From assembly GCF_038003085.1 (NCBI RefSeq), contig NZ_JBBOOM010000001.1, positions 2,790,001 through 2,854,000 of the forward strand: a stretch of 64,000 bases of DNA. Direction: 5' to 3'. This DNA is from Psychrobacillus sp. FSL K6-2836 (lineage in GTDB: Bacteria; Bacillota; Bacilli; Bacillales_A; Planococcaceae). Under the pieces are notes generated by a model that had not been told where the DNA came from, did no database searches, and saw only the letters and a program-made list of their open reading frames with translations. This document shows, piece after piece, positions 1 through 64,000 of this stretch. How positions within the stretch are numbered: the first letter of the stretch is position 1; every line of letters starts with the position of its first letter. The translations under genes and the position numbers were made by a program.

Positions 1-1002
1 GATTACTTTTGCAGTTCTTTCAACTCGTTTCTCTTCATAAAATGCTAACACGTTATCCACATTTTCAAATTGTTTGAAGCCATTTCCAAGAACAATGGCA
101 TCTTCAATTGCTTGCCCAGCTCCTTGTCCCATATTGGGTGTAGTAGCGTGAGCAGCATCACCTAGTAAGATAACCCTCCCAAAAACAAACTGTCGCAACG
201 GTTTAATATCAGATATATCATGATGAAGAATCTTTTCAAAAGGTGTAGTGGTAATGATGTTATGCACAACCTTTGGGAAGTGTTGAAATAATTCTCCGAT
301 TTCCTGGGAAGTGAGATGCTGAAATTGTGGATTTCTTGCAGCTGTATTAATGCAAGCGAACCAATATACTAATCCATTTTTCATAGGAGCCATCCCAAAT
401 CGGCCTTGTGTAGACCATAATTCGGTGGACGTGTATTCATCAACTCTTTCTTTATTTTCGGTTATACCTCTCCAGCATGTATAACCTGCGTATCTTGGAA
501 CAGAGCTGGGGACAATCTGTTGCCGTATAGATGAGTGGATACCGTCGGCAGCTATGAGTAAATCGGCGATCACAATAGTACCGTCTTCAAAATGGATGGT
601 TACTTGAGTATCGCTTTGGTCGACTGATATGCATTTTTTACTGTATTGAAGTGTATTAGGTTGAAGTGCTTCCAGAAAAGTCCTATGCAAATCAGCGCGA
701 TGAATAGTAATATTTTCTTGACCATATAGCTCTTTTAGTACGGTGAAATCAATCGTATTTAAAGGTTTTCCACGCTCATTTTGAAAGACCTGTGTATGAA
801 GTACATGACCATTCGCAAATACATCTTCTCCAACTCCAATTTCCATCAGTGCCTGTAAAGCGTTCGAACCTATTCCTATACCAGCGCCAACTGGCTGAAA
901 GGCAGGGTTTGCCTCAAATACTTGAACAGAAAATCCTTGTTTTTGTAAAGTAACGGCAGCACAGAGACCCCCGATACCTCCACCTATAATTGCTATTTTC
1001 AT
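1..1002 (-). CDS. FAD-dependent monooxygenase, C-terminus cut by window edge
   Basis: Aromatic-ring or urate hydroxylase-type flavoprotein (NAD(P)H- and O2-dependent hydroxylation is the family reaction; the substrate is not readable). The first 334 residues are visible and the frame is open to base 1, so the gene continues outside. The Rossmann dinucleotide motif GGGIGG is at residues 7-12 and the second FAD motif GDAAHATTPNMGQG begins near residue 281, the hallmark pair of the PHBH/salicylate hydroxylase fold. The ATG at 1002 is preceded by GGAGGTGT at the right spacing. Transcribed divergently from the acetyltransferase at 1054, so the two share a short control region. Could equally be annotated HpxO-like; confident of the family only. 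Confidence 0.9.
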   Translation of the reverse strand, partial: MKIAIIGGGIGGLCAAVTLQKQGFSVQVFEANPAFQPVGAGIGIGSNALQALMEIGVGEDVFANGHVLHTQVFQNERGKPLNTIDFTVLKELYGQENITIHRADLHRTFLEALQPNTLQYSKKCISVDQSDTQVTIHFEDGTIVIADLLIAADGIHSSIRQQIVPSSVPRYAGYTCWRGITENKERVDEYTSTELWSTQGRFGMAPMKNGLVYWFACINTAARNPQFQHLTSQEIGELFQHFPKVVHNIITTTPFEKILHHDISDIKPLRQFVFGRVILLGDAAHATTPNMGQGAGQAIEDAIVLGNGFKQFENVDNVLAFYEEKRVERTAKVI

Positions 1003-1053
1003 TTGGAAACACCTCCGACTCTTGTGATAAGCTACTTAAAAGGGGTGAAATTC

Positions 1054-1530
1054 ATGGTTAAGCTTACTATTTATAATGACAGTTATAGAAAATCGTTAGA
1101 GAATTATCCGTTATCTGAGGAGCAGCTTTCATTTACTGGACATCCATTAGAATTACTAGAACGAGCTCAAATAAATGCATCGTATACTCCCATAATTATA
1201 ACGGAAGATGATCTAGTTGCTGGTTTTTTCGTGCTAGACACTGGTGAGGATAAATTCCATTATACAGATAGTGAGGAGAGTATTTTACTTAGAGGGTATT
1301 CAATACATCCAGAATACCAGGGGAGGGGAATCGCGCAAAACTCTATGAAACTACTACATACTTTTGCTGCCAAGTATTTTCCAGATATAAAAAGAGTTGT
1401 ACTTGGAGTGAATGAAGCAAACAAAGCTGCACAGGCCGTGTATGAAAAATCGGGTTTTATCGATGAAGGTAGAATGTTTAATGGAAGATCTGGTATACAA
1501 ATTGCAATGTCGCTTCCTTTAAATCAATAA
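1054..1530 (+). CDS. GNAT-family N-acetyltransferase
   Basis: Predicted acetyl-CoA-dependent acetyltransferase of 158 residues, cytosolic, acceptor unknown. Motif A is visible as the strand GYSIHPEYQGRGIAQNSM with the acetyl-CoA pyrophosphate loop Q/RxxGxG (QGRGIA), followed by the C-terminal NxxAxxxYEKxGF segment typical of the family. An upstream in-frame ATG at 1003 exists, but AGGGGTG at 1041-1047 places the start at 1054. Divergent from the flavin monooxygenase. The stop is followed at once by a dispersed repeat element. Confidence 0.88.
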   Translation: MVKLTIYNDSYRKSLENYPLSEEQLSFTGHPLELLERAQINASYTPIIITEDDLVAGFFVLDTGEDKFHYTDSEESILLRGYSIHPEYQGRGIAQNSMKLLHTFAAKYFPDIKRVVLGVNEANKAAQAVYEKSGFIDEGRMFNGRSGIQIAMSLPLNQ

Positions 1531-1532
1531 AA

Positions 1533-1706
1533 GGCTGGGACAGAAGTAGAAATTTTATTGGATAAGGAGAAACCTTTACTAAATAATGGATATTTAATAA
1601 AATTGACTGAAATGGAGGGGCGACTCCTACGGGGATAGCGTGACGCCTGAGACTACAGGTTCAGGCCACGCCCGTGGAAAGCGTCCCTGGAATGGAAATC
1701 AATTTT
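1533..1706. repeat. composite repeat copy 1 (GGCTGGGACAGAA head, inverted GGACGCTTTCC tail)
   Basis: Begins with GGCTGGGACAGAA just after the acetyltransferase and ends with a GC-rich tail which, on the minus strand, reads GATTTCC...GGGACGCTTTCCACGGGC...GTCGCCCCTCC. The 46 bases 1661-1706 recur identically at 9179-9224. Related heads or tails occur at 8927-9040, 9179-9293 and 26328-26525. Head and tail lie in opposite orientation here, unlike the copy at 26.3 kb, suggesting rearrangement. No open frame is supported. Confidence 0.75.
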
Positions 1707-1771
1707 TAGAATCGATCGATGACATGCAATAACCGATCAATGACACCCAATTATCGCTCAATTCCATCAGA

Positions 1772-2773
1772 CTATTCAAGTCTATATAGTACGTCATCAT
1801 CCTCATTAGGAGTTCCGCGACCATCCGTATTATTAGTGATGAAATAAAGCGATTCCCCGTCGGAGAATACGTCGCGTACTCGTCCGAATCCCGTGATAGA
1901 TTGTTCTATCTCGCCTGTTTCCACATTCATAATTTTAATTGATTCACCGCGAAGGGTCGCTACATACAATTTGCCTTGATGAAAGGTAATGCCTGATGGT
2001 GCCCAAGTTTCACTGCTGCCAGATGTGATAATAGGAGATTCAAGTCCTTTTTTTGTTTCCTCTCCCTCGATTATTGGATAGCCATAGTTTTTGCCTTGTT
2101 CAACCAAATTGATTTCATCATTTGCTGACTGACCATGTTCGGCTTCATATAGTGTTCCATCCTCATCCCAGGTAAGTCCCTGTGGATTGCGGTGCCCCAT
2201 TGAGAATATTTCAAAAGTACTATCGTCTTTCATTCGAAGTATTTTCCCATTAAGTGAAGCTGGGTCCTGTGCATTATCAGGATTTCCCGCATCGCCAACA
2301 GTTACATATAATAATCCGTCTGGTCCAATTTCTAATCGACCACCATGATGAATATTACCGGTTTCTATGCCGTCCAAATGAATAGCGATTTCACGCCATT
2401 GACCATCTTCTCGCTTAATAGTCACGACTCTATTAAAGGGCTCTCCGTTAATATCATATGTGTAGTAAGCAAATGCCTCACCGGTTTCTTCAAAGTCAGG
2501 CTTCAGTACAAATCCGAGTAGTCCTGCTTCAGAGATAGTGGCAAGCTTATCAGAAAGTTGTACTGGCTCATGTACAACCACGCTATCTTGTATGCGTGCA
2601 ATCGTGCCAACACGTTCTGATATATAAAAGGTATTGTCATGTAAATTGATAGACCAGGGAATATTTAAATTAGTAGCGACCTTTTCTGTAATTGGACCCT
2701 GAGTGGGCAACTTTTCAGTCTCCTCCGTACATCCGAATAAGGCTAGTGTAATAACTAGAAACCATTTTTTCAT
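1772..2773 (-). CDS. PQQ-dependent sugar dehydrogenase family lipoprotein
   Basis: Beta-propeller protein of the soluble glucose/sorbosone dehydrogenase (GSDH) family, which oxidises aldose sugars with PQQ in characterised members. 333 residues. The N-terminus MKKWFLVITLALFGC is a lipoprotein signal with lipobox Cys15, so it should be anchored on the outer face of the membrane. Family signatures include GGRLEIGPDGLLYVTVGDAG, the HRNPQGLTWD blade and the EHGQSANDEINLV segment. Single-gene unit on the minus strand; the ATG has GGAGGG upstream. Whether this host makes PQQ cannot be seen, so the cofactor is an inference from family. Confidence 0.88.
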   Translation of the reverse strand: MKKWFLVITLALFGCTEETEKLPTQGPITEKVATNLNIPWSINLHDNTFYISERVGTIARIQDSVVVHEPVQLSDKLATISEAGLLGFVLKPDFEETGEAFAYYTYDINGEPFNRVVTIKREDGQWREIAIHLDGIETGNIHHGGRLEIGPDGLLYVTVGDAGNPDNAQDPASLNGKILRMKDDSTFEIFSMGHRNPQGLTWDEDGTLYEAEHGQSANDEINLVEQGKNYGYPIIEGEETKKGLESPIITSGSSETWAPSGITFHQGKLYVATLRGESIKIMNVETGEIEQSITGFGRVRDVFSDGESLYFITNNTDGRGTPNEDDDVLYRLE

Positions 2774-2934
2774 GAAATCCCTCCTGTATTACTACTTCCC
2801 TTAAGAGAACGATTAATCCTTCCAAAGATGATAAGTTTTTCATATGTAAAACCATAATAACTATCGAATTTACTTATGACATTAGTCGATGTATGCTAAA
2901 TGAACAAAAGCAGATTTTGAAAGAAGGCATTTAA

Positions 2935-3669
2935 ATGGAGTTTTTAATCTTTTTTATTATAGGTATTGTGGGGAATGTAGTTGGCACATTAGTTGGAGGA
3001 GGGGGACTTATAAGTCTGCCGATGATGCTTTTAATGGGGCTACCAGTGCACTCTGCTATTGGGGCAAACAAAGTATCTAATACAGTTAGCTCGCTCTCGA
3101 GTTTTCTAGTGATCTTCACAAAAAAAGAGGTAACTGGTAAAGAGGCACTTTCGGTATTGGTGTTTTGCTTAGGAGGAGGAATAATAGGAGGACTCATTGC
3201 ATCTTTTCTAAGTGGAGAGGTACTAATGATAATTGCTATAGTTTTACTGAGCTTCGCCTTTATTACTTCCTTTATGGGAAAAGGGAACTTTGGTGGAAAG
3301 GAAACCTTTCAACTGAATAAAAAATCAGCTCCAGCATTATTAGGAATTGGCATTTACGACGGCATGTTCGGTCCAGGTAGCAGCACACTAGCACTATACT
3401 TATACGCAAGTGAAAAAATTGCCTACATACGTGCAGTGGGACTTGCCCGAATTGGTGTATTCTCGAGCTGCTTTGGAGCATCGATTACGTATATTTCTAC
3501 TGGGAAAATTATGTGGTCAGTTACTCTTGCGTTAATGTTAGGAGCGATAATTGGAGCCCAGCTCGGTCTTCGCCTTGCAAGGAAATTAAAGGCAGAGCAT
3601 GTTAAGCCATTATTACGAGTGGTTACCATTTTACTTTTAGTGCAAATTGTTGTGGATTATTTGAAATAG
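2935..3669 (+). CDS. TauE/SafE-family sulfite/anion exporter
   Basis: Multi-pass membrane protein of 244 residues, the usual length for the TauE/SafE (DUF81) family of sulfite, sulfoacetate or related anion permeases. The duplicated glycine-rich half-motifs are visible: GNVVGTLVGGGGLISLP near the N-terminus and GIGIYDGMFGPGSSTL in the second half. About seven to eight hydrophobic segments. The stop is 12 bases before the hydroxyacid dehydrogenase start, so the two are probably co-transcribed. The substrate cannot be assigned. Confidence 0.87.
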   Translation: MEFLIFFIIGIVGNVVGTLVGGGGLISLPMMLLMGLPVHSAIGANKVSNTVSSLSSFLVIFTKKEVTGKEALSVLVFCLGGGIIGGLIASFLSGEVLMIIAIVLLSFAFITSFMGKGNFGGKETFQLNKKSAPALLGIGIYDGMFGPGSSTLALYLYASEKIAYIRAVGLARIGVFSSCFGASITYISTGKIMWSVTLALMLGAIIGAQLGLRLARKLKAEHVKPLLRVVTILLLVQIVVDYLK

Positions 3670-3681
3670 GGAGGAAATAGT

Positions 3682-4641
3682 ATGAGGATACGCTGTGCTA
3701 TTCTAGATGATTATCAGCAAGTTGCCTTAAAAATTACAGACTGGTCAACTATTATAGAGAAGGTCGAAATTGTATCGTTTTCTCAGCACTTTTATGATGA
3801 AAATGAACTAGTAGAATCCATTCGTGATGCGGAGATAGTAATTGTTATGCGAGAGCGTACACCTTTTGGAGCAACACTTTTTGAAAAGTTACCAAAGCTT
3901 AAATTACTGATTACTTCTGGAATGAGGAATGCATCGATTGACCTTGTGGCTGCATCTGAGCATGGAGTTGCTGTTTGCGGAACAGCGAGTTCTTCTGAAC
4001 CACCAACAGAGTTAACGTGGGCTTTAATACTAAACTTGGCACGTCATATTGTGAAAGAAAACGCTAAATTTCGTAGCAATGGATTATGGCAGAGCACAGT
4101 TGGGACAGATTTATATGGAAAGCGTTTAGGTATTCTTGGGCTAGGTAAAATAGGTAGTCGAATGGCAACTATTGCGAAAGCCTTTGGAATGGATGTCATC
4201 GCGTGGAGTCAAAACTTAACAAAAGAGCAGACAGATAAGCTAGATGTCAGATTGGCGAAATCGAAAGAAGAGTTGTTAGAGACAAGTGATTACATCTCTA
4301 TTCATCTAGTATTAAGCGACAGAACTAGGGGACTTATTAGTGAGAAGGACTTACAACGTATGAAAAGCTCCGCTTATTTGGTTAATACATCCCGATCGGC
4401 AATAGTTGACCAACAGGCTCTCATAAGAGCGCTTGATGAAAACTGGATTGCCGGAGCAGGATTAGATGTGTACGATATCGAGCCACTCCCTAAGGACCAT
4501 CCATACCGAACAATGCCAAATGTATTAGCCACTCCACATTTAGGGTATGTAACAGAAAGAAACTACACTACGTATTACCAAGAGGCAATAGAAGATATTC
4601 AAGCGTACTTGGATGGAAGAGTGATTCGTTCCTTAATTTAA
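3682..4641 (+). CDS. D-2-hydroxyacid dehydrogenase family protein
   Basis: NAD(P)-dependent oxidoreductase of 319 residues. The dinucleotide-binding loop GLGKIG is at residues 153-158, and the C-terminal catalytic region carries the family NTSR stretch, a DVYDIEPLP segment and the catalytic-histidine region TPHLGYVTE. Length and order match phosphoglycerate dehydrogenase-like enzymes without an ACT domain. A good GGGAGG site precedes the ATG. Likely co-transcribed with the TauE-like exporter, which hints at export or metabolism of an organic acid or sulfonate, but this is inference. Confidence 0.88.
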   Translation: MRIRCAILDDYQQVALKITDWSTIIEKVEIVSFSQHFYDENELVESIRDAEIVIVMRERTPFGATLFEKLPKLKLLITSGMRNASIDLVAASEHGVAVCGTASSSEPPTELTWALILNLARHIVKENAKFRSNGLWQSTVGTDLYGKRLGILGLGKIGSRMATIAKAFGMDVIAWSQNLTKEQTDKLDVRLAKSKEELLETSDYISIHLVLSDRTRGLISEKDLQRMKSSAYLVNTSRSAIVDQQALIRALDENWIAGAGLDVYDIEPLPKDHPYRTMPNVLATPHLGYVTERNYTTYYQEAIEDIQAYLDGRVIRSLI

Positions 4642-4655
4642 TATATAGAAAAAAG

Positions 4656-4694
4656 AAAGGCTATCCGAGTTCACGACTCGAAGAATAGCCTTTT
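4656..4694. terminator. bidirectional rho-independent terminator
   Basis: Nine-base arms AAAGGCTAT (4656-4664) and ATAGCCTTT (4685-4693) enclose an inner stem CGAGT/ACTCG (4666-4670/4676-4680). A-rich and T-rich flanks on either side let it serve both converging genes. Confidence 0.85.
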
Positions 4695-4699
4695 CATAA

Positions 4700-6850
4700 T
4701 TACTTTAATGCTTCTAGTTGTTTACCAAGCTCTTGTACAGCTTTTGTTTCTTCATCTGTAGTTGTTTTCAGTAATGCTTTTTGTCTTTCAAGTGCTTCAT
4801 TCAGTGTTGCTAGTTCACCGGATACATCGGCATCTTCTTGTTCACTTTTTTCGATCAATGAGTTGATAGGATCGAATAAGTTTTCATGGCCAACAATTCT
4901 GCCTTCTCCCCACATAAGTTTTTCCTTAGGAGCCTCTAGTACATAGTCCGTGAAATAATCGAATACTTCTTTATCAAAGTCATATGCATACCAATTGTTG
5001 TCGATAGCCCATAGGTATTCATCAATCGCAGTAGTTATATCACCTTTCTCTAAAGCATCAATAGCTAGTGCAAGATTATTAATATTGTTTTGAGCATGCT
5101 CGTGTGGGAATATTTGTGCATCCTCCCATGTTAAGCGAACAAATTGGTCTTCAGCATGTTTGAATGCAGCGAGTAGACCGCTATTCAATTCACGGCTTTC
5201 ATCATATAATTTCTGTGCAGCTTCTGGATCTTCCTCAGTTAGTGCAGCGAAATAATCGTCATTTACTTTAGCAACCTTTGCATTTACTTCTTCTGCAAGG
5301 GCAATTGCTTTGTCAATCTCTGCAACTAATTGTTCGGAAGAAACTTCAGCTTGTCCAAAAACCTCAGTGTCAATTACTTTTTTCATTTCCGTCAAACGTG
5401 TTGTGAAGTCCAGTGGAACGACTGCTGTTTGATCGTAATGCATCGAAAGTAATCCATATAGATTCAAATGGAATTTGAATGCTTCCGCATTATATGTGTC
5501 CTCGTTATCAAATTGTGAATGATAATGAGTGCGCATAAAATCACTGTCCTGGAAATCATTTCGAAGAGCTGGAACACCAGCAATTCCGAATGAAAAATCG
5601 TCTGACCATGTACGTAGTGGGGAAACGACAGAAATACCATCTTTATAGACGCCATCTACACTTGGTACAGTTTTTGCAAACTCCGTTAAATAATTATTCA
5701 ATTCGTAAACAGAACGAATTTCATCTTGAGTTGTATGCTCATAGGCTGGAAGCTCGAAGTTCATATTAGCAAAAGCTTTTCCAATCCATTCAGGGTGAAT
5801 ATTGAATATTTGGTTATACGCTCCGGTTGACCAGTCATAGCGAGAATTAGAAACTCCCCATTCCTCAGCAGCAAGTGCGTTGAAAATAATCGTTTTTTCT
5901 GGTTGATAACCACTGTCTACTAACCCTTTAGCAACACCCATCATTAACCCGATGGCTGCATGGTCATCCTGGAATCCTGTGAAGTAAGAATCGTAGTGAG
6001 CAGATAAAATAATATATGATTCAGGATCTTTGCCGATAATTTTTCCGTAATAGTTATAAGACTTTCCATCCATTTTAACAGTAGATTTAGCATCGAATTT
6101 TACAGTCATCGTACCACTCTCACTAGATTCTAAAGCTTTCTTCAGTTGATTTGCATCGGTTTGAGACATAGAAAATGCAGGAGCATCATCTGGTCCGCAA
6201 ACGTCCTGGGCATTAAGCGCATCTTCATCTACTTCCGCATATCCAGCTTCCTGAACTGCAATTACTGCAGCAGCTCCTTTTAAATGTGCTTGGTAGGCAG
6301 GATAGTTAATCCACCATTCCTCACGTTGATTTATATCAATTAAAACTAGCTTACCTTCGACGTCAAGATTTGCTAAATCATCAGCAGTCCCTTTACCGCC
6401 GTATACAATTTCAAGATCCTTCGCACCATTCGTATCGAAATTTACTTGGTAAGCCCCTAAAACGGCCAAATGCTCCTTGCCGTTTTCATCTACGAAAGTT
6501 AGGTCAGCCTTTTCAAATTCCCATGTGTCTAAGGTGAACTCGTCCTTGGTCACTTCAGTAAGTCCAATTTTCTTCATTTCATCCGCAATTTTTTCCCCAG
6601 TTTTTAGCTCTGCCTCTGATCCAGCAGTCCGATAACCAAGTTTATCATTTGTTTTAAATTCCTCTAGGCTCTTCGTGAAATCAAAAGCATAATCGACATC
6701 AACGGCTGATAAGTAATCTTCATTCACATCCACTAAATCTTTTTCAGGCACAACCTCTTCTTTTACATCTGTCGACTCTTTAGGTGCACAGGCCCCCAAT
6801 GTCATACCGATTAACATGGAAAATGCTAATCCTCCTATAAACTTGTTCAT
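4700..6850 (-). CDS. M28-family zinc aminopeptidase, lipoprotein
   Basis: Surface-anchored metallopeptidase of 716 residues. The signal ends in lipobox LGAC with Cys21. Residues about 140-250 look like a PA-type insert, common in M28 members. The zinc site is visible as H285-Y-D287 (SAHYDS) and the bridging DDHAAIG around D295/D296, with the catalytic pair E329-E330 in NALAAEEWG. A long C-terminal helical extension (about 470-716) exceeds the usual M28 length and is rich in acidic coiled-coil-like stretches; its role is unknown. Monocistronic, ending in the shared terminator at 4656-4694. Confidence 0.9.
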   Translation of the reverse strand: MNKFIGGLAFSMLIGMTLGACAPKESTDVKEEVVPEKDLVDVNEDYLSAVDVDYAFDFTKSLEEFKTNDKLGYRTAGSEAELKTGEKIADEMKKIGLTEVTKDEFTLDTWEFEKADLTFVDENGKEHLAVLGAYQVNFDTNGAKDLEIVYGGKGTADDLANLDVEGKLVLIDINQREEWWINYPAYQAHLKGAAAVIAVQEAGYAEVDEDALNAQDVCGPDDAPAFSMSQTDANQLKKALESSESGTMTVKFDAKSTVKMDGKSYNYYGKIIGKDPESYIILSAHYDSYFTGFQDDHAAIGLMMGVAKGLVDSGYQPEKTIIFNALAAEEWGVSNSRYDWSTGAYNQIFNIHPEWIGKAFANMNFELPAYEHTTQDEIRSVYELNNYLTEFAKTVPSVDGVYKDGISVVSPLRTWSDDFSFGIAGVPALRNDFQDSDFMRTHYHSQFDNEDTYNAEAFKFHLNLYGLLSMHYDQTAVVPLDFTTRLTEMKKVIDTEVFGQAEVSSEQLVAEIDKAIALAEEVNAKVAKVNDDYFAALTEEDPEAAQKLYDESRELNSGLLAAFKHAEDQFVRLTWEDAQIFPHEHAQNNINNLALAIDALEKGDITTAIDEYLWAIDNNWYAYDFDKEVFDYFTDYVLEAPKEKLMWGEGRIVGHENLFDPINSLIEKSEQEDADVSGELATLNEALERQKALLKTTTDEETKAVQELGKQLEALK

Positions 6851-6962
6851 TTATCACATTCCTTTACAAATTTTTTTAACAACTAGAATATTAAACGATA
6901 AAACATAAATAATTACAAGATTATTTTTCATTATTATTCATTCCCTATTAATAAAAGAAAAA

Positions 6963-7001
6963 ACACTAAATGAATTGTATACTTTACACATTTAGTGTAA
7001 A
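6963..7001. promoter_or_regulatory. overlapping inverted repeats upstream of the Xre regulator
   Basis: ACACTAAATG (6963-6972) is repeated in inverse as CATTTAGTGT (6989-6998), and a second palindrome TTTACAC (6983-6989)/GTGTAAA (6995-7001) overlaps its right arm. It lies 44 bases before the start of a one-domain HTH regulator. A role as autoregulatory operator is inference; a small stem-loop in RNA is the alternative. Confidence 0.5.
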
Positions 7002-7044
7002 ATTACACTTAATAGATTGAAAGTTCATTTTAAAGGGGCAGAGT

Positions 7045-7500
7045 ATGGACAAAGAATATGTAATTCAGCTTATTTCTTTGAGGATTCGAATGATCCGACT
7101 TGAAAAGGGCTATTCACAGGATAAAATGGCAAGCATTATGGGAATCTCGAAGAAAACGCTCGTCCAAATAGAGAAAGAAAGAGTACAAGCAGGTTGGACA
7201 ATTGTAATCGCTGTATGTGCGTTGTTTCATGATAGTGAAATATTGCAGTCTGTGTTAGGGGATGAGCCATTGGAAGTAATCGAAACAATTGCACATGACG
7301 GCATTAATCGTCCAAAGGATAAATCGATGGGCGGTCGTGTGTGGTGGAAGGAAATAAATTCAAAGGGGAATTTCCGAATGCAACAAAATGTCATTAGCCA
7401 GCATTACCGTATTTTAGATGACAAAAATTATCGTTGGTTTAGTTCGTTTGATGAAGATGAAACAAATATTCGTCTAAATGAACTATTCAAAACAGAATAA
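7045..7500 (+). CDS. Xre-family helix-turn-helix regulator
   Basis: Transcription regulator of 151 residues. An HTH of the Xre/Cro type occupies residues about 9-65 (IRLEKGYSQDKMASIMGISKKTLVQIE), followed by a short C-terminal part with VWWKEINSKG that I do not recognise. AAGGGGC lies before the ATG. Its stop is 17 bases before the PstS-like membrane protein, so it probably controls that gene, perhaps through the inverted repeats at 6963-7001. No ligand domain is evident, so any signal may come from the partner protein. Confidence 0.85.
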   Translation: MDKEYVIQLISLRIRMIRLEKGYSQDKMASIMGISKKTLVQIEKERVQAGWTIVIAVCALFHDSEILQSVLGDEPLEVIETIAHDGINRPKDKSMGGRVWWKEINSKGNFRMQQNVISQHYRILDDKNYRWFSSFDEDETNIRLNELFKTE

Positions 7501-7517
7501 CAAAAGGGGGAATTGGG

Positions 7518-8678
7518 ATGAAAGTAGAGTCGAAAATTGCGGGAGTAATACTTTCTATTTTTGCCTTAATTGGAATAGTGTTCTTTGTATTCATTGGTTT
7601 GTTTTTCGTACTTATAATGGGCAAAATAGATTATATTGCACTACTTATAACTTGTGGAGTCGTGCTATATATATTGTTTGTGTTTAATATATTTCATTTT
7701 TTTCAAACGAAGCAGCGGAAAATTATTTTTGGAAGTATCGCAGGAGCTGCAATACTAATCAGTGCGATTGCCCCATTAAAAGATGTGTATACTCAATTAA
7801 TACCAACAGTAGATGCTGAAGTGGATATAGGACAGTATGAACCCTTTTCAAAATTTGGAAATGTCACCACGTTAAACGAGAAAGCTACGCTTCATCTCAC
7901 AGATGACTTACCAAAATTGGATGGTGCAACTGCGCTTTATCCGTTATACGCAGCAATTGTAGAAGCAACATATCCAGAAAAATCGTATCCATTTTACGAC
8001 AGTGAAGTAATGGTAAGTACTACACCATATGCATATGAGAATCTCTTTAGTGGAAAGGTTGATATGATTTTCGCTGCTGCTCCTTCGGTATCCCAAAAGA
8101 AAACCGCAGAGCAAAAAGGATTAAAGCTTAAAATGACACCTATTGGTCGAGAAGCATTTGTCTTTTTCGTCAATCAAAAAAATCCAATTGATAATCTTAC
8201 AGTAGATCAAATTACGGATGTATATATGGGGAAAGTGACCAATTGGGAGCAGCTTGGGGGCAAAGATGATTCAATTCGTGCTTTCCAACGACCGGAAGAC
8301 AGTGGGTCCCAATCTGCGCTTCAATCACTTATGAAGGGAATGCCACTTATGAAGCCACCTTCAGAGGATATCGTTACAGGAATGGGAGGAATTATAAATG
8401 AGGTATCTCAATATAGAAATTATAAAAATGCAATTGGTTTTACATTCCGCTTTTATTCCACAGAAATGGTCGGCAATGATCAGATCAAGTTATTAGATAT
8501 AAATGGAGTAGCACCGACGAAAGAAAATATTCAAGCAGATATCTATCCTATAACATCTGAATTGTATATTGTGACCGCTGGAACGGACAATCCAAACGTG
8601 GAACCATTAATCGAGTGGATATTATCGGAACAAGGGCAGGCACTTGTGGAAAAAGTAGGCTATGTACCAATAAAGTGA
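7518..8678 (+). CDS. Membrane-anchored PstS-like substrate-binding protein
   Basis: 386 residues. Three hydrophobic segments fill the first ~90 residues (around 8-32, 36-58, 68-86), then an extracytoplasmic type II periplasmic-binding fold as in phosphate-binding PstS. Readable PstS-like motifs include LDGATALYPLYAAIVEATYP, the GSQSAL loop that grips phosphate in PstS, and a C-terminal domain-crossing segment. Ordinary PstS proteins are lipoproteins with one anchor, so the three-helix anchor is unusual. No pstCAB genes are adjacent. With the upstream Xre regulator it may form a small sensing pair; phosphate as ligand is only family inference. Confidence 0.78.
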   Translation: MKVESKIAGVILSIFALIGIVFFVFIGLFFVLIMGKIDYIALLITCGVVLYILFVFNIFHFFQTKQRKIIFGSIAGAAILISAIAPLKDVYTQLIPTVDAEVDIGQYEPFSKFGNVTTLNEKATLHLTDDLPKLDGATALYPLYAAIVEATYPEKSYPFYDSEVMVSTTPYAYENLFSGKVDMIFAAAPSVSQKKTAEQKGLKLKMTPIGREAFVFFVNQKNPIDNLTVDQITDVYMGKVTNWEQLGGKDDSIRAFQRPEDSGSQSALQSLMKGMPLMKPPSEDIVTGMGGIINEVSQYRNYKNAIGFTFRFYSTEMVGNDQIKLLDINGVAPTKENIQADIYPITSELYIVTAGTDNPNVEPLIEWILSEQGQALVEKVGYVPIK

Positions 8679-8685
8679 AACTTCA

Positions 8686-8870
8686 ATCAGTGGGGGGCTT
8701 CTTCCTCCACTGATCGAAATGAACTCAGGCAAAAAGCGCCGCGTCGTGCGGCAATGCCTGAGTGACCAACGTCCTTTGGCCAGAACCATTCGGGCTTTTA
8801 CGGGCAGTTATCTCCAACATATGCTTTGTTACTCTGGTAAAGCCTTGAAGTGGGAGTATACTGCCCGTTA
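8686..8870. other. highly structured noncoding element (candidate RNA or repeat)
   Basis: Dense nested complementarity: ATCAGTGG (8686-8693) with CCACTGAT (8707-8714); CTCAGGCA (8724-8731) with TGCCTGAG (8755-8762), enclosing GCCGC (8738-8742)/GCGGC (8748-8752); and ACGGGCAGT (8800-8808) with ACTGCCCGT (8860-8868), continued inward by TCTCC/GGGAG. Such stacked stems exceed what a spacer should show. It resembles dispersed elements I associate with Planococcaceae genomes, but I cannot name a family. Orientation and transcription are unknown; the upstream gene reads into it. Confidence 0.55.
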
Positions 8871-8926
8871 ATGCGGGATAAAAGAATAGAAAAAGCTAGG
8901 TCACATTGTTATACAATACTGCTGAT

Positions 8927-9040
8927 TTCCGTTACAGGTGGACGCTTTCCGCTGGGAAACGATGAGCCATCACTGTCGCTTACGCATCAATGTGACGTCT
9001 CATCTGTCTCACTCATCCCACCGGGTCGCCACCTTTCACA
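8927..9040 (+). repeat. composite repeat copy 2 (tail only)
   Basis: GATTTCCGTTACAGGTGGACGCTTTCC followed within ~100 bases by GGGTCGCCACC; compare CTCCGTTACGGCGGACGCTTTCC and GGAGTCGCCGCC in the 26.4 kb copy. The GAGGCTGGGACA head is absent. A 67-codon open frame that crosses it is not credible as a gene. Confidence 0.65.
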
Positions 9041-9178
9041 ACAATCAATATAGTGTAGTACGAGGGCAATAAGATTTAGCATAGCCAGCTTGTCGTTTAG
9101 ATGATAATAGTGGTCAAAGTTAATATAAAAACCATCTGTTGAATTAGGGATACTATTACGTAATGAAGGGGGGTGGGC

Positions 9179-9293
9179 TCAGGCCACGCCCGTGGAAAGC
9201 GTCCCTGGAATGGAAATCAATTTTGTGCACAGCAAAAAAACAGCATTTTTCTCACAGAGAAAAATACTGTTTTGGAGTTCTGTCCCAGCCTCA
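9179..9293 (-). repeat. composite repeat copy 3 with internal hairpin
   Basis: On the minus strand it reads GAGGCTGGGACAGAAC head, then a hairpin formed by AACAGTATTTTTCTC and GAGAAAAATGCTGTT with a T-run, then a tail identical over 46 bases to 1661-1706. The head, hairpin, tail order is the same as in the copy at 26.3 kb, but the hairpin sequence is unrelated. Confidence 0.7.
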
Positions 9294-9395
9294 ATATCCC
9301 ACGTTAATGATGTAGTAATGACAGTCCGAAGCACTCCGGAAACAGTAAGAAAAAGATTTGTTCACTTAACTACGCTTGCTTTTTTCTTACTATAT

Positions 9396-9836
9396 CTACT
9401 CACGTACAAATAAGTTAAATCCAAGGGAAGTTGCTACACCAAATATAATAGCCCAAGCACCAATACTAATTGTCGACCATAACATGGTTTTTACTTTAGA
9501 TGCACCAAGCGTCATTCCTATAAATGCAGCAATATGAGTACCGATTAGAATGGGTCCAAGTAATAACATACCAGGTAGACCGTATTTGTTCCAAAGCTCT
9601 TTTGCACGCTCACTTCTCTTCGATACTTTTTTCTCTTTTCCTTCATTTCGTTTGGCAAGCCATAGTTTAAATTTGTCGTAGCCGATAATAAGGGCAAGCA
9701 CCGTCACCATATTTCCTACAAAACCGACGATGATCACTGCTACAGGATTCATCCCTGAAATAATCCCAAGTGGAATGACTAGTGCTAATTCGAGCCAAGG
9801 AATGGCTGCTCCCAAAAATACTAAGAAATAATCCAC
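9396..9836 (-). CDS. Small multi-drug export family membrane protein (COG2426)
   Basis: 146-residue membrane protein with four to five hydrophobic segments. N-terminal LGAAIPWLELALVIPLGI and the later YGLPGMLLLGPILIGTHIAA match the putative small multidrug export family (PF06695), which despite its name has no firm substrate. A basic cytoplasmic loop (KRNEGKEKKVSKRSERAKE) sits between the halves. The start has AGGAAGTG upstream. It lies 60 bases after the LytTR/DUF3021 genes on the same strand and could be the last gene of that operon. Confidence 0.8.
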   Translation of the reverse strand: MDYFLVFLGAAIPWLELALVIPLGIISGMNPVAVIIVGFVGNMVTVLALIIGYDKFKLWLAKRNEGKEKKVSKRSERAKELWNKYGLPGMLLLGPILIGTHIAAFIGMTLGASKVKTMLWSTISIGAWAIIFGVATSLGFNLFVRE

Positions 9837-9896
9837 GATACATACACTTCCTTCCGTCCCTTTAGTTACGATGTATGTGTGGGAAAAGTTTCACTT

Positions 9897-10307
9897 TTAT
9901 AACAGCTCTAGCTCATCGTTCAATTTTTTTACTTGCTGTTTAAAATATACATAGAAGCAAATCCAAAAAGCCAAATAGACTACTAGGAATAATCCCATCG
10001 CTAGTAAAAAACTAGAAAGGTTAAAAGGCACCCAGCCTATCCCAAAGGCAAGTAAAAAGTAGAGTACAACAACCGTCACAAAATGGAGAATTGTTTGCTG
10101 CCATAATAGGAGCTTTTTATTTTCGAAATATAAAGGACTTACAGTAAAGAACCATCCACAAAAGACAGATCCTAGCGAATTTTTTAGAAATAGTGCCCCA
10201 TCTAGCGTATCTTTCTCACTAAATAAGACAACCGAATTGGTCAATAAAACTGCGATAAAAGCTCCAAAGAAAATCCCAATCATACTTCTAAATAGGAAGG
10301 TTTTCAT
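9897..10307 (-). CDS. DUF3021 membrane protein, putative LytTR partner
   Basis: 136 residues with four predicted membrane helices and a short charged C-terminus. Composition and the position directly after a LytTR-only regulator match DUF3021, whose members (HdrM/BrsM type in streptococcal LytTR regulatory systems) hold a LytTR regulator inactive at the membrane. The start codon overlaps the end of the LytTR gene by 4 bases (ATGA), so expression is probably translationally coupled. Inhibitor function is inferred from family and context. Confidence 0.82.
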   Translation of the reverse strand: MKTFLFRSMIGIFFGAFIAVLLTNSVVLFSEKDTLDGALFLKNSLGSVFCGWFFTVSPLYFENKKLLLWQQTILHFVTVVVLYFLLAFGIGWVPFNLSSFLLAMGLFLVVYLAFWICFYVYFKQQVKKLNDELELL

Positions 10308-10762
10308 CCGTTTTTCCTCCTGTTCATTTTCAACGCCTCTTTAATGGCGCTAACATAAGTACGGGATACATATTCTTTTACACCCGATTTAAAATACACA
10401 CATAATGTTCCGTTGAAGGAGGCCTCAAACCTACTTAATTCATGTAAATTGGCAATGACTGATTTAGAAAGTCGTATAAACTTGTTGGAGGGCAGAATAT
10501 CCTCAAGCTCATATAGTTTTTCCTTCAATTTATAGGAACCGTTTGCGTTGACCGCTAAAACAGAATCATTTTCGGTATGAAAAAAGTGGATATCTTGAGG
10601 CTTTAGTATATGTTGCATCTCATCCACTTTTCCGACTAAAAATTCTGTTTCTCTCCCCTTTATAAAGTCCAGCACCTCTTGCACAGAATCATCTAATATA
10701 GGAGTCTCTATAACTACCTTTGTTTCTTTATAATCACGATCAATATCTAGTAAAACCTTCAA
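10304..10762 (-). CDS. LytTR-domain DNA-binding regulator
   Basis: 152-residue transcription factor with no receiver domain. Residues ~45-148 form the LytTR beta-type DNA-binding domain: DIHFFHTENDSVLAV, the conserved FIRLSKSVIANL and a C-terminal KEYVSRTYVSAIKEAL. N-terminal ~40 residues are of unknown role. Overlaps the DUF3021 gene by 4 bases and lies 52 bases after the ABC permease on the same strand. This is the architecture of a LytTR regulatory system, likely controlling its own operon. Confidence 0.88.
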   Translation of the reverse strand: MKVLLDIDRDYKETKVVIETPILDDSVQEVLDFIKGRETEFLVGKVDEMQHILKPQDIHFFHTENDSVLAVNANGSYKLKEKLYELEDILPSNKFIRLSKSVIANLHELSRFEASFNGTLCVYFKSGVKEYVSRTYVSAIKEALKMNRRKNG

Positions 10763-10814
10763 CTAAATTCACACCCCTCTTTAGGTTAAGTGTAATCGTT
10801 TAGCTGAGGGGCGG

Positions 10815-11561
10815 CTATCCTATTTTTCGTTTATTTTGAATACGTAGGCAAATCAACGCTACCATTACAAGTACAGCTAAGTATCCAACAGAGAGAAGTG
10901 ACTGTGAGTCCAACGAAAACTGTCCGTTCCAAATTGTGATGAAAAGGTTGTTCATATGGTACAGAGGATTAAAGTCTGCGATTAGCTGTATAAAGTTTGG
11001 CATTAGTTGTATAGGCATAGCTAAGCCGCCAGTGAAAATAACGACCTGAAAAATAACTATAGAAAACACCAATGCACTGTTCATACGTTGAAAAAAAGAG
11101 TAAATAGCTGAAGCAAGTATGAGCATAACCGTATTCAACAGGATGAAAAAACCGTATGACAACAGGACACTCCAAATTCTAAGTTGTAAATCATACATAA
11201 GAAAGCCGATAACAGAAATGAGCACAAATCCAAAGCTAGTCATAATAATGGCGCGAATAATACTAGAAAGGAGCAGCATATTTTTAGAAACAGGAGAAAT
11301 GCTAATTCGTTTCTCTACCCCTGTTGTGCGCTGCATTACTTGATCAAACCCAAAGGCGAAAAACACAACCGTAAACGTAATAACCAATATAAAGGATGGT
11401 GTATATGTTTCGGCATAATTTAAATTACCTGCATACGTTTGTTCTCCAAATAATTGCCCCATGAATAAATACGTAACTGGTGGAACGACGATTGTGAATA
11501 CTAAGTAAAATAATTCCCTTGAAAACATCAGTAAGTCATATTTCAATTGTGTCAATAGCAT
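10815..11561 (-). CDS. ABC-2 type transporter permease
   Basis: 248-residue membrane protein with six hydrophobic segments and the ABC-2 family layout used in drug or bacteriocin exporters (compare DrrB/YfiM types); the MQRTTGVEKRISISPVSK stretch between helices is the usual cytoplasmic coupling region. Starts 11 bases after the ATPase gene stop, with GGAGGA ahead of the ATG. Partner of the ATPase at 11573-12283; exports an unknown substrate, possibly an antimicrobial. Confidence 0.88.
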   Translation of the reverse strand: MLLTQLKYDLLMFSRELFYLVFTIVVPPVTYLFMGQLFGEQTYAGNLNYAETYTPSFILVITFTVVFFAFGFDQVMQRTTGVEKRISISPVSKNMLLLSSIIRAIIMTSFGFVLISVIGFLMYDLQLRIWSVLLSYGFFILLNTVMLILASAIYSFFQRMNSALVFSIVIFQVVIFTGGLAMPIQLMPNFIQLIADFNPLYHMNNLFITIWNGQFSLDSQSLLSVGYLAVLVMVALICLRIQNKRKIG

Positions 11562-11572
11562 ATGATTTCCTC

Positions 11573-12283
11573 CTATATCGTTACTTTCTGAAGATAAAAC
11601 TCATGGACAGACGGGAAGCCAGAAGCAAGAATTCCAGCGGTCGTGTCAAATACTTCGTTAATACCATTATTGATAAGCATGACTTTGTCGCAATACATTT
11701 CAATTTCTTCCATATTATGAGTTGTCAAAATGACTGTTCCACCAGTTCGAGTGTTGTAGTCCGTTATATACGTCCAGAGCATATTACGCATATGTGGATC
11801 TAACCCAGTAGTTGGTTCATCCAAAATCAGCAACTTTGGATTAGATAAAAAGGCAATCGCTAAACTTACAATTTGCTTCCATCCTCCTGATAGCTTGTCA
11901 AAATATTTCTTTCGATGTGGTTCTAATTGGAAGTCTGTTATAATCTGATGAATCTCTACATTGGATTGATAATAGGCTTTGAACAATTTCAAAAGCTCTT
12001 CTACTTTTAGCGTTTTATAAAATTGAGTGGGCTGTAGAACGACCGAGATTTGTTTTCGAATTCCGTCTAAATTATTTTTTTGAATATCTTTTTGAAATAA
12101 AACTACATGACCTTGATCATATTCTTTGATAGTCATTAAAATTTCCAAAAATGTAGATTTCCCCGCTCCATTCTTTCCAATCACTCCGATTATTTCTCCA
12201 GCCCGTGCTTGAAAGTTCACCCCTTTTAAAACCTGATTCGAGCCATAAGCCTTTTCCAAATTATGCACTTCCACTATATTCAT
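11573..12283 (-). CDS. ABC transporter ATP-binding protein
   Basis: 236-residue nucleotide-binding subunit. Walker A GKNGAGKST, a signature motif written LSGGWKQIV (W replaces the usual Q), Walker B LLILDEPTTGLDP and the switch His in LTTHNMEE are all present. An in-frame ATG lies 33 bases upstream, but GGAGG at 12291-12295 selects the ATG at 12283. First gene of the minus-strand operon ATPase-permease-LytTR-DUF3021. Powers export by the downstream ABC-2 permease. Confidence 0.92.
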   Translation of the reverse strand: MNIVEVHNLEKAYGSNQVLKGVNFQARAGEIIGVIGKNGAGKSTFLEILMTIKEYDQGHVVLFQKDIQKNNLDGIRKQISVVLQPTQFYKTLKVEELLKLFKAYYQSNVEIHQIITDFQLEPHRKKYFDKLSGGWKQIVSLAIAFLSNPKLLILDEPTTGLDPHMRNMLWTYITDYNTRTGGTVILTTHNMEEIEMYCDKVMLINNGINEVFDTTAGILASGFPSVHEFYLQKVTI

Positions 12284-12488
12284 GTAGATTCCTCCAGTAA
12301 CTTCTTTGTACACCAAGTGTATGTCAATAATATGTTCACGGTCTGCTGTTTCAAGGTGAGATGTATGAATGGAAGAGCAACCTGCAGAAAAAGGGAGGTC
12401 AGTTGCAGGGGGCAGAAAAAGGATATAGCGGAAAATTTTAAAGAGTGCGATAATATGGTTCGGAGTAATTTGGACAGGAGTGAGTAAA

Positions 12489-13418
12489 GTGGTTTATTTA
12501 AGTATGGTATTTTTTCAAGTTGTTGGACCGATTCTAATAATGCTTGTGATTGGAGCAATCCTACAACTCAAGTTCCGTTTTAACTTAAAAGCGTTATCTA
12601 ATCTAATCACATACTGCTTAATGCCGGCAGCGGTATTTATTAATATTTATGAGACCCAAGTAGATGTGAAAGTCCTAACTAGTATTATCGTTTATTTACT
12701 TATTTTTAGTATTTGCCTTATGATGATTAGTTGGTTATTTAGTAAATTATTAAAGCTTAATAGAAACCAAGCAGCAATCTTTAATAATAGTATTGTTTTG
12801 ATAAACTCCGGAAATTACGGGATCCCAGTTAGTCAAATGCTGTTTGTGGCAAATCCACTTGGTACATCGATTCAAATAATCATCGTTATATTCCAAAATA
12901 TTATTACCTATACATATGGTTTATATAATTTAATCTCCTCAACTAAAACTGGTTTGGACATACTTCGCAGCTTACTACGTCTGCCGATTGTTCATGCCTT
13001 AATCATTGGTGCAATAATGAACTTTTGGAATATTGGGCTTCCTATTACATTTAGAATTCCGATTGAATACTTAGCGAATGCTTTTATATCAATAGCACTT
13101 ATTGTATTAGGTGCTCAGCTGGCGCAGTTAGAGTTAAAAACAATATTTAACAAGGTCATTTTCACTAGCACTGTTGGTCGATTAATAATTGGACCTACAT
13201 TAGCTTTTGGATTAATCCTACTAATGGGTTTTGACGGGGTAGTAGCTCAGTCATTGTTTATCGCAAGTGCATTTCCAACATCCCGCAATAGCTCTACACT
13301 AGCGCTAGAGTACGATGTAGAGGCAAACTTGGCAGCGCAAATTGTATTGTTTTCTACAATTATGAGCTGTATAACGGTAACTATTGTGATTTATATTTCA
13401 ACTATTTTATGGGGATAG
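12489..13418 (+). CDS. AEC-family (auxin efflux carrier type) organic-acid transporter
   Basis: About 309 residues, ten hydrophobic segments in two inverted halves, with conserved half-ends LMPAAVFINI and ASAFPTSRNSSTLA. Bacterial AEC members such as MdcF or MleP-like carriers move malonate or malate. A GTG at 12489 sits eight bases after AGGAG; a GTG at 12480 is too close to that site. The end overlaps the longest form of the following sensor kinase, so it is likely co-transcribed with the CitA/CitB-like pair, supporting a di- or tricarboxylate role. Confidence 0.83.
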   Translation: MVYLSMVFFQVVGPILIMLVIGAILQLKFRFNLKALSNLITYCLMPAAVFINIYETQVDVKVLTSIIVYLLIFSICLMMISWLFSKLLKLNRNQAAIFNNSIVLINSGNYGIPVSQMLFVANPLGTSIQIIIVIFQNIITYTYGLYNLISSTKTGLDILRSLLRLPIVHALIIGAIMNFWNIGLPITFRIPIEYLANAFISIALIVLGAQLAQLELKTIFNKVIFTSTVGRLIIGPTLAFGLILLMGFDGVVAQSLFIASAFPTSRNSSTLALEYDVEANLAAQIVLFSTIMSCITVTIVIYISTILWG

Positions 13419-13435
13419 AGAAGAGAGTGGTAAGC

Positions 13436-15067
13436 ATGAAAAAGAGGTCGTTACAATCACGTATTTTTTTATTTGGTGCAGTATTTGTATCGCTTGTTGC
13501 AATTGTTATCGGGATTTCCTTTTACTTTATCATTTCACATGCGGTGGAGCAGCAGGTGGGCGAACGGGCACTTAGTATTGCGAAAACAACTGCAGAGCGT
13601 CCCGATATTTTGGCGGGATTTCAAACAGAAAATCCATCAGAAATACTTCAGCCGATAGCCTCTGTCATTCAGGAGAGAACAGGTGCAGAGTATGTAGTAA
13701 TCGGAAATGAAGACGGGATTCGCTATGCACATCCAATAGAAGAAAGAATAGGTCAAAAAATGGTAGGTGATGATAACGAACAAGCACTTATTTATGGTGA
13801 ATCATATGTTTCCGAAGCGACCGGTACTTTAGGAAAAGCTTTACGAGGAAAGGCACCTGTTATTGACGAAAACGGACAAATTATTGGGATCATTTCGGTC
13901 GGTTTTTTAAAGGATAATATTGCTTCAATCTTTGCCATGTACATAAATAACATTGTTTATATCGTACTAATTGCTATTTTACTAGGTATTATCGGGTCGA
14001 GTATATTGGCACGCAATATTAAAAAAGAATTGTTTGACTTGGAGCCGTCGGAGATAGCGAATCTTTTTACCGAGCGGAATGCATTGATAGAGTCCGTCCG
14101 GGAAGCAATTATAACAGTAGATGCTAATGGGATTATTAGAATGGTAAATAATGCGGCATATGAGATATTATCACTACCTACCCGTACTGAGTTAATTGGT
14201 CGCAGCATAAGGGAAGTTATTCCGAATACAAGCCTGCTGCAGGTAATGGAATCGGGAGAGGGTCAGTTAGACCGTCCTATGGAGATACGAGGTAAAAAAG
14301 CGATAGTCAACCGAATTCCAATACGAGTAGGAGATAAAATTGTCGGAGCAGTGTCTAGCTTTCGCTTACAGTCAGATTTTGATCGCTTGGCAGAGGAATT
14401 GTCGCAAGTGAAGCAATATACAGAGGCGCTGCGTGCTCAAACACATGAATATAACAACTCATTATATACGATTTCAGGGCTTATCCAATTGCAGTCATAC
14501 GATGAGGCACTAGATATGATTCATATAGAAACTGCGGAGCATCAATCACTTATACAATTTATGACGAAACGCTTGCAGGATCCTTTTCTTGGAGGAATTG
14601 TAATTGGTTTTTTCAATCGTGCAAAGGAATTGAAGATACGGTTTATTTTAGATGAAGATAGCAATTTAGATAGATTACCAAAACATCTTCAAAAAAATTT
14701 ATTGGTTTCGATAATAGGAAACTTAGTAACGAATGCATTTGAAGCAATTGAAAGCTTTCCGGAGGAGCAGCGAATTGTTCGCATATTAATAGTGGAGACA
14801 GACGAAGAAATACTAATAGAAGTGGAAGACTCTGGTAAGGGAATTGCAGATAATTTGTTCGAAAAATTGTTATTGGAGAAAGTTTCGACTAAAAGCGAAG
14901 ATGATCGAGGATATGGATTGATGAAGGTTAACGAAAATGTAAATGATTTAGGAGGAGTTATTGCATTAGAAACAGGTGATTTGGGTGGAGCGTTGTTTAT
15001 CGTTTCGATACCAAAAGGGGGGTACTTATATGACAAAGGAAATCGAAATATTAATCATAGAAGATGA
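13436..15067 (+). CDS. CitA/DcuS-family sensor histidine kinase
   Basis: Membrane sensor of 543 residues. TM1 ~15-38, extracytoplasmic PASp domain ~40-165 with the ligand segment GIRYAHPIEERIG typical of citrate/malate sensors, TM2 ~170-192, cytoplasmic PAS ~215-320, then the H-box around His338 in QTHEYNNSLYTISGLIQL, and an HATPase domain with NAFEAIE, EDSGKGI and GYGLMKV. An in-frame ATG 27 bases upstream exists; I chose 13436 as it follows a purine-rich AGAGAGTGG. The 3' end overlaps the regulator gene by 38 bases. Probably detects citrate or C4-dicarboxylate and controls tctCBA downstream. Confidence 0.9.
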   Translation: MKKRSLQSRIFLFGAVFVSLVAIVIGISFYFIISHAVEQQVGERALSIAKTTAERPDILAGFQTENPSEILQPIASVIQERTGAEYVVIGNEDGIRYAHPIEERIGQKMVGDDNEQALIYGESYVSEATGTLGKALRGKAPVIDENGQIIGIISVGFLKDNIASIFAMYINNIVYIVLIAILLGIIGSSILARNIKKELFDLEPSEIANLFTERNALIESVREAIITVDANGIIRMVNNAAYEILSLPTRTELIGRSIREVIPNTSLLQVMESGEGQLDRPMEIRGKKAIVNRIPIRVGDKIVGAVSSFRLQSDFDRLAEELSQVKQYTEALRAQTHEYNNSLYTISGLIQLQSYDEALDMIHIETAEHQSLIQFMTKRLQDPFLGGIVIGFFNRAKELKIRFILDEDSNLDRLPKHLQKNLLVSIIGNLVTNAFEAIESFPEEQRIVRILIVETDEEILIEVEDSGKGIADNLFEKLLLEKVSTKSEDDRGYGLMKVNENVNDLGGVIALETGDLGGALFIVSIPKGGYLYDKGNRNINHRR

Positions 15068-15722
15068 TAAAAGAATTTCGGATATACACCGACGATTTAT
15101 AGAAAGGTTGGATGGTTTTCAAGTAATTGGCACAGCGAACACGGCAGAAGAAGCAAAGGATTGGATTCTATCCTACAAACCAGATTTAATACTTTTGGAT
15201 GTTTATTTACCAGATGCGCTTGGTACAGATTTATTAGCAATCATTCAATCACATAGTCCAGAGACAGATATTATCTTTATAACAGCAGCTGCAGAATCAG
15301 AAATTGTAAAAAAAGCATTTCGAAGTGGGGTTGCAGACTATATTTTAAAGCCGTTAACTTTTGAAAAGTTTAAGGAAAGTCTCCTCGGATATAAATCTAA
15401 AAGGGAAATATTAGCGGCAGAGGGAAGTGTCGAGGAAAATTTGATCAAGTCCTTATGGAATAACACGATGTCTTCCCCGATATTTTCAGACATAACACCT
15501 CCTAAAGGAATAGATCCATTAACAAAGGAAAAGGTAGTAGACTATATAAAAAAAATAGAAAATGGAATCACCGCTGAATCTCTTGGAGGAGCAGTGGGGG
15601 TAAGTCGCTCTACGGCGAGACGCTACTTAGAATATCTAGCATCTGAAAAAATTGTTTATGCGGAATTAATATATGGAACCGTTGGCAGACCGGAACGGAG
15701 ATATTTCATCATATCATCGTGA
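15030..15722 (+). CDS. CitB/DcuR-family response regulator
   Basis: 230 residues. Receiver domain 1-120 with acidic pocket E11-D12-D13, phospho-acceptor D57 in LILLDVYLP, and the KPLTFEKFKESL signature; the C-terminal HTH (~165-225, VVDYIKKIENGITAESLG...SRSTARRYLEYL) is that of the CitB/DcuR group. AAAGGGGGG precedes the ATG at 15030, inside the kinase gene. The following promoter region leads into tctC, the obvious target. Confidence 0.9.
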   Translation: MTKEIEILIIEDDKRISDIHRRFIERLDGFQVIGTANTAEEAKDWILSYKPDLILLDVYLPDALGTDLLAIIQSHSPETDIIFITAAAESEIVKKAFRSGVADYILKPLTFEKFKESLLGYKSKREILAAEGSVEENLIKSLWNNTMSSPIFSDITPPKGIDPLTKEKVVDYIKKIENGITAESLGGAVGVSRSTARRYLEYLASEKIVYAELIYGTVGRPERRYFIISS

Positions 15723-15817
15723 ACTTTATGAACAAAATGCACTTTAAAATCATTATCTAACTTATTACCAAAAGCATCGAATATAGAGAATGTTTTGATA
15801 AATTATATACAGGCGTA

Positions 15818-15831
15818 TGAAAACGCTATCA
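15818..15831 (+). promoter_or_regulatory. cre site (CcpA operator) before tctC
   Basis: TGAAAACGCTATCA fits the Bacillus cre consensus TGWAANCGNTNWCA at every fixed position. It lies 24-37 bases before the tctC start, within the probable leader, a position where CcpA would block transcription. This predicts carbon catabolite repression of the tricarboxylate transporter. Confidence 0.7.
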
Positions 15832-15854
15832 AAACATTTGGTATAAGGGGGATT

Positions 15855-16877
15855 ATGAAAATGTGGAAGAAAATCACATCGGTTGCTTTTGCGGCAACTT
15901 TGGCATTAGGGTTAGCTGCTTGTTCATCAAGTGATAGTGATGGTGCATCGTCTGGTAGTTCAGATTATCCAAAAAACAATATTACAATTGTTGCTCCTTC
16001 GGGTGCTGGTGGAGGATGGGATTTAACAGCCCGCTCAGTTGCCAAAATTATGAATGATACAAAGCTAGTGGACAAAGCTATTACCGTAGAAAACAAACCA
16101 GGTGGCGGTGGAGCAGTATATATGGCGGAATTTGCTACAAAAGAAGTAAAGAACGACTATATGCTAATGGTGAAATCTCCACCTATACTGATAAACAACA
16201 ATAAGGCTGAAGGAAACAGTCCTTATGGTTATAAGGATACAACACCGCTTGCACAGCTAACTCGTGACTACGGAGCAATTGTAGTTAAAAATGATTCAGA
16301 TTTCCAATCGTTAGAAGATGTACTTAATGCTATTAAAAAGGATCCAACTTCCGTTACATTAGCAGGTGGATCTGCTCCGGGTTCAATGGATCACTTAGTA
16401 GGGGTTTTGCCAGCATTTGAAGCTGGAATTGATCCAAAATCTGTAAAATACGTTTCATATGACGGCGGTGGCGAAGCGATAGCCGCGCTTTTGGGTAATA
16501 ATGCGGATGTGATTGCAACAGATGCTTCTACAATTGCAACGTATGTAAAATCAGGAGATGTACGTGTATTAGCAGTTAGTTCAGCTGATCGTTTAGAAGG
16601 AGAGCTTGCTGAAGTACCAACTTTTAAAGAATCAGGCATCGATGCAGAGTTTACAATATGGCGTGGTATTTTCGGACCGAAAGAAATGTCCGATGATGCG
16701 AAAGAATATTGGAATGAAAAAATCGCTAAAATGGTTGAAACGGACGAATGGAAAGCAGAGCTTGAGAAAAACGGTTGGGCAAGCGAATACCGTAATGGAG
16801 AAGAATTTACTACTTATTTAGAAGATCAAGATAAAGTAATCGTCGAGTTATTAACAGCGCTTGGAATGCAGAAATAA
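15855..16877 (+). CDS. tctC: Tripartite tricarboxylate transporter substrate-binding lipoprotein
   Basis: Bug/TctC family binding protein, about 340 residues. Signal with lipobox LAAC, then the mature domain beginning YPKNNITIVAPSGAGGGWD, the family VxPxxAGGGxD ligand loop, and PGGGGAVY. Starts at 15855 or 15861 are both possible around AAGGGGG at 15845-15851. First gene of tctCBA. Delivers citrate or a related carboxylate to TctAB; the ligand is inferred from the CitA-like kinase next door. A cre site lies just upstream. Confidence 0.9.
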   Translation: MKMWKKITSVAFAATLALGLAACSSSDSDGASSGSSDYPKNNITIVAPSGAGGGWDLTARSVAKIMNDTKLVDKAITVENKPGGGGAVYMAEFATKEVKNDYMLMVKSPPILINNNKAEGNSPYGYKDTTPLAQLTRDYGAIVVKNDSDFQSLEDVLNAIKKDPTSVTLAGGSAPGSMDHLVGVLPAFEAGIDPKSVKYVSYDGGGEAIAALLGNNADVIATDASTIATYVKSGDVRVLAVSSADRLEGELAEVPTFKESGIDAEFTIWRGIFGPKEMSDDAKEYWNEKIAKMVETDEWKAELEKNGWASEYRNGEEFTTYLEDQDKVIVELLTALGMQK

Positions 16878-16927
16878 AAGTTTGTAGGCGGCTATAACAG
16901 TCGCCTTTTCTGTTAGGAGGAATATGC

Positions 16928-17377
16928 TTGAATAAGAAATTTGATACAGTTGCTGGAATTGCATTTTTACTAATCGGTATACTTTTTTTGGTGGAAAGCC
17001 AAAAAATTTCAGATAGTGCATATGGTTCGACGGTTGGGCCAAAGATTTTCCCAATGGGTCTTGGAATTATTTTGTCTGCATTAAGTATTCGCTTATTATA
17101 TGAAACATTTAAAATTAAAACAGAAGGTACAGTGAAGGAAAGTTTACAGTATAAGAAGTTTATTATTATTTTTGTAAGTGCTATTGCGTATGCATTTTTG
17201 TTAGAGAAAATAGGATATGTCGTTTCTACGTTCCTATTCCTACTAATTGCGTTCCAAACAGTAGAACGAGGTAAAATAATATATTCCATCATTATTTCTA
17301 CTATTTTCTCTGTCGGTGTCTATATTATGTTTTCGGAGCTTCTGGGAGGATCATTACCAGGGTTTCCACTGTTTTAG
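16928..17377 (+). CDS. tctB: Tripartite tricarboxylate transporter small membrane subunit
   Basis: 149-residue TctB-family protein with four hydrophobic segments (~5-25, 37-57, 75-95, 110-145). FPMGLGIIL in the first half and the hydrophobic C-terminus match the family. Start is a TTG seven bases after a perfect AGGAGG (16915-16920); the nearby ATG at 16924 hits a stop after three codons. Sits 50 bases after tctC and 15 before tctA. Confidence 0.88.
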   Translation: MNKKFDTVAGIAFLLIGILFLVESQKISDSAYGSTVGPKIFPMGLGIILSALSIRLLYETFKIKTEGTVKESLQYKKFIIIFVSAIAYAFLLEKIGYVVSTFLFLLIAFQTVERGKIIYSIIISTIFSVGVYIMFSELLGGSLPGFPLF

Positions 17378-17392
17378 GGAAGGGGTTAAGCA

Positions 17393-18919
17393 ATGGATAC
17401 ATTACATTTTTTAGCGGATGGCTTTGCGGTTGCGTTTCAGTGGCATAATATTCTGTTCGCATTAGTCGGAGTTATTATAGGTACAGCAGTCGGTGTGTTA
17501 CCAGGAATCGGTCCAATGAGTGGTGTTGCACTACTAATTCCTGTAACAGCAACAATGACTTCTGGAATGCCAACGGGAGCAGCAGCGGCTAGCTCCATTA
17601 TTTTACTAGCAGGAGTATATTACGGAGCCATGTACGGTGGGTCAACTACTTCTATTTTACTGAACACACCAGGAGAATCATCTTCGGTCGTGACGACTTT
17701 AGACGGATATCAGATGGCTCAGCAGGGGAGAGCGGGAGCGGCACTTGCTATTTCAGCTATCGGGTCATTTGTGGCGGGTATCATTTCCCTTATCGGATTA
17801 ATACTTCTAGCGGAGCCGCTTTCCAATGTTGCGATAAAGTTTGGACCAGCGGAGTATTTCTCTCTTATGCTATTAGGACTCGCTGCTGTTAGTGGTCTAG
17901 CGGGAAAATCGATGACAAAAGCATTAATGATGACGGTTTTCGGACTAATGCTTGGGACGATCGGAATAGATGCAGTTTCAGGAATTGCACGATTTACATA
18001 TGATCAGCCGATTTTATTTTCGGGTTTGGAATTTTTAACAATTGCAGTTGGATTATTTGCACTTGGTGAGGTTGTAAAAACGATTTTAGAAAAAGACGAA
18101 GAAACAGGAAGTATAGCGAAGATCAACCGAATATTACCGACGAAACAGGATATGAAAGACAGTACAGTACCAATCGTACGTGGATCGTTACTTGGTTTCT
18201 TCATAGGAGTTTTACCAGGAGCAGGAGCAACATTGGCGTCGTTTTTCTCTTATACTACAGAGAAAAAGTTTAGTAAGAACCCAGAGATGTTTGGGAAAGG
18301 TCATATTGCTGGGGTAGCAGGTCCAGAATCCGCGAATAATGCCGCTTCTGGTGGTGCAATGATTCCGTTACTTACTCTAGGAATACCAGGTTCAGGAACG
18401 ACAGCGATATTGATGGGTGCACTGATCATGTACAACATCCAGCCAGGCCCATTATTATTTGATGAGCATCCTGAGGTTGCATGGGGACTTATCGCAAGTA
18501 TGTTAATCGGGAATTTAATGTTGCTAGTGTTGAATATGCCACTAGTTCGGGTTTTTGCAAAAGTTATTGAAACACCGAAAAAGTATTTATTGCCAATGAT
18601 TATAGCCATATCCTTTTTCGGAGTATATGCGGTACAGTATACAACGTTTGACCTTTATTTACTGCTAGGGTGTGGGTTGTTAGGTTATTTACTTTCAAAA
18701 AATGACTACCCAGTGGCACCTTTAGTACTTGCGCTTGTATTAGGTCCAATGATTGAAAACAATATGCGTCGTGCGTTAACGATTTCTAACGGAGACTTTA
18801 GTATATTTGTGACAAAGCCACTATCGCTAATATTTATCGTTGCTGCAACGGCTTGGTTGTTAGTCCCACTATTGTTAAAGCTTAAAGGGCGGAAAATTGT
18901 TATCAATGAAGAAGGTTAA
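17393..18919 (+). CDS. tctA: Tripartite tricarboxylate transporter large membrane subunit
   Basis: 508-residue TctA-family permease with about twelve membrane segments. Conserved glycine-rich signatures include VLPGIGPMSGVALLIP near residue 45, the AMYGGSTTSILLNTPGE stretch, and the mirror motif PGAGATLASFFSY plus LGIPGSGTTAILMGAL in the second half. Last gene of tctCBA, followed by a strong terminator at 18923-18960. Uses the ion gradient, not ATP, in characterised systems. Confidence 0.92.
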   Translation: MDTLHFLADGFAVAFQWHNILFALVGVIIGTAVGVLPGIGPMSGVALLIPVTATMTSGMPTGAAAASSIILLAGVYYGAMYGGSTTSILLNTPGESSSVVTTLDGYQMAQQGRAGAALAISAIGSFVAGIISLIGLILLAEPLSNVAIKFGPAEYFSLMLLGLAAVSGLAGKSMTKALMMTVFGLMLGTIGIDAVSGIARFTYDQPILFSGLEFLTIAVGLFALGEVVKTILEKDEETGSIAKINRILPTKQDMKDSTVPIVRGSLLGFFIGVLPGAGATLASFFSYTTEKKFSKNPEMFGKGHIAGVAGPESANNAASGGAMIPLLTLGIPGSGTTAILMGALIMYNIQPGPLLFDEHPEVAWGLIASMLIGNLMLLVLNMPLVRVFAKVIETPKKYLLPMIIAISFFGVYAVQYTTFDLYLLLGCGLLGYLLSKNDYPVAPLVLALVLGPMIENNMRRALTISNGDFSIFVTKPLSLIFIVAATAWLLVPLLLKLKGRKIVINEEG

Positions 18920-18922
18920 TAG

Positions 18923-18960
18923 AAATGCAGACTTCATTGTTCACGGAGTCTGCATTTTTT
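18923..18960. terminator. terminator after tctA
   Basis: AAATGCAGACT (18923-18933) pairs with AGTCTGCATTT (18947-18957) and runs into six T. It overlaps the last codons of the converging RsbR-like gene. A near-copy of its 5' side recurs at ~51250. Confidence 0.85.
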
Positions 18961-19750
18961 GGTTATTATTTTTTATATCCAGAGGCATAGTTAGGTTTTG
19001 AATGATGCCTAAAGAATGTAGCGCTTGCTTAACAGTAGACTTGGTAGGAATAGAGTCTAGCTTATAATCTAACTGTATAGCCGTTAGAGCCAATTGTGGT
19101 CTTAACCCTGTAATAATTGAACGTACACCTAGCAAGGAAAGGACGTTATTAATCTTAAAGAGGTAATCTGTCACAACACTGTTTAATGTATACATGCCAG
19201 AAAAATCAATGATTAAGATATTAATGTCTTGTTCTTGTACCTTAAATGGTACTTCATCTAGTAGTTGTTTTGCTCGATCCTCATCGATTGAACCCATTAA
19301 AGGCAATATAGCAATTCCATTTAATACAGGAACTAGTGTAGCTGATAATTCATTAATTTCTTTCATAATTTCAAGTTGCTTCAATTCTTTTTCTTTACGC
19401 ACGGTAATATCTCTAACATACGTTTGTATTGCTTTTGTCTTTCCAATTTGAACGGGATGACAATATAGTTCAACTTCTACAGTAGTCCCATCCATTCGGT
19501 AAATTGTTTCTTCAATAACTTTGGCTGGTTGTTGGTAGGCAGATTCTATTCTTTTTTCAATAGCTAACTTAGAGGCTTCCTGAAAAATATCTAAAGGACT
19601 TGCTCCAATGATTTTATCTTTAGTTGCTCTGAAAAAATCTACCGCTACATGGTTCACGTCAATTATTTTAAGGTTAGTATGAATGATTAACGGATCACGT
19701 GAATACTCCATTATCTCACGGTAATCTATTTGAGATACGCTTTCGTTCAT
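18941..19750 (-). CDS. PAS-STAS protein, RsbR-family stressosome-like
   Basis: 269 residues. An N-terminal PAS domain (~8-115, with IIGASPLDIFQEA and YRMDGTTVEVEL) replaces the usual RsbR globin-like sensor; a C-terminal STAS domain (~150-255) carries DFSGMYTLNSVVTDYLFKI and IITGLRPQLALTAIQL, the two regions bearing the phosphorylatable Thr/Ser of RsbR/RsbS. GTTAAGGAGAG upstream fixes the start at 19750, not 19771. No RsbS or RsbT lies beside it, so it is an orphan RsbR paralogue. Likely links an unknown signal to general stress control. Confidence 0.87.
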   Translation of the reverse strand: MNESVSQIDYREIMEYSRDPLIIHTNLKIIDVNHVAVDFFRATKDKIIGASPLDIFQEASKLAIEKRIESAYQQPAKVIEETIYRMDGTTVEVELYCHPVQIGKTKAIQTYVRDITVRKEKELKQLEIMKEINELSATLVPVLNGIAILPLMGSIDEDRAKQLLDEVPFKVQEQDINILIIDFSGMYTLNSVVTDYLFKINNVLSLLGVRSIITGLRPQLALTAIQLDYKLDSIPTKSTVKQALHSLGIIQNLTMPLDIKNNNQKMQTP

Positions 19751-20018
19751 ATAAAGAACTCTCCTTAACAACTATATATCACATGTTTCATGAAATAATA
19801 GAAGTTGTATTTTTAAACGATTTATATACAGATTTTGTAACAATGTAATGTGATTATTTATTATTCATTCTAAATAGTGAAGCATTTTATTTATCCATCA
19901 TACCACTCTTATAAGGATAAATTCTATGTAGTTGGATAGTTTGTTAGGTTAGCTGTTTAAATAGTTTTTTATTTATTGATCATTTCATTGGACAAATCCC
20001 AAAATGTGTTATATAGTT
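19751..20018. promoter_or_regulatory. AT-rich intergenic region with csp copy A promoter
   Basis: Mostly AT-rich with no open frame. TTGGAC (19988-19993) and TATAGT (20012-20017), 18 bases apart, form a plausible sigma-A promoter for the first cold-shock gene. The duplicated leader starts right after it, at 20019. Confidence 0.55.
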
Positions 20019-20143
20019 AGGATAATAATTAAATTGCTTAGATAGAAACAATGAATTCACATATTACAAAAGGTAATCGTGAGTCTTCGGTAACTTTTTG
20101 CAATATGTGAATTTTTTTATTCACCAAAATGGAGGTTTTTTAC
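20019..20143 (+). promoter_or_regulatory. structured 5' leader of cold-shock gene, copy A
   Basis: About 125-nt leader. AATTCACATATT (20054-20065) pairs with AATATGTGAATT (20102-20113), whose 3' side merges into a T-run, as in an intrinsic terminator. The GTGAAT in that 3' arm can instead pair with the ATTCAC just beyond the T-run, giving a mutually exclusive hairpin. An inner TCTTCGG-type loop lies between. Nearly identical to 23932-24056. A temperature- or Csp-responsive attenuator is inference. Confidence 0.65.
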
Positions 20144-20344
20144 ATGACACAAGGTACAGTAAAATGGTTTAACGCAGAAAAAGGTTTTGGATTTATCGAG
20201 GTTGAAGGTGGAAACGACGTATTCGCTCATTTCTCAGCAATCCAAGGCGAAGGATTCAAATCTCTTGACGAAGGTCAAAAAGTTGAATTTGACGTAGAAG
20301 ATGGTCAACGTGGACCACAAGCAGTAAACATCGTAAAACTTTAA
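20144..20344 (+). CDS. Cold-shock protein, copy A
   Basis: 66-residue CspA-family RNA chaperone with a single cold-shock domain. RNP1 KGFGFIEV and RNP2 VFAHFSAI are intact. The start at 20144 follows GGAGG; a longer form from 20129 would include the ribosome site. The protein is identical to copy B at 24057; only a few synonymous bases differ. Followed by terminator 20378-20412. Binds single-stranded RNA and melts structure in characterised relatives. Confidence 0.97.
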
Positions 20345-20377
20345 TTCTTAGGGATTTTAAGTAAAGATAATACTGTA

Positions 20378-20412
20378 AAAAAGAGATACTCTTTCGAGAG
20401 TATCTCTTTTTT
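20378..20412 (+). terminator. terminator after csp copy A
   Basis: AAAAGAGATACTC pairs with GAGTATCTCTTTT around a short CTTTCGA loop, then more T. Unlike the leader and gene, it is not shared with copy B. Confidence 0.88.
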
Positions 20413-20510
20413 TATGTTCTTTTTTTCATAATGATATAGGAATACTCGAATAGCAAGTTGTTTGGTAAACTATTAATATCTTTATTTTGAATATAAAGGA
20501 AGTGTAACGA

Positions 20511-21335
20511 TTGTCCGCTATAAATACTAAGAATAATCTACGTGCTGACTGCGAAAATTGTTTTGCATTATGCTGCGTGGGGCTCCATTTTGCTGCATCG
20601 GTAGATTTTGCAGTTGATAAACTAGCTGGTACGCCCTGCACGAATCTTCGAACAGACTACCGTTGTGGAATACATAAAGAACTTAGGCAACAAGGATATA
20701 AAGGGTGTACTGTTTTTGAATGCTTCGGGGCAGGTCAGAAAGTTTCTCAAGTTACTTTCAAGGGAGTCAGCTGGCGAGAGAATCCAAAAATAGCGAGGGA
20801 TATGTTCGACGTTTTTCCAATTATGCAAGAGCTTCATGAAATTCTTTCGTATCTTACAGAGGCACGTACAAAGGAGGAAACTCTTACAATTCACAAAGAA
20901 CTCAGTATTGCAATTGAAGAAACCGAAAAACTCACGAGGCTAAGTCCCGATTTACTATTAGCGTTAAACATTCCAGAGCATCGTGCTAGGATGAACACAT
21001 TACTTGTAAAAACAAGTGAACTAGTTCGTAAGGATAAAGGTTCAATAGGTAATAAGAAAAAGGATCGTAGTAGAGCAGATCTTCTAGGAGCAAATTTACG
21101 AGGAGCAGATCTTAGAGGAGTAAATTTTAGAGGCGCTTATCTAATAGCTGCCGATCTCCGAAAAGCTGATATGAGGTATGCCGATTTTATCGGGGCGGAC
21201 TTTCGAGATGCCAACCTAAGTGGAGCAGATCTGACAGGGGCAATATTCCTCACACAAGTTCAGATAAACTCTGCAAAAGGAGATAACCAAACTAAATTGC
21301 CAGTAACACTTATGCGACCAATGCATTGGATTTAA
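20511..21335 (+). CDS. Cys-rich pentapeptide-repeat protein
   Basis: 274 residues. The N-terminal ~75 residues hold a run of cysteines (DCENCFALCC, PCTNL, YRCGI, KGCTVFECFGAG) that suggests a metal or Fe-S binding module resembling YkgJ-type clusters. A helical middle (~75-180) is followed by about twelve pentapeptide repeats A(D/N)LRG (~185-250) forming a right-handed beta-helix. Start is a TTG seven bases after AAAGGAAG. Function unknown; pentapeptide proteins can mimic DNA and protect gyrase, but the Cys module argues for another role. Confidence 0.83.
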   Translation: MSAINTKNNLRADCENCFALCCVGLHFAASVDFAVDKLAGTPCTNLRTDYRCGIHKELRQQGYKGCTVFECFGAGQKVSQVTFKGVSWRENPKIARDMFDVFPIMQELHEILSYLTEARTKEETLTIHKELSIAIEETEKLTRLSPDLLLALNIPEHRARMNTLLVKTSELVRKDKGSIGNKKKDRSRADLLGANLRGADLRGVNFRGAYLIAADLRKADMRYADFIGADFRDANLSGADLTGAIFLTQVQINSAKGDNQTKLPVTLMRPMHWI

Positions 21336-21366
21336 AAATTCATAATAGGAATTGGAGAGGTTAAAG

Positions 21367-21975
21367 ATGAAAAAACTACTGTTAACTGGATTTGAACCAT
21401 TTCTATCATTCACAGTGAATCCGACGATGAAAATTGTAGAAGAATTAGATGGCAAGACAATTGGAGAATATGAGGTAATAAGCAGAGTTCTATCAGTCGA
21501 CTTCGCAAAGTCAGGTGCACAGCTAATTCATCAGCTAGAGGAGATAAAGCCAGATGCAGTTATGTCCTTAGGATTAGCTGGCGGACGTTATAAAATCACT
21601 CCAGAACGCATTGCGATCAATGTGAAAGATGGTGCCGCGGACAATCAGGGACATACGCCATTAGACGAAACAATTCAGCTAGACGGCGAACCTGGCTACT
21701 TTTCGACGCTACCTGTACGTTCGATGGTGGATGAACTTATAAAAGAAGGTCTTCCTGCTACTATTTCGAATACTGCAGGTACATACTTATGCAATAACGT
21801 CATGTATGAGGCTTTACATTATGCCAAGATGAACAATCTAGACATGCCCACCGGATTCATCCACATACCAGCATCTCATGAGTTAGCTATTCAACACGGG
21901 AAAATCCCAAGCTGGTCCCATGCGGATTTAAAAAGAGGCATAGAAATTTGTATAGCAGTGCTAGGGAAGCAATAA
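21367..21975 (+). CDS. pcp: Pyrrolidone-carboxylate peptidase
   Basis: C15 cysteine peptidase that removes N-terminal pyroglutamate. 202 residues, near the family length. Catalytic triad readable as E80 (ITPERIAIN), C142 (GTYLCNN) and H166 (GFIHIP). N-terminal LLTGFEPF and LGLAGGR are also typical. A longer frame from 21352 exists, but GGAGAGG selects the ATG at 21367. Cytosolic; follows the pentapeptide gene by 31 bases and may be co-transcribed. Confidence 0.93.
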   Translation: MKKLLLTGFEPFLSFTVNPTMKIVEELDGKTIGEYEVISRVLSVDFAKSGAQLIHQLEEIKPDAVMSLGLAGGRYKITPERIAINVKDGAADNQGHTPLDETIQLDGEPGYFSTLPVRSMVDELIKEGLPATISNTAGTYLCNNVMYEALHYAKMNNLDMPTGFIHIPASHELAIQHGKIPSWSHADLKRGIEICIAVLGKQ

Positions 21976-22068
21976 ATTTAGATATATTAAGTGAATAAAC
22001 TTAAGGTTATTTTCTGTAATTGAAACATAATTCTCGCTAATCCGTACAAAAGATAGGAGGGGATTTAT

Positions 22069-23019
22069 ATGTGGGAAAAACTACAACAAAGTCAGTCGTT
22101 TTTAAAGATGGAAATCAATAAGAGGGATAAGGTAAAAAGGAAGCAGCAAACATTGGAAGAGCAATTACAAACAGCGTTACATAAGAAGCAAGAGTATTGG
22201 ACGCGACTTAAAGAAGAGCAAAAGGATGTAGAAAACCTAGACGGTTTTTCAATCTTGAAAATGGTTCGAACTTGGACAGGGAAGCAGGATGAAATTCGTG
22301 AGAAAGAATTAGGAGAATTAGCGGCTGTAGAAGCGAAGTATAGAGAAATTGAAAAAACAGTAATAGATTTAGAACAGGATATAGTAGCCAATGAACGGGA
22401 ACTAGATCAAGCGAGTTGGGAATCTATTGATATAGATTGGGAGAAGCTGATTAAAGAAAAAGAGCAATGGATTTTCGGAAATGATCAGGAACAGGCATCT
22501 CGACTCGAGAAGTTATATGAGCAAAACACGTTTCTTGCAACAAGTATTCGTGAAATAACAGAAGCTATCACTGCTGGTAATGAAGCTAAAATCGCTTTAA
22601 AAAGAGCACTAAAGTTACTGGAAGGTGCAAAGGATTACTCTACTTGGGATACTTTTTTGGGAGGCGGACTAATCGCCACATCTTTAAAGCATAGTAAGCT
22701 CGACGAATCGGAAGAAGCTATTCATGCGGCCCAGCGTTCTTTACAAAGATTTCATACTGAAATGTTAGATATCCAGCAAATAAAGGCCGATAACTTATCT
22801 GTTGGAAGAGATAACTTTGTTACATTTGCGGATTATGTATTCGATGATATCTTTTCTGCATGGTCCACACATTCCAAAATTAATAATTCGATAGACCGTT
22901 TGAACCAGACACTAAGGGATTTAGCTAACATATCTAATCAACTACAAAAGCAACTCAAACTAGATCAAGATAATCTACATAATGTAGAAATAGAAATTGC
23001 TCAGATTATTGAACATTAA
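22069..23019 (+). CDS. Coiled-coil protein of unknown function
   Basis: 316 residues that I do not recognise. Nearly all heptad-rich helix: long charged coiled coils at ~5-150 and ~240-315 flank a short glycine-rich hydrophobic patch (DTFLGGGLIATSLKHSK, ~205-222). A conserved-looking IRTWTG-like motif, here MVRTWTGKQDE, is near residue 62. No signal peptide or clear membrane helix. Strong AGGAGGGG upstream. The hydrophobic patch inside a coiled-coil frame recalls membrane-remodelling or structural maintenance proteins, but that is speculative. Confidence 0.8.
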   Translation: MWEKLQQSQSFLKMEINKRDKVKRKQQTLEEQLQTALHKKQEYWTRLKEEQKDVENLDGFSILKMVRTWTGKQDEIREKELGELAAVEAKYREIEKTVIDLEQDIVANERELDQASWESIDIDWEKLIKEKEQWIFGNDQEQASRLEKLYEQNTFLATSIREITEAITAGNEAKIALKRALKLLEGAKDYSTWDTFLGGGLIATSLKHSKLDESEEAIHAAQRSLQRFHTEMLDIQQIKADNLSVGRDNFVTFADYVFDDIFSAWSTHSKINNSIDRLNQTLRDLANISNQLQKQLKLDQDNLHNVEIEIAQIIEH

Positions 23020-23373
23020 ATATTAGTGATAGTGCAAGCGCCTACGCAAGCCAATACTTGCGTTAGGAGCATTTCGTTTAAAAACATAATTTGCCGCTAA
23101 CTCCAAAGCGACTCGAAGAGTTAGGTGTTTGAGCTAGACAGATTATAAGTAAGCAACATAAACTTCTTGCCCTTATAATAGTAAACAGCCATCAACAAAT
23201 AATATGATGGAAATTGACGCTATCTGTCATTATTTCTCGGGAAATAATTTGACAATAAAATTGTCTATTAGACAAATGAATACCTAGGTATTTTTATGCG
23301 CCCGTATAATTTTATTTATCGACGGCTAGTATAAAGACAAGATTAAGTAAATTATGTCTCAGGAGGAAACCCG
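23020..23373. other. intergenic region with one hairpin
   Basis: CCTACGCAAG (23041-23050) and CTTGCGTTAGG (23058-23068) form a hairpin without a T-run just after the coiled-coil gene. The rest is AT-rich; I see no gene. The promoter of the next gene is presumably here. Confidence 0.5.
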
Positions 23374-23889
23374 ATGTATGATCCAACTATTTTTGAAAAC
23401 TTAAAAGTAGCATTCGAAAATCATGTGTATGATTTAGATAACATGGAACGAAAGGTGGATATCAAAAACCGGGTCGATCAAATGGACCTTTCCATTATCG
23501 CTAGAACCTTTAGGATTGAGTTTACTCTAGCTGACCAGTCGGACTTAACTGCGGAAATTATTTTAGACGCATCCCTAGAAGACTTAGCAGGAGAAATACT
23601 AGAAATAGGAAATAAAAATATAGGTTGTACGCTAGCATTGAAATTTATTAAAAATATTCAAAATCCTGATCTACAATGTGAGGAAATCGAACAAGCAATC
23701 AAAAACATTTGGGAAGACGACATAAAGTTAACCCAAACGTTAAGTTTTGTATTCGGAACAGAACTATCTAGCTATAAAAACGCAATAGAAGTTAAGTTTA
23801 CAAAGAAGATTAATGAAGATCAAATAAGCGATCTTGCGATGTTTCTTGAACATGTATTAGAAACGTTAGATACTTTAAATAAAATATAA
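23374..23889 (+). CDS. Hypothetical acidic protein
   Basis: 171 residues, unrecognised, soluble and acidic, no signal peptide. It reads as an alpha/beta protein with a first half rich in charged helix (ENHVYDLDNMERKVDIKNRVD) and a regular strand pattern FRIEFTLADQSDLTAEIILD, then a helical C-terminus. A good AGGAGGAAA site supports translation. Lies between the coiled-coil gene and csp copy B; any link to either is unproven. Confidence 0.75.
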   Translation: MYDPTIFENLKVAFENHVYDLDNMERKVDIKNRVDQMDLSIIARTFRIEFTLADQSDLTAEIILDASLEDLAGEILEIGNKNIGCTLALKFIKNIQNPDLQCEEIEQAIKNIWEDDIKLTQTLSFVFGTELSSYKNAIEVKFTKKINEDQISDLAMFLEHVLETLDTLNKI

Positions 23890-23931
23890 TAGGCACTTTA
23901 CTAGCTTTCTGCGAAGATATGGTTTATAGTA

Positions 23932-24056
23932 AGGATAATAATTAAATTGCTTAGATAGAAACAATGAATTCACATATTACAAAAGGTAATCGTGAGTCTT
24001 CGGTAGCTTTTTGTAATATGTGAATTTTTTATTCACCATAAATGGAGGTTTTTTAC
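23932..24056 (+). promoter_or_regulatory. structured 5' leader of cold-shock gene, copy B
   Basis: Duplicate of 20019-20143 at a constant offset of 3913. A perfect 18-bp stem joins 23967-23984 to 24009-24026 (copy A has one mismatch in the same stem), followed by a T-run to 24030 and then ATTCAC, which can compete for the GTGAAT of the stem. TATAGT at 23925-23930 is a likely -10; no good -35 is seen. Confidence 0.65.
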
Positions 24057-24257
24057 ATGACACAAGGTACAGTAAAATGGTTTAACGCAGAAAAAGGTTT
24101 TGGATTTATCGAGGTTGAAGGCGGAAACGACGTATTCGCTCATTTCTCAGCAATCCAAGGCGAAGGATTCAAATCTCTTGACGAAGGTCAAAAAGTTGAA
24201 TTTGACGTTGAAGATGGTCAACGTGGACCACAAGCAGTTAACATTGTAAAACTTTAA
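24057..24257 (+). CDS. Cold-shock protein, copy B
   Basis: 66-residue cold-shock domain protein, amino-acid identical to copy A at 20144-20344, with the same RNP1 (KGFGFIEV) and RNP2 (VFAHFSAI). Start follows GGAGG in the same spacing. A handful of synonymous differences (GGT/GGC, GTA/GTT, ATC/ATT) show recent duplication or gene conversion. Ends in its own imperfect terminator (about 24287-24320). Confidence 0.97.
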
Positions 24258-24286
24258 TTCTTCGGGATTAATTAAACATAGTTAGC

Positions 24287-24320
24287 AAAAGAGGCATCCT
24301 TTCTGAGGGTGTCTTTTTTT
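24287..24320 (+). terminator. terminator after csp copy B
   Basis: AAGAGGCATCCT and AGGGTGTCTTTTTTT form an imperfect hairpin followed by T residues. Different in sequence from the copy A terminator. Confidence 0.7.
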
Positions 24321-24452
24321 ATTACCTTAAATTAGGAATGTTTTACGGTGAATTTTGGATATGGTACGCCTGACAAACTCATGATGTCAGCTTTTATTGG
24401 ACCAAAGTGATAATATTATACATAGAGAATATCAGAATGGGATGAGCAAAAG

Positions 24453-25091
24453 ATGAGCAATACACATATATTTTCCAAACGTGAAGAAATAGCTAATGCA
24501 ACTATTCATGGGATTGGTGCTATGCTTAGTATAGCAGCTCTTGTAATATTAATCGTAACTTCCGTAATACATGGAACAGCTTGGCATGTTGTAAGTTTTA
24601 CATTGTTTGGTTCGTCGATGGTCCTTTTATATTTGTCTTCCACACTGGTCCACGGGTTTCCAGCAGGACGCTTAAAAGATTTCTTTGAGATTATGGATCA
24701 CTCGGCTATATACTTTTTTATCGCTGGAACATATACACCGTTCTTATTCCTCGCTATTAAAGGACCATTAGGATGGACTTTGTTCGGTATCGTATGGGGG
24801 CTTGCGATTGCGGGGACCGTGTTTAAAGCGTTTTTTGTGAAAAGATTCTTACATACTTCCACATTGTTATACGTTGTGATGGGCTGGTTAATGGTATTTG
24901 GATGGAAACCTCTTTTAGAGAATGTATCATCTCAAGGACTCATACTGCTAGCAATTGGGGGTATCTTGTATACAATCGGAGCAGTTTTCTACGTGTGGCG
25001 TGGGTTTACATATCATCACGCAGTCTGGCATGTATTTGTGCTCGCAGCGTCTATCCTGCATTTCTTTGCTGTCATGACGTTGCTACCATAA
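24453..25091 (+). CDS. Hemolysin III family (PAQR/YqfA-type) membrane protein
   Basis: 212 residues, seven membrane segments. Family motifs: HGIGAMLSIAAL in helix 1, LYLSSTLVHG, DHSAIYFFIAGTYTPF, and the C-terminal HAVWHVFVLAASILHFFAV; the conserved Asp and His residues are the putative zinc ligands of the CREST superfamily. The name hemolysin is historical; homologues act in membrane lipid homeostasis. Monocistronic by spacing. Confidence 0.9.
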   Translation: MSNTHIFSKREEIANATIHGIGAMLSIAALVILIVTSVIHGTAWHVVSFTLFGSSMVLLYLSSTLVHGFPAGRLKDFFEIMDHSAIYFFIAGTYTPFLFLAIKGPLGWTLFGIVWGLAIAGTVFKAFFVKRFLHTSTLLYVVMGWLMVFGWKPLLENVSSQGLILLAIGGILYTIGAVFYVWRGFTYHHAVWHVFVLAASILHFFAVMTLLP

Positions 25092-25220
25092 AGTAGGAAG
25101 CGTTTAAACAATGGGTTTGTAGAGAGTTGTTCCATCAAATGCTATAATAAAGTTTAAATGTCTGGTACTAGAACTAGCAGCAGATTGCTTTAAAGTTAGT
25201 ATGAAGAGAAGAGGATAGAT

Positions 25221-26288
25221 ATGAACAAAAAATCTATATATGGATTAACATTACATCAATTGATAGAGTGGCTTCATGAGCATGGTCACAAAAAGTCTCG
25301 AGCACTGCAGGTTTGGGATTGGCTATATAGAAAACGTGTCACGAATTTCGCAGACATGACAGACGTACATGAAGAATGTATTCAATTATTGCAAGACCAC
25401 TATACAATACAAACGTTAACGGAACATATAAAGCAGGAAGCGGCCGATGGGACGATGAAGTTTTTGTTTAGATTGCAGGATGGAAACCTGATCGAAACGG
25501 TTATGATGAGACATAAATACGGCATTTCCGTTTGTGTGACAACTCAAGTGGGCTGTAATATCGGCTGTAGTTTTTGTGCAAGTGGCTTACTCGCAAAAAG
25601 TCGTGATTTATCAAGTGGGGAAATCGTCGAACAGATTATGAATATCCAATTGCATCTCGATCAATTGGAACAAAAAGACATGGTAAGTCATATTGTCGTG
25701 ATGGGAATTGGAGAGCCATTTGATAATTTTACAAATCTGTTAGACTTTTTAAACGTAGTTATCGATCATAAAGGGCTGGCAATAGCAGCTAGGAAAATTA
25801 CTGTTTCAACGAGTGGAATTGTTAATAAGATCTATGAATTCACTGATACGAGGATCCCAGTAAATCTAGCGATATCCTTACATGCACCTAATAATGAGCT
25901 GCGCACTAGAATTATGAAGATAAATCGTGCAATGCCAATTGAAAAACTAATGGAATCTCTAAAATATTATTTAGCAAAAAACAACCGTAGAATTACGATT
26001 GAATATATTTTACTGAAGGACGTAAATGATACGAAAGAGGTAGCTGAGGAGCTTGCCGATCTACTTTATGATATTAAGGACCAACTGTATGTGAACTTAA
26101 TCCCATATAATCCTGTTGATGAACATAGTCAATACCAGAGAAGTGAGCAGGAATCAGTTTTATCTTTCTATGACACGCTTAAAAAGAGAGGCGTCAATTG
26201 CAAAATTCGCCAAGAACATGGAACAGACATTGATGCAGCCTGTGGTCAGTTAAGAAGTAAACAGCTTAAAAAGGAAAAAGTGGGTTAA
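25221..26288 (+). CDS. RlmN-family radical SAM rRNA/tRNA methyltransferase
   Basis: 355 residues. Dual-specificity C2 methylation of 23S rRNA A2503 and tRNA A37 is the RlmN reaction. The radical SAM cluster motif is C112-NIG-C116-SF-C119; the methyl-carrying Cys is C341 in DIDAACGQL; the N-terminal [11 protein letters not shown] and GEPFDN are RlmN-like. It is not beside priA-fmt-rsmB, where Bacillales normally keep rlmN, so this may be a second paralogue. Cfr (C8 methylation, antibiotic resistance) is the alternative, but the N-terminal half reads closer to RlmN. Confidence 0.85.
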
Positions 26289-26327
26289 TTATTAAAACCT
26301 AACTATAACTTTACCGTAATAAAAAGT

Positions 26328-26525
26328 GAGGCTGGGACAAAACCCACCTCAAAATTAAAAGCAGTTCAAATTTTACGATGAGTAAAATTTGAACTGCTTT
26401 ATTTTTATGTCTACTTCGTAGCCGTTGTTCTCCGTTACGGCGGACGCTTTCCTGGGGGCACGGGTCGAGCCAGTAGTCTCTCCCACGCGCTTGTCCCCTG
26501 GGAGTCGCCGCCTTCACTCCGCACA
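26328..26525 (+). repeat. composite repeat copy 4 (head, hairpin, tail)
   Basis: Most complete copy: GAGGCTGGGACAAAAC head, then a perfect 19-bp hairpin (26358-26376 with 26382-26400, loop GATGA) followed by a T-rich run, then the CTCCGTTACGGCGGACGCTTTCC tail ending in GGGAGTCGCCGCC. The hairpin could end transcription of the RlmN-like gene. Its stem is unrelated in sequence to the stem in copy 3. Confidence 0.75.
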
Positions 26526-26605
26526 ACTAATATTTCTTCTATATTCAGTTAATCTCTACATAATTTCAGGCAACAAAAAAGGACATCATCTGTTAAAGTG
26601 TCCTT

Positions 26606-26929
26606 ATGTTTAAAAATTATAACATGAATCAACTCATTTTACCGCTAGATTTAGAAGTGAAATTACAAAAAAATGATATTGCCTTTTCCATCCACCATTT
26701 AGTCGAAAGTATTCCAAATGAAGCTTTCGCTCCTTTCATTCATCATACAGGTTGTCCATCGTATCATCCTCGCTTTTTTCTACTTTATTTGATGCTTCGC
26801 TTTGAGTGGGGAAAAGAGAAACCTTATCTTTATTTGGCGAAAGATGTCATTTATTTCATGGACAGCAATTTTAATGATACGATAATAGAACAAACTTACT
26901 GTTGGGGGAGATTCTGTGTTTTTGGATAA
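26606..26929 (+). pseudogene. IS1182-family transposase, 5' fragment
   Basis: The first ~70 residues (MFKNYNMNQLILPLDLE, then LVESIPNEAFAPFI and GCPSYHPR) match the N-terminal domain of IS1182 transposases, normally about 450-550 residues. After RFFLLYLMLRF the similarity fades and the frame stops at 26929. The DDE catalytic core is missing. A hairpin AAGGACA/TGTCCTT just upstream (about 26579-26603) may be the remaining left end. The fragment runs 14 bases into the Nudix gene. Confidence 0.75.
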
Positions 26930-27530
26930 GCTGAAAAAGGACCTACATTATAAGCAACCGCTTTTTATAGGAGAGGACACAGCGCTACGTTTTGCTGTTT
27001 TAATACCGCTAGTGCAAGTGGATGATGAATGGCATGTCCTATTCGAGGTGCGCTCATTAACGATGAGGAAGCAACCAGGAGATATCAGTTTTCCAGGTGG
27101 TCGAATCGACCCCACAGATTCATCTCCAATGGAAGCGGCAATACGAGAGACCCACGAAGAGCTAGGTGTTGATCCAGCATGTATTCAAGTTCTAGGACAG
27201 ATGAGTGCATATATAGCTTCTCCGTCCTTTGTTGTTTATCCATTTGTTGCTACTCTCGACCATCACCACATCAAAACCTTTAACAAAGAAGAGGTCGAAG
27301 CGGTATTCACTATCCCAGTTAGCTGGCTTTTGAGCCATGAGCCCTATATGCACACTGTCTCTGTCCAACCGATGCCGCCTATGGACTTTCCATATGATAA
27401 AATATTCAACGGTGACAAATACCAATGGAGACCTCGAGCGATTGAAGAATGGTTTTATGACTATGAGAAATATACGATTTGGGGTCTGACGGCTAGGGTG
27501 TTGAAGCATTTTGTAGAGACGATAAAATAA
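26916..27530 (+). CDS. Nudix hydrolase, CoA pyrophosphatase type
   Basis: 204 residues. The motif SFPGGRIDPTDSSPMEAAIR plus ETHEELGV is the variant Nudix box with the upstream UPF0035 signature that marks CoA/acyl-CoA diphosphatases (YeaB/NudL), which cut CoA to phosphopantetheine and ADP. Start is a GTG five bases after GGGGGAG, located inside the transposase remnant, so its promoter may derive from the insertion. Ends before terminator 27586-27617. Confidence 0.85.
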   Translation: MFLDKLKKDLHYKQPLFIGEDTALRFAVLIPLVQVDDEWHVLFEVRSLTMRKQPGDISFPGGRIDPTDSSPMEAAIRETHEELGVDPACIQVLGQMSAYIASPSFVVYPFVATLDHHHIKTFNKEEVEAVFTIPVSWLLSHEPYMHTVSVQPMPPMDFPYDKIFNGDKYQWRPRAIEEWFYDYEKYTIWGLTARVLKHFVETIK

Positions 27531-27585
27531 TACCCTGCCCTATATAGGACATTACTCCAAATTGTGTGTTACATAGGGCACATAC

Positions 27586-27617
27586 AAAAACCGATTCCCA
27601 AAAGGAAATCGGTTTTT
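27586..27617. terminator. bidirectional terminator
   Basis: AAAAACCGATT (27586-27596) pairs with AATCGGTTTTT (27607-27617) between the Nudix gene and the converging osmoprotectant-binding remnant. Confidence 0.88.
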
Positions 27618-27625
27618 CAACATAT

Positions 27626-28327
27626 CTAATCTTTACTAATAAATTCAGCTTCCTGAAGGAATTCTTTAGCCACAAGTTCAACCATCTGTCCCTCATTATC
27701 CACTCTTGCATTCATTTCTTGCATCGCTGTTTCATCTATTTTACCAGCTAATTCTAGAAGCACATCTCCAATTTCAGGGTACTGTTCTAATATTTCTGTA
27801 CGAACAAGGGGAAGAGCATGATAGGGTAGGAAATAGCCCTTATCGTCTTCTAACACAAGTAGATAATACATTTGAAGCTGACCATCTGTTGTATAAGATT
27901 TAATAACTTCTACTTCTTTAGCATTGATGGAGAGATACATAATCCCACGATCCATTCCTTTTACATCTTTGAATTGGAGATCGTATTCTTTTTGAAACCC
28001 TGGTAATCCATCTGGACGATCGATAAATTCAAATACTATGCCAAGTATAAAGTCATCTGATACCTTCGTGAAGTCACTAAATGTTTTTACTCCCAACAAC
28101 TCAGCTTCATCTTCATCAAGAGCTAATGTATACGTATTATTAAACCCAAAGGATTCTAGAGCGGTGATACCATCAGCTGAAACTAACTCTTTTGTTTTCG
28201 CTAGCGTTTCATCCGCATTACCAGTAGATTCATGATAATAGTTAATAACGATAGTGCCAGTATAATCTGGAATAACGTCAATTTTTCCGTTGTGCATGGC
28301 AGTCCAAACGACGTTAGAGCCACCTAG
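27626..28327 (-). pseudogene. Glycine betaine/osmoprotectant ABC binding protein, N-terminal truncation
   Basis: OpuCC/OpuBC-type type II binding fold: GGSNVVWTAMHNGKIDV then IPDYTGTIVINYY, and DRGIMYLSINAKEVEVIKSY. In-frame similarity begins at LGGSNVVWTA but a TAA lies at 28328-28330 and the signal peptide and roughly the first 60-80 residues are absent. The remaining 223-residue frame could start at an internal ATG (28297) but would lack export signals, so it is read as a remnant. No opu ATPase or permease is near. Confidence 0.8.
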
Positions 28328-28592
28328 TTAAGCAAAGGGACTTCCAAATAGATACAGTTTTTCAAGAGGTAAATTTCAATAGAACTTGGAATTATGTGAG
28401 AGTGTGGTCCTTTACACCCAATTTAAGGACCGTGCCTAAAATATTTTTTTAGGTCTAGATACCCGTTTGTTATTCTTATTTATCGCAGAGTGTAATATAA
28501 TGGAACTATATAAAAATATAACCTTTAGTATTTGTATTTTATATCTTGTAAGTACAATTGACTCATTGTACTTAAAGAGGGGAGATTGGACT

Positions 28593-29699
28593 ATGCGATT
28601 AGTAAAAATAGATAAGTGGAAGCCAGGTATGAAATTGGGTAAGCCAATAATGAATAACAATGGTAAAATTCTGTTAGCTAAGGGAGTAGAACTAATAGAC
28701 CGCCTCATCCCTAGATTAAAGAAATATAATGTTACAACTTTATACATAGATGATGAAGTATCGGAAGGAATAGATATTGTCGAGTCTATTCCAGAAGCGC
28801 TACGTATGGAAACTCTACATACAATTACGGAAGGATTTCAAACATTAATGGATTTAAGTCAGTCTAACTCAAATCTTCAAGGAATGATGAAATCAAGTAG
28901 AACTATAAGGAGTTTTCAAAAAGTCTTTAAAGATATAGTGGCATTGCTCACAGACAATAAAAATGCATTGAATCTATTGGCTTCAACAAAAATACATGAA
29001 AACTATGTATTCAATCATTCATTGAATGTTTCTATATATGCGTGTCAGCTTGCACTTGCAAATGGATTACCTCTTAAAAATGTGGAAGAAATCGGATTGG
29101 GAGCCATACTACATGATTTAGGGAAAGTGCAAGTTCCACTAGAAATATTAAATAAACCAAGTGAATTAACAAAAGAGGAAAATGCTTTGGTTAAACAGCA
29201 TTGTGAACAAGGTTTTGAGATACTACGAAAAATACATGAAATACCATTACCTGTTGCTCATTGTGCATTGCAGCATCATGAACGAATCGATGGTACAGGC
29301 TATCCTAGGGGGTTAAGAGGTGATGAAATTCATAAATATGCCAAAATCATCAGTGTTGCAGATGTGTTTGATACAGTAACAAACCCAAGAGCCTTTAAGC
29401 CGGCAGTGATGCCACATCAAGGACTCGAGATTTTGTATGCTGGGAGTGGTACGCAGTTCGACATGCATCAAGTTAACTTGTTTAGAGATTGTATCGCAAT
29501 TTATCCACCAGGCCTAACGGTTAGATTAAATGATGGGCGTACAGGTATCGTTTCAAAATATAACTACCAGGCAGTTGGTCGTCCGGAGATTCGAATTATA
29601 AAAAGTGAAGAAAATGAAAAGGTGTCCCCATATGAAATTGATTTAGGAGCAAGGGAAAACCTGATGCTTGAGATTGTAATGGCCGATGCTTTGATCTAA
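28593..29699 (+). CDS. HD-GYP domain cyclic-di-GMP phosphodiesterase
   Basis: 368 residues. An N-terminal ~100-residue region starts with a short DUF3391-like beta segment (WKPGMKLGKPIMNNNGKILLAKG). The HD-GYP domain follows: HSLNVSIYACQLA, the metal-binding HDLGK, and HHERIDGTGYPRGL carrying the GYP triad. Family members hydrolyse c-di-GMP to GMP. An in-frame ATG lies 126 bases upstream, but GGGGAG selects 28593. The GGDEF protein at 45 kb would supply the opposite activity. Confidence 0.92.
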   Translation: MRLVKIDKWKPGMKLGKPIMNNNGKILLAKGVELIDRLIPRLKKYNVTTLYIDDEVSEGIDIVESIPEALRMETLHTITEGFQTLMDLSQSNSNLQGMMKSSRTIRSFQKVFKDIVALLTDNKNALNLLASTKIHENYVFNHSLNVSIYACQLALANGLPLKNVEEIGLGAILHDLGKVQVPLEILNKPSELTKEENALVKQHCEQGFEILRKIHEIPLPVAHCALQHHERIDGTGYPRGLRGDEIHKYAKIISVADVFDTVTNPRAFKPAVMPHQGLEILYAGSGTQFDMHQVNLFRDCIAIYPPGLTVRLNDGRTGIVSKYNYQAVGRPEIRIIKSEENEKVSPYEIDLGARENLMLEIVMADALI

Positions 29700-29717
29700 A
29701 TGTTTCTTATTAAGGGC

Positions 29718-29770
29718 AACGGGTACTTATTGAAATTAGAATTTTGGTAGAACCTGGTACCCGTTTATGA
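29718..29770. repeat. hairpin repeat, copy a
   Basis: AACGGGTAC (29718-29726) pairs with GTACCCGTT (29757-29765). The span shares most bases with 30146-30197 (TGAAATTA-AATT, TAGAACCTGGT, CGTTTATGA), yet the pairing arms differ. The two copies bracket the small membrane-protein gene. Confidence 0.6.
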
Positions 29771-29885
29771 AATATGTTATCGAAATGGTACGACTAGTTG
29801 TTAATTGCTTGCTAGATCTTTCGTAAGTTCGGTAAGATGAGAAGAAGTATAAATTCTTCGTGTTACAGCAAGAGGAGGTTTACCA

Positions 29886-30092
29886 TTGAAAATAACCGGA
29901 GCAGTGCTAATGTTTATAGGAGCGATTATGCTCGCTATTTTTATGTTTGCAGACTTAACAATGGATTTTGGTCTATGGATTACAGGCTTCTTGATCAGCT
30001 TACTCATTGCCGTTTCAGGAACAGTGACGTTAATAATTTATTTAGCAAAAGGCATTAAAGCAGATAAAAATTTTAAAAACGATTTCAAATAA
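29886..30092 (+). CDS. Small two-helix membrane protein
   Basis: 68 residues, TTG start after a strong AGAGGAGG. Two hydrophobic helices (~4-28 and 33-56) and a basic tail KADKNFKNDFK. No recognised family. Its last codons form the 5' arm of the terminator at 30076-30103, which supports it being a real, compact transcription unit. Function unknown. Confidence 0.7.
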   Translation: MKITGAVLMFIGAIMLAIFMFADLTMDFGLWITGFLISLLIAVSGTVTLIIYLAKGIKADKNFKNDFK

Positions 30093-30106
30093 GAAATCGT
30101 TTTTTT
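30076..30106 (+). terminator. terminator overlapping small gene stop
   Basis: AAAACGATTTC (30076-30086) pairs with GAAATCGTTTT (30093-30103) and continues into T. Confidence 0.85.
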
Positions 30107-30145
30107 AGAGGAAATTTCCTATGTGAATTCTAGTTAATTAGAGTG

Positions 30146-30197
30146 CCAGGTTCTAGCTGAAATTAAAATTGTGTTAGAACCTGGTTCTCGTTTATGA
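30146..30197. repeat. hairpin repeat, copy b
   Basis: CCAGGTTCTA (30146-30155) pairs with TAGAACCTGG (30175-30184). Partner of the repeat at 29718-29770. It lies at the 3' end of the converging isomerase gene and may act as a processing or termination signal. Confidence 0.6.
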
Positions 30198-30200
30198 CGA

Positions 30201-31169
30201 TTACGTCCACCACATCTGGCTGATCGAATCTTTCACAATAATCGGTTTTAAATTTTCGACTGCTTTCGTGAATCCCTCTTCGATCGACATCAATCCATCC
30301 TCATGTTCAATACTAACTACATAATCATAGCCATATAATCGTAGCATACTAATCATGTCTGCCCATGTTTTTTGATCGTGTCCAAAACCAACAGATCTAA
30401 AATACCATGCACGATCACGCATATTGGCGTAGTCGGTCATATCCGTAAGTCCGTTTCGATTCATATTTTGCTGATCGATAATTGTATCCTTTGCATGAAA
30501 ATGATGGATGGCATTCTCACGTCCAAGTATTTTAATGGCTTCAATTGGGTCGATACCTTGCCACCACATATGGCTAGGGTCAAGGTTAGCACCAATCATA
30601 GGTCCACAAGCTTCTCTTAATCGCAATAGTGTAGCAGGAGTATGTACAGAGAATCCTCCATGCAGTTCTAATCCGATCTTTACGTTAAGTGACTGTGCTA
30701 AATCATTTTTTTCTTTCCAGTATGGTATAAGTTTTTCTTCCCATTGCCATTTTAATATTTCCTGGAAATCATGTGGCCAAGGGGCTACTGGCCAGTTGGG
30801 ATAAAGGGCATTTTCATGATCTCCCGGGCAGCCCGAAAATGTATTTACTACGGACACGCCAAGTTTTGATGCAAGGTGCATTGTTTTTATAAATAACTCA
30901 TCAGCAGGCTCTGCAATTTTTTTCTGTGGATGCAGTGGGTTTGCATGGCAGCTTAGTGCGCTGATGATTAATCCATAATCACTGATCTTTTGCTTAAAGC
31001 CCTCCAATTTCGTATCATCATTTAACAATTCATCCAGTTTACAGTGAGCATCGCCGGGATATCCCCCAGTTCCCAACTCAATTGCTTCTATACCTTTAGA
31101 AGAAACATAGCTTAACATATCTTCAAAACTCTTATCGGAGAAGAGTACCGTAAAAACACCTAATTTCAA
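30201..31169 (-). CDS. Sugar phosphate isomerase/epimerase (IolE/xylose-isomerase-like TIM barrel)
   Basis: 322 residues of the AP-endonuclease-2-like TIM-barrel fold. Metal-binding segments are visible as IGLELHGGFSVHTP, GANLDPSHMWWQGI, HFHAKDT and VSIEHEDGLMS. Enzymes of this family isomerise or epimerise sugars and inosose. Transcribed divergently from the LacI regulator at 31372, with a palindrome (31207-31224) in its promoter, so it should belong to the same regulon as the ABC genes. Substrate unknown; inositol-like or rare sugar is likely. Confidence 0.88.
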   Translation of the reverse strand: MKLGVFTVLFSDKSFEDMLSYVSSKGIEAIELGTGGYPGDAHCKLDELLNDDTKLEGFKQKISDYGLIISALSCHANPLHPQKKIAEPADELFIKTMHLASKLGVSVVNTFSGCPGDHENALYPNWPVAPWPHDFQEILKWQWEEKLIPYWKEKNDLAQSLNVKIGLELHGGFSVHTPATLLRLREACGPMIGANLDPSHMWWQGIDPIEAIKILGRENAIHHFHAKDTIIDQQNMNRNGLTDMTDYANMRDRAWYFRSVGFGHDQKTWADMISMLRLYGYDYVVSIEHEDGLMSIEEGFTKAVENLKPIIVKDSISQMWWT

Positions 31170-31206
31170 AGAAATAACCTCCTATATATTTATCAGAATA
31201 TACTGT

Positions 31207-31224
31207 AATGTAAACCGTTACATT
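31207..31224. promoter_or_regulatory. LacI-type operator before the isomerase gene
   Basis: AATGTAAACCGTTACATT has 7-base arms AATGTAA/TTACATT around ACCG and lies 38 bases before the isomerase start. Similar to the sites at 31317 and 32427, it fits a LacI-family half-site but misses the cre consensus at one fixed G. Confidence 0.65.
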
Positions 31225-31282
31225 ACTAACATATATAAAATATTCAAGTAAATCAATAGTTTTTTCTAATGAAAAATAAATA

Positions 31283-31330
31283 TTGACGCATAATTCGGAA
31301 TATAATAAGATGTAAATGTAAACGATTTCA
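31283..31330 (+). promoter_or_regulatory. lacI-family gene promoter with operator/cre
   Basis: TTGACG (31283-31288) and TAAGAT (31306-31311) at 17-base spacing form a promoter; TGTAAACGATTTCA (31317-31330) just downstream fits cre consensus and resembles the palindromes at 31209 and 32427. It is placed to block initiation, consistent with autoregulation, CcpA repression or both. Confidence 0.65.
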
Positions 31331-31371
31331 TTTTATATTAAAATGGAATCATAGAAAGCGAGACTACGAAG

Positions 31372-32355
31372 ATGACAAACATCCAGCAGGTGGCTAAACA
31401 AGCAGGGGTATCTGTAGCTACAGTATCAAGGGTACTAAACGGACAAAATACAGTTTCGTCGAAAACACGAATTAAAGTAGAAGAGGCTATAAAGCATTTA
31501 AATTATGAGCCTAGTATGTTAGGAAGAAATCTAAGAAATTCAGAAAGTAGAATTTTTTTAATATTAATTCCGAGCATTTCCAACCCTTTCTATTTAGAAG
31601 TTATTAAAGGAATTGAACATGTTGCACTTAGTCAGAATTACAATATCCTGCTATGTGAAACCGATTCGAATCCGGAAAAAGAAAATATTTACTTTGACCT
31701 TGTTAGGAAAAAGATGGCTGATGGAATTATTTCAATGGATCCAGCGGTTAATATTGAAACATTAAAAGAGCTAGCAGAAAAGTATTCCATCATTCAATGT
31801 AGTGAGTATAACCTCGATAGTGGGATTCCTTACGTGTCGATAGATAATGAAGAAGCCTCTTATCGGGCGGTCAAGCATTTAATACAAATTGGTCATAAAA
31901 AAATAGCCCTAATGAATTCTGATGAGAAGTTTTTATATGCGAGACAGAGGGAAATGGGTTACCAACGAGCATTAGAAGAGCATGGTATACCTTTGAACGA
32001 TGATTATATTATTTATACAAAGCATCTAGGATTTGAGTATGGACAGCAGGCTGTGAAAAAGATATTAGCAATACAGGATCGCCCGACAGCTATATTTGCG
32101 GTATCGGATCTTTTAGCAATCGGATCACTCAAAGAGATAAATGCATCTGGTTTGCATGTACCGAATGATGTAGCGGTAGTAGGTTTTGACAAAATTGATT
32201 TTTCTAGTATGACAAATCCAACGCTCACTACGATTGCGCAGCCAATGTATAAGATGGGTACTGTGGCGGCGGAAATGTTAATCGATAAGATCAAAGGAAA
32301 TAATGTGGATAGTGTCATATTGAATCATGAACTAGTTCTTCGAGAGTCTACGTGA
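31372..32355 (+). CDS. LacI-family transcriptional repressor
   Basis: 327 residues. N-terminal HTH with IQQVAKQAGVSVATVSRVLN and the hinge helix region YEPSMLGRNLRNS, followed by a periplasmic-binding-type effector domain (FLILIPSISNPFYLEVIKG, then VAVVGFDKID and TTIAQPMYKMG). Length and order are standard. It sits between the divergent isomerase gene and the ABC operon; three similar palindromes in the two control regions are its likely operators. The effector should be the transported sugar. Confidence 0.92.
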   Translation: MTNIQQVAKQAGVSVATVSRVLNGQNTVSSKTRIKVEEAIKHLNYEPSMLGRNLRNSESRIFLILIPSISNPFYLEVIKGIEHVALSQNYNILLCETDSNPEKENIYFDLVRKKMADGIISMDPAVNIETLKELAEKYSIIQCSEYNLDSGIPYVSIDNEEASYRAVKHLIQIGHKKIALMNSDEKFLYARQREMGYQRALEEHGIPLNDDYIIYTKHLGFEYGQQAVKKILAIQDRPTAIFAVSDLLAIGSLKEINASGLHVPNDVAVVGFDKIDFSSMTNPTLTTIAQPMYKMGTVAAEMLIDKIKGNNVDSVILNHELVLREST

Positions 32356-32426
32356 GGATATATAACTAAGGTTGGCGCTCTGTTATTAAAGGGGATTAAT
32401 AATAGAGCGTTGCCCTTAGTTTCACA

Positions 32427-32440
32427 TGTAATCGATTACA
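32427..32440. promoter_or_regulatory. palindromic operator/cre before the binding-protein gene
   Basis: TGTAATCGATTACA is a perfect 14-base palindrome that also fits TGWAANCGNTNWCA. It lies 39-52 bases before the binding-protein start, in position to control the ABC operon by the local LacI protein and possibly CcpA. Confidence 0.7.
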
Positions 32441-32478
32441 AAAGGGGAGCTTTTTATAAAAACAAAGGGGGAATGGTG

Positions 32479-33444
32479 TTGAAGAAGTTTCTAATCTTAT
32501 GTTTATCTTTAGTAACAGTCTTTAGTTTGGTGGCATGTAGTGATGATACGAATTCTGCAAATGGAAAAGAAGACGATACTCTAAAAATCGGTATTTCTTT
32601 ACCTTCAGCAACACATGGATGGATGGGCGCATTAATTGATAGTGCTGAAAAGCAAGCGAAAGCACTTAAAGAAAGTGATGGCATTGAATATGTGATGACA
32701 AATGCCGCTGACCCAAATAAGCAAGCAAACGATGTAGATGATTTAATCGCACAGGGTGTGGATGTTATTGTCATGCTTCCAATTGAATCGGCAGCACTTT
32801 CACCTGTAGGACAAAAGATTAAAGATGCAGGAATTCCTTTAATAATAGTGGACCGTGAGCTTGAAAATGATGCAGCTACGGTTGTTGTAAAAGGGGATAA
32901 TGAAGGTATCGGAGTAAATGCTGGTAAATATTTTGTAGAAAAGTTAAATGGAAAAGGAAAAGTTGTGGAAATTTCCGGACCGCCGAGTTCAGTTACAGAG
33001 CAACGCGGATCAGGTTTTAAAGAAGCGATGGAAAGTGCAGAAGGAATGGAAATAATTGCTTCACAGAGTGGTGACTTTTCTACTGAAAAATCGCTAGAAG
33101 TGATGGAAAACATTTTACAAGCACATCCACAAATAGATGCAGTATTTACACAGGATGATGGAATGGCACTTGGTGTTATACAAGCCATTAAAGAAGCAAA
33201 TCGTACAGATATTCAATTTGTAACAGGTGCTGGTGGTGGTAAAGCGATATTCGAAGATATCAAAGCAGATGGATTTATAACAGCTACATTCCTTTACTCA
33301 CCAACGATGGTAGAAGATGCAGTGAAAATTGCGGCGGATATCGCAAAAGGAAATGAACCAGAAGAATCTATGGTCGTAAAAGAAGCTACTCAAGTAACAA
33401 AAGATAACGTAGATGAGTTCTATGATCCGGAATCTAAATTCTAA
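32479..33444 (+). CDS. Ribose-type sugar ABC transporter binding lipoprotein
   Basis: 321 residues from a TTG start seven bases after AAAGGGGG (an in-frame ATG at 32473 is too close to that site). Signal with lipobox LVAC. Type I binding fold of the RbsB class: IGISLPSATHGWMGALIDSA, AQGVDVIVMLPIES, and GALF-like AVFTQDDGMALG. Followed directly by the RbsA-like ATPase and RbsC-like permease genes. Recognises an unidentified monosaccharide or polyol. Confidence 0.9.
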   Translation: MKKFLILCLSLVTVFSLVACSDDTNSANGKEDDTLKIGISLPSATHGWMGALIDSAEKQAKALKESDGIEYVMTNAADPNKQANDVDDLIAQGVDVIVMLPIESAALSPVGQKIKDAGIPLIIVDRELENDAATVVVKGDNEGIGVNAGKYFVEKLNGKGKVVEISGPPSSVTEQRGSGFKEAMESAEGMEIIASQSGDFSTEKSLEVMENILQAHPQIDAVFTQDDGMALGVIQAIKEANRTDIQFVTGAGGGKAIFEDIKADGFITATFLYSPTMVEDAVKIAADIAKGNEPEESMVVKEATQVTKDNVDEFYDPESKF

Positions 33445-33522
33445 ATGAATATTAGGAAATACAATGGTTGTGTAAACAGTTGTTGTATTTCCTCTTTTCC
33501 TATATTAGGAGGGATAAATACC

Positions 33523-35037
33523 ATGACTAAAAATTCTTATATAACAATGAAGAACATTAAGAAGTCATTTAATGGTGTACCTGTATTAAAGAATGTGACT
33601 CTTCAGATTGAAAAAGGAGAGATTCATGCTTTGTTAGGTGAAAATGGTGCCGGTAAATCCACTTTAATGAATATTCTAGGGGGGGTTCATCAGCCTGATA
33701 ATGGCTCTATTTACATAAACGATAAAGAAGTCAAAATGACCAATCCAAGAATATCGCAGGAGCAAGGGATTAGCTTTATCCATCAAGAACTAAACATGGT
33801 AACTGATCTCAAAGTGTATGAAAATATGTTTTTAGGTTCCGAACTTCGAAACAAAGTGGGCTTTTTAAAAGTAGAAGAGATGTGCCAGCAAACACATGAA
33901 ATTTTAGCTAAGCTCGGTGTGGACATCGACCCAAAGGAATACGTAAGAAATCTAGCAACCTCCTACAAACAACTGATAGAAATATCCAAGGCACTGCTTC
34001 ATAAATCGACCGTTATTATTATGGATGAACCTACAACCTCATTAGCTGAGCATGAAGTGAATCGATTATTTGAATTGATGAAGAACTTAAAGAAATCAGG
34101 CATCTCCATTATTTATATATCCCACAAACTGAAGGAAATTAAAGAAGTATGCGACCGTTATACCGTATTACGTGACGGAGAAATGATTAAAAGTGGAAAT
34201 GTAGAGCAAGAAGATCTAGATACAATCACTAAGCTAATGGTTGGCAAATCAATATCTCAAACCCGTTTCGTACATGAGCATTCATTTGGACCAGTATTGT
34301 TAGAAGTGAATAATTTAACAAGCTTAGGATTGTTTAAGAACATTCATTTTAAAGTGAAAAAGGGGGAAATAGTAGGCTTTACTGGTCTAGCAGGGGACGG
34401 TAGAACAGAGCTTTTTGAAAGCTTATTTGGATACCGAAAAAAATACACTGGTGAAATAAAAATCAATGGTCAGCTCATAAAAATAGATCACCCTCGAAAA
34501 GCGGTGGAAGCAGGGATAGGTCTTGTTCCAAAGGATCGCAAGGAAAATGCGATTATTAAAGACTTAAGTGTAATCCATAATATGAGCTTGTCATCCATAG
34601 GAAATTTTGAGAAATCGGGATTTATACAAAATAATGTCGAGACAGAAAAGTTTCAGTATTATAAAGAACTATTGAACATCAAAGTACACAACCCACGTAT
34701 TACGATCGATAAGCTAAGTGGTGGAAATCAGCAAAAAGTCATCATCGCCAAATGGCTTGAAGTCGGGGCGGATATACTTATCTTTGATAACCCCACACAG
34801 GGGATTGACGTTGGAGCTAAGCAGGAGATTTATCAACAAATTGTGGCATTAGCTGAACAAGGAAAATCAGTGATTATATTGTCCTCAGAGGCACCAGAGG
34901 TAATAAGGATTTGTCACACGATTAATGTGATGTACCAAGGAGAAATAACAGCACGATTTAACGGGGAAGAAGCAACGGAAGAAGAAATTATGAATTATGC
35001 AACCGGCTCGAAAAGGGAGGCCACAAAAATTGGCTAA
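33523..35037 (+). CDS. Ribose-type sugar ABC transporter ATP-binding protein (two NBDs)
   Basis: 504 residues with two fused ATPase domains as in RbsA/MglA. First domain: Walker A GENGAGKST, Walker B VIIMDEPTTSL. Second domain: degenerate Walker A GLAGDGRTE, signature LSGGNQQKV and IFDNPTQGIDVGAK. The degenerate second site is normal for the family. AGGAGG fixes the start at 33523. Overlaps the permease start by 8 bases, so the two are translationally linked. Confidence 0.93.
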   Translation: MTKNSYITMKNIKKSFNGVPVLKNVTLQIEKGEIHALLGENGAGKSTLMNILGGVHQPDNGSIYINDKEVKMTNPRISQEQGISFIHQELNMVTDLKVYENMFLGSELRNKVGFLKVEEMCQQTHEILAKLGVDIDPKEYVRNLATSYKQLIEISKALLHKSTVIIMDEPTTSLAEHEVNRLFELMKNLKKSGISIIYISHKLKEIKEVCDRYTVLRDGEMIKSGNVEQEDLDTITKLMVGKSISQTRFVHEHSFGPVLLEVNNLTSLGLFKNIHFKVKKGEIVGFTGLAGDGRTELFESLFGYRKKYTGEIKINGQLIKIDHPRKAVEAGIGLVPKDRKENAIIKDLSVIHNMSLSSIGNFEKSGFIQNNVETEKFQYYKELLNIKVHNPRITIDKLSGGNQQKVIIAKWLEVGADILIFDNPTQGIDVGAKQEIYQQIVALAEQGKSVIILSSEAPEVIRICHTINVMYQGEITARFNGEEATEEEIMNYATGSKREATKIG

Positions 35038-36004
35038 TACAAATGTAAAAGAATATAGTCCGCAAGTTTTAAATGCAAAAAGTCGTCTTGCATGGCTGTG
35101 GTCAGAATATAGCGTTATTATTGCTTTCATTATTATTTTTATCGCATCAACTATTATGAATCCAAGATTTTTAGATATTAATAACCAACTAAATATACTA
35201 ATGCAAGTTTCTATTATCGGAATTGTTGCTTTAGGTATGACAGTCGTTATGCTGTCAGGTGGAATCGACTTATCGGTCGGATCAGTGCTAGCGCTAGTCG
35301 GTGTTATCACAGTTTTAGCGTTAAATGCGTCAGGGAGTATACTTGTTGGGATTTTTACTGCACTAGTCGTTGGCTCCTTTGCAGGATTCTTGAACGGATT
35401 AATGGTTGCAAAAGGAAGGATTGCCTCCTTTATCGCTACATTAGGAATGATGGCAGCAGCTCGCTCCATTGCGTTATATATTGCCGAAGGTGGAAGCGTT
35501 TCAGGAGAAGTGAAGGGTTTTACAGCTATCGCAAACAGTGATCTATGGATATTTGATTATCCTGTCATTATTTTCTTTGCTATGACTGCATTGGTTTATA
35601 TTTTGATGCACAAGACACGTTTTGGAAGATACGTGTATGCACTTGGAAGTAATGAAAAAGCTGCCATGCTTTCTGCAATTCGGGTGGATCGTATTAAAAT
35701 AGCTGTGTATAGTTTAGCAGGATTATTAGTAAGTATAGCAGCTATCATTGAAACATCACGCTTAAATTCTATTTCATCATCAAGCTCTGGAGTTCAATAT
35801 GAATTAGATGCGATTGCTGCCGTTATTATAGGTGGTACAAGAATGACAGGTGGTCGTGGTAAGATTATTGGTACACTTTTCGGAGTGCTTATCTTAGGTA
35901 TTTTGAATAATATGATGAACTTAATGAACGTCTCCCCGTATCTACAAGGCTTTGTAAAGGGTCTAATCATAATTATTGCTGTAGTATTCCAAAAGAGAGA
36001 GTAG
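35030..36004 (+). CDS. Ribose-type sugar ABC transporter permease
   Basis: 324-residue RbsC-family membrane protein with eight to ten helices; conserved MTVVMLSGGIDLSVGSVLAL and IAAVIIGGTRMTGGRGKIIGT segments are clear. Start is a TTG nine bases after GGGAGG and inside the ATPase gene. Forms the pore with itself and the double ATPase. Its stop is 10 bases before the dehydrogenase start. Confidence 0.92.
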   Translation: MANTNVKEYSPQVLNAKSRLAWLWSEYSVIIAFIIIFIASTIMNPRFLDINNQLNILMQVSIIGIVALGMTVVMLSGGIDLSVGSVLALVGVITVLALNASGSILVGIFTALVVGSFAGFLNGLMVAKGRIASFIATLGMMAAARSIALYIAEGGSVSGEVKGFTAIANSDLWIFDYPVIIFFAMTALVYILMHKTRFGRYVYALGSNEKAAMLSAIRVDRIKIAVYSLAGLLVSIAAIIETSRLNSISSSSSGVQYELDAIAAVIIGGTRMTGGRGKIIGTLFGVLILGILNNMMNLMNVSPYLQGFVKGLIIIIAVVFQKRE

Positions 36005-36014
36005 GAGTGATTAA

Positions 36015-37049
36015 ATGGGGATAAAAGTAGGAATTATCGGATGTGGTTCAATTACTAAATTGCGCCATGCACCAGAATATAAAACAAATCCATTCGTAGA
36101 CGAAATCGTTTTTTATGACAGAAATCCTGAACGAGCAGAGGCGTTATCGGTCATGTTTGGTGGGACAGTAGTGCAAAATGTGGATGAATTATTAACAGAT
36201 CCCACGATACAAGTAATAAGTGATTGTTCTTCAAATGAATATCATCATATATTTTCTACCAAAGCATTATTAAATGGGAAACATGTTCTGTGTGAAAAAC
36301 CAATTTCTCTAACAATTGAACATGCAAAAGAAATCGTAGATGCCCAAAAGCAATCTGGGAAAAAATTAATGGTGGATCACAATCAGCGATTTACTCGCGC
36401 GCATCAAAAGGCAAAAGAAATTATTAAAAGTGAAGAACTTGGTAAAGTGCTGACTTTTAGAACAACGTTTGGTCACTCGGGGCCAGAACAATGGGGGATA
36501 AATAAATCAAACTCCACATGGTTCTTTCAAAAGGAGCGTTCTGGTCTAGGTGTTGCAGGGGATTTAGGAGTCCATAAAGTGGATTTACTGCATTACTTAT
36601 TAGATGATGAAATTGAGCATGTAAGCGCCTTTAAGGGAGCACTTGACAAAGTCGATGAAAATAACGAACCGATAGAAGTTTGCGATAATATCGTATGTAG
36701 TTTAAAAACGAAAAAAGGACGTTTAGGTAATGCTGCGTTCTCTTGGACGTATTACGGTGAAGAAGATAATAGCACGATCATCTATTGCGAAAAAGGCATT
36801 TTGAAGATTTACCATAGTGATCAATATCAATTAGAAGTGATTACAAAAGATGGGGAAAAGGTACAATACAAGCTTGAGAATATCCAAACTAATAACAATC
36901 AAACAAATAGCGGTGTAATCGATGCCTTTATCGAATGTATTCGACTTGATGAACAGCCGCTTGTAACTGGAGAAGACGCACTCTCTTCGTTAAAAGTCAT
37001 TTTAGGTATTATAGAAGCAGCTGAAACGAATAAGGTTGTGATGATATAA
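36015..37049 (+). CDS. Gfo/Idh/MocA-family NAD(P)-dependent oxidoreductase
   Basis: 344 residues. N-terminal Rossmann domain with GIIGCGSITK and the family hallmark CEKP near residue 95; C-terminal alpha/beta domain with GDLGVHKVDLLHYLLDD where the catalytic Asp/His motif lies. Last gene of the sugar ABC operon, followed by a terminator at 37079-37113. Together with the divergent isomerase it probably oxidises and isomerises the imported sugar or polyol, a pairing common in inositol-type pathways. Confidence 0.9.
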   Translation: MGIKVGIIGCGSITKLRHAPEYKTNPFVDEIVFYDRNPERAEALSVMFGGTVVQNVDELLTDPTIQVISDCSSNEYHHIFSTKALLNGKHVLCEKPISLTIEHAKEIVDAQKQSGKKLMVDHNQRFTRAHQKAKEIIKSEELGKVLTFRTTFGHSGPEQWGINKSNSTWFFQKERSGLGVAGDLGVHKVDLLHYLLDDEIEHVSAFKGALDKVDENNEPIEVCDNIVCSLKTKKGRLGNAAFSWTYYGEEDNSTIIYCEKGILKIYHSDQYQLEVITKDGEKVQYKLENIQTNNNQTNSGVIDAFIECIRLDEQPLVTGEDALSSLKVILGIIEAAETNKVVMI

Positions 37050-37078
37050 AGTCCAAGGGTTAAATTGAATTTAATAAC

Positions 37079-37113
37079 AAAGCCGTTTTCTGACTGAACA
37101 GAAAACGGCTTTT
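37079..37113. terminator. terminator after sugar operon
   Basis: AAAGCCGTTTTCTG (37079-37092) pairs with CAGAAAACGGCTTT (37099-37112). Nearly the same hairpin occurs at 59158-59193. Confidence 0.88.
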
Positions 37114-37147
37114 ATATTATAATGATGATGTTTTTTTGTGAACCTAA

Positions 37148-37891
37148 CTATTTCGCAGTATAACCGCCATCAACGTGAATAGTGGTACCAGTTACGAAGT
37201 CGTTTTCTGCTAAGAAGACAACTGCGTGAGCAATTTCTTCAGGGTTACCAAGACGACCCACTGGATGTTTTGCTACTAAACCATCATAGAAATCACCTAA
37301 TGATTCTTTGTTTACTAAACCTGATTCGATGAATCCCGGAGCAACAGCATTTACGCGAATGTTGCGATCAGCATATTCTAATGCAACTGATTTTGTGATT
37401 AAGTTAACTGCACCTTTACTAGCCGCGTATGGGATTGACGTTGGTTCCCCAACTGTACCTAAAATTGAGGACGTATTAATAATTGCACCGCCCCCAGTTT
37501 TTAGCATTTCACGAAGTGCATACTTAATACCATAAAATACACCATCTTGGTTTACGGCGATAACACGTTTGTATTCTTCATCTGTTAATTCGTGTGTAGG
37601 TTTCTGTATACCGATACCAGCATTGTTGAAAATAATATCTAGTTGACCAAATTGATCAACCGCTGTTTTTACAAGGTTTTCAACAGATTGCTCGTCTGCT
37701 ACGTCTGTACGTACAAATAATACATTTTCAAACGTATCTTTTAATTGTTGTTCTACAGCTTTACCAGAATCCTCGTTGTAATCACCAATAACAACTTTTG
37801 CTCCTTTTGCTAAAAAAGCTTTTGCAGTAGCTAATCCTATACCAGAAGCTCCTCCTGTTACAACCGCTACTTTATCTTTTAAGTCAGTCAT
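37148..37891 (-). CDS. Short-chain dehydrogenase/reductase (SDR)
   Basis: 247-residue classical SDR. Cofactor loop TGGASGIG (near residue 12), NNAG motif, catalytic Ser in INTSSILG, and YxxxK as YAASKGA, with the C-terminal DGGYTAK. GGAGGG fixes the start at 37891. Could be a 3-oxoacyl-ACP reductase-like or sugar dehydrogenase; substrate not readable. Converges on the sugar operon and is not part of it. Confidence 0.9.
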   Translation of the reverse strand: MTDLKDKVAVVTGGASGIGLATAKAFLAKGAKVVIGDYNEDSGKAVEQQLKDTFENVLFVRTDVADEQSVENLVKTAVDQFGQLDIIFNNAGIGIQKPTHELTDEEYKRVIAVNQDGVFYGIKYALREMLKTGGGAIINTSSILGTVGEPTSIPYAASKGAVNLITKSVALEYADRNIRVNAVAPGFIESGLVNKESLGDFYDGLVAKHPVGRLGNPEEIAHAVVFLAENDFVTGTTIHVDGGYTAK

Positions 37892-38310
37892 GATAAATCC
37901 CTCCATTTAGTTTATATAAAAATTAATAACAATCTAATTGTATTCCTCTTTTCAAGATATTTCAAATTAGAGAATCCTAATTATAAGGTAAATATTAAAC
38001 GAACATTAGCACTTGGTGAAGATGTAGAAATACCGAGAACTTTTGCAAATTAATAATGTGAGTAAAGCGATGTTTGTGGTTTTGGGTTATTGACCTATCG
38101 ACCTATCTCGAACTATCTTATAATACCCACCAACCTAGTCCTTCATCCTGTATTATAATTAAGGTTTTTCGTTTTAGAATTGCAGAGAAATTGAGACTAC
38201 AGAATACTAAACAAGTTGATAGCACTATTTTTTAGAACTAGTATTGGTATCTAATTTAGTACAGCTTAATAATAATACTTGCAGTTTGTTTGGAAACAAT
38301 ATAATATTTA
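37892..38310. other. AT-rich intergenic region, possible small gene remnant
   Basis: No credible complete gene. A short in-frame stretch at ~37980-38052 would read KVNIKRTLALGEDVEIPRT and end in TAA, which looks protein-like and may be the tail of a lost gene. The Zur-type site follows at 38314. Confidence 0.35.
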
Positions 38311-38313
38311 AAT

Positions 38314-38326
38314 CGTAATCATTACT
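38314..38326. promoter_or_regulatory. Zur-type box before the YciC-like gene
   Basis: CGTAATCATTACT, in the context AAATCGTAATCATTACTATTT, matches the Bacillus Zur box (inverted CGTAAT-n-ATTACG) at all but one arm base. It lies 43 bases before the GTPase start. Predicts repression when zinc is plentiful. Confidence 0.78.
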
Positions 38327-38368
38327 ATTTATAATTCAATACAATTGTGTTGAATGGTTAGGAGAAAA

Positions 38369-39505
38369 ATGGAGAATAGAATACCGGTAACGATATTAAG
38401 TGGATATTTGGGTTCAGGAAAGACAACTCTACTGAATCATATTTTACAAAATCGTAAAGGGCTTAAAGTAGCGGTCATCGTAAATGATATGAGCGAGGTG
38501 AACGTTGATGCCTCTTTGGTAAAACAGGGTGGTTTTTTACGTACGGAGGAAAAGTTGATTGAAATGCAGAATGGGTGTATTTGCTGCACACTTAGGGAGG
38601 ACTTGATAGTAGAAGTGGAGAAGTTGGCTCAACTTGGAGAAATTGATTATATCGTAATTGAGTCCTCTGGGATTAGTGAGCCCGTTCCGGTAGCTCAGAC
38701 ATTCACTTACATTGATGATAGCCTGGGCATCGATTTATCAAAGTTTTGTAGACTAGACACTATGGTTACAGTCATAGATTCAAATAGGTTTTGGCAAGAT
38801 TTTTCTTCTGGAGAAACGTTGCTAGATCGCAAGGAAGCAGCGACTCATGACGATGTACGGGAAATAGCCGATTTACTTATTGATCAGATTGAATTTGCGA
38901 ATGTATTAATTTTGAACAAGGCTGATTTAGTTGACGAAGAGACAATCGGCGAGTTAAAAGCTGTCCTTAACAGCTTAAATCCAGATGCGAAAATCATAGT
39001 GACAGTAAACGCAAATCTTGCTTTAAACGAAGTATTGAATACAGGCTTATTCGATTTTGAAACATCCAGTCAAGGAGCGGGGTGGATTAAAGAGTTAAAC
39101 GAAGAACATGTGCCTGAAACCGAGGAGTATGGTATTGCCTCTTTTGTCTATCGAAGTCAAAGACCTTTTCATCCAGAACGCTTAATGAATTGGATTATGG
39201 ATTGGCCAGTTGAAGTGATACGGACTAAAGGATTTTTATGGCTAGCAACTCGGGATGATACTGCTGTACTGCTATCTCAAGCAGGGCCATCTCTAGGGAT
39301 AGAGGGAGCTGGAAAATGGGATATGGAGTATGGCATCAAGATGACAGAACTAGTATTTATCGGAATAGATATGGACCAGCAACAAATCACTGCTGACTTG
39401 GACCAATGCCAGTTAACAGAACATGAGTATGCACAGGATTGGAATAGCTTTTCAGATCCACTACCCGCATTTGAAATACAGATTAAAGAGGAGGAAGTAA
39501 GATGA
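38369..39505 (+). CDS. CobW/COG0523 zinc metallochaperone GTPase, YciC-like
   Basis: 378 residues. P-loop [11 protein letters not shown] near residue 10, the metal-binding CxCC as [19 protein letters not shown] (switch region), and the NKADL G4 motif; a C-terminal CobW domain follows (FHPERL, then GDRW-like parts). YciC/ZigA members hydrolyse GTP and deliver zinc to client enzymes under starvation. A Zur-type box precedes it and the L33 gene overlaps its end by 4 bases, so it heads a zinc-starvation operon. Confidence 0.92.
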
Positions 39506-39651
39506 GAGTGAATATCACACTGGCCTGCACGGAGACAGGCGATCGCAATTACATAACGACCAAAAACAAACGAAACAATCCAGAGCGTATTGAATTGAAG
39601 AAATACTGTCCGAGACTTCAGAAGGTGACACTTCACCGAGAAACGAAATAA
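39502..39651 (+). CDS. rpmG: 50S ribosomal protein L33, zinc-independent type
   Basis: 49-residue L33 ([16 protein letters not shown] ... [17 protein letters not shown]). Zinc-binding L33 has two CxxC pairs; here each pair has lost one Cys (C9/T12 and C36/L39), so the site cannot be complete. GAGGAAG precedes the ATG, which overlaps the GTPase stop (ATGA). A Zur-controlled, zinc-free L33 lets the cell free zinc from ribosomes. Confidence 0.93.
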
Positions 39652-39673
39652 AAAATTTTACGTATTTTTAAAG

Positions 39674-39686
39674 CGTAATGATTACG
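39674..39686. promoter_or_regulatory. Zur-type box before rpsN
   Basis: CGTAATGATTACG is a perfect 6-1-6 palindrome matching the Zur consensus, 19 bases before the S14 start. Gives S14 its own zinc-responsive promoter within the cluster. Confidence 0.82.
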
Positions 39687-39705
39687 GTATAAAGGAGGCG
39701 ATAAA

Positions 39706-39975
39706 ATGGCGAAAAAATCAAAAGTAGTTAAAGATAAAAAGCAACAGAAAATGGTAGCCCATTATGCAGAGCTTCGTAAAGAACTGAAAGATAAAGGGGA
39801 TTACAGGGCATTAAGCAAGTTGCCAAGAGATTCTTCTCCTTCGCGGTTGAAAAATCGTTGTGAATTGACCGGCAGACCGCGAGGATATATGCGCAAATTT
39901 AATATGTCGCGTATTGCTTTCCGAGAGCTTGCACATAAAGGGCAAATCCCTGGAGTTAAAAAAGCGAGTTGGTAA
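39706..39975 (+). CDS. rpsN: 30S ribosomal protein S14, zinc-independent long form
   Basis: 89 residues, the length of the C-minus S14 (RpsN2/YhzA type) rather than the 61-residue zinc form. The usual CxxC...CxxC is absent: [16 protein letters not shown] keeps a single Cys and ends [21 protein letters not shown] is a strong site. Replaces the zinc-binding S14 when zinc is short. A Zur-type box lies directly upstream. Confidence 0.94.
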
Positions 39976-40350
39976 CCAAGTTATAGGGATTCTTTTATTA
40001 ATACGAAGGTGAGGATCGGATAATAGAGTTTCTGTTGAGAAGCGAAGTACCAAATCCCTCCGGAAGAAAAGAAACGGCTTTAAAAGTTTATTGTTGATAC
40101 AGAGGATAGTTTGGGCGATATAGCGGAAGCAACGGAGTTACATAATGGATGGAATTAAATTGGAGCTTAACAGTACCATCAGTAAACGATGTAAAAAAGT
40201 GGAATGGATTGATTATACGAAAACGAAGAAGAGGAACAAAAAATGAGATCTATACTGATCTCATTTTCACTAAACTATTTATTTATCCTTCGTTTAAATT
40301 ATTGTTATTAAATGCAGCATCTTTATCATAAGAGAAGTTTAAATCATGGC
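39976..40350. other. intergenic region with possible decayed frame
   Basis: A protein-like stretch around 40015-40140 (EDRIIEFLLRSEVPNPSGRK, then after one frame change IVDTEDSLGDIAEATELHNG) ends in TAA near 40158. It may be a frameshifted remnant of a gene that followed rpsN. I could not identify it. A repeat of GAGATC(T) near 40240-40262 forms a small hairpin. Confidence 0.3.
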
Positions 40351-40791
40351 CTATGGATAAAAAAGTTTTGTCTGAAGAATATCTATTGCACGCTCAATAT
40401 CATCTAAATCTTCTTTTGAAGCATTCTCTATTCGCTTTAGAAAACGAGATTCTATAGTTGCAAAAGCTTCGTTCATCATGGTTTCTCCATCATTCGAAAG
40501 ACGAATATATTGTTTTCGTCGATCTTCGGTATCATTTATTTTTTCGATTAAATTTTTCTTACTTAACTTACTTAGCTCGCGACTCGTGTTCGGCATAGAC
40601 ATATTTTGACAATCGTTAATTTCACTTGGAGTCACAGGTTGACTCACAGAAATATACTCAAGAATGTTATATTGAACCTGCGAAATTGAATCTGATTTCG
40701 CATTTTTTGTTAATTCATGTGTTACTTGATGAACAGAAGATGTAAATGATACTAATTTATAAAAAAGAGCATTTTTGTCCATTTCTCTCAC
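40351..40791 (-). CDS. MarR-family transcriptional regulator
   Basis: 146 residues with a winged helix (~45-110): ILEYISVSQPVTPSEINDC, recognition helix MSMPNTSRELSKLSKKNLIEK, wing DTEDRRKQYIRLS. Divergent from the quinone reductase gene at 40900; two copies of a 14-base palindrome in the shared promoter region are its likely operators. Members commonly respond to oxidants, quinones or phenolics. Confidence 0.9.
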   Translation of the reverse strand: MREMDKNALFYKLVSFTSSVHQVTHELTKNAKSDSISQVQYNILEYISVSQPVTPSEINDCQNMSMPNTSRELSKLSKKNLIEKINDTEDRRKQYIRLSNDGETMMNEAFATIESRFLKRIENASKEDLDDIERAIDILQTKLFYP

Positions 40792-40831
40792 CTCTTATAG
40801 ATAAGGTAACAAAAATATTGTCAAAAAACAA

Positions 40832-40885
40832 TTATCATTTGATAATTAAAAATTTCCGTGCTATTATTTAGTTATCAAATGATAA
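40832..40885. promoter_or_regulatory. paired MarR operators and promoter
   Basis: TTATCATTTGATAA (40832-40845) and its exact reverse complement TTATCAAATGATAA (40872-40885) flank a 26-base gap. The first overlaps GATAAT (40841-40846), a -10 box 17 bases after TTGTCA (40818-40823). The second lies just before the reductase ribosome site. Confidence 0.75.
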
Positions 40886-40899
40886 TAAAGAGGTGCGTT

Positions 40900-41487
40900 A
40901 TGAAGATGCTGCTAATTTACACATATCCAAACCACAACAGCTTAAACTATACATTTTTACAAAAAGTTATTAAGGGGAGTAATGAAAATCGCAAGATAGA
41001 GGACTTACAGGTTTTAGATTTATATGAAGAGAACTTTAATCCACTTCTAGTGTTTAACGAGCAAAAGCGAAGACGTGATATGCATACTGATCCTAGTATC
41101 GAAAAATATAGGAAACAAATTATGTGGGCTGACAAGATTGTTTTTGTATATCCGATTTGGTGGGGGAGACCACCCGCAATGCTATTGGGATATATAGATC
41201 AATTATTTTCTTCCAATTTTGCCTATAAAGATAAGAAGGGACTTTTCCCAGAAGGGCTTTTGAAAGGAAAGTCCGTTGTATGTGTGTCTACCATGAAGGG
41301 GCCAACTAACTATCCATTTCTCTGGTTGAACAATGCCCACAAAATTCTAATGAAAAGGGCTTTGTTTAATTTTGTTGGTATCAAGAAAGTAAAGTTCTTT
41401 GAGTTTGGGAATATGGAAAGTCCAAAGGGAAATCAAATGAAAAAGCTAGAGAAGGTCTATAATTATTTTAAAAAGATTGAGCACTAA
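40900..41487 (+). CDS. NAD(P)H quinone oxidoreductase, flavodoxin-like fold
   Basis: 195 residues of the NQO/MdaB/KefF family of FMN- or FAD-dependent two-electron reductases. N-terminal LLIYTYPNHNSLNY forms the flavin-phosphate loop, and DKIVFVYPIWWGRPPAMLLGYID is the characteristic central motif. GAGGTG fixes the start at 40900. Controlled by the divergent MarR regulator; reduces quinones or azo compounds in relatives, protecting from electrophile stress. Confidence 0.88.
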   Translation: MKMLLIYTYPNHNSLNYTFLQKVIKGSNENRKIEDLQVLDLYEENFNPLLVFNEQKRRRDMHTDPSIEKYRKQIMWADKIVFVYPIWWGRPPAMLLGYIDQLFSSNFAYKDKKGLFPEGLLKGKSVVCVSTMKGPTNYPFLWLNNAHKILMKRALFNFVGIKKVKFFEFGNMESPKGNQMKKLEKVYNYFKKIEH

Positions 41488-41538
41488 GAAACCATAAACG
41501 TTTTGTTCCTATTTTAACCGAGAAAATCTAAAAAGATT

Positions 41539-41568
41539 AAAGGAGATTAGAGCCTTCTAATCTCCTTT
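41539..41568. terminator. bidirectional terminator
   Basis: AAAGGAGATTAGA (41539-41551) pairs perfectly with TCTAATCTCCTTT (41556-41568). Ends the quinone reductase unit from one side and the rhodanese remnant from the other. Confidence 0.88.
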
Positions 41569-41622
41569 AACATCCACCAGTTGTTCAGCAAATTCAGTAC
41601 CTTTTATTCGTTGGAACATAAC

Positions 41623-42014
41623 TCAACATCCGCAATTATCAGTTGCTCTAGCATCTTGGGCTAGTTCTTTAACAGGAAAGTTCATTTCTTGCCAAGCTGC
41701 AATACCCCCGGTCAACTCTTTAACTTTATAATCCTTATCTAATAACACCTTCGCTACTTTGGCAGCAGTATTGCACCAGACATCCCAGCAATACACAATA
41801 ATCTCCTTGTCTTTTAGTATTTCACCTAGGCAATTTGTTATTCTTGTTCCGGTATAACATTCGCATCTTTAATAGTTAAACTTCTTACAAGGGCAGGACC
41901 ATTTCTAACATCGATTAAAAAGTATTTTTTGGGATCTATTTGATTGGATTTCAGAAAATCCATAGGGCCTATAGTTGCTTCGAGACGTGCATTAAAATCA
42001 TCAAGTGCGTTCAT
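41623..42014 (-). pseudogene. Rhodanese-domain protein, frameshifted
   Basis: The first frame from ATG 42014 reads NALDDFNARLEATIG, FLIDVRNGPALV and NVIPEQE, then stops near 41838. A second frame carries on as EILKDKEIIVYCWDVWCNTA, VKELTGGIAAWQE and ends at 41623 with NCGC. Together they make a complete single-domain rhodanese with the active-site loop (YCWDVWCNTA), separated by one frameshift around 41835-41850. AGGAGGATATC still precedes the start, so decay is recent or a sequencing error is possible. Confidence 0.85.
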
Positions 42015-42068
42015 ATTTGATATCCTCCTATTTTCTACAGTGAACTCCAAACTTTAACAAGGAATTCT

Positions 42069-42296
42069 TTAAGCAATTGTTTCTCTTGTTGATTTATTTT
42101 GGTTCTTTGCCCTCTCAACTAATCCTAGGGTTTCAAAGTGATCGATATGACTCACCATAGTTGTGCGATCGATTTGTAGATTTTCGGAGATATCTTTTTG
42201 TGAGGAGTAAGGGTTTTCCTCAATAAATAATAGTACTCCATACTGTCTGGCGTTAATGTTGAAGTCGACGAGTCCTACAGCAAACTTAATTTCCAT
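42069..42296 (-). pseudogene. MarR-family regulator, truncated at both ends
   Basis: About 75 residues of winged-helix core: MEIKFAVGLVDFNINARQYG, NPYSSQKDISENLQIDRTTM and GLVERAKNQNKSTRE. An in-frame TAG lies just upstream of the first Met, and the wing and C-terminal dimer helices are missing. Probably once controlled the rhodanese gene 55 bases downstream; MarR-rhodanese pairs are common in Bacillales. Confidence 0.78.
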
Positions 42297-42582
42297 TTGC
42301 TACAAAACCTTTCCAAGTAGAAAGCCATAAGATTTATTCCATTTATCCATGCTAAATTTCACTTCCCAGATTAATCAGTTAAAAATATAATCAGTTCAAC
42401 TGATTAATTTATGAAAAACAAGTACCAAAACTTTATGATCTGCCACTGGACAATTAAATAATATTTTCTAAAGAAATAAGAGAAGTTTATGTGAGAGGAA
42501 ACTAAGTTATACTGTAGGAAATTAGATTAAGTATTGAAATTCATAATTTCGGAATTATAATTTACGAACAGGAGTTATAAAA

Positions 42583-42825
42583 GTGAAAGAATTCAAAGTA
42601 ACTTACTTTTTTGATGAAGAGCATTATATTAGAAGGTTTATCTATGTTGAGTCTCAAGAAAAGGCGGTAGAGTTAATTCAAAAAGAACGGGACGAATATA
42701 TTTCATTTACAGATAGTAGAGGGATATACCATGAACTGAATACTAGGGGAGTTCGAGTGACTCAAATATCGGAATATCACAGAATAGATAAAACGAAGAA
42801 AGCATCAGGTATGAATAAAACCTGA
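42583..42825 (+). CDS. Small hypothetical protein
   Basis: 80 residues from a GTG after CAGGAG. Reads as a beta-alpha-beta mini-domain (FKVTYFFDEEHYIRRFIYVE, then SQEKAVELIQKERDEYI), followed by a basic tail encoded by the 5' arm of the terminator at 42799-42832. Not a family I can name. The tight gene-terminator overlap favours a real unit. Confidence 0.65.
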   Translation: MKEFKVTYFFDEEHYIRRFIYVESQEKAVELIQKERDEYISFTDSRGIYHELNTRGVRVTQISEYHRIDKTKKASGMNKT

Positions 42826-42832
42826 TGCTTTT
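42799..42832 (+). terminator. terminator overlapping small gene stop
   Basis: AAAGCATCAGGT (42799-42810) pairs with ACCTGATGCTTT (42820-42831). Confidence 0.85.
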
Positions 42833-42888
42833 ACTTTTAAAATGAAATTTTCAACCACTTTTATGATTAACCTTATGACATAGCATCA

Positions 42889-44211
42889 TCACTCTAAAGT
42901 TTGTTTCTGAAGGTTTAACGGCTTTCTTTTCATTATAAATAATCCATAACCAATTACAGTTCCTACAAGTGAAGGAATAATCCATCCTAGTCCCAACTCT
43001 GCAAATGGTAGATAGCTCATATAAGTATCAAAGATTCCGAATGTGAATCCAAATGCCTTTAGACCATCATATACAGCGACTATTCCAGTTAGCGTAATTG
43101 CCCCGATGTAAACATAAGAAGAACCACAAAATAGCGAATGAAAAAAAGATAATCCGATTAACACAATTGTTAAGGAGTAGGTTGCTACTAAAAATGGAAC
43201 ACTCAAAGATAAAATTGTGTTTAGTCCGAAGTTGGCAAAGCCGAAACTGATGAATGTAAAAAACAAAGCAATTTTTTTAAAGCTAGCTTTCGGCAATAAC
43301 GTATGAAAATAATTCCCGCAGGCAGAAACCAAACCTACACATGTTGTGAAGCAAGCTAACACAAAAATAATTCCTAGCAGCAAATTTCCCCATTGACCGA
43401 ATAACAATAAAGAAGCAGAAGAAAGTAGCACACTCCCATTTTCATATGACCCCAAATCCGCCATTTCTACTCCGATATACCCAAGAGAACAATACACAAC
43501 TGCAAGCAATAATCCAGCTAGTAAACCTGCTTTAAGCATTTCTCTTCGCATCATTTTCCCTTCAGAAACACCCTGTTGCTTCAAGGTAGTCAAAATAACG
43601 ATTCCAAACGCAAGCGCAGCAAGTGCATCCATCGTATTGTAACCTTCCAAAAATCCTTTCAAAAAAGGGGATTGTTCATAATCTAGTGTTGAAGGATCCG
43701 ACGAACCATTTTTTAGTTGCATAAAACCTGTTACGACTAACACGACCATACTTAGCAATAAAAGGGGCGTAATGATTTTCCCCATAAGGTCTACCATTTT
43801 GCTTTGGTTTAAACTAACTAAAAATACAAGAAGAAAAAACACAGCTGTAAAACCAAATAAAGCAAAGGAAGAATCAGAGATAAAGGGTTTAAGACCCATT
43901 TCATAAGCAAGCGTTGCATTACGTGGGATACCTAGAAACGGTCCAATCGATAAATACACGATAACCGTAAATACTAATCCAAATACAGGATGAATGCGAC
44001 CAGCTAGCGTACGAGCCCCGCCTTTAACAAAAGAAAGTGCAGTTAGTACAAGTAGTGGGAGACCAACTGCAGTAACGATAAAGCCTGCAATAGCAAGGGG
44101 AAAGTTTGTCCCAGCATTTGCACCTAAAAATGGGGGGAATATAAGATTTCCTGCCCCAAAAAACATAGAAAATAACATTAATCCTACAAATAGCGTTCTA
44201 GATTTACTCAT
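42889..44211 (-). CDS. brnQ: Branched-chain amino acid transporter, LIVCS family
   Basis: 440-residue sodium- or proton-coupled importer of Leu, Ile and Val, with twelve hydrophobic segments. N-terminal FFGAGNLIFPPFLGANAG is the BrnQ signature. GAGGGAG selects the ATG at 44211 over one 30 bases upstream. Preceded by a T-box riboswitch with an isoleucine-type specifier, so transcription should rise when uncharged tRNA-Ile accumulates. Monocistronic. Confidence 0.93.
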   Translation of the reverse strand: MSKSRTLFVGLMLFSMFFGAGNLIFPPFLGANAGTNFPLAIAGFIVTAVGLPLLVLTALSFVKGGARTLAGRIHPVFGLVFTVIVYLSIGPFLGIPRNATLAYEMGLKPFISDSSFALFGFTAVFFLLVFLVSLNQSKMVDLMGKIITPLLLLSMVVLVVTGFMQLKNGSSDPSTLDYEQSPFLKGFLEGYNTMDALAALAFGIVILTTLKQQGVSEGKMMRREMLKAGLLAGLLLAVVYCSLGYIGVEMADLGSYENGSVLLSSASLLLFGQWGNLLLGIIFVLACFTTCVGLVSACGNYFHTLLPKASFKKIALFFTFISFGFANFGLNTILSLSVPFLVATYSLTIVLIGLSFFHSLFCGSSYVYIGAITLTGIVAVYDGLKAFGFTFGIFDTYMSYLPFAELGLGWIIPSLVGTVIGYGLFIMKRKPLNLQKQTLE

Positions 44212-44261
44212 TTCATTCACTCCCTCGAGATAATGATCCATATTCAGTGAAAAAAAGGCAC

Positions 44262-44495
44262 AAAAAAACTCGCCCCTATAAAAAGGGACGAGACTACTCG
44301 CGATACCACCCTAATTCCGGAAATTTGTCTTTCACAAAAATTCCAGCACTCAGCCAACGTACTATCATACGTGATCCCAAGGTAACGGAGGATAAACCGG
44401 CAAAATTTACAAAAAGTTCAATTTTGCTTCTCAGAGATGATTTCAGAAAAGGACTTAAACATCGACTTTCAGCAAGCGTCGACTCTCTACAGATT
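44262..44495 (-). promoter_or_regulatory. T-box riboswitch, isoleucine-type, upstream of brnQ
   Basis: On the minus strand the conserved T-box AGGGTGGTATCGCG maps to 44312-44299, just before the terminator hairpin CTCGTCCCT/AGGGGCGAG plus T-run (44293-44262). Stem I begins near AGAGAGTCGACGCTTGCTGA (44488-44469). The specifier loop GAA-ATC-A is at 44444-44438, codon ATC for Ile at 44441-44439. An Ile T-box fits the gene controlled. Confidence 0.9.
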
Positions 44496-44544
44496 AAGTG
44501 ACCATTCGTACTTATTCTCTTCAACGAATTTGGATTTGATATAT

Positions 44545-44573
44545 AGCTTACCAACAGAAAATTGAATTGTCAA
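44545..44573 (-). promoter_or_regulatory. promoter of T-box/brnQ transcript
   Basis: On the minus strand TTGACA (44573-44568) and TAAGCT (44550-44545) are 17 bases apart, giving a start about 40 bases before stem I. Confidence 0.6.
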
Positions 44574-45050
44574 TATACGTGGGAAAGTGTTAAACACGTC
44601 AGTAACAATGAAGGAAACATAGCTTACTGAAGTAGTTCCACCAGGTAGAGCAAAAAAGTATTGTAGAATCTGGAGCACTTAAAGAGTGAGATGAAGTATA
44701 CCGATTTTAACAACTCCCAGTGGGACCCAAGAATAATTTGAGAAAAACCGATTCCCACTTATGATGGAGAATTATTTTTTTGATATAAGAAAGTTATACC
44801 TAGTGGAGCAATATGTTTTTCGAAGCTTACCACTCGCTTTCCAAGTACTGGATAAATGATGACTTCCAAGTTATAATTAGATAGTTAAAAAGTAACTATG
44901 AACAAGTTTGAGGGTGGGTTAAAATACCTTTGTATTTTCTCTTTTTCACAATTTTAATATATACATAATCAGTTCTGTTTATAGAACTTGGTAATAATTG
45001 AATCTTGAATTGTTTTGAATGTAGAAGTCCGAGGAGAATGGAGCAAGATA
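44574..45050. other. intergenic region between brnQ promoter and GGDEF gene
   Basis: AT-rich, no supported gene. Short repeats of ACCGATT (44700, 44747) and CCCA are present but make no clear hairpin. The GGDEF promoter is presumably here. Confidence 0.4.
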
Positions 45051-46463
45051 ATGGCGAAAGAATTGTTAAGTAGTTTGCAGACGGAAGTAACCCAGTTAAG
45101 AGCAGAAGGGAAATATCAAGAAACAATCGAAAAAGCAAGTGAGTTGTTAGAGATCGGGACATTATATAATGACCACAAATCGATACTTATTGCTCACATT
45201 AATCAGGCTGCTTCTTATTATTCCATTGGAGATATTGAAGAAGCTTTTGCAAGTATGGAGCATTATGAAGAAATTACACAAGCACATGGTGATGATGCTG
45301 ACTATCTGCAATTATATAATATCTTGTTTTTGTTATATGAATATAACAAACAATATGAAAATGCGAAAGAAACCCTACATAAAAGTATGCAGCTTGCAGA
45401 GCAATTAAAGAAATATAATATTTTGAGAAATGCCTATAGTAATTATAGTCATGTGTGCATCAAACTGGAAGAATATGAAACTGCATTAGAGCAGTCCAAA
45501 AAAGGACTAGCTGCTGCAAAGCTACATGAGCCTAACACTCCTGTTTTAGAAGTACGGGTAATGTTTAATATAGCTCATGCGTATATTTGTTTGAATCTTT
45601 TAGAAGATGCGAAACTAGTGATGGATGAAATGGAAAAGAAGAATGTGTTTGGTACATTTATACGAGAACGCGCACAATTCCAAATGTTAAAAGGGGACTG
45701 GCTAAGTAAGAAGGAAGCGCATAAGGAATCTTTTCAAGCCTATTCAACTGCAAAGGAAATTGTAGATACGTACCAGGATGTATATTTATTAAAGACTATT
45801 CAAGAAAAGCGTTTAAAATTAAGTGAACTAATGGAGGACTTCCATTTATCTTATCAAGTTCAAAAAGAATATATCAACCTTCTGAATATCATTAATGAGA
45901 GAGAAATTGCATATAAGGCTATTAAATTGAATGTTAAACACCAATTATCTAAGATACAGAAAAAAGCTAATATGGATTATTTGACTGGTTTATTTAATCG
46001 GGGTTACTTAAGTGAACTTGCAAATAGTTGGCTCCTTGCTGCAGAAGAAACAAAATCAACAATTAGCTGTATTGCATTCGATTTGGACGGATTCAAGACG
46101 GTTAATGATATGTATGGGCATTTAATGGGTGACAAAGTTATTCGTGAAGTAGGAAGGGTGTGTAAAAGCACATTGAGACCTGGTTTTGTTGTTGGGCGTT
46201 ATGGAGGGGATGAATTTGTGATAATTGGTAGAAATTCTTTAGAAGAGACAGTGATGCTTGCGAATGAAGTGAAAGAAACTATCGCGGACATGAAATTGGT
46301 GGGAAATGATCAGTCCATAAAAATAGCAGCTAGTTTTGGAATTTCTTCGACAGAAGATGATTCACCTAATTCCTTTGACGAGCTTTTCCATTTGGCCGAT
46401 ATGCGCCTCTATAATGCAAAACAAAATGGGAAGAATCAAGTGAATGCAGGTAACTTAGTATAG
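45051..46463 (+). CDS. TPR-GGDEF diguanylate cyclase
   Basis: 470 residues, cytosolic. The N-terminal ~300 residues are TPR-like helical hairpins (for example NAYSNYSHVCIKLEEYETAL), followed by a helical linker and a GGDEF domain (~315-468) with MDYLTGLFNRGYL, DLDGFKTVNDMYGHLMGD and an intact RYGGDEFV. An RxxD inhibition site is not obvious. Synthesises c-di-GMP in active members, probably gated by protein contacts through the TPRs. Pairs conceptually with the HD-GYP protein at 28.6 kb. Ends at terminator 46494-46530. Confidence 0.92.
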   Translation: MAKELLSSLQTEVTQLRAEGKYQETIEKASELLEIGTLYNDHKSILIAHINQAASYYSIGDIEEAFASMEHYEEITQAHGDDADYLQLYNILFLLYEYNKQYENAKETLHKSMQLAEQLKKYNILRNAYSNYSHVCIKLEEYETALEQSKKGLAAAKLHEPNTPVLEVRVMFNIAHAYICLNLLEDAKLVMDEMEKKNVFGTFIRERAQFQMLKGDWLSKKEAHKESFQAYSTAKEIVDTYQDVYLLKTIQEKRLKLSELMEDFHLSYQVQKEYINLLNIINEREIAYKAIKLNVKHQLSKIQKKANMDYLTGLFNRGYLSELANSWLLAAEETKSTISCIAFDLDGFKTVNDMYGHLMGDKVIREVGRVCKSTLRPGFVVGRYGGDEFVIIGRNSLEETVMLANEVKETIADMKLVGNDQSIKIAASFGISSTEDDSPNSFDELFHLADMRLYNAKQNGKNQVNAGNLV

Positions 46464-46781
46464 GTAATATAAGTACAAAAATTTAAGCTCATAAAACAAG
46501 CTTCTTTTTCTAAAAAAGGGGCTTGTTTTTTTTGTTTAGTATACTCTGATCTCTATTCATCTAAATTTAGGGTACCATGAAATGTGTTAGCTCAGGATAA
46601 AGTGAACTCGGAATGACCTTTAAATTATTAGGATTTTCATATAAATTACACAGTTGGCTTTATAAAATAATGTGAATTCAATAAATACTTTATTATTTAT
46701 TGAGTTTTCCGAAAATCATTTATTAATTTAAATAAATTAATTATAATAGTTTAAAATATGATTTCGAAAGAAGAGTGGGAT
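46464..46781. other. intergenic region: terminator then AT-rich promoter region
   Basis: AAACAAGC (46494-46501) and GCTTGTTT (46521-46528) end the GGDEF transcript. The rest is AT-rich; TATAAT at 46742-46747 is a good -10 for the Lrp-type gene. Confidence 0.55.
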
Positions 46782-47222
46782 ATGGATATTATTGATGCAA
46801 AAATTCTGGAGGCTTTAAAGCATAATGGAAGGTCTACAGCTTCTGAAATTAGCAAAAAAGTAAATCTGTCTATACCTGCAGTATCAGAACGGATTAAAAA
46901 ATTAGAAGAAGCAAATGTCATTGAACAATATACAGTTAAGATAAACCGTGAAAAAATGGGATACAAATTGCTAGCAATTATTTTTGTAAATATCGATCAT
47001 GCTGCCAATATTCAACACTTTAGAAAATCGATTATTCAGTTGTCCGAAGTGATTGAATGTCATCATCTGGCAGGTGCGTATGATTATATGTTAAAGGTAT
47101 TGATAGAAGATACGGGCAAGTTAGAGATTTTTCTAAGTGAAAAGTTAAAATCCATTCAAGGGGTCCAGAAATCCAACACATTGATTGTTTTATCTACTTT
47201 AAAAGAAATATCAAACAGGTAG
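46782..47222 (+). CDS. Lrp/AsnC-family transcriptional regulator
   Basis: 146 residues. N-terminal HTH (DIIDAKILEALKHNGRSTAS, recognition helix LSIPAVSERIKKLEE) and C-terminal RAM/Lrp effector domain with AGAYDYMLKVLIED. A frame from 46758 exists, but that ATG is only ten bases after a TATAAT box, so 46782 is preferred. Eleven bases before a LysE-type exporter, whose expression it probably activates in response to amino acid. Confidence 0.9.
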   Translation: MDIIDAKILEALKHNGRSTASEISKKVNLSIPAVSERIKKLEEANVIEQYTVKINREKMGYKLLAIIFVNIDHAANIQHFRKSIIQLSEVIECHHLAGAYDYMLKVLIEDTGKLEIFLSEKLKSIQGVQKSNTLIVLSTLKEISNR

Positions 47223-47233
47223 GAGAATAGCGG

Positions 47234-47887
47234 ATGATTTGGAAAGGAATTAGATTTGGAATGTTTCTGCAGATTGCTGTAGGACCTATCTGCATTTTTA
47301 TATTTCAAACTGCAGCTACATCTGGTTTTTTAGCAGCAGAAACGGGTGTGTTGGGGGTAGCTCTGATTGATGGCTTGTTTATACTTGCGGCAATTTTGGG
47401 AATAGGTAAGATGCTGAATAGGCATCGGAAATTGAAAGAAATTATTCGTTACTTTGGAGCAGCAGTCCTTGTTGTGTTTGGTTTAAGTAGTATAGCAGGA
47501 GGTTTTGGGTTATCGATCATCCCAAGCTTTAACTTTCTCTCTCAACAAAGTATAGAAACTGTATTTTGGAAAACACTTGTTTTAACTCTCTCCAATCCAT
47601 TAACGATTCTTTTTTGGGCGGGTGTTTTTGCAACGAAGCTAGTGGAAGAAAATATTAAGCAGAAGGATATATATTTTTTTGGACTAGGTGCCGTGTTATC
47701 AACCCTCATTTTTCTTACGTTTATTTCAATATTAGGTAGCTATCTAACTATTTTTTTGGAGACAGTTGTTCTAAAAGTATTAAATGTAATTGTTGGAATA
47801 ACGTTGGTGATCTTTGGGATACGTACAGTGTGGAGACAAAATTATGACCAATTGGATTCCCATGAAATAACAGGACAAGACAGGTGA
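47234..47887 (+). CDS. LysE-family amino acid exporter
   Basis: 217 residues, six hydrophobic segments; the N-terminal FLQIAVGPICIFIFQTA corresponds to the LysE/RhtB motif, and TLSNPLTILFWAGVFA to the central conserved segment. AGGAGAATAG precedes the ATG. Co-transcribed with the Lrp-type regulator. Exports an excess amino acid; substrate unknown. Terminated at 47874-47912. Confidence 0.88.
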   Translation: MIWKGIRFGMFLQIAVGPICIFIFQTAATSGFLAAETGVLGVALIDGLFILAAILGIGKMLNRHRKLKEIIRYFGAAVLVVFGLSSIAGGFGLSIIPSFNFLSQQSIETVFWKTLVLTLSNPLTILFWAGVFATKLVEENIKQKDIYFFGLGAVLSTLIFLTFISILGSYLTIFLETVVLKVLNVIVGITLVIFGIRTVWRQNYDQLDSHEITGQDR

Positions 47888-47912
47888 ATGATCTTCACTG
47901 CCTTGTCTTTTT
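47874..47912. terminator. bidirectional terminator
   Basis: GACAAGACAGGTGAA and TTCACTGCCTTGTC pair across TGATC, with T residues following, between the LysE gene and the converging reductase-like gene. Confidence 0.82.
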
Positions 47913-47914
47913 TG

Positions 47915-48448
47915 TTATCTTTTCACTTCATAATGCAACTCTGCAAATTGATTAAAACGATTGATGCTCTTTAAGGTAAGCTCTAATTCAAAATCAACTT
48001 CTTTAAACAAAGGAATTCCTTTTCCGATTAAAACAGGAGACACTGTAATAATTAGTTCATCCACTAATTTTTCCTTGATAAATGAGTGGATTAAATCTCC
48101 ACCGCCCATTACCCAAATATCTTTACCTTCTTTGTTTTTCAAATGATTTGTAAAGTCGACTACATCTCCACTGAAGAATTTGACGTTTTCATTATCCTCA
48201 CTGACGGTTCTGGAGAAAACATAGCATTCCTTACCCTCATAGGGGAAGCTTTCCAATTCTTGTTCTAGAAGCCAGTCGTAAGTGCGTCTGCCCATAATTA
48301 CCGTATCTACTGTTTCGTAGAAGTCAGAATAGCCATTATCTCCTTCACCATCTACCTTAAACAACCACTCCAAAGAGTCGTCTTTGGTCGCAATATACCC
48401 ATCTAAGCTTGTCGCAATGAACAATACAATTTTTCTTTGATTCATCAT
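47915..48448 (-). CDS. Dihydrofolate reductase / RibD C-terminal-like protein
   Basis: 177 residues. Opening IVLFIATSLDGYIATKDDSLEWL, then VIMGRRTYDWL and DIWVMGGGDLIHSF match the DHFR-like RibD_C family (YyaP/YwjB type), a Rossmann-like NADPH fold whose stand-alone members have no settled reaction. Often annotated as dihydrofolate reductase family; it is unlikely to be the housekeeping DHFR. Monocistronic. Confidence 0.88.
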   Translation of the reverse strand: MMNQRKIVLFIATSLDGYIATKDDSLEWLFKVDGEGDNGYSDFYETVDTVIMGRRTYDWLLEQELESFPYEGKECYVFSRTVSEDNENVKFFSGDVVDFTNHLKNKEGKDIWVMGGGDLIHSFIKEKLVDELIITVSPVLIGKGIPLFKEVDFELELTLKSINRFNQFAELHYEVKR

Positions 48449-48496
48449 AAGCCTCCTATTGTTAATTTAATATGTAAATTTCTAGAGAAACCAGCA

Positions 48497-49129
48497 TTAA
48501 ACAGGTCGTACATATGATAAGAGAATGTCTTTTAATACACGTCGCTGAATTAGTGGATCTATATCTTCCTCAAGAAAAGAAATAGGTGCTTTCAATACGA
48601 CATTATTTACGAAAGTCCCAAAAGTGTTAATGATAGTTATGAGGGTTTCTTTGATGGATAGATCCGTTCGAATGGACCCATCAGTTTTACCATCTTCAAT
48701 AATTGGAATAAGGCTATTACTAATTTGTTTTTGGATTTCTATATAGTCTTCAATGTCTGGTAATGGCTCTTTTGTAAAAGAAGCATAGCTTTCAAAAGCT
48801 TCCCTAAACTTGGAAGAGTTACTCTCGTCTTGATCTTCGAGCAAGTAATTTAACACATCCTCTAACCGTTCATATGCCGTCTTAGGTGAGGATGCAATCT
48901 TTGTGAATGCAGGAAGTATTCTTTCAAGGTTTTGAATAGCAACAGCAACGATAAGTTTATCTTTTTTAGGGAAATACCGAAAAACTGTAGCGATTCCGAC
49001 TTCTGCTTCTTTAGCTACATCTTGCATTTGGACGCTATCTAATCCAAGTTCAAGAAATAAGCGCTCAGCTGCAGATACGATATGTTGATAACGTGTAGAT
49101 TTATTTTGTTCCCGAACACTTAGTGGCAT
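48497..49129 (-). CDS. TetR-family transcriptional regulator
   Basis: 210 residues. N-terminal HTH with AAERLFLELGLDSVQMQDVA and recognition segment VGIATVFRYFPKKDKL; variable all-helical C-terminus for ligand and dimerisation. Divergent from the SDR gene at 49244; a 7-3-7 palindrome at 49203-49219 is its probable operator. Ligand unknown. Confidence 0.9.
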   Translation of the reverse strand: MPLSVREQNKSTRYQHIVSAAERLFLELGLDSVQMQDVAKEAEVGIATVFRYFPKKDKLIVAVAIQNLERILPAFTKIASSPKTAYERLEDVLNYLLEDQDESNSSKFREAFESYASFTKEPLPDIEDYIEIQKQISNSLIPIIEDGKTDGSIRTDLSIKETLITIINTFGTFVNNVVLKAPISFLEEDIDPLIQRRVLKDILLSYVRPV

Positions 49130-49202
49130 TGGATAACCTCCTTTATTTTTTTATTATACATCGTTTAAGTTTGCATCTGTCCATTTTGAGGAGTAAAATA
49201 AG

Positions 49203-49219
49203 TGATAGTTAGACTATCA
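49203..49219. promoter_or_regulatory. TetR-type palindromic operator
   Basis: TGATAGT-TAG-ACTATCA, a perfect 7-base inverted repeat, lies 25 bases before the SDR start and 74 bases before the divergent tetR start. Confidence 0.7.
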
Positions 49220-49243
49220 AAATATAATCATGAGGTGAAAAAA

Positions 49244-49993
49244 ATGAGATTAACAGGCAAAGTAGCGGTAATTACAGGAGCAGGAAGCGGAATGGGAGAA
49301 GCGGAAGCACTTATGTTTGCAAGAGAGGGTGCTAAAGTTGTCGTAACAGACATCAATTTCGAAGCAACAGAAGCTGTAGTCGCACAAATTAAAGAAGCTG
49401 GTGGAGAAGCGATTGCTATCAAACATAATGTTGCTTCAAAAGAAGATTGGGAAAACGTTTATAACAAAACAGTAGAAGCATTTGGCAAATTAGACATTTT
49501 GGTAAACAATGCAGGAATTTCATTGGCTAAGGATTTCATGGAACAGACAGAAGAAGACTGGGCGCGCACATATGCCATCAACATCAACGGTACGATGCTT
49601 GGTATGCAACTTGCGATTCCTTTGATGGAGAAAAATGAAGGTGGTTCAATCGTGAACATTTCTTCCATCTCTGCATTAACAGGTATGGCTGGAGCAGGAG
49701 CTTACACAGCTTCAAAAGGTGCTGTACGTTCAATCACAAAAGCAGCAGCAGTTGACTACGGTAAGAAAAATATCCGTGTTAACTCCGTACACCCAGGCTA
49801 TATCGTGACACCAATGAGTGCACCACATATGGAACATCCGGATTACAAGAATTATTTCTTGTCTCAAATTGCCCTACCGAATCTTGGGAAAGCCGAAGAA
49901 GTGGCTTCAGCGGTATTGTTCTTAGCATCAGACGAAGCAAGCCATATCACTGGTATTGAGTTACCGGTGGATGGTGGTGTTACAGCGAAATAA
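49244..49993 (+). CDS. Short-chain dehydrogenase/reductase (SDR)
   Basis: 249-residue classical SDR: TGAGSGMG cofactor loop, NNAG, catalytic Ser in NISSISALTG, Y-x3-K as YTASKGA, and C-terminal DGGVTAK. The start at 49244 follows GAGGTG. Single-gene unit, probably repressed by the divergent TetR protein. Family members reduce ketones or oxidise alcohols with NAD(P); no finer call is possible. Ends at hairpin 50034-50077. Confidence 0.9.
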   Translation: MRLTGKVAVITGAGSGMGEAEALMFAREGAKVVVTDINFEATEAVVAQIKEAGGEAIAIKHNVASKEDWENVYNKTVEAFGKLDILVNNAGISLAKDFMEQTEEDWARTYAININGTMLGMQLAIPLMEKNEGGSIVNISSISALTGMAGAGAYTASKGAVRSITKAAAVDYGKKNIRVNSVHPGYIVTPMSAPHMEHPDYKNYFLSQIALPNLGKAEEVASAVLFLASDEASHITGIELPVDGGVTAK

Positions 49994-50033
49994 GAGAAAA
50001 GAGCTTCTGAACGTAGAAGTTATATAGTTAATG

Positions 50034-50078
50034 AAGAGTTTGTAGAAGTGATGATGTCACTTTTGCAAACTCTTTTTT
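50034..50078 (+). terminator. terminator after SDR gene
   Basis: AAGAGTTTG and CAAACTCTT with an inner GAAGTGA/TCACTTT stem, then six T. Confidence 0.85.
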
Positions 50079-50193
50079 GTGAAGTAGAAAATGTGAAAAT
50101 GGAATTTTTATTAAAAAGTTCGAATATGGTGTATATAACGAAGAGTGGACAAGAATTCTATTATTGCTGCTCTTATGATAAGGGGGCTAGTTG

Positions 50194-51027
50194 ATGACAG
50201 TGTCGGAAAGAAAGTATGTAGAAGTAGATCCTGGTGTAGAATTATATGTTCAAGATGTAGGAAGTGGAGATCCTATTGTTTTCATCCCTGGCTTTACATT
50301 TACAACCGAGGTGTTTACCCATCAAGTCGAACATTTCGCCAAAACAAATCGAGTAATTGTTATCGATCCAAGAAGTCATGGTCGTTCATCGATTACGTTA
50401 CAAGGAAATGATTATGTAACACACGGAACGGATTTGGCAAAAGTACTCAATTCATTACAAATAAAAAACGTTACACTAGCAGGATGGTCGTTCGGGTGCT
50501 TAACAATTTGGGAGTATCTTAAACAGAACGGCTATGACAATGTAAAATCACTTATTTTCATTGACATGTCACCAAAGGCATTGTCGACAAACGATGTAGA
50601 AGATTGGGTGGAAGGTCCCCTTAATGATATTGGGGCGATCTATAACACTTATTTGCGTAATCCGGCAGGTCAAAGGGAATTTATGAAGGCGTATACAACA
50701 AGCGTCATGGTGCAACGTGATGTAAGCGAGGACGAGTTGAATTGGCTAGTAGAGCAATCCCTAAAAACCCCCTATTATATTGCTGCGAATTTATTTGCTT
50801 CGGGCATGTTCTCTGATTATCGTGAAGAAGCGAGAACAGCTAGTGAAACAGTACCCACATTGACAATTGTTGCAGAACATTGGTCAGCTCCAGCAATTGA
50901 ATTTACGCAAAATGTTTCTCCCAAATCCTCTATAGAAGTACTCGGCGGACACTTGATGTTCTGGGAACATAGTAAGCGATTTAACGAGCTTGTAAATCGA
51001 TTTTTGTCCGAAAAAATATCCCTTTAA
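50194..51027 (+). CDS. Alpha/beta-hydrolase fold protein
   Basis: 277 residues. Nucleophile elbow GWSFGC, oxyanion region PGFTFTTEVF, RSHGRS loop and C-terminal His in GGHLMFWEHS complete the fold. AAGGGGG favours the ATG at 50194. Reaction unknown; esterase, haloperoxidase-like or C-C hydrolase are all possible. The last 167 bases (50857-51023) recur almost exactly at 53297-53463, carrying the catalytic His region. That repeat brackets the DUF262 gene. Confidence 0.88.
   Translation: MTVSERKYVEVDPGVELYVQDVGSGDPIVFIPGFTFTTEVFTHQVEHFAKTNRVIVIDPRSHGRSSITLQGNDYVTHGTDLAKVLNSLQIKNVTLAGWSFGCLTIWEYLKQNGYDNVKSLIFIDMSPKALSTNDVEDWVEGPLNDIGAIYNTYLRNPAGQREFMKAYTTSVMVQRDVSEDELNWLVEQSLKTPYYIAANLFASGMFSDYREEARTASETVPTLTIVAEHWSAPAIEFTQNVSPKSSIEVLGGHLMFWEHSKRFNELVNRFLSEKISL
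50857..51023 (+). repeat. 167-bp direct repeat, left copy
   Basis: Identical to 53297-53463 except for two substitutions (CTCC/CTAC and CGGC/CGGA), with no indels at offset 2440. It is the 3' end of the hydrolase gene, up to but not including its stop codon. Confidence 0.95.
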
Positions 51028-51420
51028 TCGAAAAGATTTAGTTTATTTACTACAATTTAATATAGAAAATACAACTCTACCTTCTGCTCTCTGAGGGGGC
51101 TCGTATGGACACGCTTTTCTTGGTTGGAGTAGCCGCCTGAAACGAAGACCAAGTAAATGTGTACAAAACCTACAGATTACATCTAACATGCCTTTCGATT
51201 AAATATAGGGAGGTTGAATAGCCGTAATGTGTCTATTGTAGTAGAAACTCTAATAGAAATGCAGACTTAATATGTGATTCTGAGTCTGCTTTTACAACAT
51301 CCTCTAAAGTGTTGATTATTAATACATTACTTCAAATATTAATGATTGTTTAGCAGATTTAGCTTGATATACTGAGATTACAGTAATAGCGAAAAAAACC
51401 TGGAAAGGGAGTGTGAACTG
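51028..51420. other. intergenic region before DUF262 gene
   Basis: No gene. A degraded GC-rich patch at about 51088-51135 (GAGGGGGCTCG, GGACACGCTTTTC, GGAGTAGCCGCC) resembles the composite repeat tail. ATAGAAATGCAGACTT at ~51251 with AGTCTGC at ~51281 resembles the tctA terminator and could be a relict terminator. Confidence 0.45.
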
Positions 51421-53085
51421 ATGAAGAACCAGAAAGAAACTATTAGGAGAATGGTTGGTTATTTAAATAATGAAGAAAAGGATGGTGGCTTCTGGCTACC
51501 CAATATCCAAAGACCATTTGTTTGGAAAGAGGAGCAAACAGAGCGACTCTTCGATTCAATACTTAGAGAATATCCCATTAGTACATTGCTTGTGTGGAAG
51601 ACTAAGAGCAGTATTAAACGTAGAAAATTCATCCAAAACTATAAAAAGAAACAGAAGTTGTCGGATTTTTACGTATTAGAGGATTCAAAAATAAAGATGT
51701 TAGTACTAGATGGGCAACAACGCTTACAAAGTTTGTTCATTGGCTTAAAAGGCAGTTACGAAGGAAAAGAATTATATTTGGATATTTTAAGTGGCGATTT
51801 AACACAACCTGATGATATTAGATACCAATTCAAGTTTATGGAAAAAGAAAAGGTTAAATTTCCTTGGATAAAGTTCAAAGATATCGTGTTTAGTAATGGT
51901 GAATATGATGAAATTAGCGAAAGACTAATTGATAAATCTGGTACTGATTTAACTAAGGAACAGCAAAGACGCGTAAGAAGAAATGTTTCTAAAATAATAA
52001 GGATTTTTACTTCAGATGAAACATTGATATATCAAGAATTAGATAGTGTCGATAATGAAGAAGCATATACTGAAGATGATGTTGTCGAAATTTTTATAAG
52101 AGCTAATTCTGGAGGAACCGTATTGGGGAAATCAGACTTATTGTTCTCTCTATTGTCTGCTAGCTGGTCAGAATCTGACGAGAAGATGGAAGAATTACTT
52201 GAAGATCTCAATAACACTGGTTATAAATTCAATCGGGATTTTGTGCTAAAAGCATGTTTATCACTGCTTGATAAAGGTGCAGCCTATAATGTTTCAAAAT
52301 TTAGAGACGAAACGACAAGAGAAGCTATTTCAAATAAGTGGGATGATATTGCCAATGCTATCAAAGATGTAAAAGACTTTTTATATGGTAAAACGTTTTT
52401 AAGGTCAGATAAAGCATTAACATCTTATCTTGGGTTAATACCAGTAATTTATTTTAGATATCATTTTAAAAACCAGTGGAATAGCATTAAAAAGCTCGAT
52501 GAATACATATTAAGAACATTATTAACTGGAGCTTTTAGCGGTAGTCCTGATACAGTAATAGATCGTTGTATTGATGCGATAAAAAAATCACGAGATTTTA
52601 ATGTAGGTGATCTATTTGACACTATTCGAAGAAGCGGCCGAAACTTACAAATTGATGAAGAAACAATTCTTGAACTGGCTTATGGATCTAAAAACATTCA
52701 TTTAATTTTTAACCTTTGGTATAAGGATTTTTCCTATCATCCTGCATTTGTAAATAATCAACCACAAGTTGATCATATCTTCCCACAGAGTGCGTTAAAA
52801 ACAATAAAAAATATAGATCCGAATTCAGGAAGGAAGGTTTTAGCATATAGAGCAGAAGATCGAGATCAAATTGCTAATTGTATGTTATTAACGCAGCAAG
52901 AGAATGGATCAGGTGGTAAGAGTGCTACTCTTCCAGAAGAATGGTTTGAAGGTAAGTCAGATAATTATTTGAAAATGCATTTAATACCTAGAGATAAAAA
53001 CCTTTGGAAGTTGGAAAACTATCCTGAATTTCTAGAGGAAAGAAAAAAGCTTATATTGAATAATTTTAAGGATTTAATCTACTAA
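51421..53085 (+). CDS. DUF262 (GmrS-like) and HNH-type protein, putative defence nuclease
   Basis: 554 residues. N-terminal DUF262 fold: NIQRPFVWKEEQTERLFDSI, then the ParB/Srx-like catalytic loop VLDGQQRLQSL (DGQQR 97-101), which in GmrSD, BrxU and SspE-type enzymes senses nucleotide and modified DNA. A helical middle leads to QPQVDHIFPQSAL (D451-H452), a His-Cys-box-like HNH motif as in the DUF1524 half of GmrD. So both halves of a GmrSD-like type IV restriction factor appear fused in one chain. No methyltransferase or helicase is adjacent. GGGAGTG precedes the ATG. Bracketed by the 167-bp repeat. Confidence 0.85.
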   Translation: MKNQKETIRRMVGYLNNEEKDGGFWLPNIQRPFVWKEEQTERLFDSILREYPISTLLVWKTKSSIKRRKFIQNYKKKQKLSDFYVLEDSKIKMLVLDGQQRLQSLFIGLKGSYEGKELYLDILSGDLTQPDDIRYQFKFMEKEKVKFPWIKFKDIVFSNGEYDEISERLIDKSGTDLTKEQQRRVRRNVSKIIRIFTSDETLIYQELDSVDNEEAYTEDDVVEIFIRANSGGTVLGKSDLLFSLLSASWSESDEKMEELLEDLNNTGYKFNRDFVLKACLSLLDKGAAYNVSKFRDETTREAISNKWDDIANAIKDVKDFLYGKTFLRSDKALTSYLGLIPVIYFRYHFKNQWNSIKKLDEYILRTLLTGAFSGSPDTVIDRCIDAIKKSRDFNVGDLFDTIRRSGRNLQIDEETILELAYGSKNIHLIFNLWYKDFSYHPAFVNNQPQVDHIFPQSALKTIKNIDPNSGRKVLAYRAEDRDQIANCMLLTQQENGSGGKSATLPEEWFEGKSDNYLKMHLIPRDKNLWKLENYPEFLEERKKLILNNFKDLIY

Positions 53086-53108
53086 TTTATTGTAGAGGAA
53101 TTATAGCA

Positions 53109-53207
53109 ATGCAATATACATTTGTAGAAGAAATTTTCCCTCTCATGAAAGACGAATTTAACCGAAAGATGGCAGAAAAGATTTCTTACTTTATAGATGA
53201 AAAATAG
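53109..53207 (+). CDS. Short ORF after DUF262 gene (32 codons), possible remnant
   Basis: MQYTFVEEIFPLMKDEFN plus RKMAEKISYFIDEK, with AGAGGAA eight bases before the ATG, 23 bases after the DUF262 stop. The amphipathic, charged make-up looks protein-like. It may be a tiny partner or the first codons of a gene cut off by the inverted repeat that starts at 53211. No homologue recognised. Confidence 0.4.
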   Translation: MQYTFVEEIFPLMKDEFNRKMAEKISYFIDEK

Positions 53208-53210
53208 CGA

Positions 53211-53285
53211 CCCTGTGTCAGAAACATTCACGTTAATTCGAACAAACGTAAATGTTATGATTTTCATGTTTGTTTCTGACACAGG
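53211..53285. repeat. long inverted repeat (MITE- or REP-like) at insertion edge
   Basis: CCCTGTGTCAGAAACA (53211-53226) is repeated in inverse as TGTTTCTGACACAGGG (53270-53285), with further partial pairing of CGTTAATT/AACGTAAATG inside. I associate CCCTGTGTCAGAAAC-type ends with dispersed elements of Bacillales, but cannot name the family. It separates the DUF262 unit from the right repeat copy by 11 bases. Confidence 0.7.
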
Positions 53286-53296
53286 GAACAAAATTA

Positions 53297-53467
53297 ACAT
53301 TGACAATTGTTGCAGAACATTGGTCAGCTACAGCAATTGAATTTACGCAAAATGTTTCTCCCAAATCCTCTATAGAAGTACTCGGAGGACACTTGATGTT
53401 CTGGGAACATAGTAAGCGATTTAACGAGCTTGTAAATCGATTTTTGTCCGAAAAAATATCCCTCTGA
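53297..53467 (+). pseudogene. Duplicated 3' fragment of alpha/beta-hydrolase gene (right direct repeat)
   Basis: Encodes the last ~56 residues of the hydrolase at 50194-51027 (TIVAEHWSATAIEFTQNV, GGHLMFWEHSKRF, then VNRFLSEKIS) with one amino-acid change, and stops at TGA. Lacks the nucleophile half and any start of its own. It is most simply the original 3' end or a copy made when the DUF262 segment was inserted. Confidence 0.92.
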
Positions 53468-53721
53468 GACATCCACGAAATAATAGTTTTCTCACGGGGG
53501 TGAAAATGATTTTGGCATTATAGACACATCACTTTCTTTTGAACTTATTGCTCAAAATCACAAGATAGATAAAGATAAACTAGACAGCCATCTGCTTATG
53601 CGGAAAGGCTGTATTTTTTGTGGAATTAATGCTCGAATCATTAAGTTTTTAAAGAATAATGTTAGAAGTGAATTTTTTAGGGAAAAGAAATATTGAAAAG
53701 AATATTAGGAAGGTGAATGTG

Positions 53722-53880
53722 ATGAAAAAAGAGTCGAATCATGAAAAGGAATCCTCAAATCAAAAAGATCTAACTGTTGAGCAAGGAAAGCCAAATGAGT
53801 TAAGTGACCAACAGAAAGAAGAACTTCAAGTGAAAGATGGCCAAAATGATCATCATGTGGATGAACGCGGTGGAAGATAA
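53722..53880 (+). CDS. Small hydrophilic protein
   Basis: 52 residues, almost entirely polar (MKKESNHEKESSNQKDL, then QKEELQVKDGQNDHHV), no Cys, no hydrophobic core, likely disordered. AGGAAGGTG precedes the ATG at 53722. Composition recalls small acid-tolerant or spore/stress hydrophilins, but no family is recognised. A terminator-like GGTATAGACAATACC and T-run (about 53913-53950) follows. Confidence 0.55.
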   Translation: MKKESNHEKESSNQKDLTVEQGKPNELSDQQKEELQVKDGQNDHHVDERGGR

Positions 53881-54005
53881 TAGGATTCAATAAAACACTT
53901 TTCGTTAAAGAAGGTATAGACAATACCTATAAACGGAAGGTGTTTTTTTCTATGGTGCAATACTCAGATATCCAGTCGAAGTGAAAATGAATGTAATAGA
54001 AAAAT

Positions 54006-54030
54006 AGGAGAGTACTAGCACTCTCCTGTT
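54006..54030. terminator. terminator, mainly for NRDE gene
   Basis: AGGAGAGT (54006-54013) pairs with ACTCTCCT (54020-54027). Confidence 0.75.
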
Positions 54031-54043
54031 TATAAAGGTAGTC

Positions 54044-54814
54044 CTATTTTTCACCAATCTTGAACGCAAAACGATTTTCTACTTGGAACTCTCCATTCTG
54101 AAAAGTTCGCTCCACAAATGTAACATGATTTTCTTTATCGATTAGTAAGACGGTGGATGAACGAGTGCCATAGTTAGAGATCTTAATAAACAAAGGAGAC
54201 AACAATCTCTCCATCTCTAATCCGACTCCGGTTTCAGGTAGTTCCATATCATCCGCCATGGTTTGATCTGAGATGATATCAAATAGAGAATCTATAGCTG
54301 CTTCACCAGGATAGGATTGAACATACTCACCTAAATACTTTTTGCCCTTTGCAACCTTAGGCCAAGGTGTATTCAGTGTATGATTGCTCAAACTATGTGT
54401 GCCGGGAGTAATCTCATTCATTTCATTTAATACATTATTGTAGTGGAACAATTGATTTCCATCACCCACAATGACATTATAACCACCAAAATTTCCTTTA
54501 TTGTTTGATAGTGTTTCAATAAAATCAACTGGAGCATCACCACTGGACAAAAAATCACGCACGATATCCCCACGAGAATAACTTCCCCGTGCTTCATTAG
54601 GATCCCGATAGTTCGTCAACGCGGCAAAACGCCCATCTCTCGTCACACCAAGCCAAGTCCCCATATGCACTAAATCACGCCCACCCAAAATATTCGGACA
54701 ATCCTTCCAAAATCCAGCAGCCGCAGTAGGTCGCTCATAAAACTCATCCCGATTTGCCACCACAATCAGTTTATAAAACGGATGATCTCGAAAATGAAAA
54801 TTTACTAAACACAT
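54044..54814 (-). CDS. NRDE (TANGO2-family) protein
   Basis: 256 residues. Begins MCLVNFHFRDH and contains the family-defining VVANRDEFYERP near residue 20; later GTWLGVTRDGRFAALTNYR and HSLSNHTLNTPWPKVAKGK match TANGO2. The conserved Cys2 is the proposed nucleophile of an Ntn-like fold. GGAG supports 54814 rather than 54820. Biochemical role is unsettled (haem or lipid handling has been proposed for eukaryotic members). Confidence 0.9.
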   Translation of the reverse strand: MCLVNFHFRDHPFYKLIVVANRDEFYERPTAAAGFWKDCPNILGGRDLVHMGTWLGVTRDGRFAALTNYRDPNEARGSYSRGDIVRDFLSSGDAPVDFIETLSNNKGNFGGYNVIVGDGNQLFHYNNVLNEMNEITPGTHSLSNHTLNTPWPKVAKGKKYLGEYVQSYPGEAAIDSLFDIISDQTMADDMELPETGVGLEMERLLSPLFIKISNYGTRSSTVLLIDKENHVTFVERTFQNGEFQVENRFAFKIGEK

Positions 54815-55094
54815 TCCCATTACTCCTTTTACTAGTTTTTCACTAATATTATCCTAAAAAATAACGTAAAGCATTATTTTACTCTGAAGGATTAACTTTA
54901 CTAATCATGAGACATTTGATATAAGGTAAAAATATTCTTTAATATAGATGATTGGAACTATAGGTATTTTGCATAATAAAGAAGCTTTGTAAAGGCTGCG
55001 TTAGGTATAATTCAAAAGCAATTCTGAGTGGTGATGAAATGGTGTATCATACAGGCATACTATTTATTTCTGCAAAAGTACCTAATATTGCTTC

Positions 55095-55895
55095 TCATTC
55101 CTCATGTTCCAGATAGAATTCAAATAACGCTCGTTCGCAAATTTTTTCAAAAACGCCAACAAAATATCCTGGAAGATTGCGAACTTTTTTCTTTTTCATG
55201 GCGTGTAAAGAAATCGTTAGTGCTTGGTAACCAGTGTTTTCATAAAACTTCTGCTCTTGTGGGAACAACTGAACGCTACGATAAGTGAGGCTTCGATATA
55301 CCCCATACAAACGGCTTACCAGTTGCTGATCTTGTCCCGACGTAGCAAAAATAGCAGATTTGAATTGCTGATAGAATGTAGGCTCTTTTTTTTCGGAAAA
55401 GTTATCCACATAATTTTCTGAGCGGACTTTATCGTCAGAATACGTATTATGAAATAATTCTTTTTTAGAGATTAAAAAGATATCGGTTTCTTTTTGCGAA
55501 ATGATAGGCTCATCCCTTTGTATTTCTAGCTTTGCATCCTCTCCCCGAGCTGTCAAACTCGAGTGGTCATCAAAAGGTAAAATAACTATAATATTGGCAC
55601 CATACCCCTTGGAAACCTTGCGAATGGTCGGAACCTTTTTAATAATCGCTAGCTTTTCTAATTTACGTAAAGTTCTTCTAACAGTAGCCTCTGATTTATC
55701 TATCGCTTTACAAATGGATTCCACTTTCAAATGAGCTGCACCTGGAAACTTACATGCATATCGAGCTAACAAAGTGACCGCAACGCGATCTGTCTCATTC
55801 AACTCACCATTATGCTCCATTATGTGTTTTTGAACATGTATATCCATTTCTTGAACCGTCTTAAAAGATTGATAAGCCGTAAGATAATTAGTCAT
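55095..55895 (-). CDS. Replication-initiator-like HTH protein
   Basis: 266 residues. N-terminal winged HTH (LTAYQSFKTVQEMDIHVQKH, then SICKAIDKSEATVRRTLRKLEKL) followed by a charged linker and a C-terminal helical part (KFYENTGYQALTISLHAMKK, NLPGYFVGVFEKICERAL) resembling DnaD/plasmid-replication or conjugative-element helix-turn-helix proteins. Such orphans are common in Planococcaceae chromosomes. No plasmid origin or iterons are visible nearby. Could be a mobile-element relic or a chromosomal regulator. Confidence 0.7.
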   Translation of the reverse strand: MTNYLTAYQSFKTVQEMDIHVQKHIMEHNGELNETDRVAVTLLARYACKFPGAAHLKVESICKAIDKSEATVRRTLRKLEKLAIIKKVPTIRKVSKGYGANIIVILPFDDHSSLTARGEDAKLEIQRDEPIISQKETDIFLISKKELFHNTYSDDKVRSENYVDNFSEKKEPTFYQQFKSAIFATSGQDQQLVSRLYGVYRSLTYRSVQLFPQEQKFYENTGYQALTISLHAMKKKKVRNLPGYFVGVFEKICERALFEFYLEHEE

Positions 55896-56255
55896 CTCTT
55901 CTTTCCTCCAATGCTGCTAATGATAAGTCGCTGTCATTAACTAGATAGGAGGGTTTTTGGGGAAAGGATACATCTATTGTTGGAAAATTTATCTGAAAAC
56001 GCAATTTAGTTCACTAACCCATATTAAAAGAGCTCACTCTGAACATAAATTAATGAAAAACTAATTATAAATACCTTAATGAAGCTACCGAGGATACATT
56101 TTCGGCAGCTTTTTATTTTATCTCTTATAAAGAAAGTCTGATAAAATAGTTAAATATTGTGATAATATTAAGGTAATTGGAATGGCGGATACTAGTGTTC
56201 TTTCAAATTGAAGGAAACTAGACTAGAAATATAGTTATATTGAGGAGAGATTAAA
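55896..56255. other. intergenic region before NERD gene
   Basis: AT-rich. An imperfect hairpin GAAGCTACCGA/TTCGGCAGCTTTTT at 56080-56113 looks like a terminator without an obvious upstream gene on this strand. No gene seen. Confidence 0.5.
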
Positions 56256-57317
56256 GTGACAGGATTTGCTAAAAAGTCCTTTTTAGAAAGAATGAAATTA
56301 GCATTAAAGGATAAAGAAGAACTACGAGTACCTGTACTTATCAAAGAGGGTACTACTGCGCAAAAAAAAATAGATAAAATGCAGAGTGATTTAGAAAAAG
56401 AAAAGTTATCGGAAACTCAAAAAGACTTACTAAGTAAAATTAAAATTCATGAACTAGGATTATACGGTGAAAAAAGTGTTCAATTTGAGCTAGTAAACGC
56501 ATTTATTCCTATTCATGTTTTGCATGATCTTCATTTGCGACATGATGAATGGAAAGCCCAAATTGATTTTGTTGTTATAACTCGAAAATTTATACTCGTT
56601 ATCGAAGTGAAAAACTACTACGGAAATATTCATGTAACAGAGCAAGGGGATTTTATACGGAACGTCATGAAAGGTAAAAAAGTAGTTTTTCAAGAAGGAT
56701 TCTACAGTCCAATACGCCAGATAGAAAGACAGACAGAAGTATTACGAAAGTTGTTGCAAGAGAACGGAATAGTAGGGAATAAAACACCTATTAAACAAGT
56801 AGTTGTTTTTACGAATAATAGAACGATACTAGACTTGAAAAAAGCAAAAGAAGATATACAAGATAGAATTGTACGTGTAGATGGATTAGTCGGATACATA
56901 TCAAAGGAGTTAAAAAAATCTTCTCCTGTTCAAATTTTAGATAACCGTATGTTGGATATAAGTAGTTTTCTAATGGACTCTCATATAGAAGATGAAATAG
57001 AAAAAACAGAGGATACAGTAGAATTGAAACTATTAGGTGAAACAGTAGAGGCTATGGCAAATCCAAAAGAAGAACAGTCTGCAACTGTAGCAGCAGGATT
57101 GGAAGAGGCTTTAAGAAATTTTAGAAAAGATAGAGCAGCAGCTTTAGGTATGAAAGCATTTCATATTTTTTCTAATCAGACTCTAGACGAAATTGTTTCA
57201 AAACAACCTACAACTTTGATAGAACTATCAACAATAAGAGGTATTGGTGAGAAAAAGATAGAGGAGTTTGGACTTGAAATAATTGAAATTATTCAAAGAC
57301 AAAGTTCAAAAGATTAA
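56256..57317 (+). CDS. NERD-domain nuclease-like protein with C-terminal HRDC domain
   Basis: 353 residues from a GTG after GAGGAGAG. NERD domain at ~75-200 with the PD-(D/E)XK core D104 (QIDFVVI) and E117-V-K119 (IEVKNYYG). A linker then leads to a C-terminal HRDC/helix-hairpin-helix module (~285-350, RAAALGMKAFHIFSNQTLDE, then LSTIRGIGEKKIEEFG) as in RecQ and UvrD-type helicases, indicating nucleic-acid binding. NERD proteins often sit with DNA-repair or defence genes. Biochemical role unproven. Confidence 0.88.
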   Translation: MTGFAKKSFLERMKLALKDKEELRVPVLIKEGTTAQKKIDKMQSDLEKEKLSETQKDLLSKIKIHELGLYGEKSVQFELVNAFIPIHVLHDLHLRHDEWKAQIDFVVITRKFILVIEVKNYYGNIHVTEQGDFIRNVMKGKKVVFQEGFYSPIRQIERQTEVLRKLLQENGIVGNKTPIKQVVVFTNNRTILDLKKAKEDIQDRIVRVDGLVGYISKELKKSSPVQILDNRMLDISSFLMDSHIEDEIEKTEDTVELKLLGETVEAMANPKEEQSATVAAGLEEALRNFRKDRAAALGMKAFHIFSNQTLDEIVSKQPTTLIELSTIRGIGEKKIEEFGLEIIEIIQRQSSKD

Positions 57318-57393
57318 AAGGTAAATGAGTTCCAGGCGGTAGAAAATAATGAGGCAGATATTTAAAAAAGAATACACGAAAGGGTGTGAGCGT

Positions 57394-57882
57394 TTGTTTA
57401 AAAAAATAATCAATCGTGTAGAAGATTTACTTAGCTCTTCTGCAGCAAGGAAGACCGCAGACAAACCCAAGCAAAAGTCGGTCATTTCTACCTATAAGGA
57501 ACAGACCGGAAATGGCCTGTTCTCCACCATGTTCAACAAAGGCAATTACGGTGAATTCTCATCCTACGGTAAATTGGCAAAATTGCCGGGGTACCATAAA
57601 GCATTGTTCAATATTTATATACCCAACGGCAAAGAACAAACGACTGAAATCGATTTGGTCTACCTTCATGAAACCGGCATCTACGTAATCGAGTCGAAAA
57701 ACTACAGCGGCTGGATTTTTGGGGATGAAAAGTCACAAAAGTGGATGCAAACCTTTCAGAATGGGCAGAAGTTTTCCTTTTACAATCCCATCAAACAAAA
57801 TCTAGGCCACATAAAGGCACTGAAAGCCCTGTTGCCATCTATTGAAACTGCGCAATTTACATTTCACTTGATGAGTTTATAA
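57394..57882 (+). pseudogene. Second NERD-domain gene, C-terminal truncation
   Basis: NERD core readable as FSSYGKLAKLPGYHKALFNI, EIDLVYLHETGIYVIESKNY (E-S-K) and SGWIFGDEKSQKWMQ, then YNPIKQNLGHIKAL. The frame ends with HLMSL shortly after, where relatives continue for 50-100 residues. An ATG at 57349 is also in frame, but TTG 57394 is spaced well from AGGGTG. The sequence looks richer in G and C than its NERD neighbour, so it was probably acquired separately. Truncated protein or relic. Confidence 0.72.
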
Positions 57883-57893
57883 TAATCTTTAAT

Positions 57894-57912
57894 AGTGTCA
57901 AAAAATGATACT
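57894..57912. promoter_or_regulatory. near-palindrome before WYL regulator gene
   Basis: AGTGTCA-AAAAA-TGATACT, seven-base arms with one G-T wobble, 15 bases before the regulator start. Candidate autoregulatory operator. Confidence 0.5.
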
Positions 57913-57927
57913 GTTTAGGAGGTCGAG

Positions 57928-58890
57928 ATGAAAAAAGTTGAACGGATTAATATCATCATGCGGTATATCAACAACCGATCCCGCTTTACAATTTCTGAGA
58001 TCATGCAAGAATTTAACATCTCTCGTTCAACCGCTATTAGAGATATCAGAGAAATTGAAGCAATGGGGATGCCACTTGTTGCTGAAGTTGGAAGGGATGG
58101 GGGCTATTTTGTCATGAACAATTCTGTCCTGCCCACTGTCCGCTTCACCGATAATGAGATTAAAGCTCTCTTTATTGCCTTTATGGCCACAAGAAATCAA
58201 CAACTCCCTTATCTAAAGAGCCGTCAGTCTTTAGCTGAAAAATTACTAGGCCTCATTTCAGAAAACCAGCAAGATGACCTCGTTCTTTTAAATCAAATCT
58301 TGCTTTTTGAAGGAACTAACCCTAATAATCCCGACCTACTTGATCTGTCAGACCTCCCCCATCCTATTTTAGAAAAACTTATCCAAATCCTTCTTTTGGA
58401 TCGCTATTTATGGATTACTATCGAAGAAGAGAAGATAGTAAAGACTTACCCAATTTATCTCTTGCACCTTTATCGTGAAAAAAGCCTTTGGCTGATTGAA
58501 GGATTTGACTTAAAGGAAGAGAATAGGGGGATTTTTCCTGTCGACAATCTCACCAATGTCGAACCATACCCTACGAAAAAAAGATTAAGTAAGAAAAATA
58601 TTTTAGAAAAACTAAGTAAGCAGGAAGAAGTGATCAACCTTGTCCTTGAACTTGGTCCAAAGGCAATTGCCCAGTTCAAAAAATACCATCCTATAAAAGT
58701 TTCAATTTCCTATACAAATCCTTACCAAACTACAGCCATTCTAAAGACTTTTATCAATGTTTATAATTCAGGAGAATTGGCCGAAATAACAAATTGGCTG
58801 CTTTTCCTAGGTGAGGATATCAAGGTCAGGGAAGTGCCAGAAGAAGTCTTAGAAGGTTTACATGAGAGAGTATGTTTATTCTTCCCTTAA
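57928..58890 (+). CDS. HTH-WYL domain transcriptional regulator (YafY family)
   Basis: 320 residues. N-terminal DeoR-like HTH (YINNRSRFTISEIMQEFNIS, then RSTAIRDIREIEAMGMPLV) and a central region ending in a WYL-type domain (~140-215) and WCX C-terminus. TTAGGAGGTCGAG is a strong site. WYL proteins bind ligands, including nucleic acids in some defence-associated members, and often control nearby stress or phage-defence genes. Target genes may be the adjacent NERD genes; the link is inference. Confidence 0.87.
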   Translation: MKKVERINIIMRYINNRSRFTISEIMQEFNISRSTAIRDIREIEAMGMPLVAEVGRDGGYFVMNNSVLPTVRFTDNEIKALFIAFMATRNQQLPYLKSRQSLAEKLLGLISENQQDDLVLLNQILLFEGTNPNNPDLLDLSDLPHPILEKLIQILLLDRYLWITIEEEKIVKTYPIYLLHLYREKSLWLIEGFDLKEENRGIFPVDNLTNVEPYPTKKRLSKKNILEKLSKQEEVINLVLELGPKAIAQFKKYHPIKVSISYTNPYQTTAILKTFINVYNSGELAEITNWLLFLGEDIKVREVPEEVLEGLHERVCLFFP

Positions 58891-59436
58891 GCAATGCGGT
58901 TAAAAGCCAAATAATTTTGAGCTTGGCCAATTGCAGTGCATCTCTATTTTGCACACATAGGGTATATACTTCTGATTAGTGTAAATGCTTTGAGAAGTTA
59001 ATAGCATTTTTTCAGTACTGTTCTTTATTGAATTTCTAGTAAATTCATTTTAACAAAAAAGGTAAAAACCTCATTTAGATGCGTTACGGTGAACCCTATC
59101 ATAAGTAAGTGATATTTTTACTTTATATTTATTAAATTAGATATGCATACAAAACTAAAGCCGATTTTCTGAGCAAACAGAAAATCGGCTTTTACAAATC
59201 GCTTACGGATTTTTTCGCAGTACTTTAAATATTTTCTAAGATTTTATATTGAACTTGTGTAATTTAATCAGGAAAAACAGAATCGTCTATTCGGCATAAT
59301 TTATGTACATAGTAAAACACTAAGAAAGTCTTAAGAATTGGTGTGTGTGTTTGTTAAGATTTAAATAGTATCATATTCTTATACGAATCCTCAGGGGTGA
59401 TCACATAAGCCAAAAGAGATGGAGGAATGAATGTAG
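58891..59436. other. intergenic region with terminator-like hairpin and response-regulator half-sites
   Basis: No gene seen. AAAGCCGATTTTCTG (59158-59172) pairs with CAGAAAATCGGCTTT (59178-59192), nearly the same as the hairpin at 37079. Near the 3' end, CTAAGAA (59320-59326), TTAAGAA (59331-59337) and TTAAGAT (59354-59360) are direct repeats of the type bound by OmpR-class regulators. Confidence 0.55.
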
Positions 59437-60123
59437 TTGAACATTTTGATTTGTGATGATGATAAAGAAATCGTTAGGGCGATTAGCGTTTATTTAGAAA
59501 ATGAGGGATATCAAGTATTCAAAGCTTACGATGGGATAGAGGCAATCGATCTTATTCGAGATCATGTAATTCACCTAATTATTATGGATATAATGATGCC
59601 AAAAATGGATGGGATTACGGCAACGATGAAGATTCGACAAGATAATATGATTCCGTTAATTATACTTTCTGCCAAGTCTGAGGATCATGACAAAATACTC
59701 GGGTTAAATATCGGAGCAGATGATTATATGGGCAAGCCGTTTAATCCATTAGAACTTGTGGCTAGAGTGAAATCACAGCTAAGAAGGTATACGACATTTG
59801 GGAGTCTTGAGGTGAGTGGTTATGTACTTCAAACGGGCGGGCTCATGATTGATGATGAACAGAAGATCATTACTGTTGATAATCAAGAGGTTTATTTGAC
59901 ACCAGTGCAGTATAAAATTTTAAAGCTTCTCACAGCAAATGCTGGGAGAGTATTCACAATTGAAGAGATTTATGAAAAGGTATGGAATGAAAGGGCCATT
60001 AATCCAGAGAATACGGTTTCGGTTCATATTCGAAAGATTCGAGAAAAAATTGAAATAAATCCGAAAGAGCCGAAGTATTTAAAAGTTGTATGGGGAGTTG
60101 GGTATAAAGTTGAGAAATATTAG
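59437..60123 (+). CDS. OmpR/VanR-family response regulator
   Basis: 228 residues. Receiver domain with D7-D8-D9, phospho-acceptor D51 (LIIMDIMMPKMDG), and GKPFNPLEL; C-terminal winged helix with LTPVQYKILKLL, VWNERAINPENTVSVHIRKI and GVGYK. Start is TTG 11 bases after GGAGG. Overlaps the kinase gene by 14 bases. The direct repeats TTAAGAA/T upstream suggest autoregulation. Confidence 0.92.
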   Translation: MNILICDDDKEIVRAISVYLENEGYQVFKAYDGIEAIDLIRDHVIHLIIMDIMMPKMDGITATMKIRQDNMIPLIILSAKSEDHDKILGLNIGADDYMGKPFNPLELVARVKSQLRRYTTFGSLEVSGYVLQTGGLMIDDEQKIITVDNQEVYLTPVQYKILKLLTANAGRVFTIEEIYEKVWNERAINPENTVSVHIRKIREKIEINPKEPKYLKVVWGVGYKVEKY

Positions 60124-62161
60124 TCATGCAATCATTACGAAAGTGATTGTGTTTTTGATCGCCGTCGTTTGTTTAACTGGTACGACGAAGGCAATTATCA
60201 ACATGGAATTTAATGAGGTTCATCTTAGTAGTATAAATCAAGATAATTATTTTGAAAGCCGAGCATTCGCTGATGAAAGTTACAGCATTATTGCCTCCTT
60301 AGCGCAATTAATCGGAAAATATAAAAGTGAAGAACATATTTTAAGTGGTAAGACACTAACTGAAGAAGATGATAGAGAAATTAATGAAAATTTATATAAT
60401 GATTTCCGGTATTCATACAGATATAATCCGAATTTGAGTGAAGTGGAAAATGAGCGCATATATCAAGAAGAATATGCAGATAACATAAATCTTAAAAAAG
60501 CCGAAAGAATGAGTGAGCAGGTAAGAGAATTTTATCGGTTACTCGGAACACTAGAAGCACATGAAGGAATCACATATTATGCGAGTGATGGTGAACATGT
60601 ATTCTCTAATAATGAACTAAATAAGAAAGAGCAATTTGAATCATATGATGCATATATGCTATTCGAGGATTATCAACAAAAGTTTTACCCAAATGAAGTG
60701 AAAGAAAGTCAATACCTTAATTACTTTACAAGCAATGTTGAACAGTTGAATCCACAAACAGACGTCATTTATATAGCGTTTCCAGAATCTTTCTTACAAC
60801 AAAAAATAGAGGAATGGGAAAAAGACAAACAGATTGCCAAACGTTATTTTTATGAATTCATTGTATTTCTAGCAGGATTTATTTTATCTTTTGTTTATTT
60901 GATTATTGTTATTGGAAGAACCTCATTTAAAGATAAAGAGATTCATTTTCATGTCGTTGACAAACTATATAATGATCTCAAAATTGTGATAGCCGTTTGT
61001 TTACCAGCGGTGTGGATAGCGGTGATGCTTGAAGTGTTCTATGATATATACATGCTTCTCACGGCACCTTTTTTTATCATTGTTTTACTAATGATTTTAT
61101 CGCTCGTAAAGCATATCAAAAATAGAACATTACTTCAGCATACACTCATCTATCAAATTCTCAAAAAGATTTTTATTTTGGTAAAAAGTGTATTTGATAG
61201 TGGCAGTATGGGTGTGAAAATCGTACTGCTTGTCATTGGCTATCCTTTAGTAGTTGTGGCAACGTTTTTCATGTTTCCCATTACCATGGGTCTAGCTGCT
61301 TGGTTTGCGATGAAAAAGGTGAAGTCGTTTAACCGCATTAAAGAGGGCGTAGAGCAAATTAAGAATGGAGATCTTCATCATCGAATTGAAGTAGACGGAA
61401 AAGGGGAGATTAGCCGGCTTGCAGTGAATATTAATAGTATTACTGAGGGGTTAAAAAAGTCGGTGGATAGTGAGATTAAGAGCGACCGTTTAAAAACAGA
61501 GCTCATTACGAATGTTTCGCATGATATTAGAACACCTTTAACGTCAATCATTACGTATGTCGATTTATTAAAAATAGAAAACGACCCTGAAATAATTGCT
61601 GAATATGTAGACGTGTTAGATCAAAAATCGAAAAGACTTAAGCTCTTAACGGATGATTTATTTGAAGCGGCTAAAGCGTCAAGTGGAAGTATGCCTGTTC
61701 AGTTAGAACGGATTGACATCGTATCATTACTAACGCAAGGAATAGGAGAAATGGGTGGAAAAATCGAAGCGTCGTCATTAGATTTTAAGTTAGCCTACCC
61801 AACAGAAAAGGTGTATGTAAAGGCTGATGGCAAACTCCTATGGCGCTCCATCGAAAACTTATTTTCAAATATTTTTAAATACGCACAGCCTGCATCAAGG
61901 GTATATATTGATGTTGAAGATTTAGGGAATGAAATACTCGTGACATTTAAAAATATCTCAGCATATGAATTAAATATTTCAGTCGATGAGCTAATGGAAC
62001 GCTTTAAACGAGGCGATGAATCTAGATCAAGTCAAGGTAGCGGATTAGGGTTGTCGATTGCTGAAAGCCTTATTCATATCCAGCATGGAAAGTTTTTAAT
62101 TCAAGTAGATGGTGATTTATTTAAGGCAATCATTTATTTACCGAAATTTCCAAATGAATAA
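60110..62161 (+). CDS. VanS-like sensor histidine kinase, multi-TM
   Basis: About 684 residues from a TTG at 60110 inside the regulator gene. TM1 ~10-28, extracytoplasmic region ~30-240 without a recognised domain, then a cluster of hydrophobic segments (~245-270, 285-335, 365-405), a HAMP-like coiled linker (~410-460), HisKA with NVSHDIRTPLTSIITYVDLL, and HATPase with ENLFSNIFKYAQP, SGLGLSIAESLI. Layout matches multi-TM kinases of the VanRS/YkoH group. No transporter or resistance gene is adjacent, so its output is unknown. Ends at terminator 62172-62203. Confidence 0.9.
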   Translation: MRNISHAIITKVIVFLIAVVCLTGTTKAIINMEFNEVHLSSINQDNYFESRAFADESYSIIASLAQLIGKYKSEEHILSGKTLTEEDDREINENLYNDFRYSYRYNPNLSEVENERIYQEEYADNINLKKAERMSEQVREFYRLLGTLEAHEGITYYASDGEHVFSNNELNKKEQFESYDAYMLFEDYQQKFYPNEVKESQYLNYFTSNVEQLNPQTDVIYIAFPESFLQQKIEEWEKDKQIAKRYFYEFIVFLAGFILSFVYLIIVIGRTSFKDKEIHFHVVDKLYNDLKIVIAVCLPAVWIAVMLEVFYDIYMLLTAPFFIIVLLMILSLVKHIKNRTLLQHTLIYQILKKIFILVKSVFDSGSMGVKIVLLVIGYPLVVVATFFMFPITMGLAAWFAMKKVKSFNRIKEGVEQIKNGDLHHRIEVDGKGEISRLAVNINSITEGLKKSVDSEIKSDRLKTELITNVSHDIRTPLTSIITYVDLLKIENDPEIIAEYVDVLDQKSKRLKLLTDDLFEAAKASSGSMPVQLERIDIVSLLTQGIGEMGGKIEASSLDFKLAYPTEKVYVKADGKLLWRSIENLFSNIFKYAQPASRVYIDVEDLGNEILVTFKNISAYELNISVDELMERFKRGDESRSSQGSGLGLSIAESLIHIQHGKFLIQVDGDLFKAIIYLPKFPNE

Positions 62162-62171
62162 TGTAGCGAAG

Positions 62172-62203
62172 GAATAGGATATGTGAGTATCCTATTCTTT
62201 TTC
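62172..62203 (+). terminator. terminator after two-component operon
   Basis: GAATAGGAT (62172-62180) pairs with ATCCTATTC (62189-62197), then five T. Confidence 0.88.
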
Positions 62204-62329
62204 TGTGTATAGAAAAAATTTCAACGTTTTTCAGGTTTAGAAAAACATGCTTATTCTAGAGAATTAGAGGATTGTGGAGCTTTTGTCTAACTGTAGACTT
62301 GAATAACATTTAACGTAATAAGCCGTAAC

Positions 62330-62656
62330 TTACTCATCCTCAACCTCTATCAAATAAATTCCTTCCTCAAATCCACCGCGTTTTTCTTTCTTTGCAATGC
62401 GAATTTTCTCTAGATCTTCATAAGTTGCTTCGTGAATAGGAAGGGCAGCGTGAATCAACTCCAAAATGTCGGCTAGTTCCTCTAGGGCATCTTGGTGGTT
62501 CATAGTTTTTTGGAATTCCTGTACTTCTTCATATAGCTTTTTCTTTATTTCTGTTAAGTGTTCAGAAGGATCTAGTGTGCGTGTGGTGAATTTGCTACCT
62601 GAGTTTTCGATGACCTGTGGGATTAGATCGCGTACTAGTTTGTTGAAGAATGGCAT
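62330..62656 (-). CDS. MazG-like nucleotide pyrophosphohydrolase
   Basis: 108 residues. The four-helix MazG/HisE superfamily metal motif is readable: E43-E44-x2-E47 (YEEVQEFQ) and E60-x2-D63 (LEELADIL). N-terminal NKLVRDLIPQVIE is the signature of the stand-alone phosphoribosyl-ATP-pyrophosphohydrolase-like group common in Bacilli. GGGGGACA upstream of the ATG. Hydrolyses (d)NTPs or related compounds in family; probably house-cleaning. Confidence 0.88.
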   Translation of the reverse strand: MPFFNKLVRDLIPQVIENSGSKFTTRTLDPSEHLTEIKKKLYEEVQEFQKTMNHQDALEELADILELIHAALPIHEATYEDLEKIRIAKKEKRGGFEEGIYLIEVEDE

Positions 62657-62806
62657 TAGATGTCCCCCTTTTTTCTTTTATTATAGAGAAAATTATGATT
62701 ATTTGAAAGGAGAGCACTTTATACCAGTCAGTTAATTTTCTGAAAACAAAGAAAAAACATAGCGTATTTTGTATAATGAAAAGTAATAATCTTAAGGGGT
62801 GTTTTC

Positions 62807-63970
62807 ATGCAGATACAACGTGGACAGAAGGTTAAATTAGAAAATATAACCCAACTCGAATGTTTTGTTCGATGGTCGACACCAAAAAAACAAATGGAAT
62901 TAGATATTTCTTCCTTTTTATTGCAAGCTAGCAATCGCTGTGTAAAAGATGAACATTTTATCTTTTATGGCCAACCGAATAGTCCAGATAAATCAGTTAG
63001 CTATGCAAAACAAACATCATTAGATGGTTCGATTACTATCCAATTGAATGCAGTGCCAGAAACAATTGAAAAAATAGCTATTGCCTTGACTATTCATGAA
63101 GGGGACGCACAAAATTTGCGCTTTCAAGAAGTAGATAACTTAGAGCTTATTATAAGAGATGCTATAACAGGAAATATTTTATACTCTTATTCGTTTGGTG
63201 ATGACTTACAACAGGAGACAGCGATAGTTGTTGGTGAGCTGTATAGGCATCAAGGACAGTGGAAATTTAATGTGATAGGTAGTGGATTTAATGGAGGGTT
63301 GGAGGCACTATGCTTAAATTATGGTTTAGAGATTGAAGAAAGCGCAAGTGGTATACAGGATGATATTCCTCTTCCCCCTCCTGTTGAAGAACCTATTAAA
63401 CAAAAGCCAAACCTCGAGAAGATGAATATTAATCTGAAGAAAAAGGAATCAATATCTATCGCTAAGTCCAATAAAATTGTAGCGACTTTGGAGTGGGCGA
63501 ACCCTAAAAAAGATTTGGATTTATATTGCTTTTATGTATTGAAAAATGGCGATACCGGAAAGGTTTACTATCGTTCAATGGGGAATGCAAATCGTGAGCC
63601 TTTTATTACTCTCGATGGTGATAGTCGAGTGGCAGGGAAAGAAACCATTGTGATTCATGATCCTACCCAATTGAAATATGTATTGTTTGCATCTTATAGT
63701 GCAGTTAGCAATGGCTTTGGCAGTTTTAAAAGTATGAAGGCGCAAGCAGTCGTTGATAACCAACTGGGGCAACGGATAACTAGCCCATTATATGAGAAAA
63801 ACCATTTTGCCTACTGGGTAGCTATTGCGCATATTGATTTTACAGATGCGGAGAATATTAATGTCAGTCATGTTGAAAGGTACTCAAAATCTGGTTCTGA
63901 ACGTTCTCCTGAGCTATATGTTGATGGTTTATTTGAGATGGATCGTGGAGTAATAGAATTTAAAAAGTAA
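62807..63970 (+). CDS. TerD-like stress protein with two TerD/TerA-type domains
   Basis: 387 residues. N-terminal domain (~1-195) has MQIQRGQKVKLENI, AKQTSLDGSITIQLNAVP, IAIALTIHEG and the TerD-type GELYRHQGQWKFNVIGSGF. A proline-rich linker (PLPPPVEEP, ~205) leads to a second domain (~225-387) with VATLEWANPKKDLDLYCFYV and HIDFTDAENINV, as in TerA. TerD domains bind calcium at two Asp-rich sites. Genes of this family usually lie in ter operons linked to tellurite, phage and stress resistance; such an operon may continue past the right edge. Confidence 0.85.
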   Translation: MQIQRGQKVKLENITQLECFVRWSTPKKQMELDISSFLLQASNRCVKDEHFIFYGQPNSPDKSVSYAKQTSLDGSITIQLNAVPETIEKIAIALTIHEGDAQNLRFQEVDNLELIIRDAITGNILYSYSFGDDLQQETAIVVGELYRHQGQWKFNVIGSGFNGGLEALCLNYGLEIEESASGIQDDIPLPPPVEEPIKQKPNLEKMNINLKKKESISIAKSNKIVATLEWANPKKDLDLYCFYVLKNGDTGKVYYRSMGNANREPFITLDGDSRVAGKETIVIHDPTQLKYVLFASYSAVSNGFGSFKSMKAQAVVDNQLGQRITSPLYEKNHFAYWVAIAHIDFTDAENINVSHVERYSKSGSERSPELYVDGLFEMDRGVIEFKK

Positions 63971-64000
63971 AAAGTGGAATATTGACCTTCTATTTCTTTG

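Follow-up and report, generated by a model that had tools for sequence, protein, structure and literature searches.

The locus examined here lies in a 64,000-nucleotide stretch of Psychrobacillus sp. FSL K6-2836 DNA (the window) and raises the question of how a single DUF262-HNH gene came to lie between two copies of the 3' end of an alpha/beta-hydrolase gene, and whether such an arrangement marks an element capable of moving by itself.

Layout of the locus

The features under discussion, in order of position, are as follows.

50191..51027, plus strand: alpha/beta-hydrolase gene, intact, 278 aa, with copy 1 as its 3' end (Abhydrolase_1, E=3.8e-17; ORF list)
50857..51023, plus strand: direct repeat copy 1, the 3' end of the intact hydrolase (alignment; derived base at 50890 against 9 relatives)
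51024..51380, plus strand: noncoding left arm of the insert (with short matches at other host-family sites)
51368..51373, plus strand: candidate -10 hexamer TATACT, with a TG one base before it (inferred; TATAAT in the region upstream of the G003 SDR gene)
51381..53203, plus strand: BREX type 3 operon slice that starts at the last codon of a DrmD-like helicase gene and stops at codon 32 of the gene behind DUF262 (91.2% DNA identity to L044)
51421..53085, plus strand: DUF262-HNH (GmrSD/BrxU-like) gene, intact, 554 aa (Pfam, PADLOC, PDB match, motifs)
53109..53207, plus strand: remnant (32 codons) of a 130-aa BREX-operon gene whose place is just after DUF262 (by-eye comparison with L044-L047; start and stop codons checked)
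53211..53286, no strand: palindromic dispersed element, CCCTGTGTCAGAAACA ... TGTTTCTGACACAGGG (end matches, genus copies, fold)
53297..53463, plus strand: direct repeat copy 2, the truncated native hydrolase 3' end (single end and same flank in G007, G006 and G004)
53464..53875, plus strand: native downstream (empty-site) flank of the hydrolase (contiguous with the hydrolase in G007; gapped in G006 and G004)

The two copies, 50857-51023 and 53297-53463, form a gapless direct repeat identical at 165 of 167 bases, with a start-to-start spacing of 2440 and mismatches at 50890/53330 (C/A) and 50946/53386 (C/A). A search of the own genome with the repeat recovers copy 2 at E = 4.9e-80. Comparison of the whole window with itself (60 bp or more, 80% identity, E <= 1e-8, with low-complexity sequence filtered) returned only one further direct repeat, the unrelated pair 20001-20415/23914-24322. 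Between the copies lie a single gene of 554 aa, an ORF of 32 codons and, at 53211-53286, an inverted repeat; the ORF list has nothing else longer than 79 aa in this interval. An earlier sequence-only reading had described both the ungapped 167-bp repeat and these contents, one GmrSD-like gene together with a short ORF and a long inverted repeat, and the present analysis confirms it on both.

The repeat ends two bases into the last sense codon of the hydrolase, and reading past it gives CTT TAA in copy 1 and CTC TGA in copy 2, Leu-stop in both. Alignment anchored beyond this point was equalled by 102 of 200 and 107 of 200 shuffles; a join of two alleles, with homology extending past the repeat, is rejected on this shuffle-level result. 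GGHLMFW falls within the repeat, which is plausibly the catalytic-His end of the hydrolase.

Empty site in relatives

The hydrolase end is matched in nine other genus genomes, each with a single copy, and in three of them (G007, G006 and G004) it continues into the right flank of the window; the segment between the repeats therefore arrived by insertion, and the native 3' end is copy 2, displaced rightwards. G007 matches at 89% over 53296-53875, contiguous with the hydrolase, and in G006 and G004 the flank is interrupted by a gap of 100-200 bases. The hydrolase is full length despite the insertion. The surroundings of the hydrolase differ in the remaining six relatives, which are uninformative on the empty site. 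The neighbourhood of the hydrolase is variable across the genus.

These comparisons support the earlier proposal of an insertion at the hydrolase 3' end, with an empty site in relatives, a full-length hydrolase and a displaced native end. The same proposal had named, as an observation that would speak against it, both repeat copies in relatives lacking the DUF262 gene; a single copy was found in nine of nine. Each repeat copy carries one private base absent from all nine relatives, and the repeat reaches only 92% identity to the closest relative; both copies thus look like the lineage's own, and the event does not look brand new.

Origin of the inserted gene

The DUF262-HNH protein combines Pfam GmrSD_N and GmrSD_C in a single chain, matching PADLOC HEC-05 at E=7.6e-108 and PDB 7p9k at E=1.8e-42 over residues 22-547. 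The latter structure is BrxU of Escherichia fergusonii pEFER, a GmrSD-family type IV restriction enzyme. The window protein keeps RLFDS (at 42) and DGQQR (at 97) of BrxU, with DHIFP at 451 for DHIYP (Phe for Tyr), and both genes are BREX-locus accessories; unlike that of pEFER, the window gene stands alone outside a BREX operon, its parent is of BREX type 3, and its activity is predicted. Read from its domains and motifs, with DUF262 N-terminal and HNH/DUF1524 C-terminal, the gene belongs with BrxU/GmrSD, and it is likely a restriction gene, probably encoding a phage-DNA-cutting type IV enzyme.

Against the homologue L044, the gene has a dN/dS of 0.078. Codon changes number 12 nonsynonymous and 23 synonymous on the window branch and 4 and 32 on the L044 branch (Fisher p = 0.025), counts that leave out 43 of the 114 differing codons as unresolved. 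These values are consistent with a gene that remains under constraint, which may have relaxed somewhat.

In the 18 other genus genomes the gene was not found, save a weak, different match in G004, and close homologues are present in several other genera. The closest, L044-L047, share 85-94% of amino acids and show no match to the hydrolase region. A further homologue, L048 (66% aa), is surrounded by apparent housekeeping genes. L044, the homologue annotated in full, is located in a BREX operon of Rossellomorea vietnamensis, read from L124 and L044, which overlap identically over 927 bases. The order of this operon is BrxF, BrxC, PglXI, PglZ (BREX-3 model), BrxA, a DrmD-like helicase, DUF262, the 130-aa gene, and PtuA/PtuB-like genes. 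Similarity to L044 spans 51381-53203 and stops at both ends, so that the DUF262 gene and its flanks are alike over 1.8 kb at 91% DNA identity. In contrast to the Rossellomorea operon, the insert is without any BREX core gene: none of BrxF, BrxC, PglXI, PglZ or BrxA lies between the repeats, and no BREX core protein is among the seven window proteins scanned. As judged from this alignment, the insert has as its core part of a BREX type 3 operon, cut off within the downstream gene.

The two ends of the insert

Matches of the left arm elsewhere in the host family range over 72-93% identity and 27-111 bp, with E from 1e-8 to 1e-3 per genome. Positions 51086-51195 form a dispersed repeat; even allowing 3 mismatches, the left-arm repeat does not recur in the window. 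The motif at 51251-51267 recurs, more weakly, at several genus loci (E 0.004-0.6 in the loci examined). Positions 51306-51383 resemble the region upstream of the SDR gene in G003. A possible promoter in the left arm, with transcription proposed to start near 51380, is read from this single 78-bp match at 76% identity; its candidate -10 hexamer was missed by a promoter consensus scan, and a consensus scan of 50950-53700 found no terminator in the left arm.

The ends of the palindrome consist of 16 perfectly paired bases, and the element folds at -35 kcal/mol (z -6.9). End matches in the own genome, at one mismatch or fewer, number 27 against 0 for a reversed control pattern, and of the 18 other genus genomes 15 contain copies. 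By eye, no short target duplication is apparent at the copies listed. The layout does not fit a transposon or MITE, which would bound the insert with terminal inverted repeats and leave a short target duplication: here a complete palindromic element stands at the right end alone, and the duplication measures 167 bp.

The association of palindrome and direct repeats was surveyed over 657 kb of genus sequence in 33 stretches, 20 of them picked around palindrome copies and some overlapping. Four of the 59 direct repeats found cover a gene 3' end and have one boundary no more than 7 bp from the stop codon (the present one, L072, L109 and L080), and one lies over a gene 5' end (L105). The L080 repeat overlies a 118-aa ORF, and the genes at L072 and L109 are DUF421-like and DUF4256-like. 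Unlike the window, L072 has a fragment upstream of the intact gene, and at L109, again unlike the window, the gene between the copies adjoins the intact gene in G000 too. A repeat copy lies within 60 bp of a palindrome copy in at least 6 of 23 stretches, including the window, some of these being other intergenic repeats. Neither L072 nor L109 shares the layout seen in the window. The palindrome as a general cause of such duplications is rejected, while its nearness to repeats stands as an observation. It is very improbable that stand-alone type IV genes from BREX operons spread by a dedicated integrase-free route that duplicates a host gene 3' end, with the palindrome (76 bp) helping to define one junction.

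How the insertion arose

The favoured explanation, with a probability of roughly 0.66, is that a DUF262-HNH type IV gene was inserted as a BREX type 3 operon slice at the hydrolase 3' end, duplicating its last 167 bases. It builds on what is observed: the empty site, the parent operon, the truncation points, the repeat and the intact gene. The insertion would have proceeded by illegitimate or one-sided-homology recombination ('insertion with long target duplication'), and not by transposition or site-specific integration, the hydrolase keeping its full coding sequence and its native 3' end being displaced to the right of the insert. The left arm and the palindrome would be host-derived, added in this step or in a separate one. 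The gene may be transcribed from the left-arm promoter, and its enzyme would cut phage DNA with modified cytosine, as BrxU alone does; in BrxU/GmrSD enzymes this cleavage is nucleotide-dependent. The recombination mechanism is an inferred one, since no donor or intermediate of the insertion was seen. A specific form of this explanation, whose probability is counted inside it, invokes DNA taken up from a conspecific donor with the cassette already behind its hydrolase, a homologous crossover within the hydrolase on one side and an illegitimate join on the other. Such homology-facilitated illegitimate recombination is described for three naturally competent species (PMC3240628). It yields exactly the observed layout, and the variable hydrolase neighbourhood in the genus is in keeping with it; however, the two downstream sequences are dissimilar past the repeat and the donor strain was not seen, leaving this form tentative and, taken singly, rather unlikely.

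Counting against the favoured explanation, a repeat end near the stop codon is also expected from site-specific integration into a gene end. A CIME, or cis-mobilizable element, lies between repeats at the end of a gene and lacks a recombinase of its own, and the locus shares both traits. On this account a larger island, perhaps a whole BREX island with its integrase, entered the end of the hydrolase gene by site-specific integration, its attL and attR are today's repeats, and deletions spared only the DUF262 gene. An intact gene upstream, a displaced 3' end downstream and a repeat end near the stop form the layout of gene-end integration, and the truncated slice means that deletion or breakage happened at some time. 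Yet the ORF list leaves no room for an integrase or other recombinase in the insert, the 3'-end duplication is absent from the nine other genus genomes with a match, and neither an integrase-bearing partner nor a shared att was found in the genus: the PF00589 (tyrosine integrase) matches listed, which include 5 of the 10 in the own genome, are all over 60 kb away from it. Moreover, the repeat copies are near-identical mutually and at most 92% identical to other species, unlike an att from another sampled species, and the left arm matches host-family sequence. A decayed integrative element is considered improbable.

The sequence-only reading had gone further, proposing a minimal mobile defence cassette, and this part finds no support in an insert made of a BREX slice, a truncated gene, a host-family left arm and a genus-wide palindrome. 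Close homologues in several other genera, and L048 among apparent housekeeping genes, suggest that the gene moves singly over evolution; against self-mobility stand the truncated operon neighbour, the lack of recombinase room, and closest homologues that are without these repeats, one of them in a BREX operon. The same cassette at other loci with other target repeats had been put forward as a check, but no second copy was found at any other locus, and L044-L047 lack a hydrolase match. Nothing seen shows the cassette able to move by itself, and a self-mobile cassette is hardly credible. Carriage by phage or plasmid is also rejected, no close homologue having appeared in phage, plasmid or viral-contig searches: the 7 phage records are all below 60% identity, the best of 422 plasmid records by protein is 63.5% in Nostoc, the one plasmid match by DNA is to the same Nostoc plasmid, and a pattern-based search of viral contigs gave no homologue. 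The 24 bases near the repeat start (50860-50883) are likewise absent from viral contigs. That the duplication is an assembly misjoin is suggested by an insert bounded by a repeat, but the copies differ at two sites, their flanks differ, and the assembly, of 5 contigs, places the window in the interior of one of 4.23 Mb; an artefact is very unlikely.

Relation to known systems and significance

Insertion with long target duplication of RM genes was reportedly described by Nobusato et al. 2000 (Gene 259:99) and Furuta et al. 2010 (NAR 38:2428). According to two papers, restriction-gene insertion with a long target direct duplication is detected against a related genome and is frequently associated with RM genes, with long, variable target duplications for all RM system types (PMC1643837, PMC3031569). 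The present locus has the same marks, with 167 bp duplicated (165 identical), an empty site, and a restriction gene recognized by sequence only; it differs in that the gene is a BREX accessory whose neighbour in the slice is truncated, and that one junction carries the genus-wide palindrome. The kind of insertion is thus already described for restriction genes, and the locus adds a Bacillales, BREX-derived type IV example to it; the mechanism of such insertions is, to our knowledge, unexplained.

Repeats that regenerate a gene 3' end are, on their own, no proof of an integrative element; such regeneration needs no integrase, because insertion with long target duplication gives the same layout. 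The locus offers a well-resolved case of an accessory restriction gene that has left a defence operon of several genes and been kept by itself, with the parent operon, the empty site and the junctions all readable.

Target duplication at the hydrolase 3' end

The direct repeat reported in the sequence-only reading is real and exact, its two 167-base copies differing only at 50890/53330 and 50946/53386. It spans 55 full codons of the end of an alpha/beta-hydrolase gene plus the first two bases of the last sense codon. The interval between the copies holds a single gene of 554 aa, an ORF of 32 codons and a palindrome. The features of the locus are as follows.

50191-51027, intact alpha/beta-hydrolase gene, its 3' end formed by copy 1
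50857-51023, copy 1 of the repeat
51024-51380, left arm of the insert, noncoding
51421-53085 (+), DUF262 gene, 554 aa
53211-53286, 76-bp dispersed palindrome with CCCTGTGTNAGAAACA at both ends, right end of the insert
53297-53463, copy 2, a headless hydrolase fragment

A 171-base query from the repeat region was searched against 19 genomes of the genus (its own and 18 others) and matched in 10, with two copies in its own genome and one in each of the other nine. In G007, a genus genome, the hydrolase end runs unbroken into the sequence found to the right of copy 2, and in two more (G006 and G004) the same right flank follows with a gap of 100-200 bases within it; the remaining six of the nine carry the hydrolase in different surroundings, with no empty site displayed. 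Because of these empty-site relatives, copy 2 and its flank represent the native end, and the extra DNA amounts to 2440 bp, the insert together with one length of the repeat. Alignment with the nine relatives reveals one derived base in each copy: 50890 is C in copy 1, where the relatives have A (eight) or G (one), and 53386 is A in copy 2, where they have C (five), T (two) or G (two). The closest copy from another species shares 92% identity over the repeat; the duplicate was therefore not imported from any sampled species, and each copy looks native.

Gene content from the hydrolase to a MazG-like gene at 62330 (53876-62294) differs strongly among relatives, marking a variable spot at which TANGO2, helix-turn-helix and NERD-HRDC genes are present or absent.

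Origin of the insert in a BREX type 3 operon

This DUF262 protein was not found elsewhere in the genus beyond a match in G004 that is weak and different (37% across about 100 residues), and the best-scoring other match among 261 family genomes reached 35% identity (G028). A pattern-based search, with 10 loci returned, recovered proteins 85-94% identical to it from Rossellomorea vietnamensis, Salirhabdus, Cytobacillus eiseniae and Halalkalibacter wakoensis. The Rossellomorea locus (L044) resembles the window at the DNA level over 51381-53203 and nowhere else within 48000-58000, from the final codon of the helicase gene upstream to a point within codon 32 of a 130-aa gene. L044 and the adjoining L124 are identical across a 927-base overlap, and together read BrxF, BrxC, PglXI, PglZ (BREX-3 model), BrxA, a DrmD-like helicase, DUF262, the 130-aa gene, PtuA-like and PtuB-like. 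The gene order is that of a BREX type 3 locus that also carries accessory genes, an assignment by protein models covering L044/L124; the other close homologues were compared by DNA, two (L045, L046) having about 7 kb in common with L044, including upstream genes, at 75% identity, and the Halalkalibacter locus (L047), whose genes appear broken into several ORFs, the helicase region at 69%. Of such an operon the insert retains the DUF262 gene and, from the genes on either side, no more than scraps.

Not every homologue sits in a BREX locus. One (L048) lies among what look like genes for fatty-acid synthesis. The Piscibacillus homologue (L051, 5992-7634) is broken into two ORFs; that of Halalkalibacter (L047, 6001-7666), together with parts of its BREX operon, appears frameshifted, and both homologues are likely decaying copies. 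In a gammaproteobacterial MAG (L049), the homologue (4610-6286) is flanked on one side by the intact 5' end of a large downstream gene and on the other by a fragment of it, with a repeat at 890-1098/6295-6503 (93% over 209 bp), perhaps another insertion with duplication.

Flanking segments of the insert

The left arm matches sequences elsewhere in the host genus and family in short stretches of moderate identity; when two candidates were scored in each genome, 18 other genomes of 260 gave some match at E <= 0.001. Positions 51086-51195 are matched in G011, in G016 and in other genera as well. The stretch 51306-51383 resembles the region that precedes a short-chain dehydrogenase gene of G003. 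This last match holds, in both the window and G003, a -10-like hexamer preceded by TG, which a consensus promoter scan did not list; from the shared hexamer we infer that the DUF262 gene has acquired a putative host-type promoter.

The palindrome has a fold z of -6.9, and its 16-base end pattern (<=1 mismatch) occurs 27 times in its own genome against 0 for the reversed pattern, with copies clustered at 1.2, 1.8-1.9, 3.08 and 3.46 Mb. Copies occur in 15 of 18 other genus genomes, and 23 partly overlapping 17-20-kb stretches from the genus, including the window, hold 47 matches, at least one copy being counted twice. No consistent target duplication was seen by eye among the copies listed. In G007, two further genes have a second, headless 3'-end copy nearby (90% identity), each near a palindrome copy (plus-strand coordinates L072 2877-2996/8970-9090; L109 9038-9268/10755-10986), in layouts unlike that of the window.

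A separate 417-bp direct repeat (92%) lies at 20001-20415 and 23914-24322, its second copy overlapping a cspA thermoregulator RNA match (23945-24320); it is probably a duplicated cold-shock leader.

State and function of the DUF262 gene

The reading frame is open over 554 codons, both Pfam GmrSD domains are present and the best PADLOC family is HEC-05. Residues 22-547 align with a DUF262 protein, PDB 7p9k, presumably BrxU. Against L044, dN/dS is 0.078, averaged over both branches. Polarised with L045 and L046, codon changes number 12 nonsynonymous and 23 synonymous on the window branch versus 4 and 32 on the L044 branch (Fisher p = 0.025), with 43 of 114 differing codons left out as unresolved. 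The gene is still under constraint, perhaps less strict than inside the operon. By family, the protein should bind nucleotides through DUF262 and cut modified-cytosine DNA through HNH. Among the motifs named for BrxU (PMC8565348), RLFDS and DGQQR are kept, while DHIFP replaces DHIYP. The same source describes BrxU alone as sufficient for phage defence, so the orphan gene could function in defence.

Mechanism of insertion

The layout is compatible with two types of event. Illegitimate or one-sided-homology recombination would duplicate 167 bases of the target; uptake of DNA with a single homologous crossover may have been the route, and homology beyond the repeat was sought and not found. Decay after site-specific integration at the 3' end of a gene also fits the layout, but no tyrosine integrase lies near the hydrolase in the genus among the matches listed, and none of the nine other genus genomes with a match carries a repeat duplication there. 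The insert is filed as a further case of insertion with long target duplication, an already-known kind published for restriction-modification genes (PMC1643837, PMC3031569) and suggested in a further paper (PMC4978471) for a single RM cluster of Helicobacter pylori. Of the earlier interpretation, insertion at the hydrolase 3' end is borne out by the empty site in relatives, and the mobile cassette is not demonstrated; the locus stands as a good, ordinary-to-interesting example.
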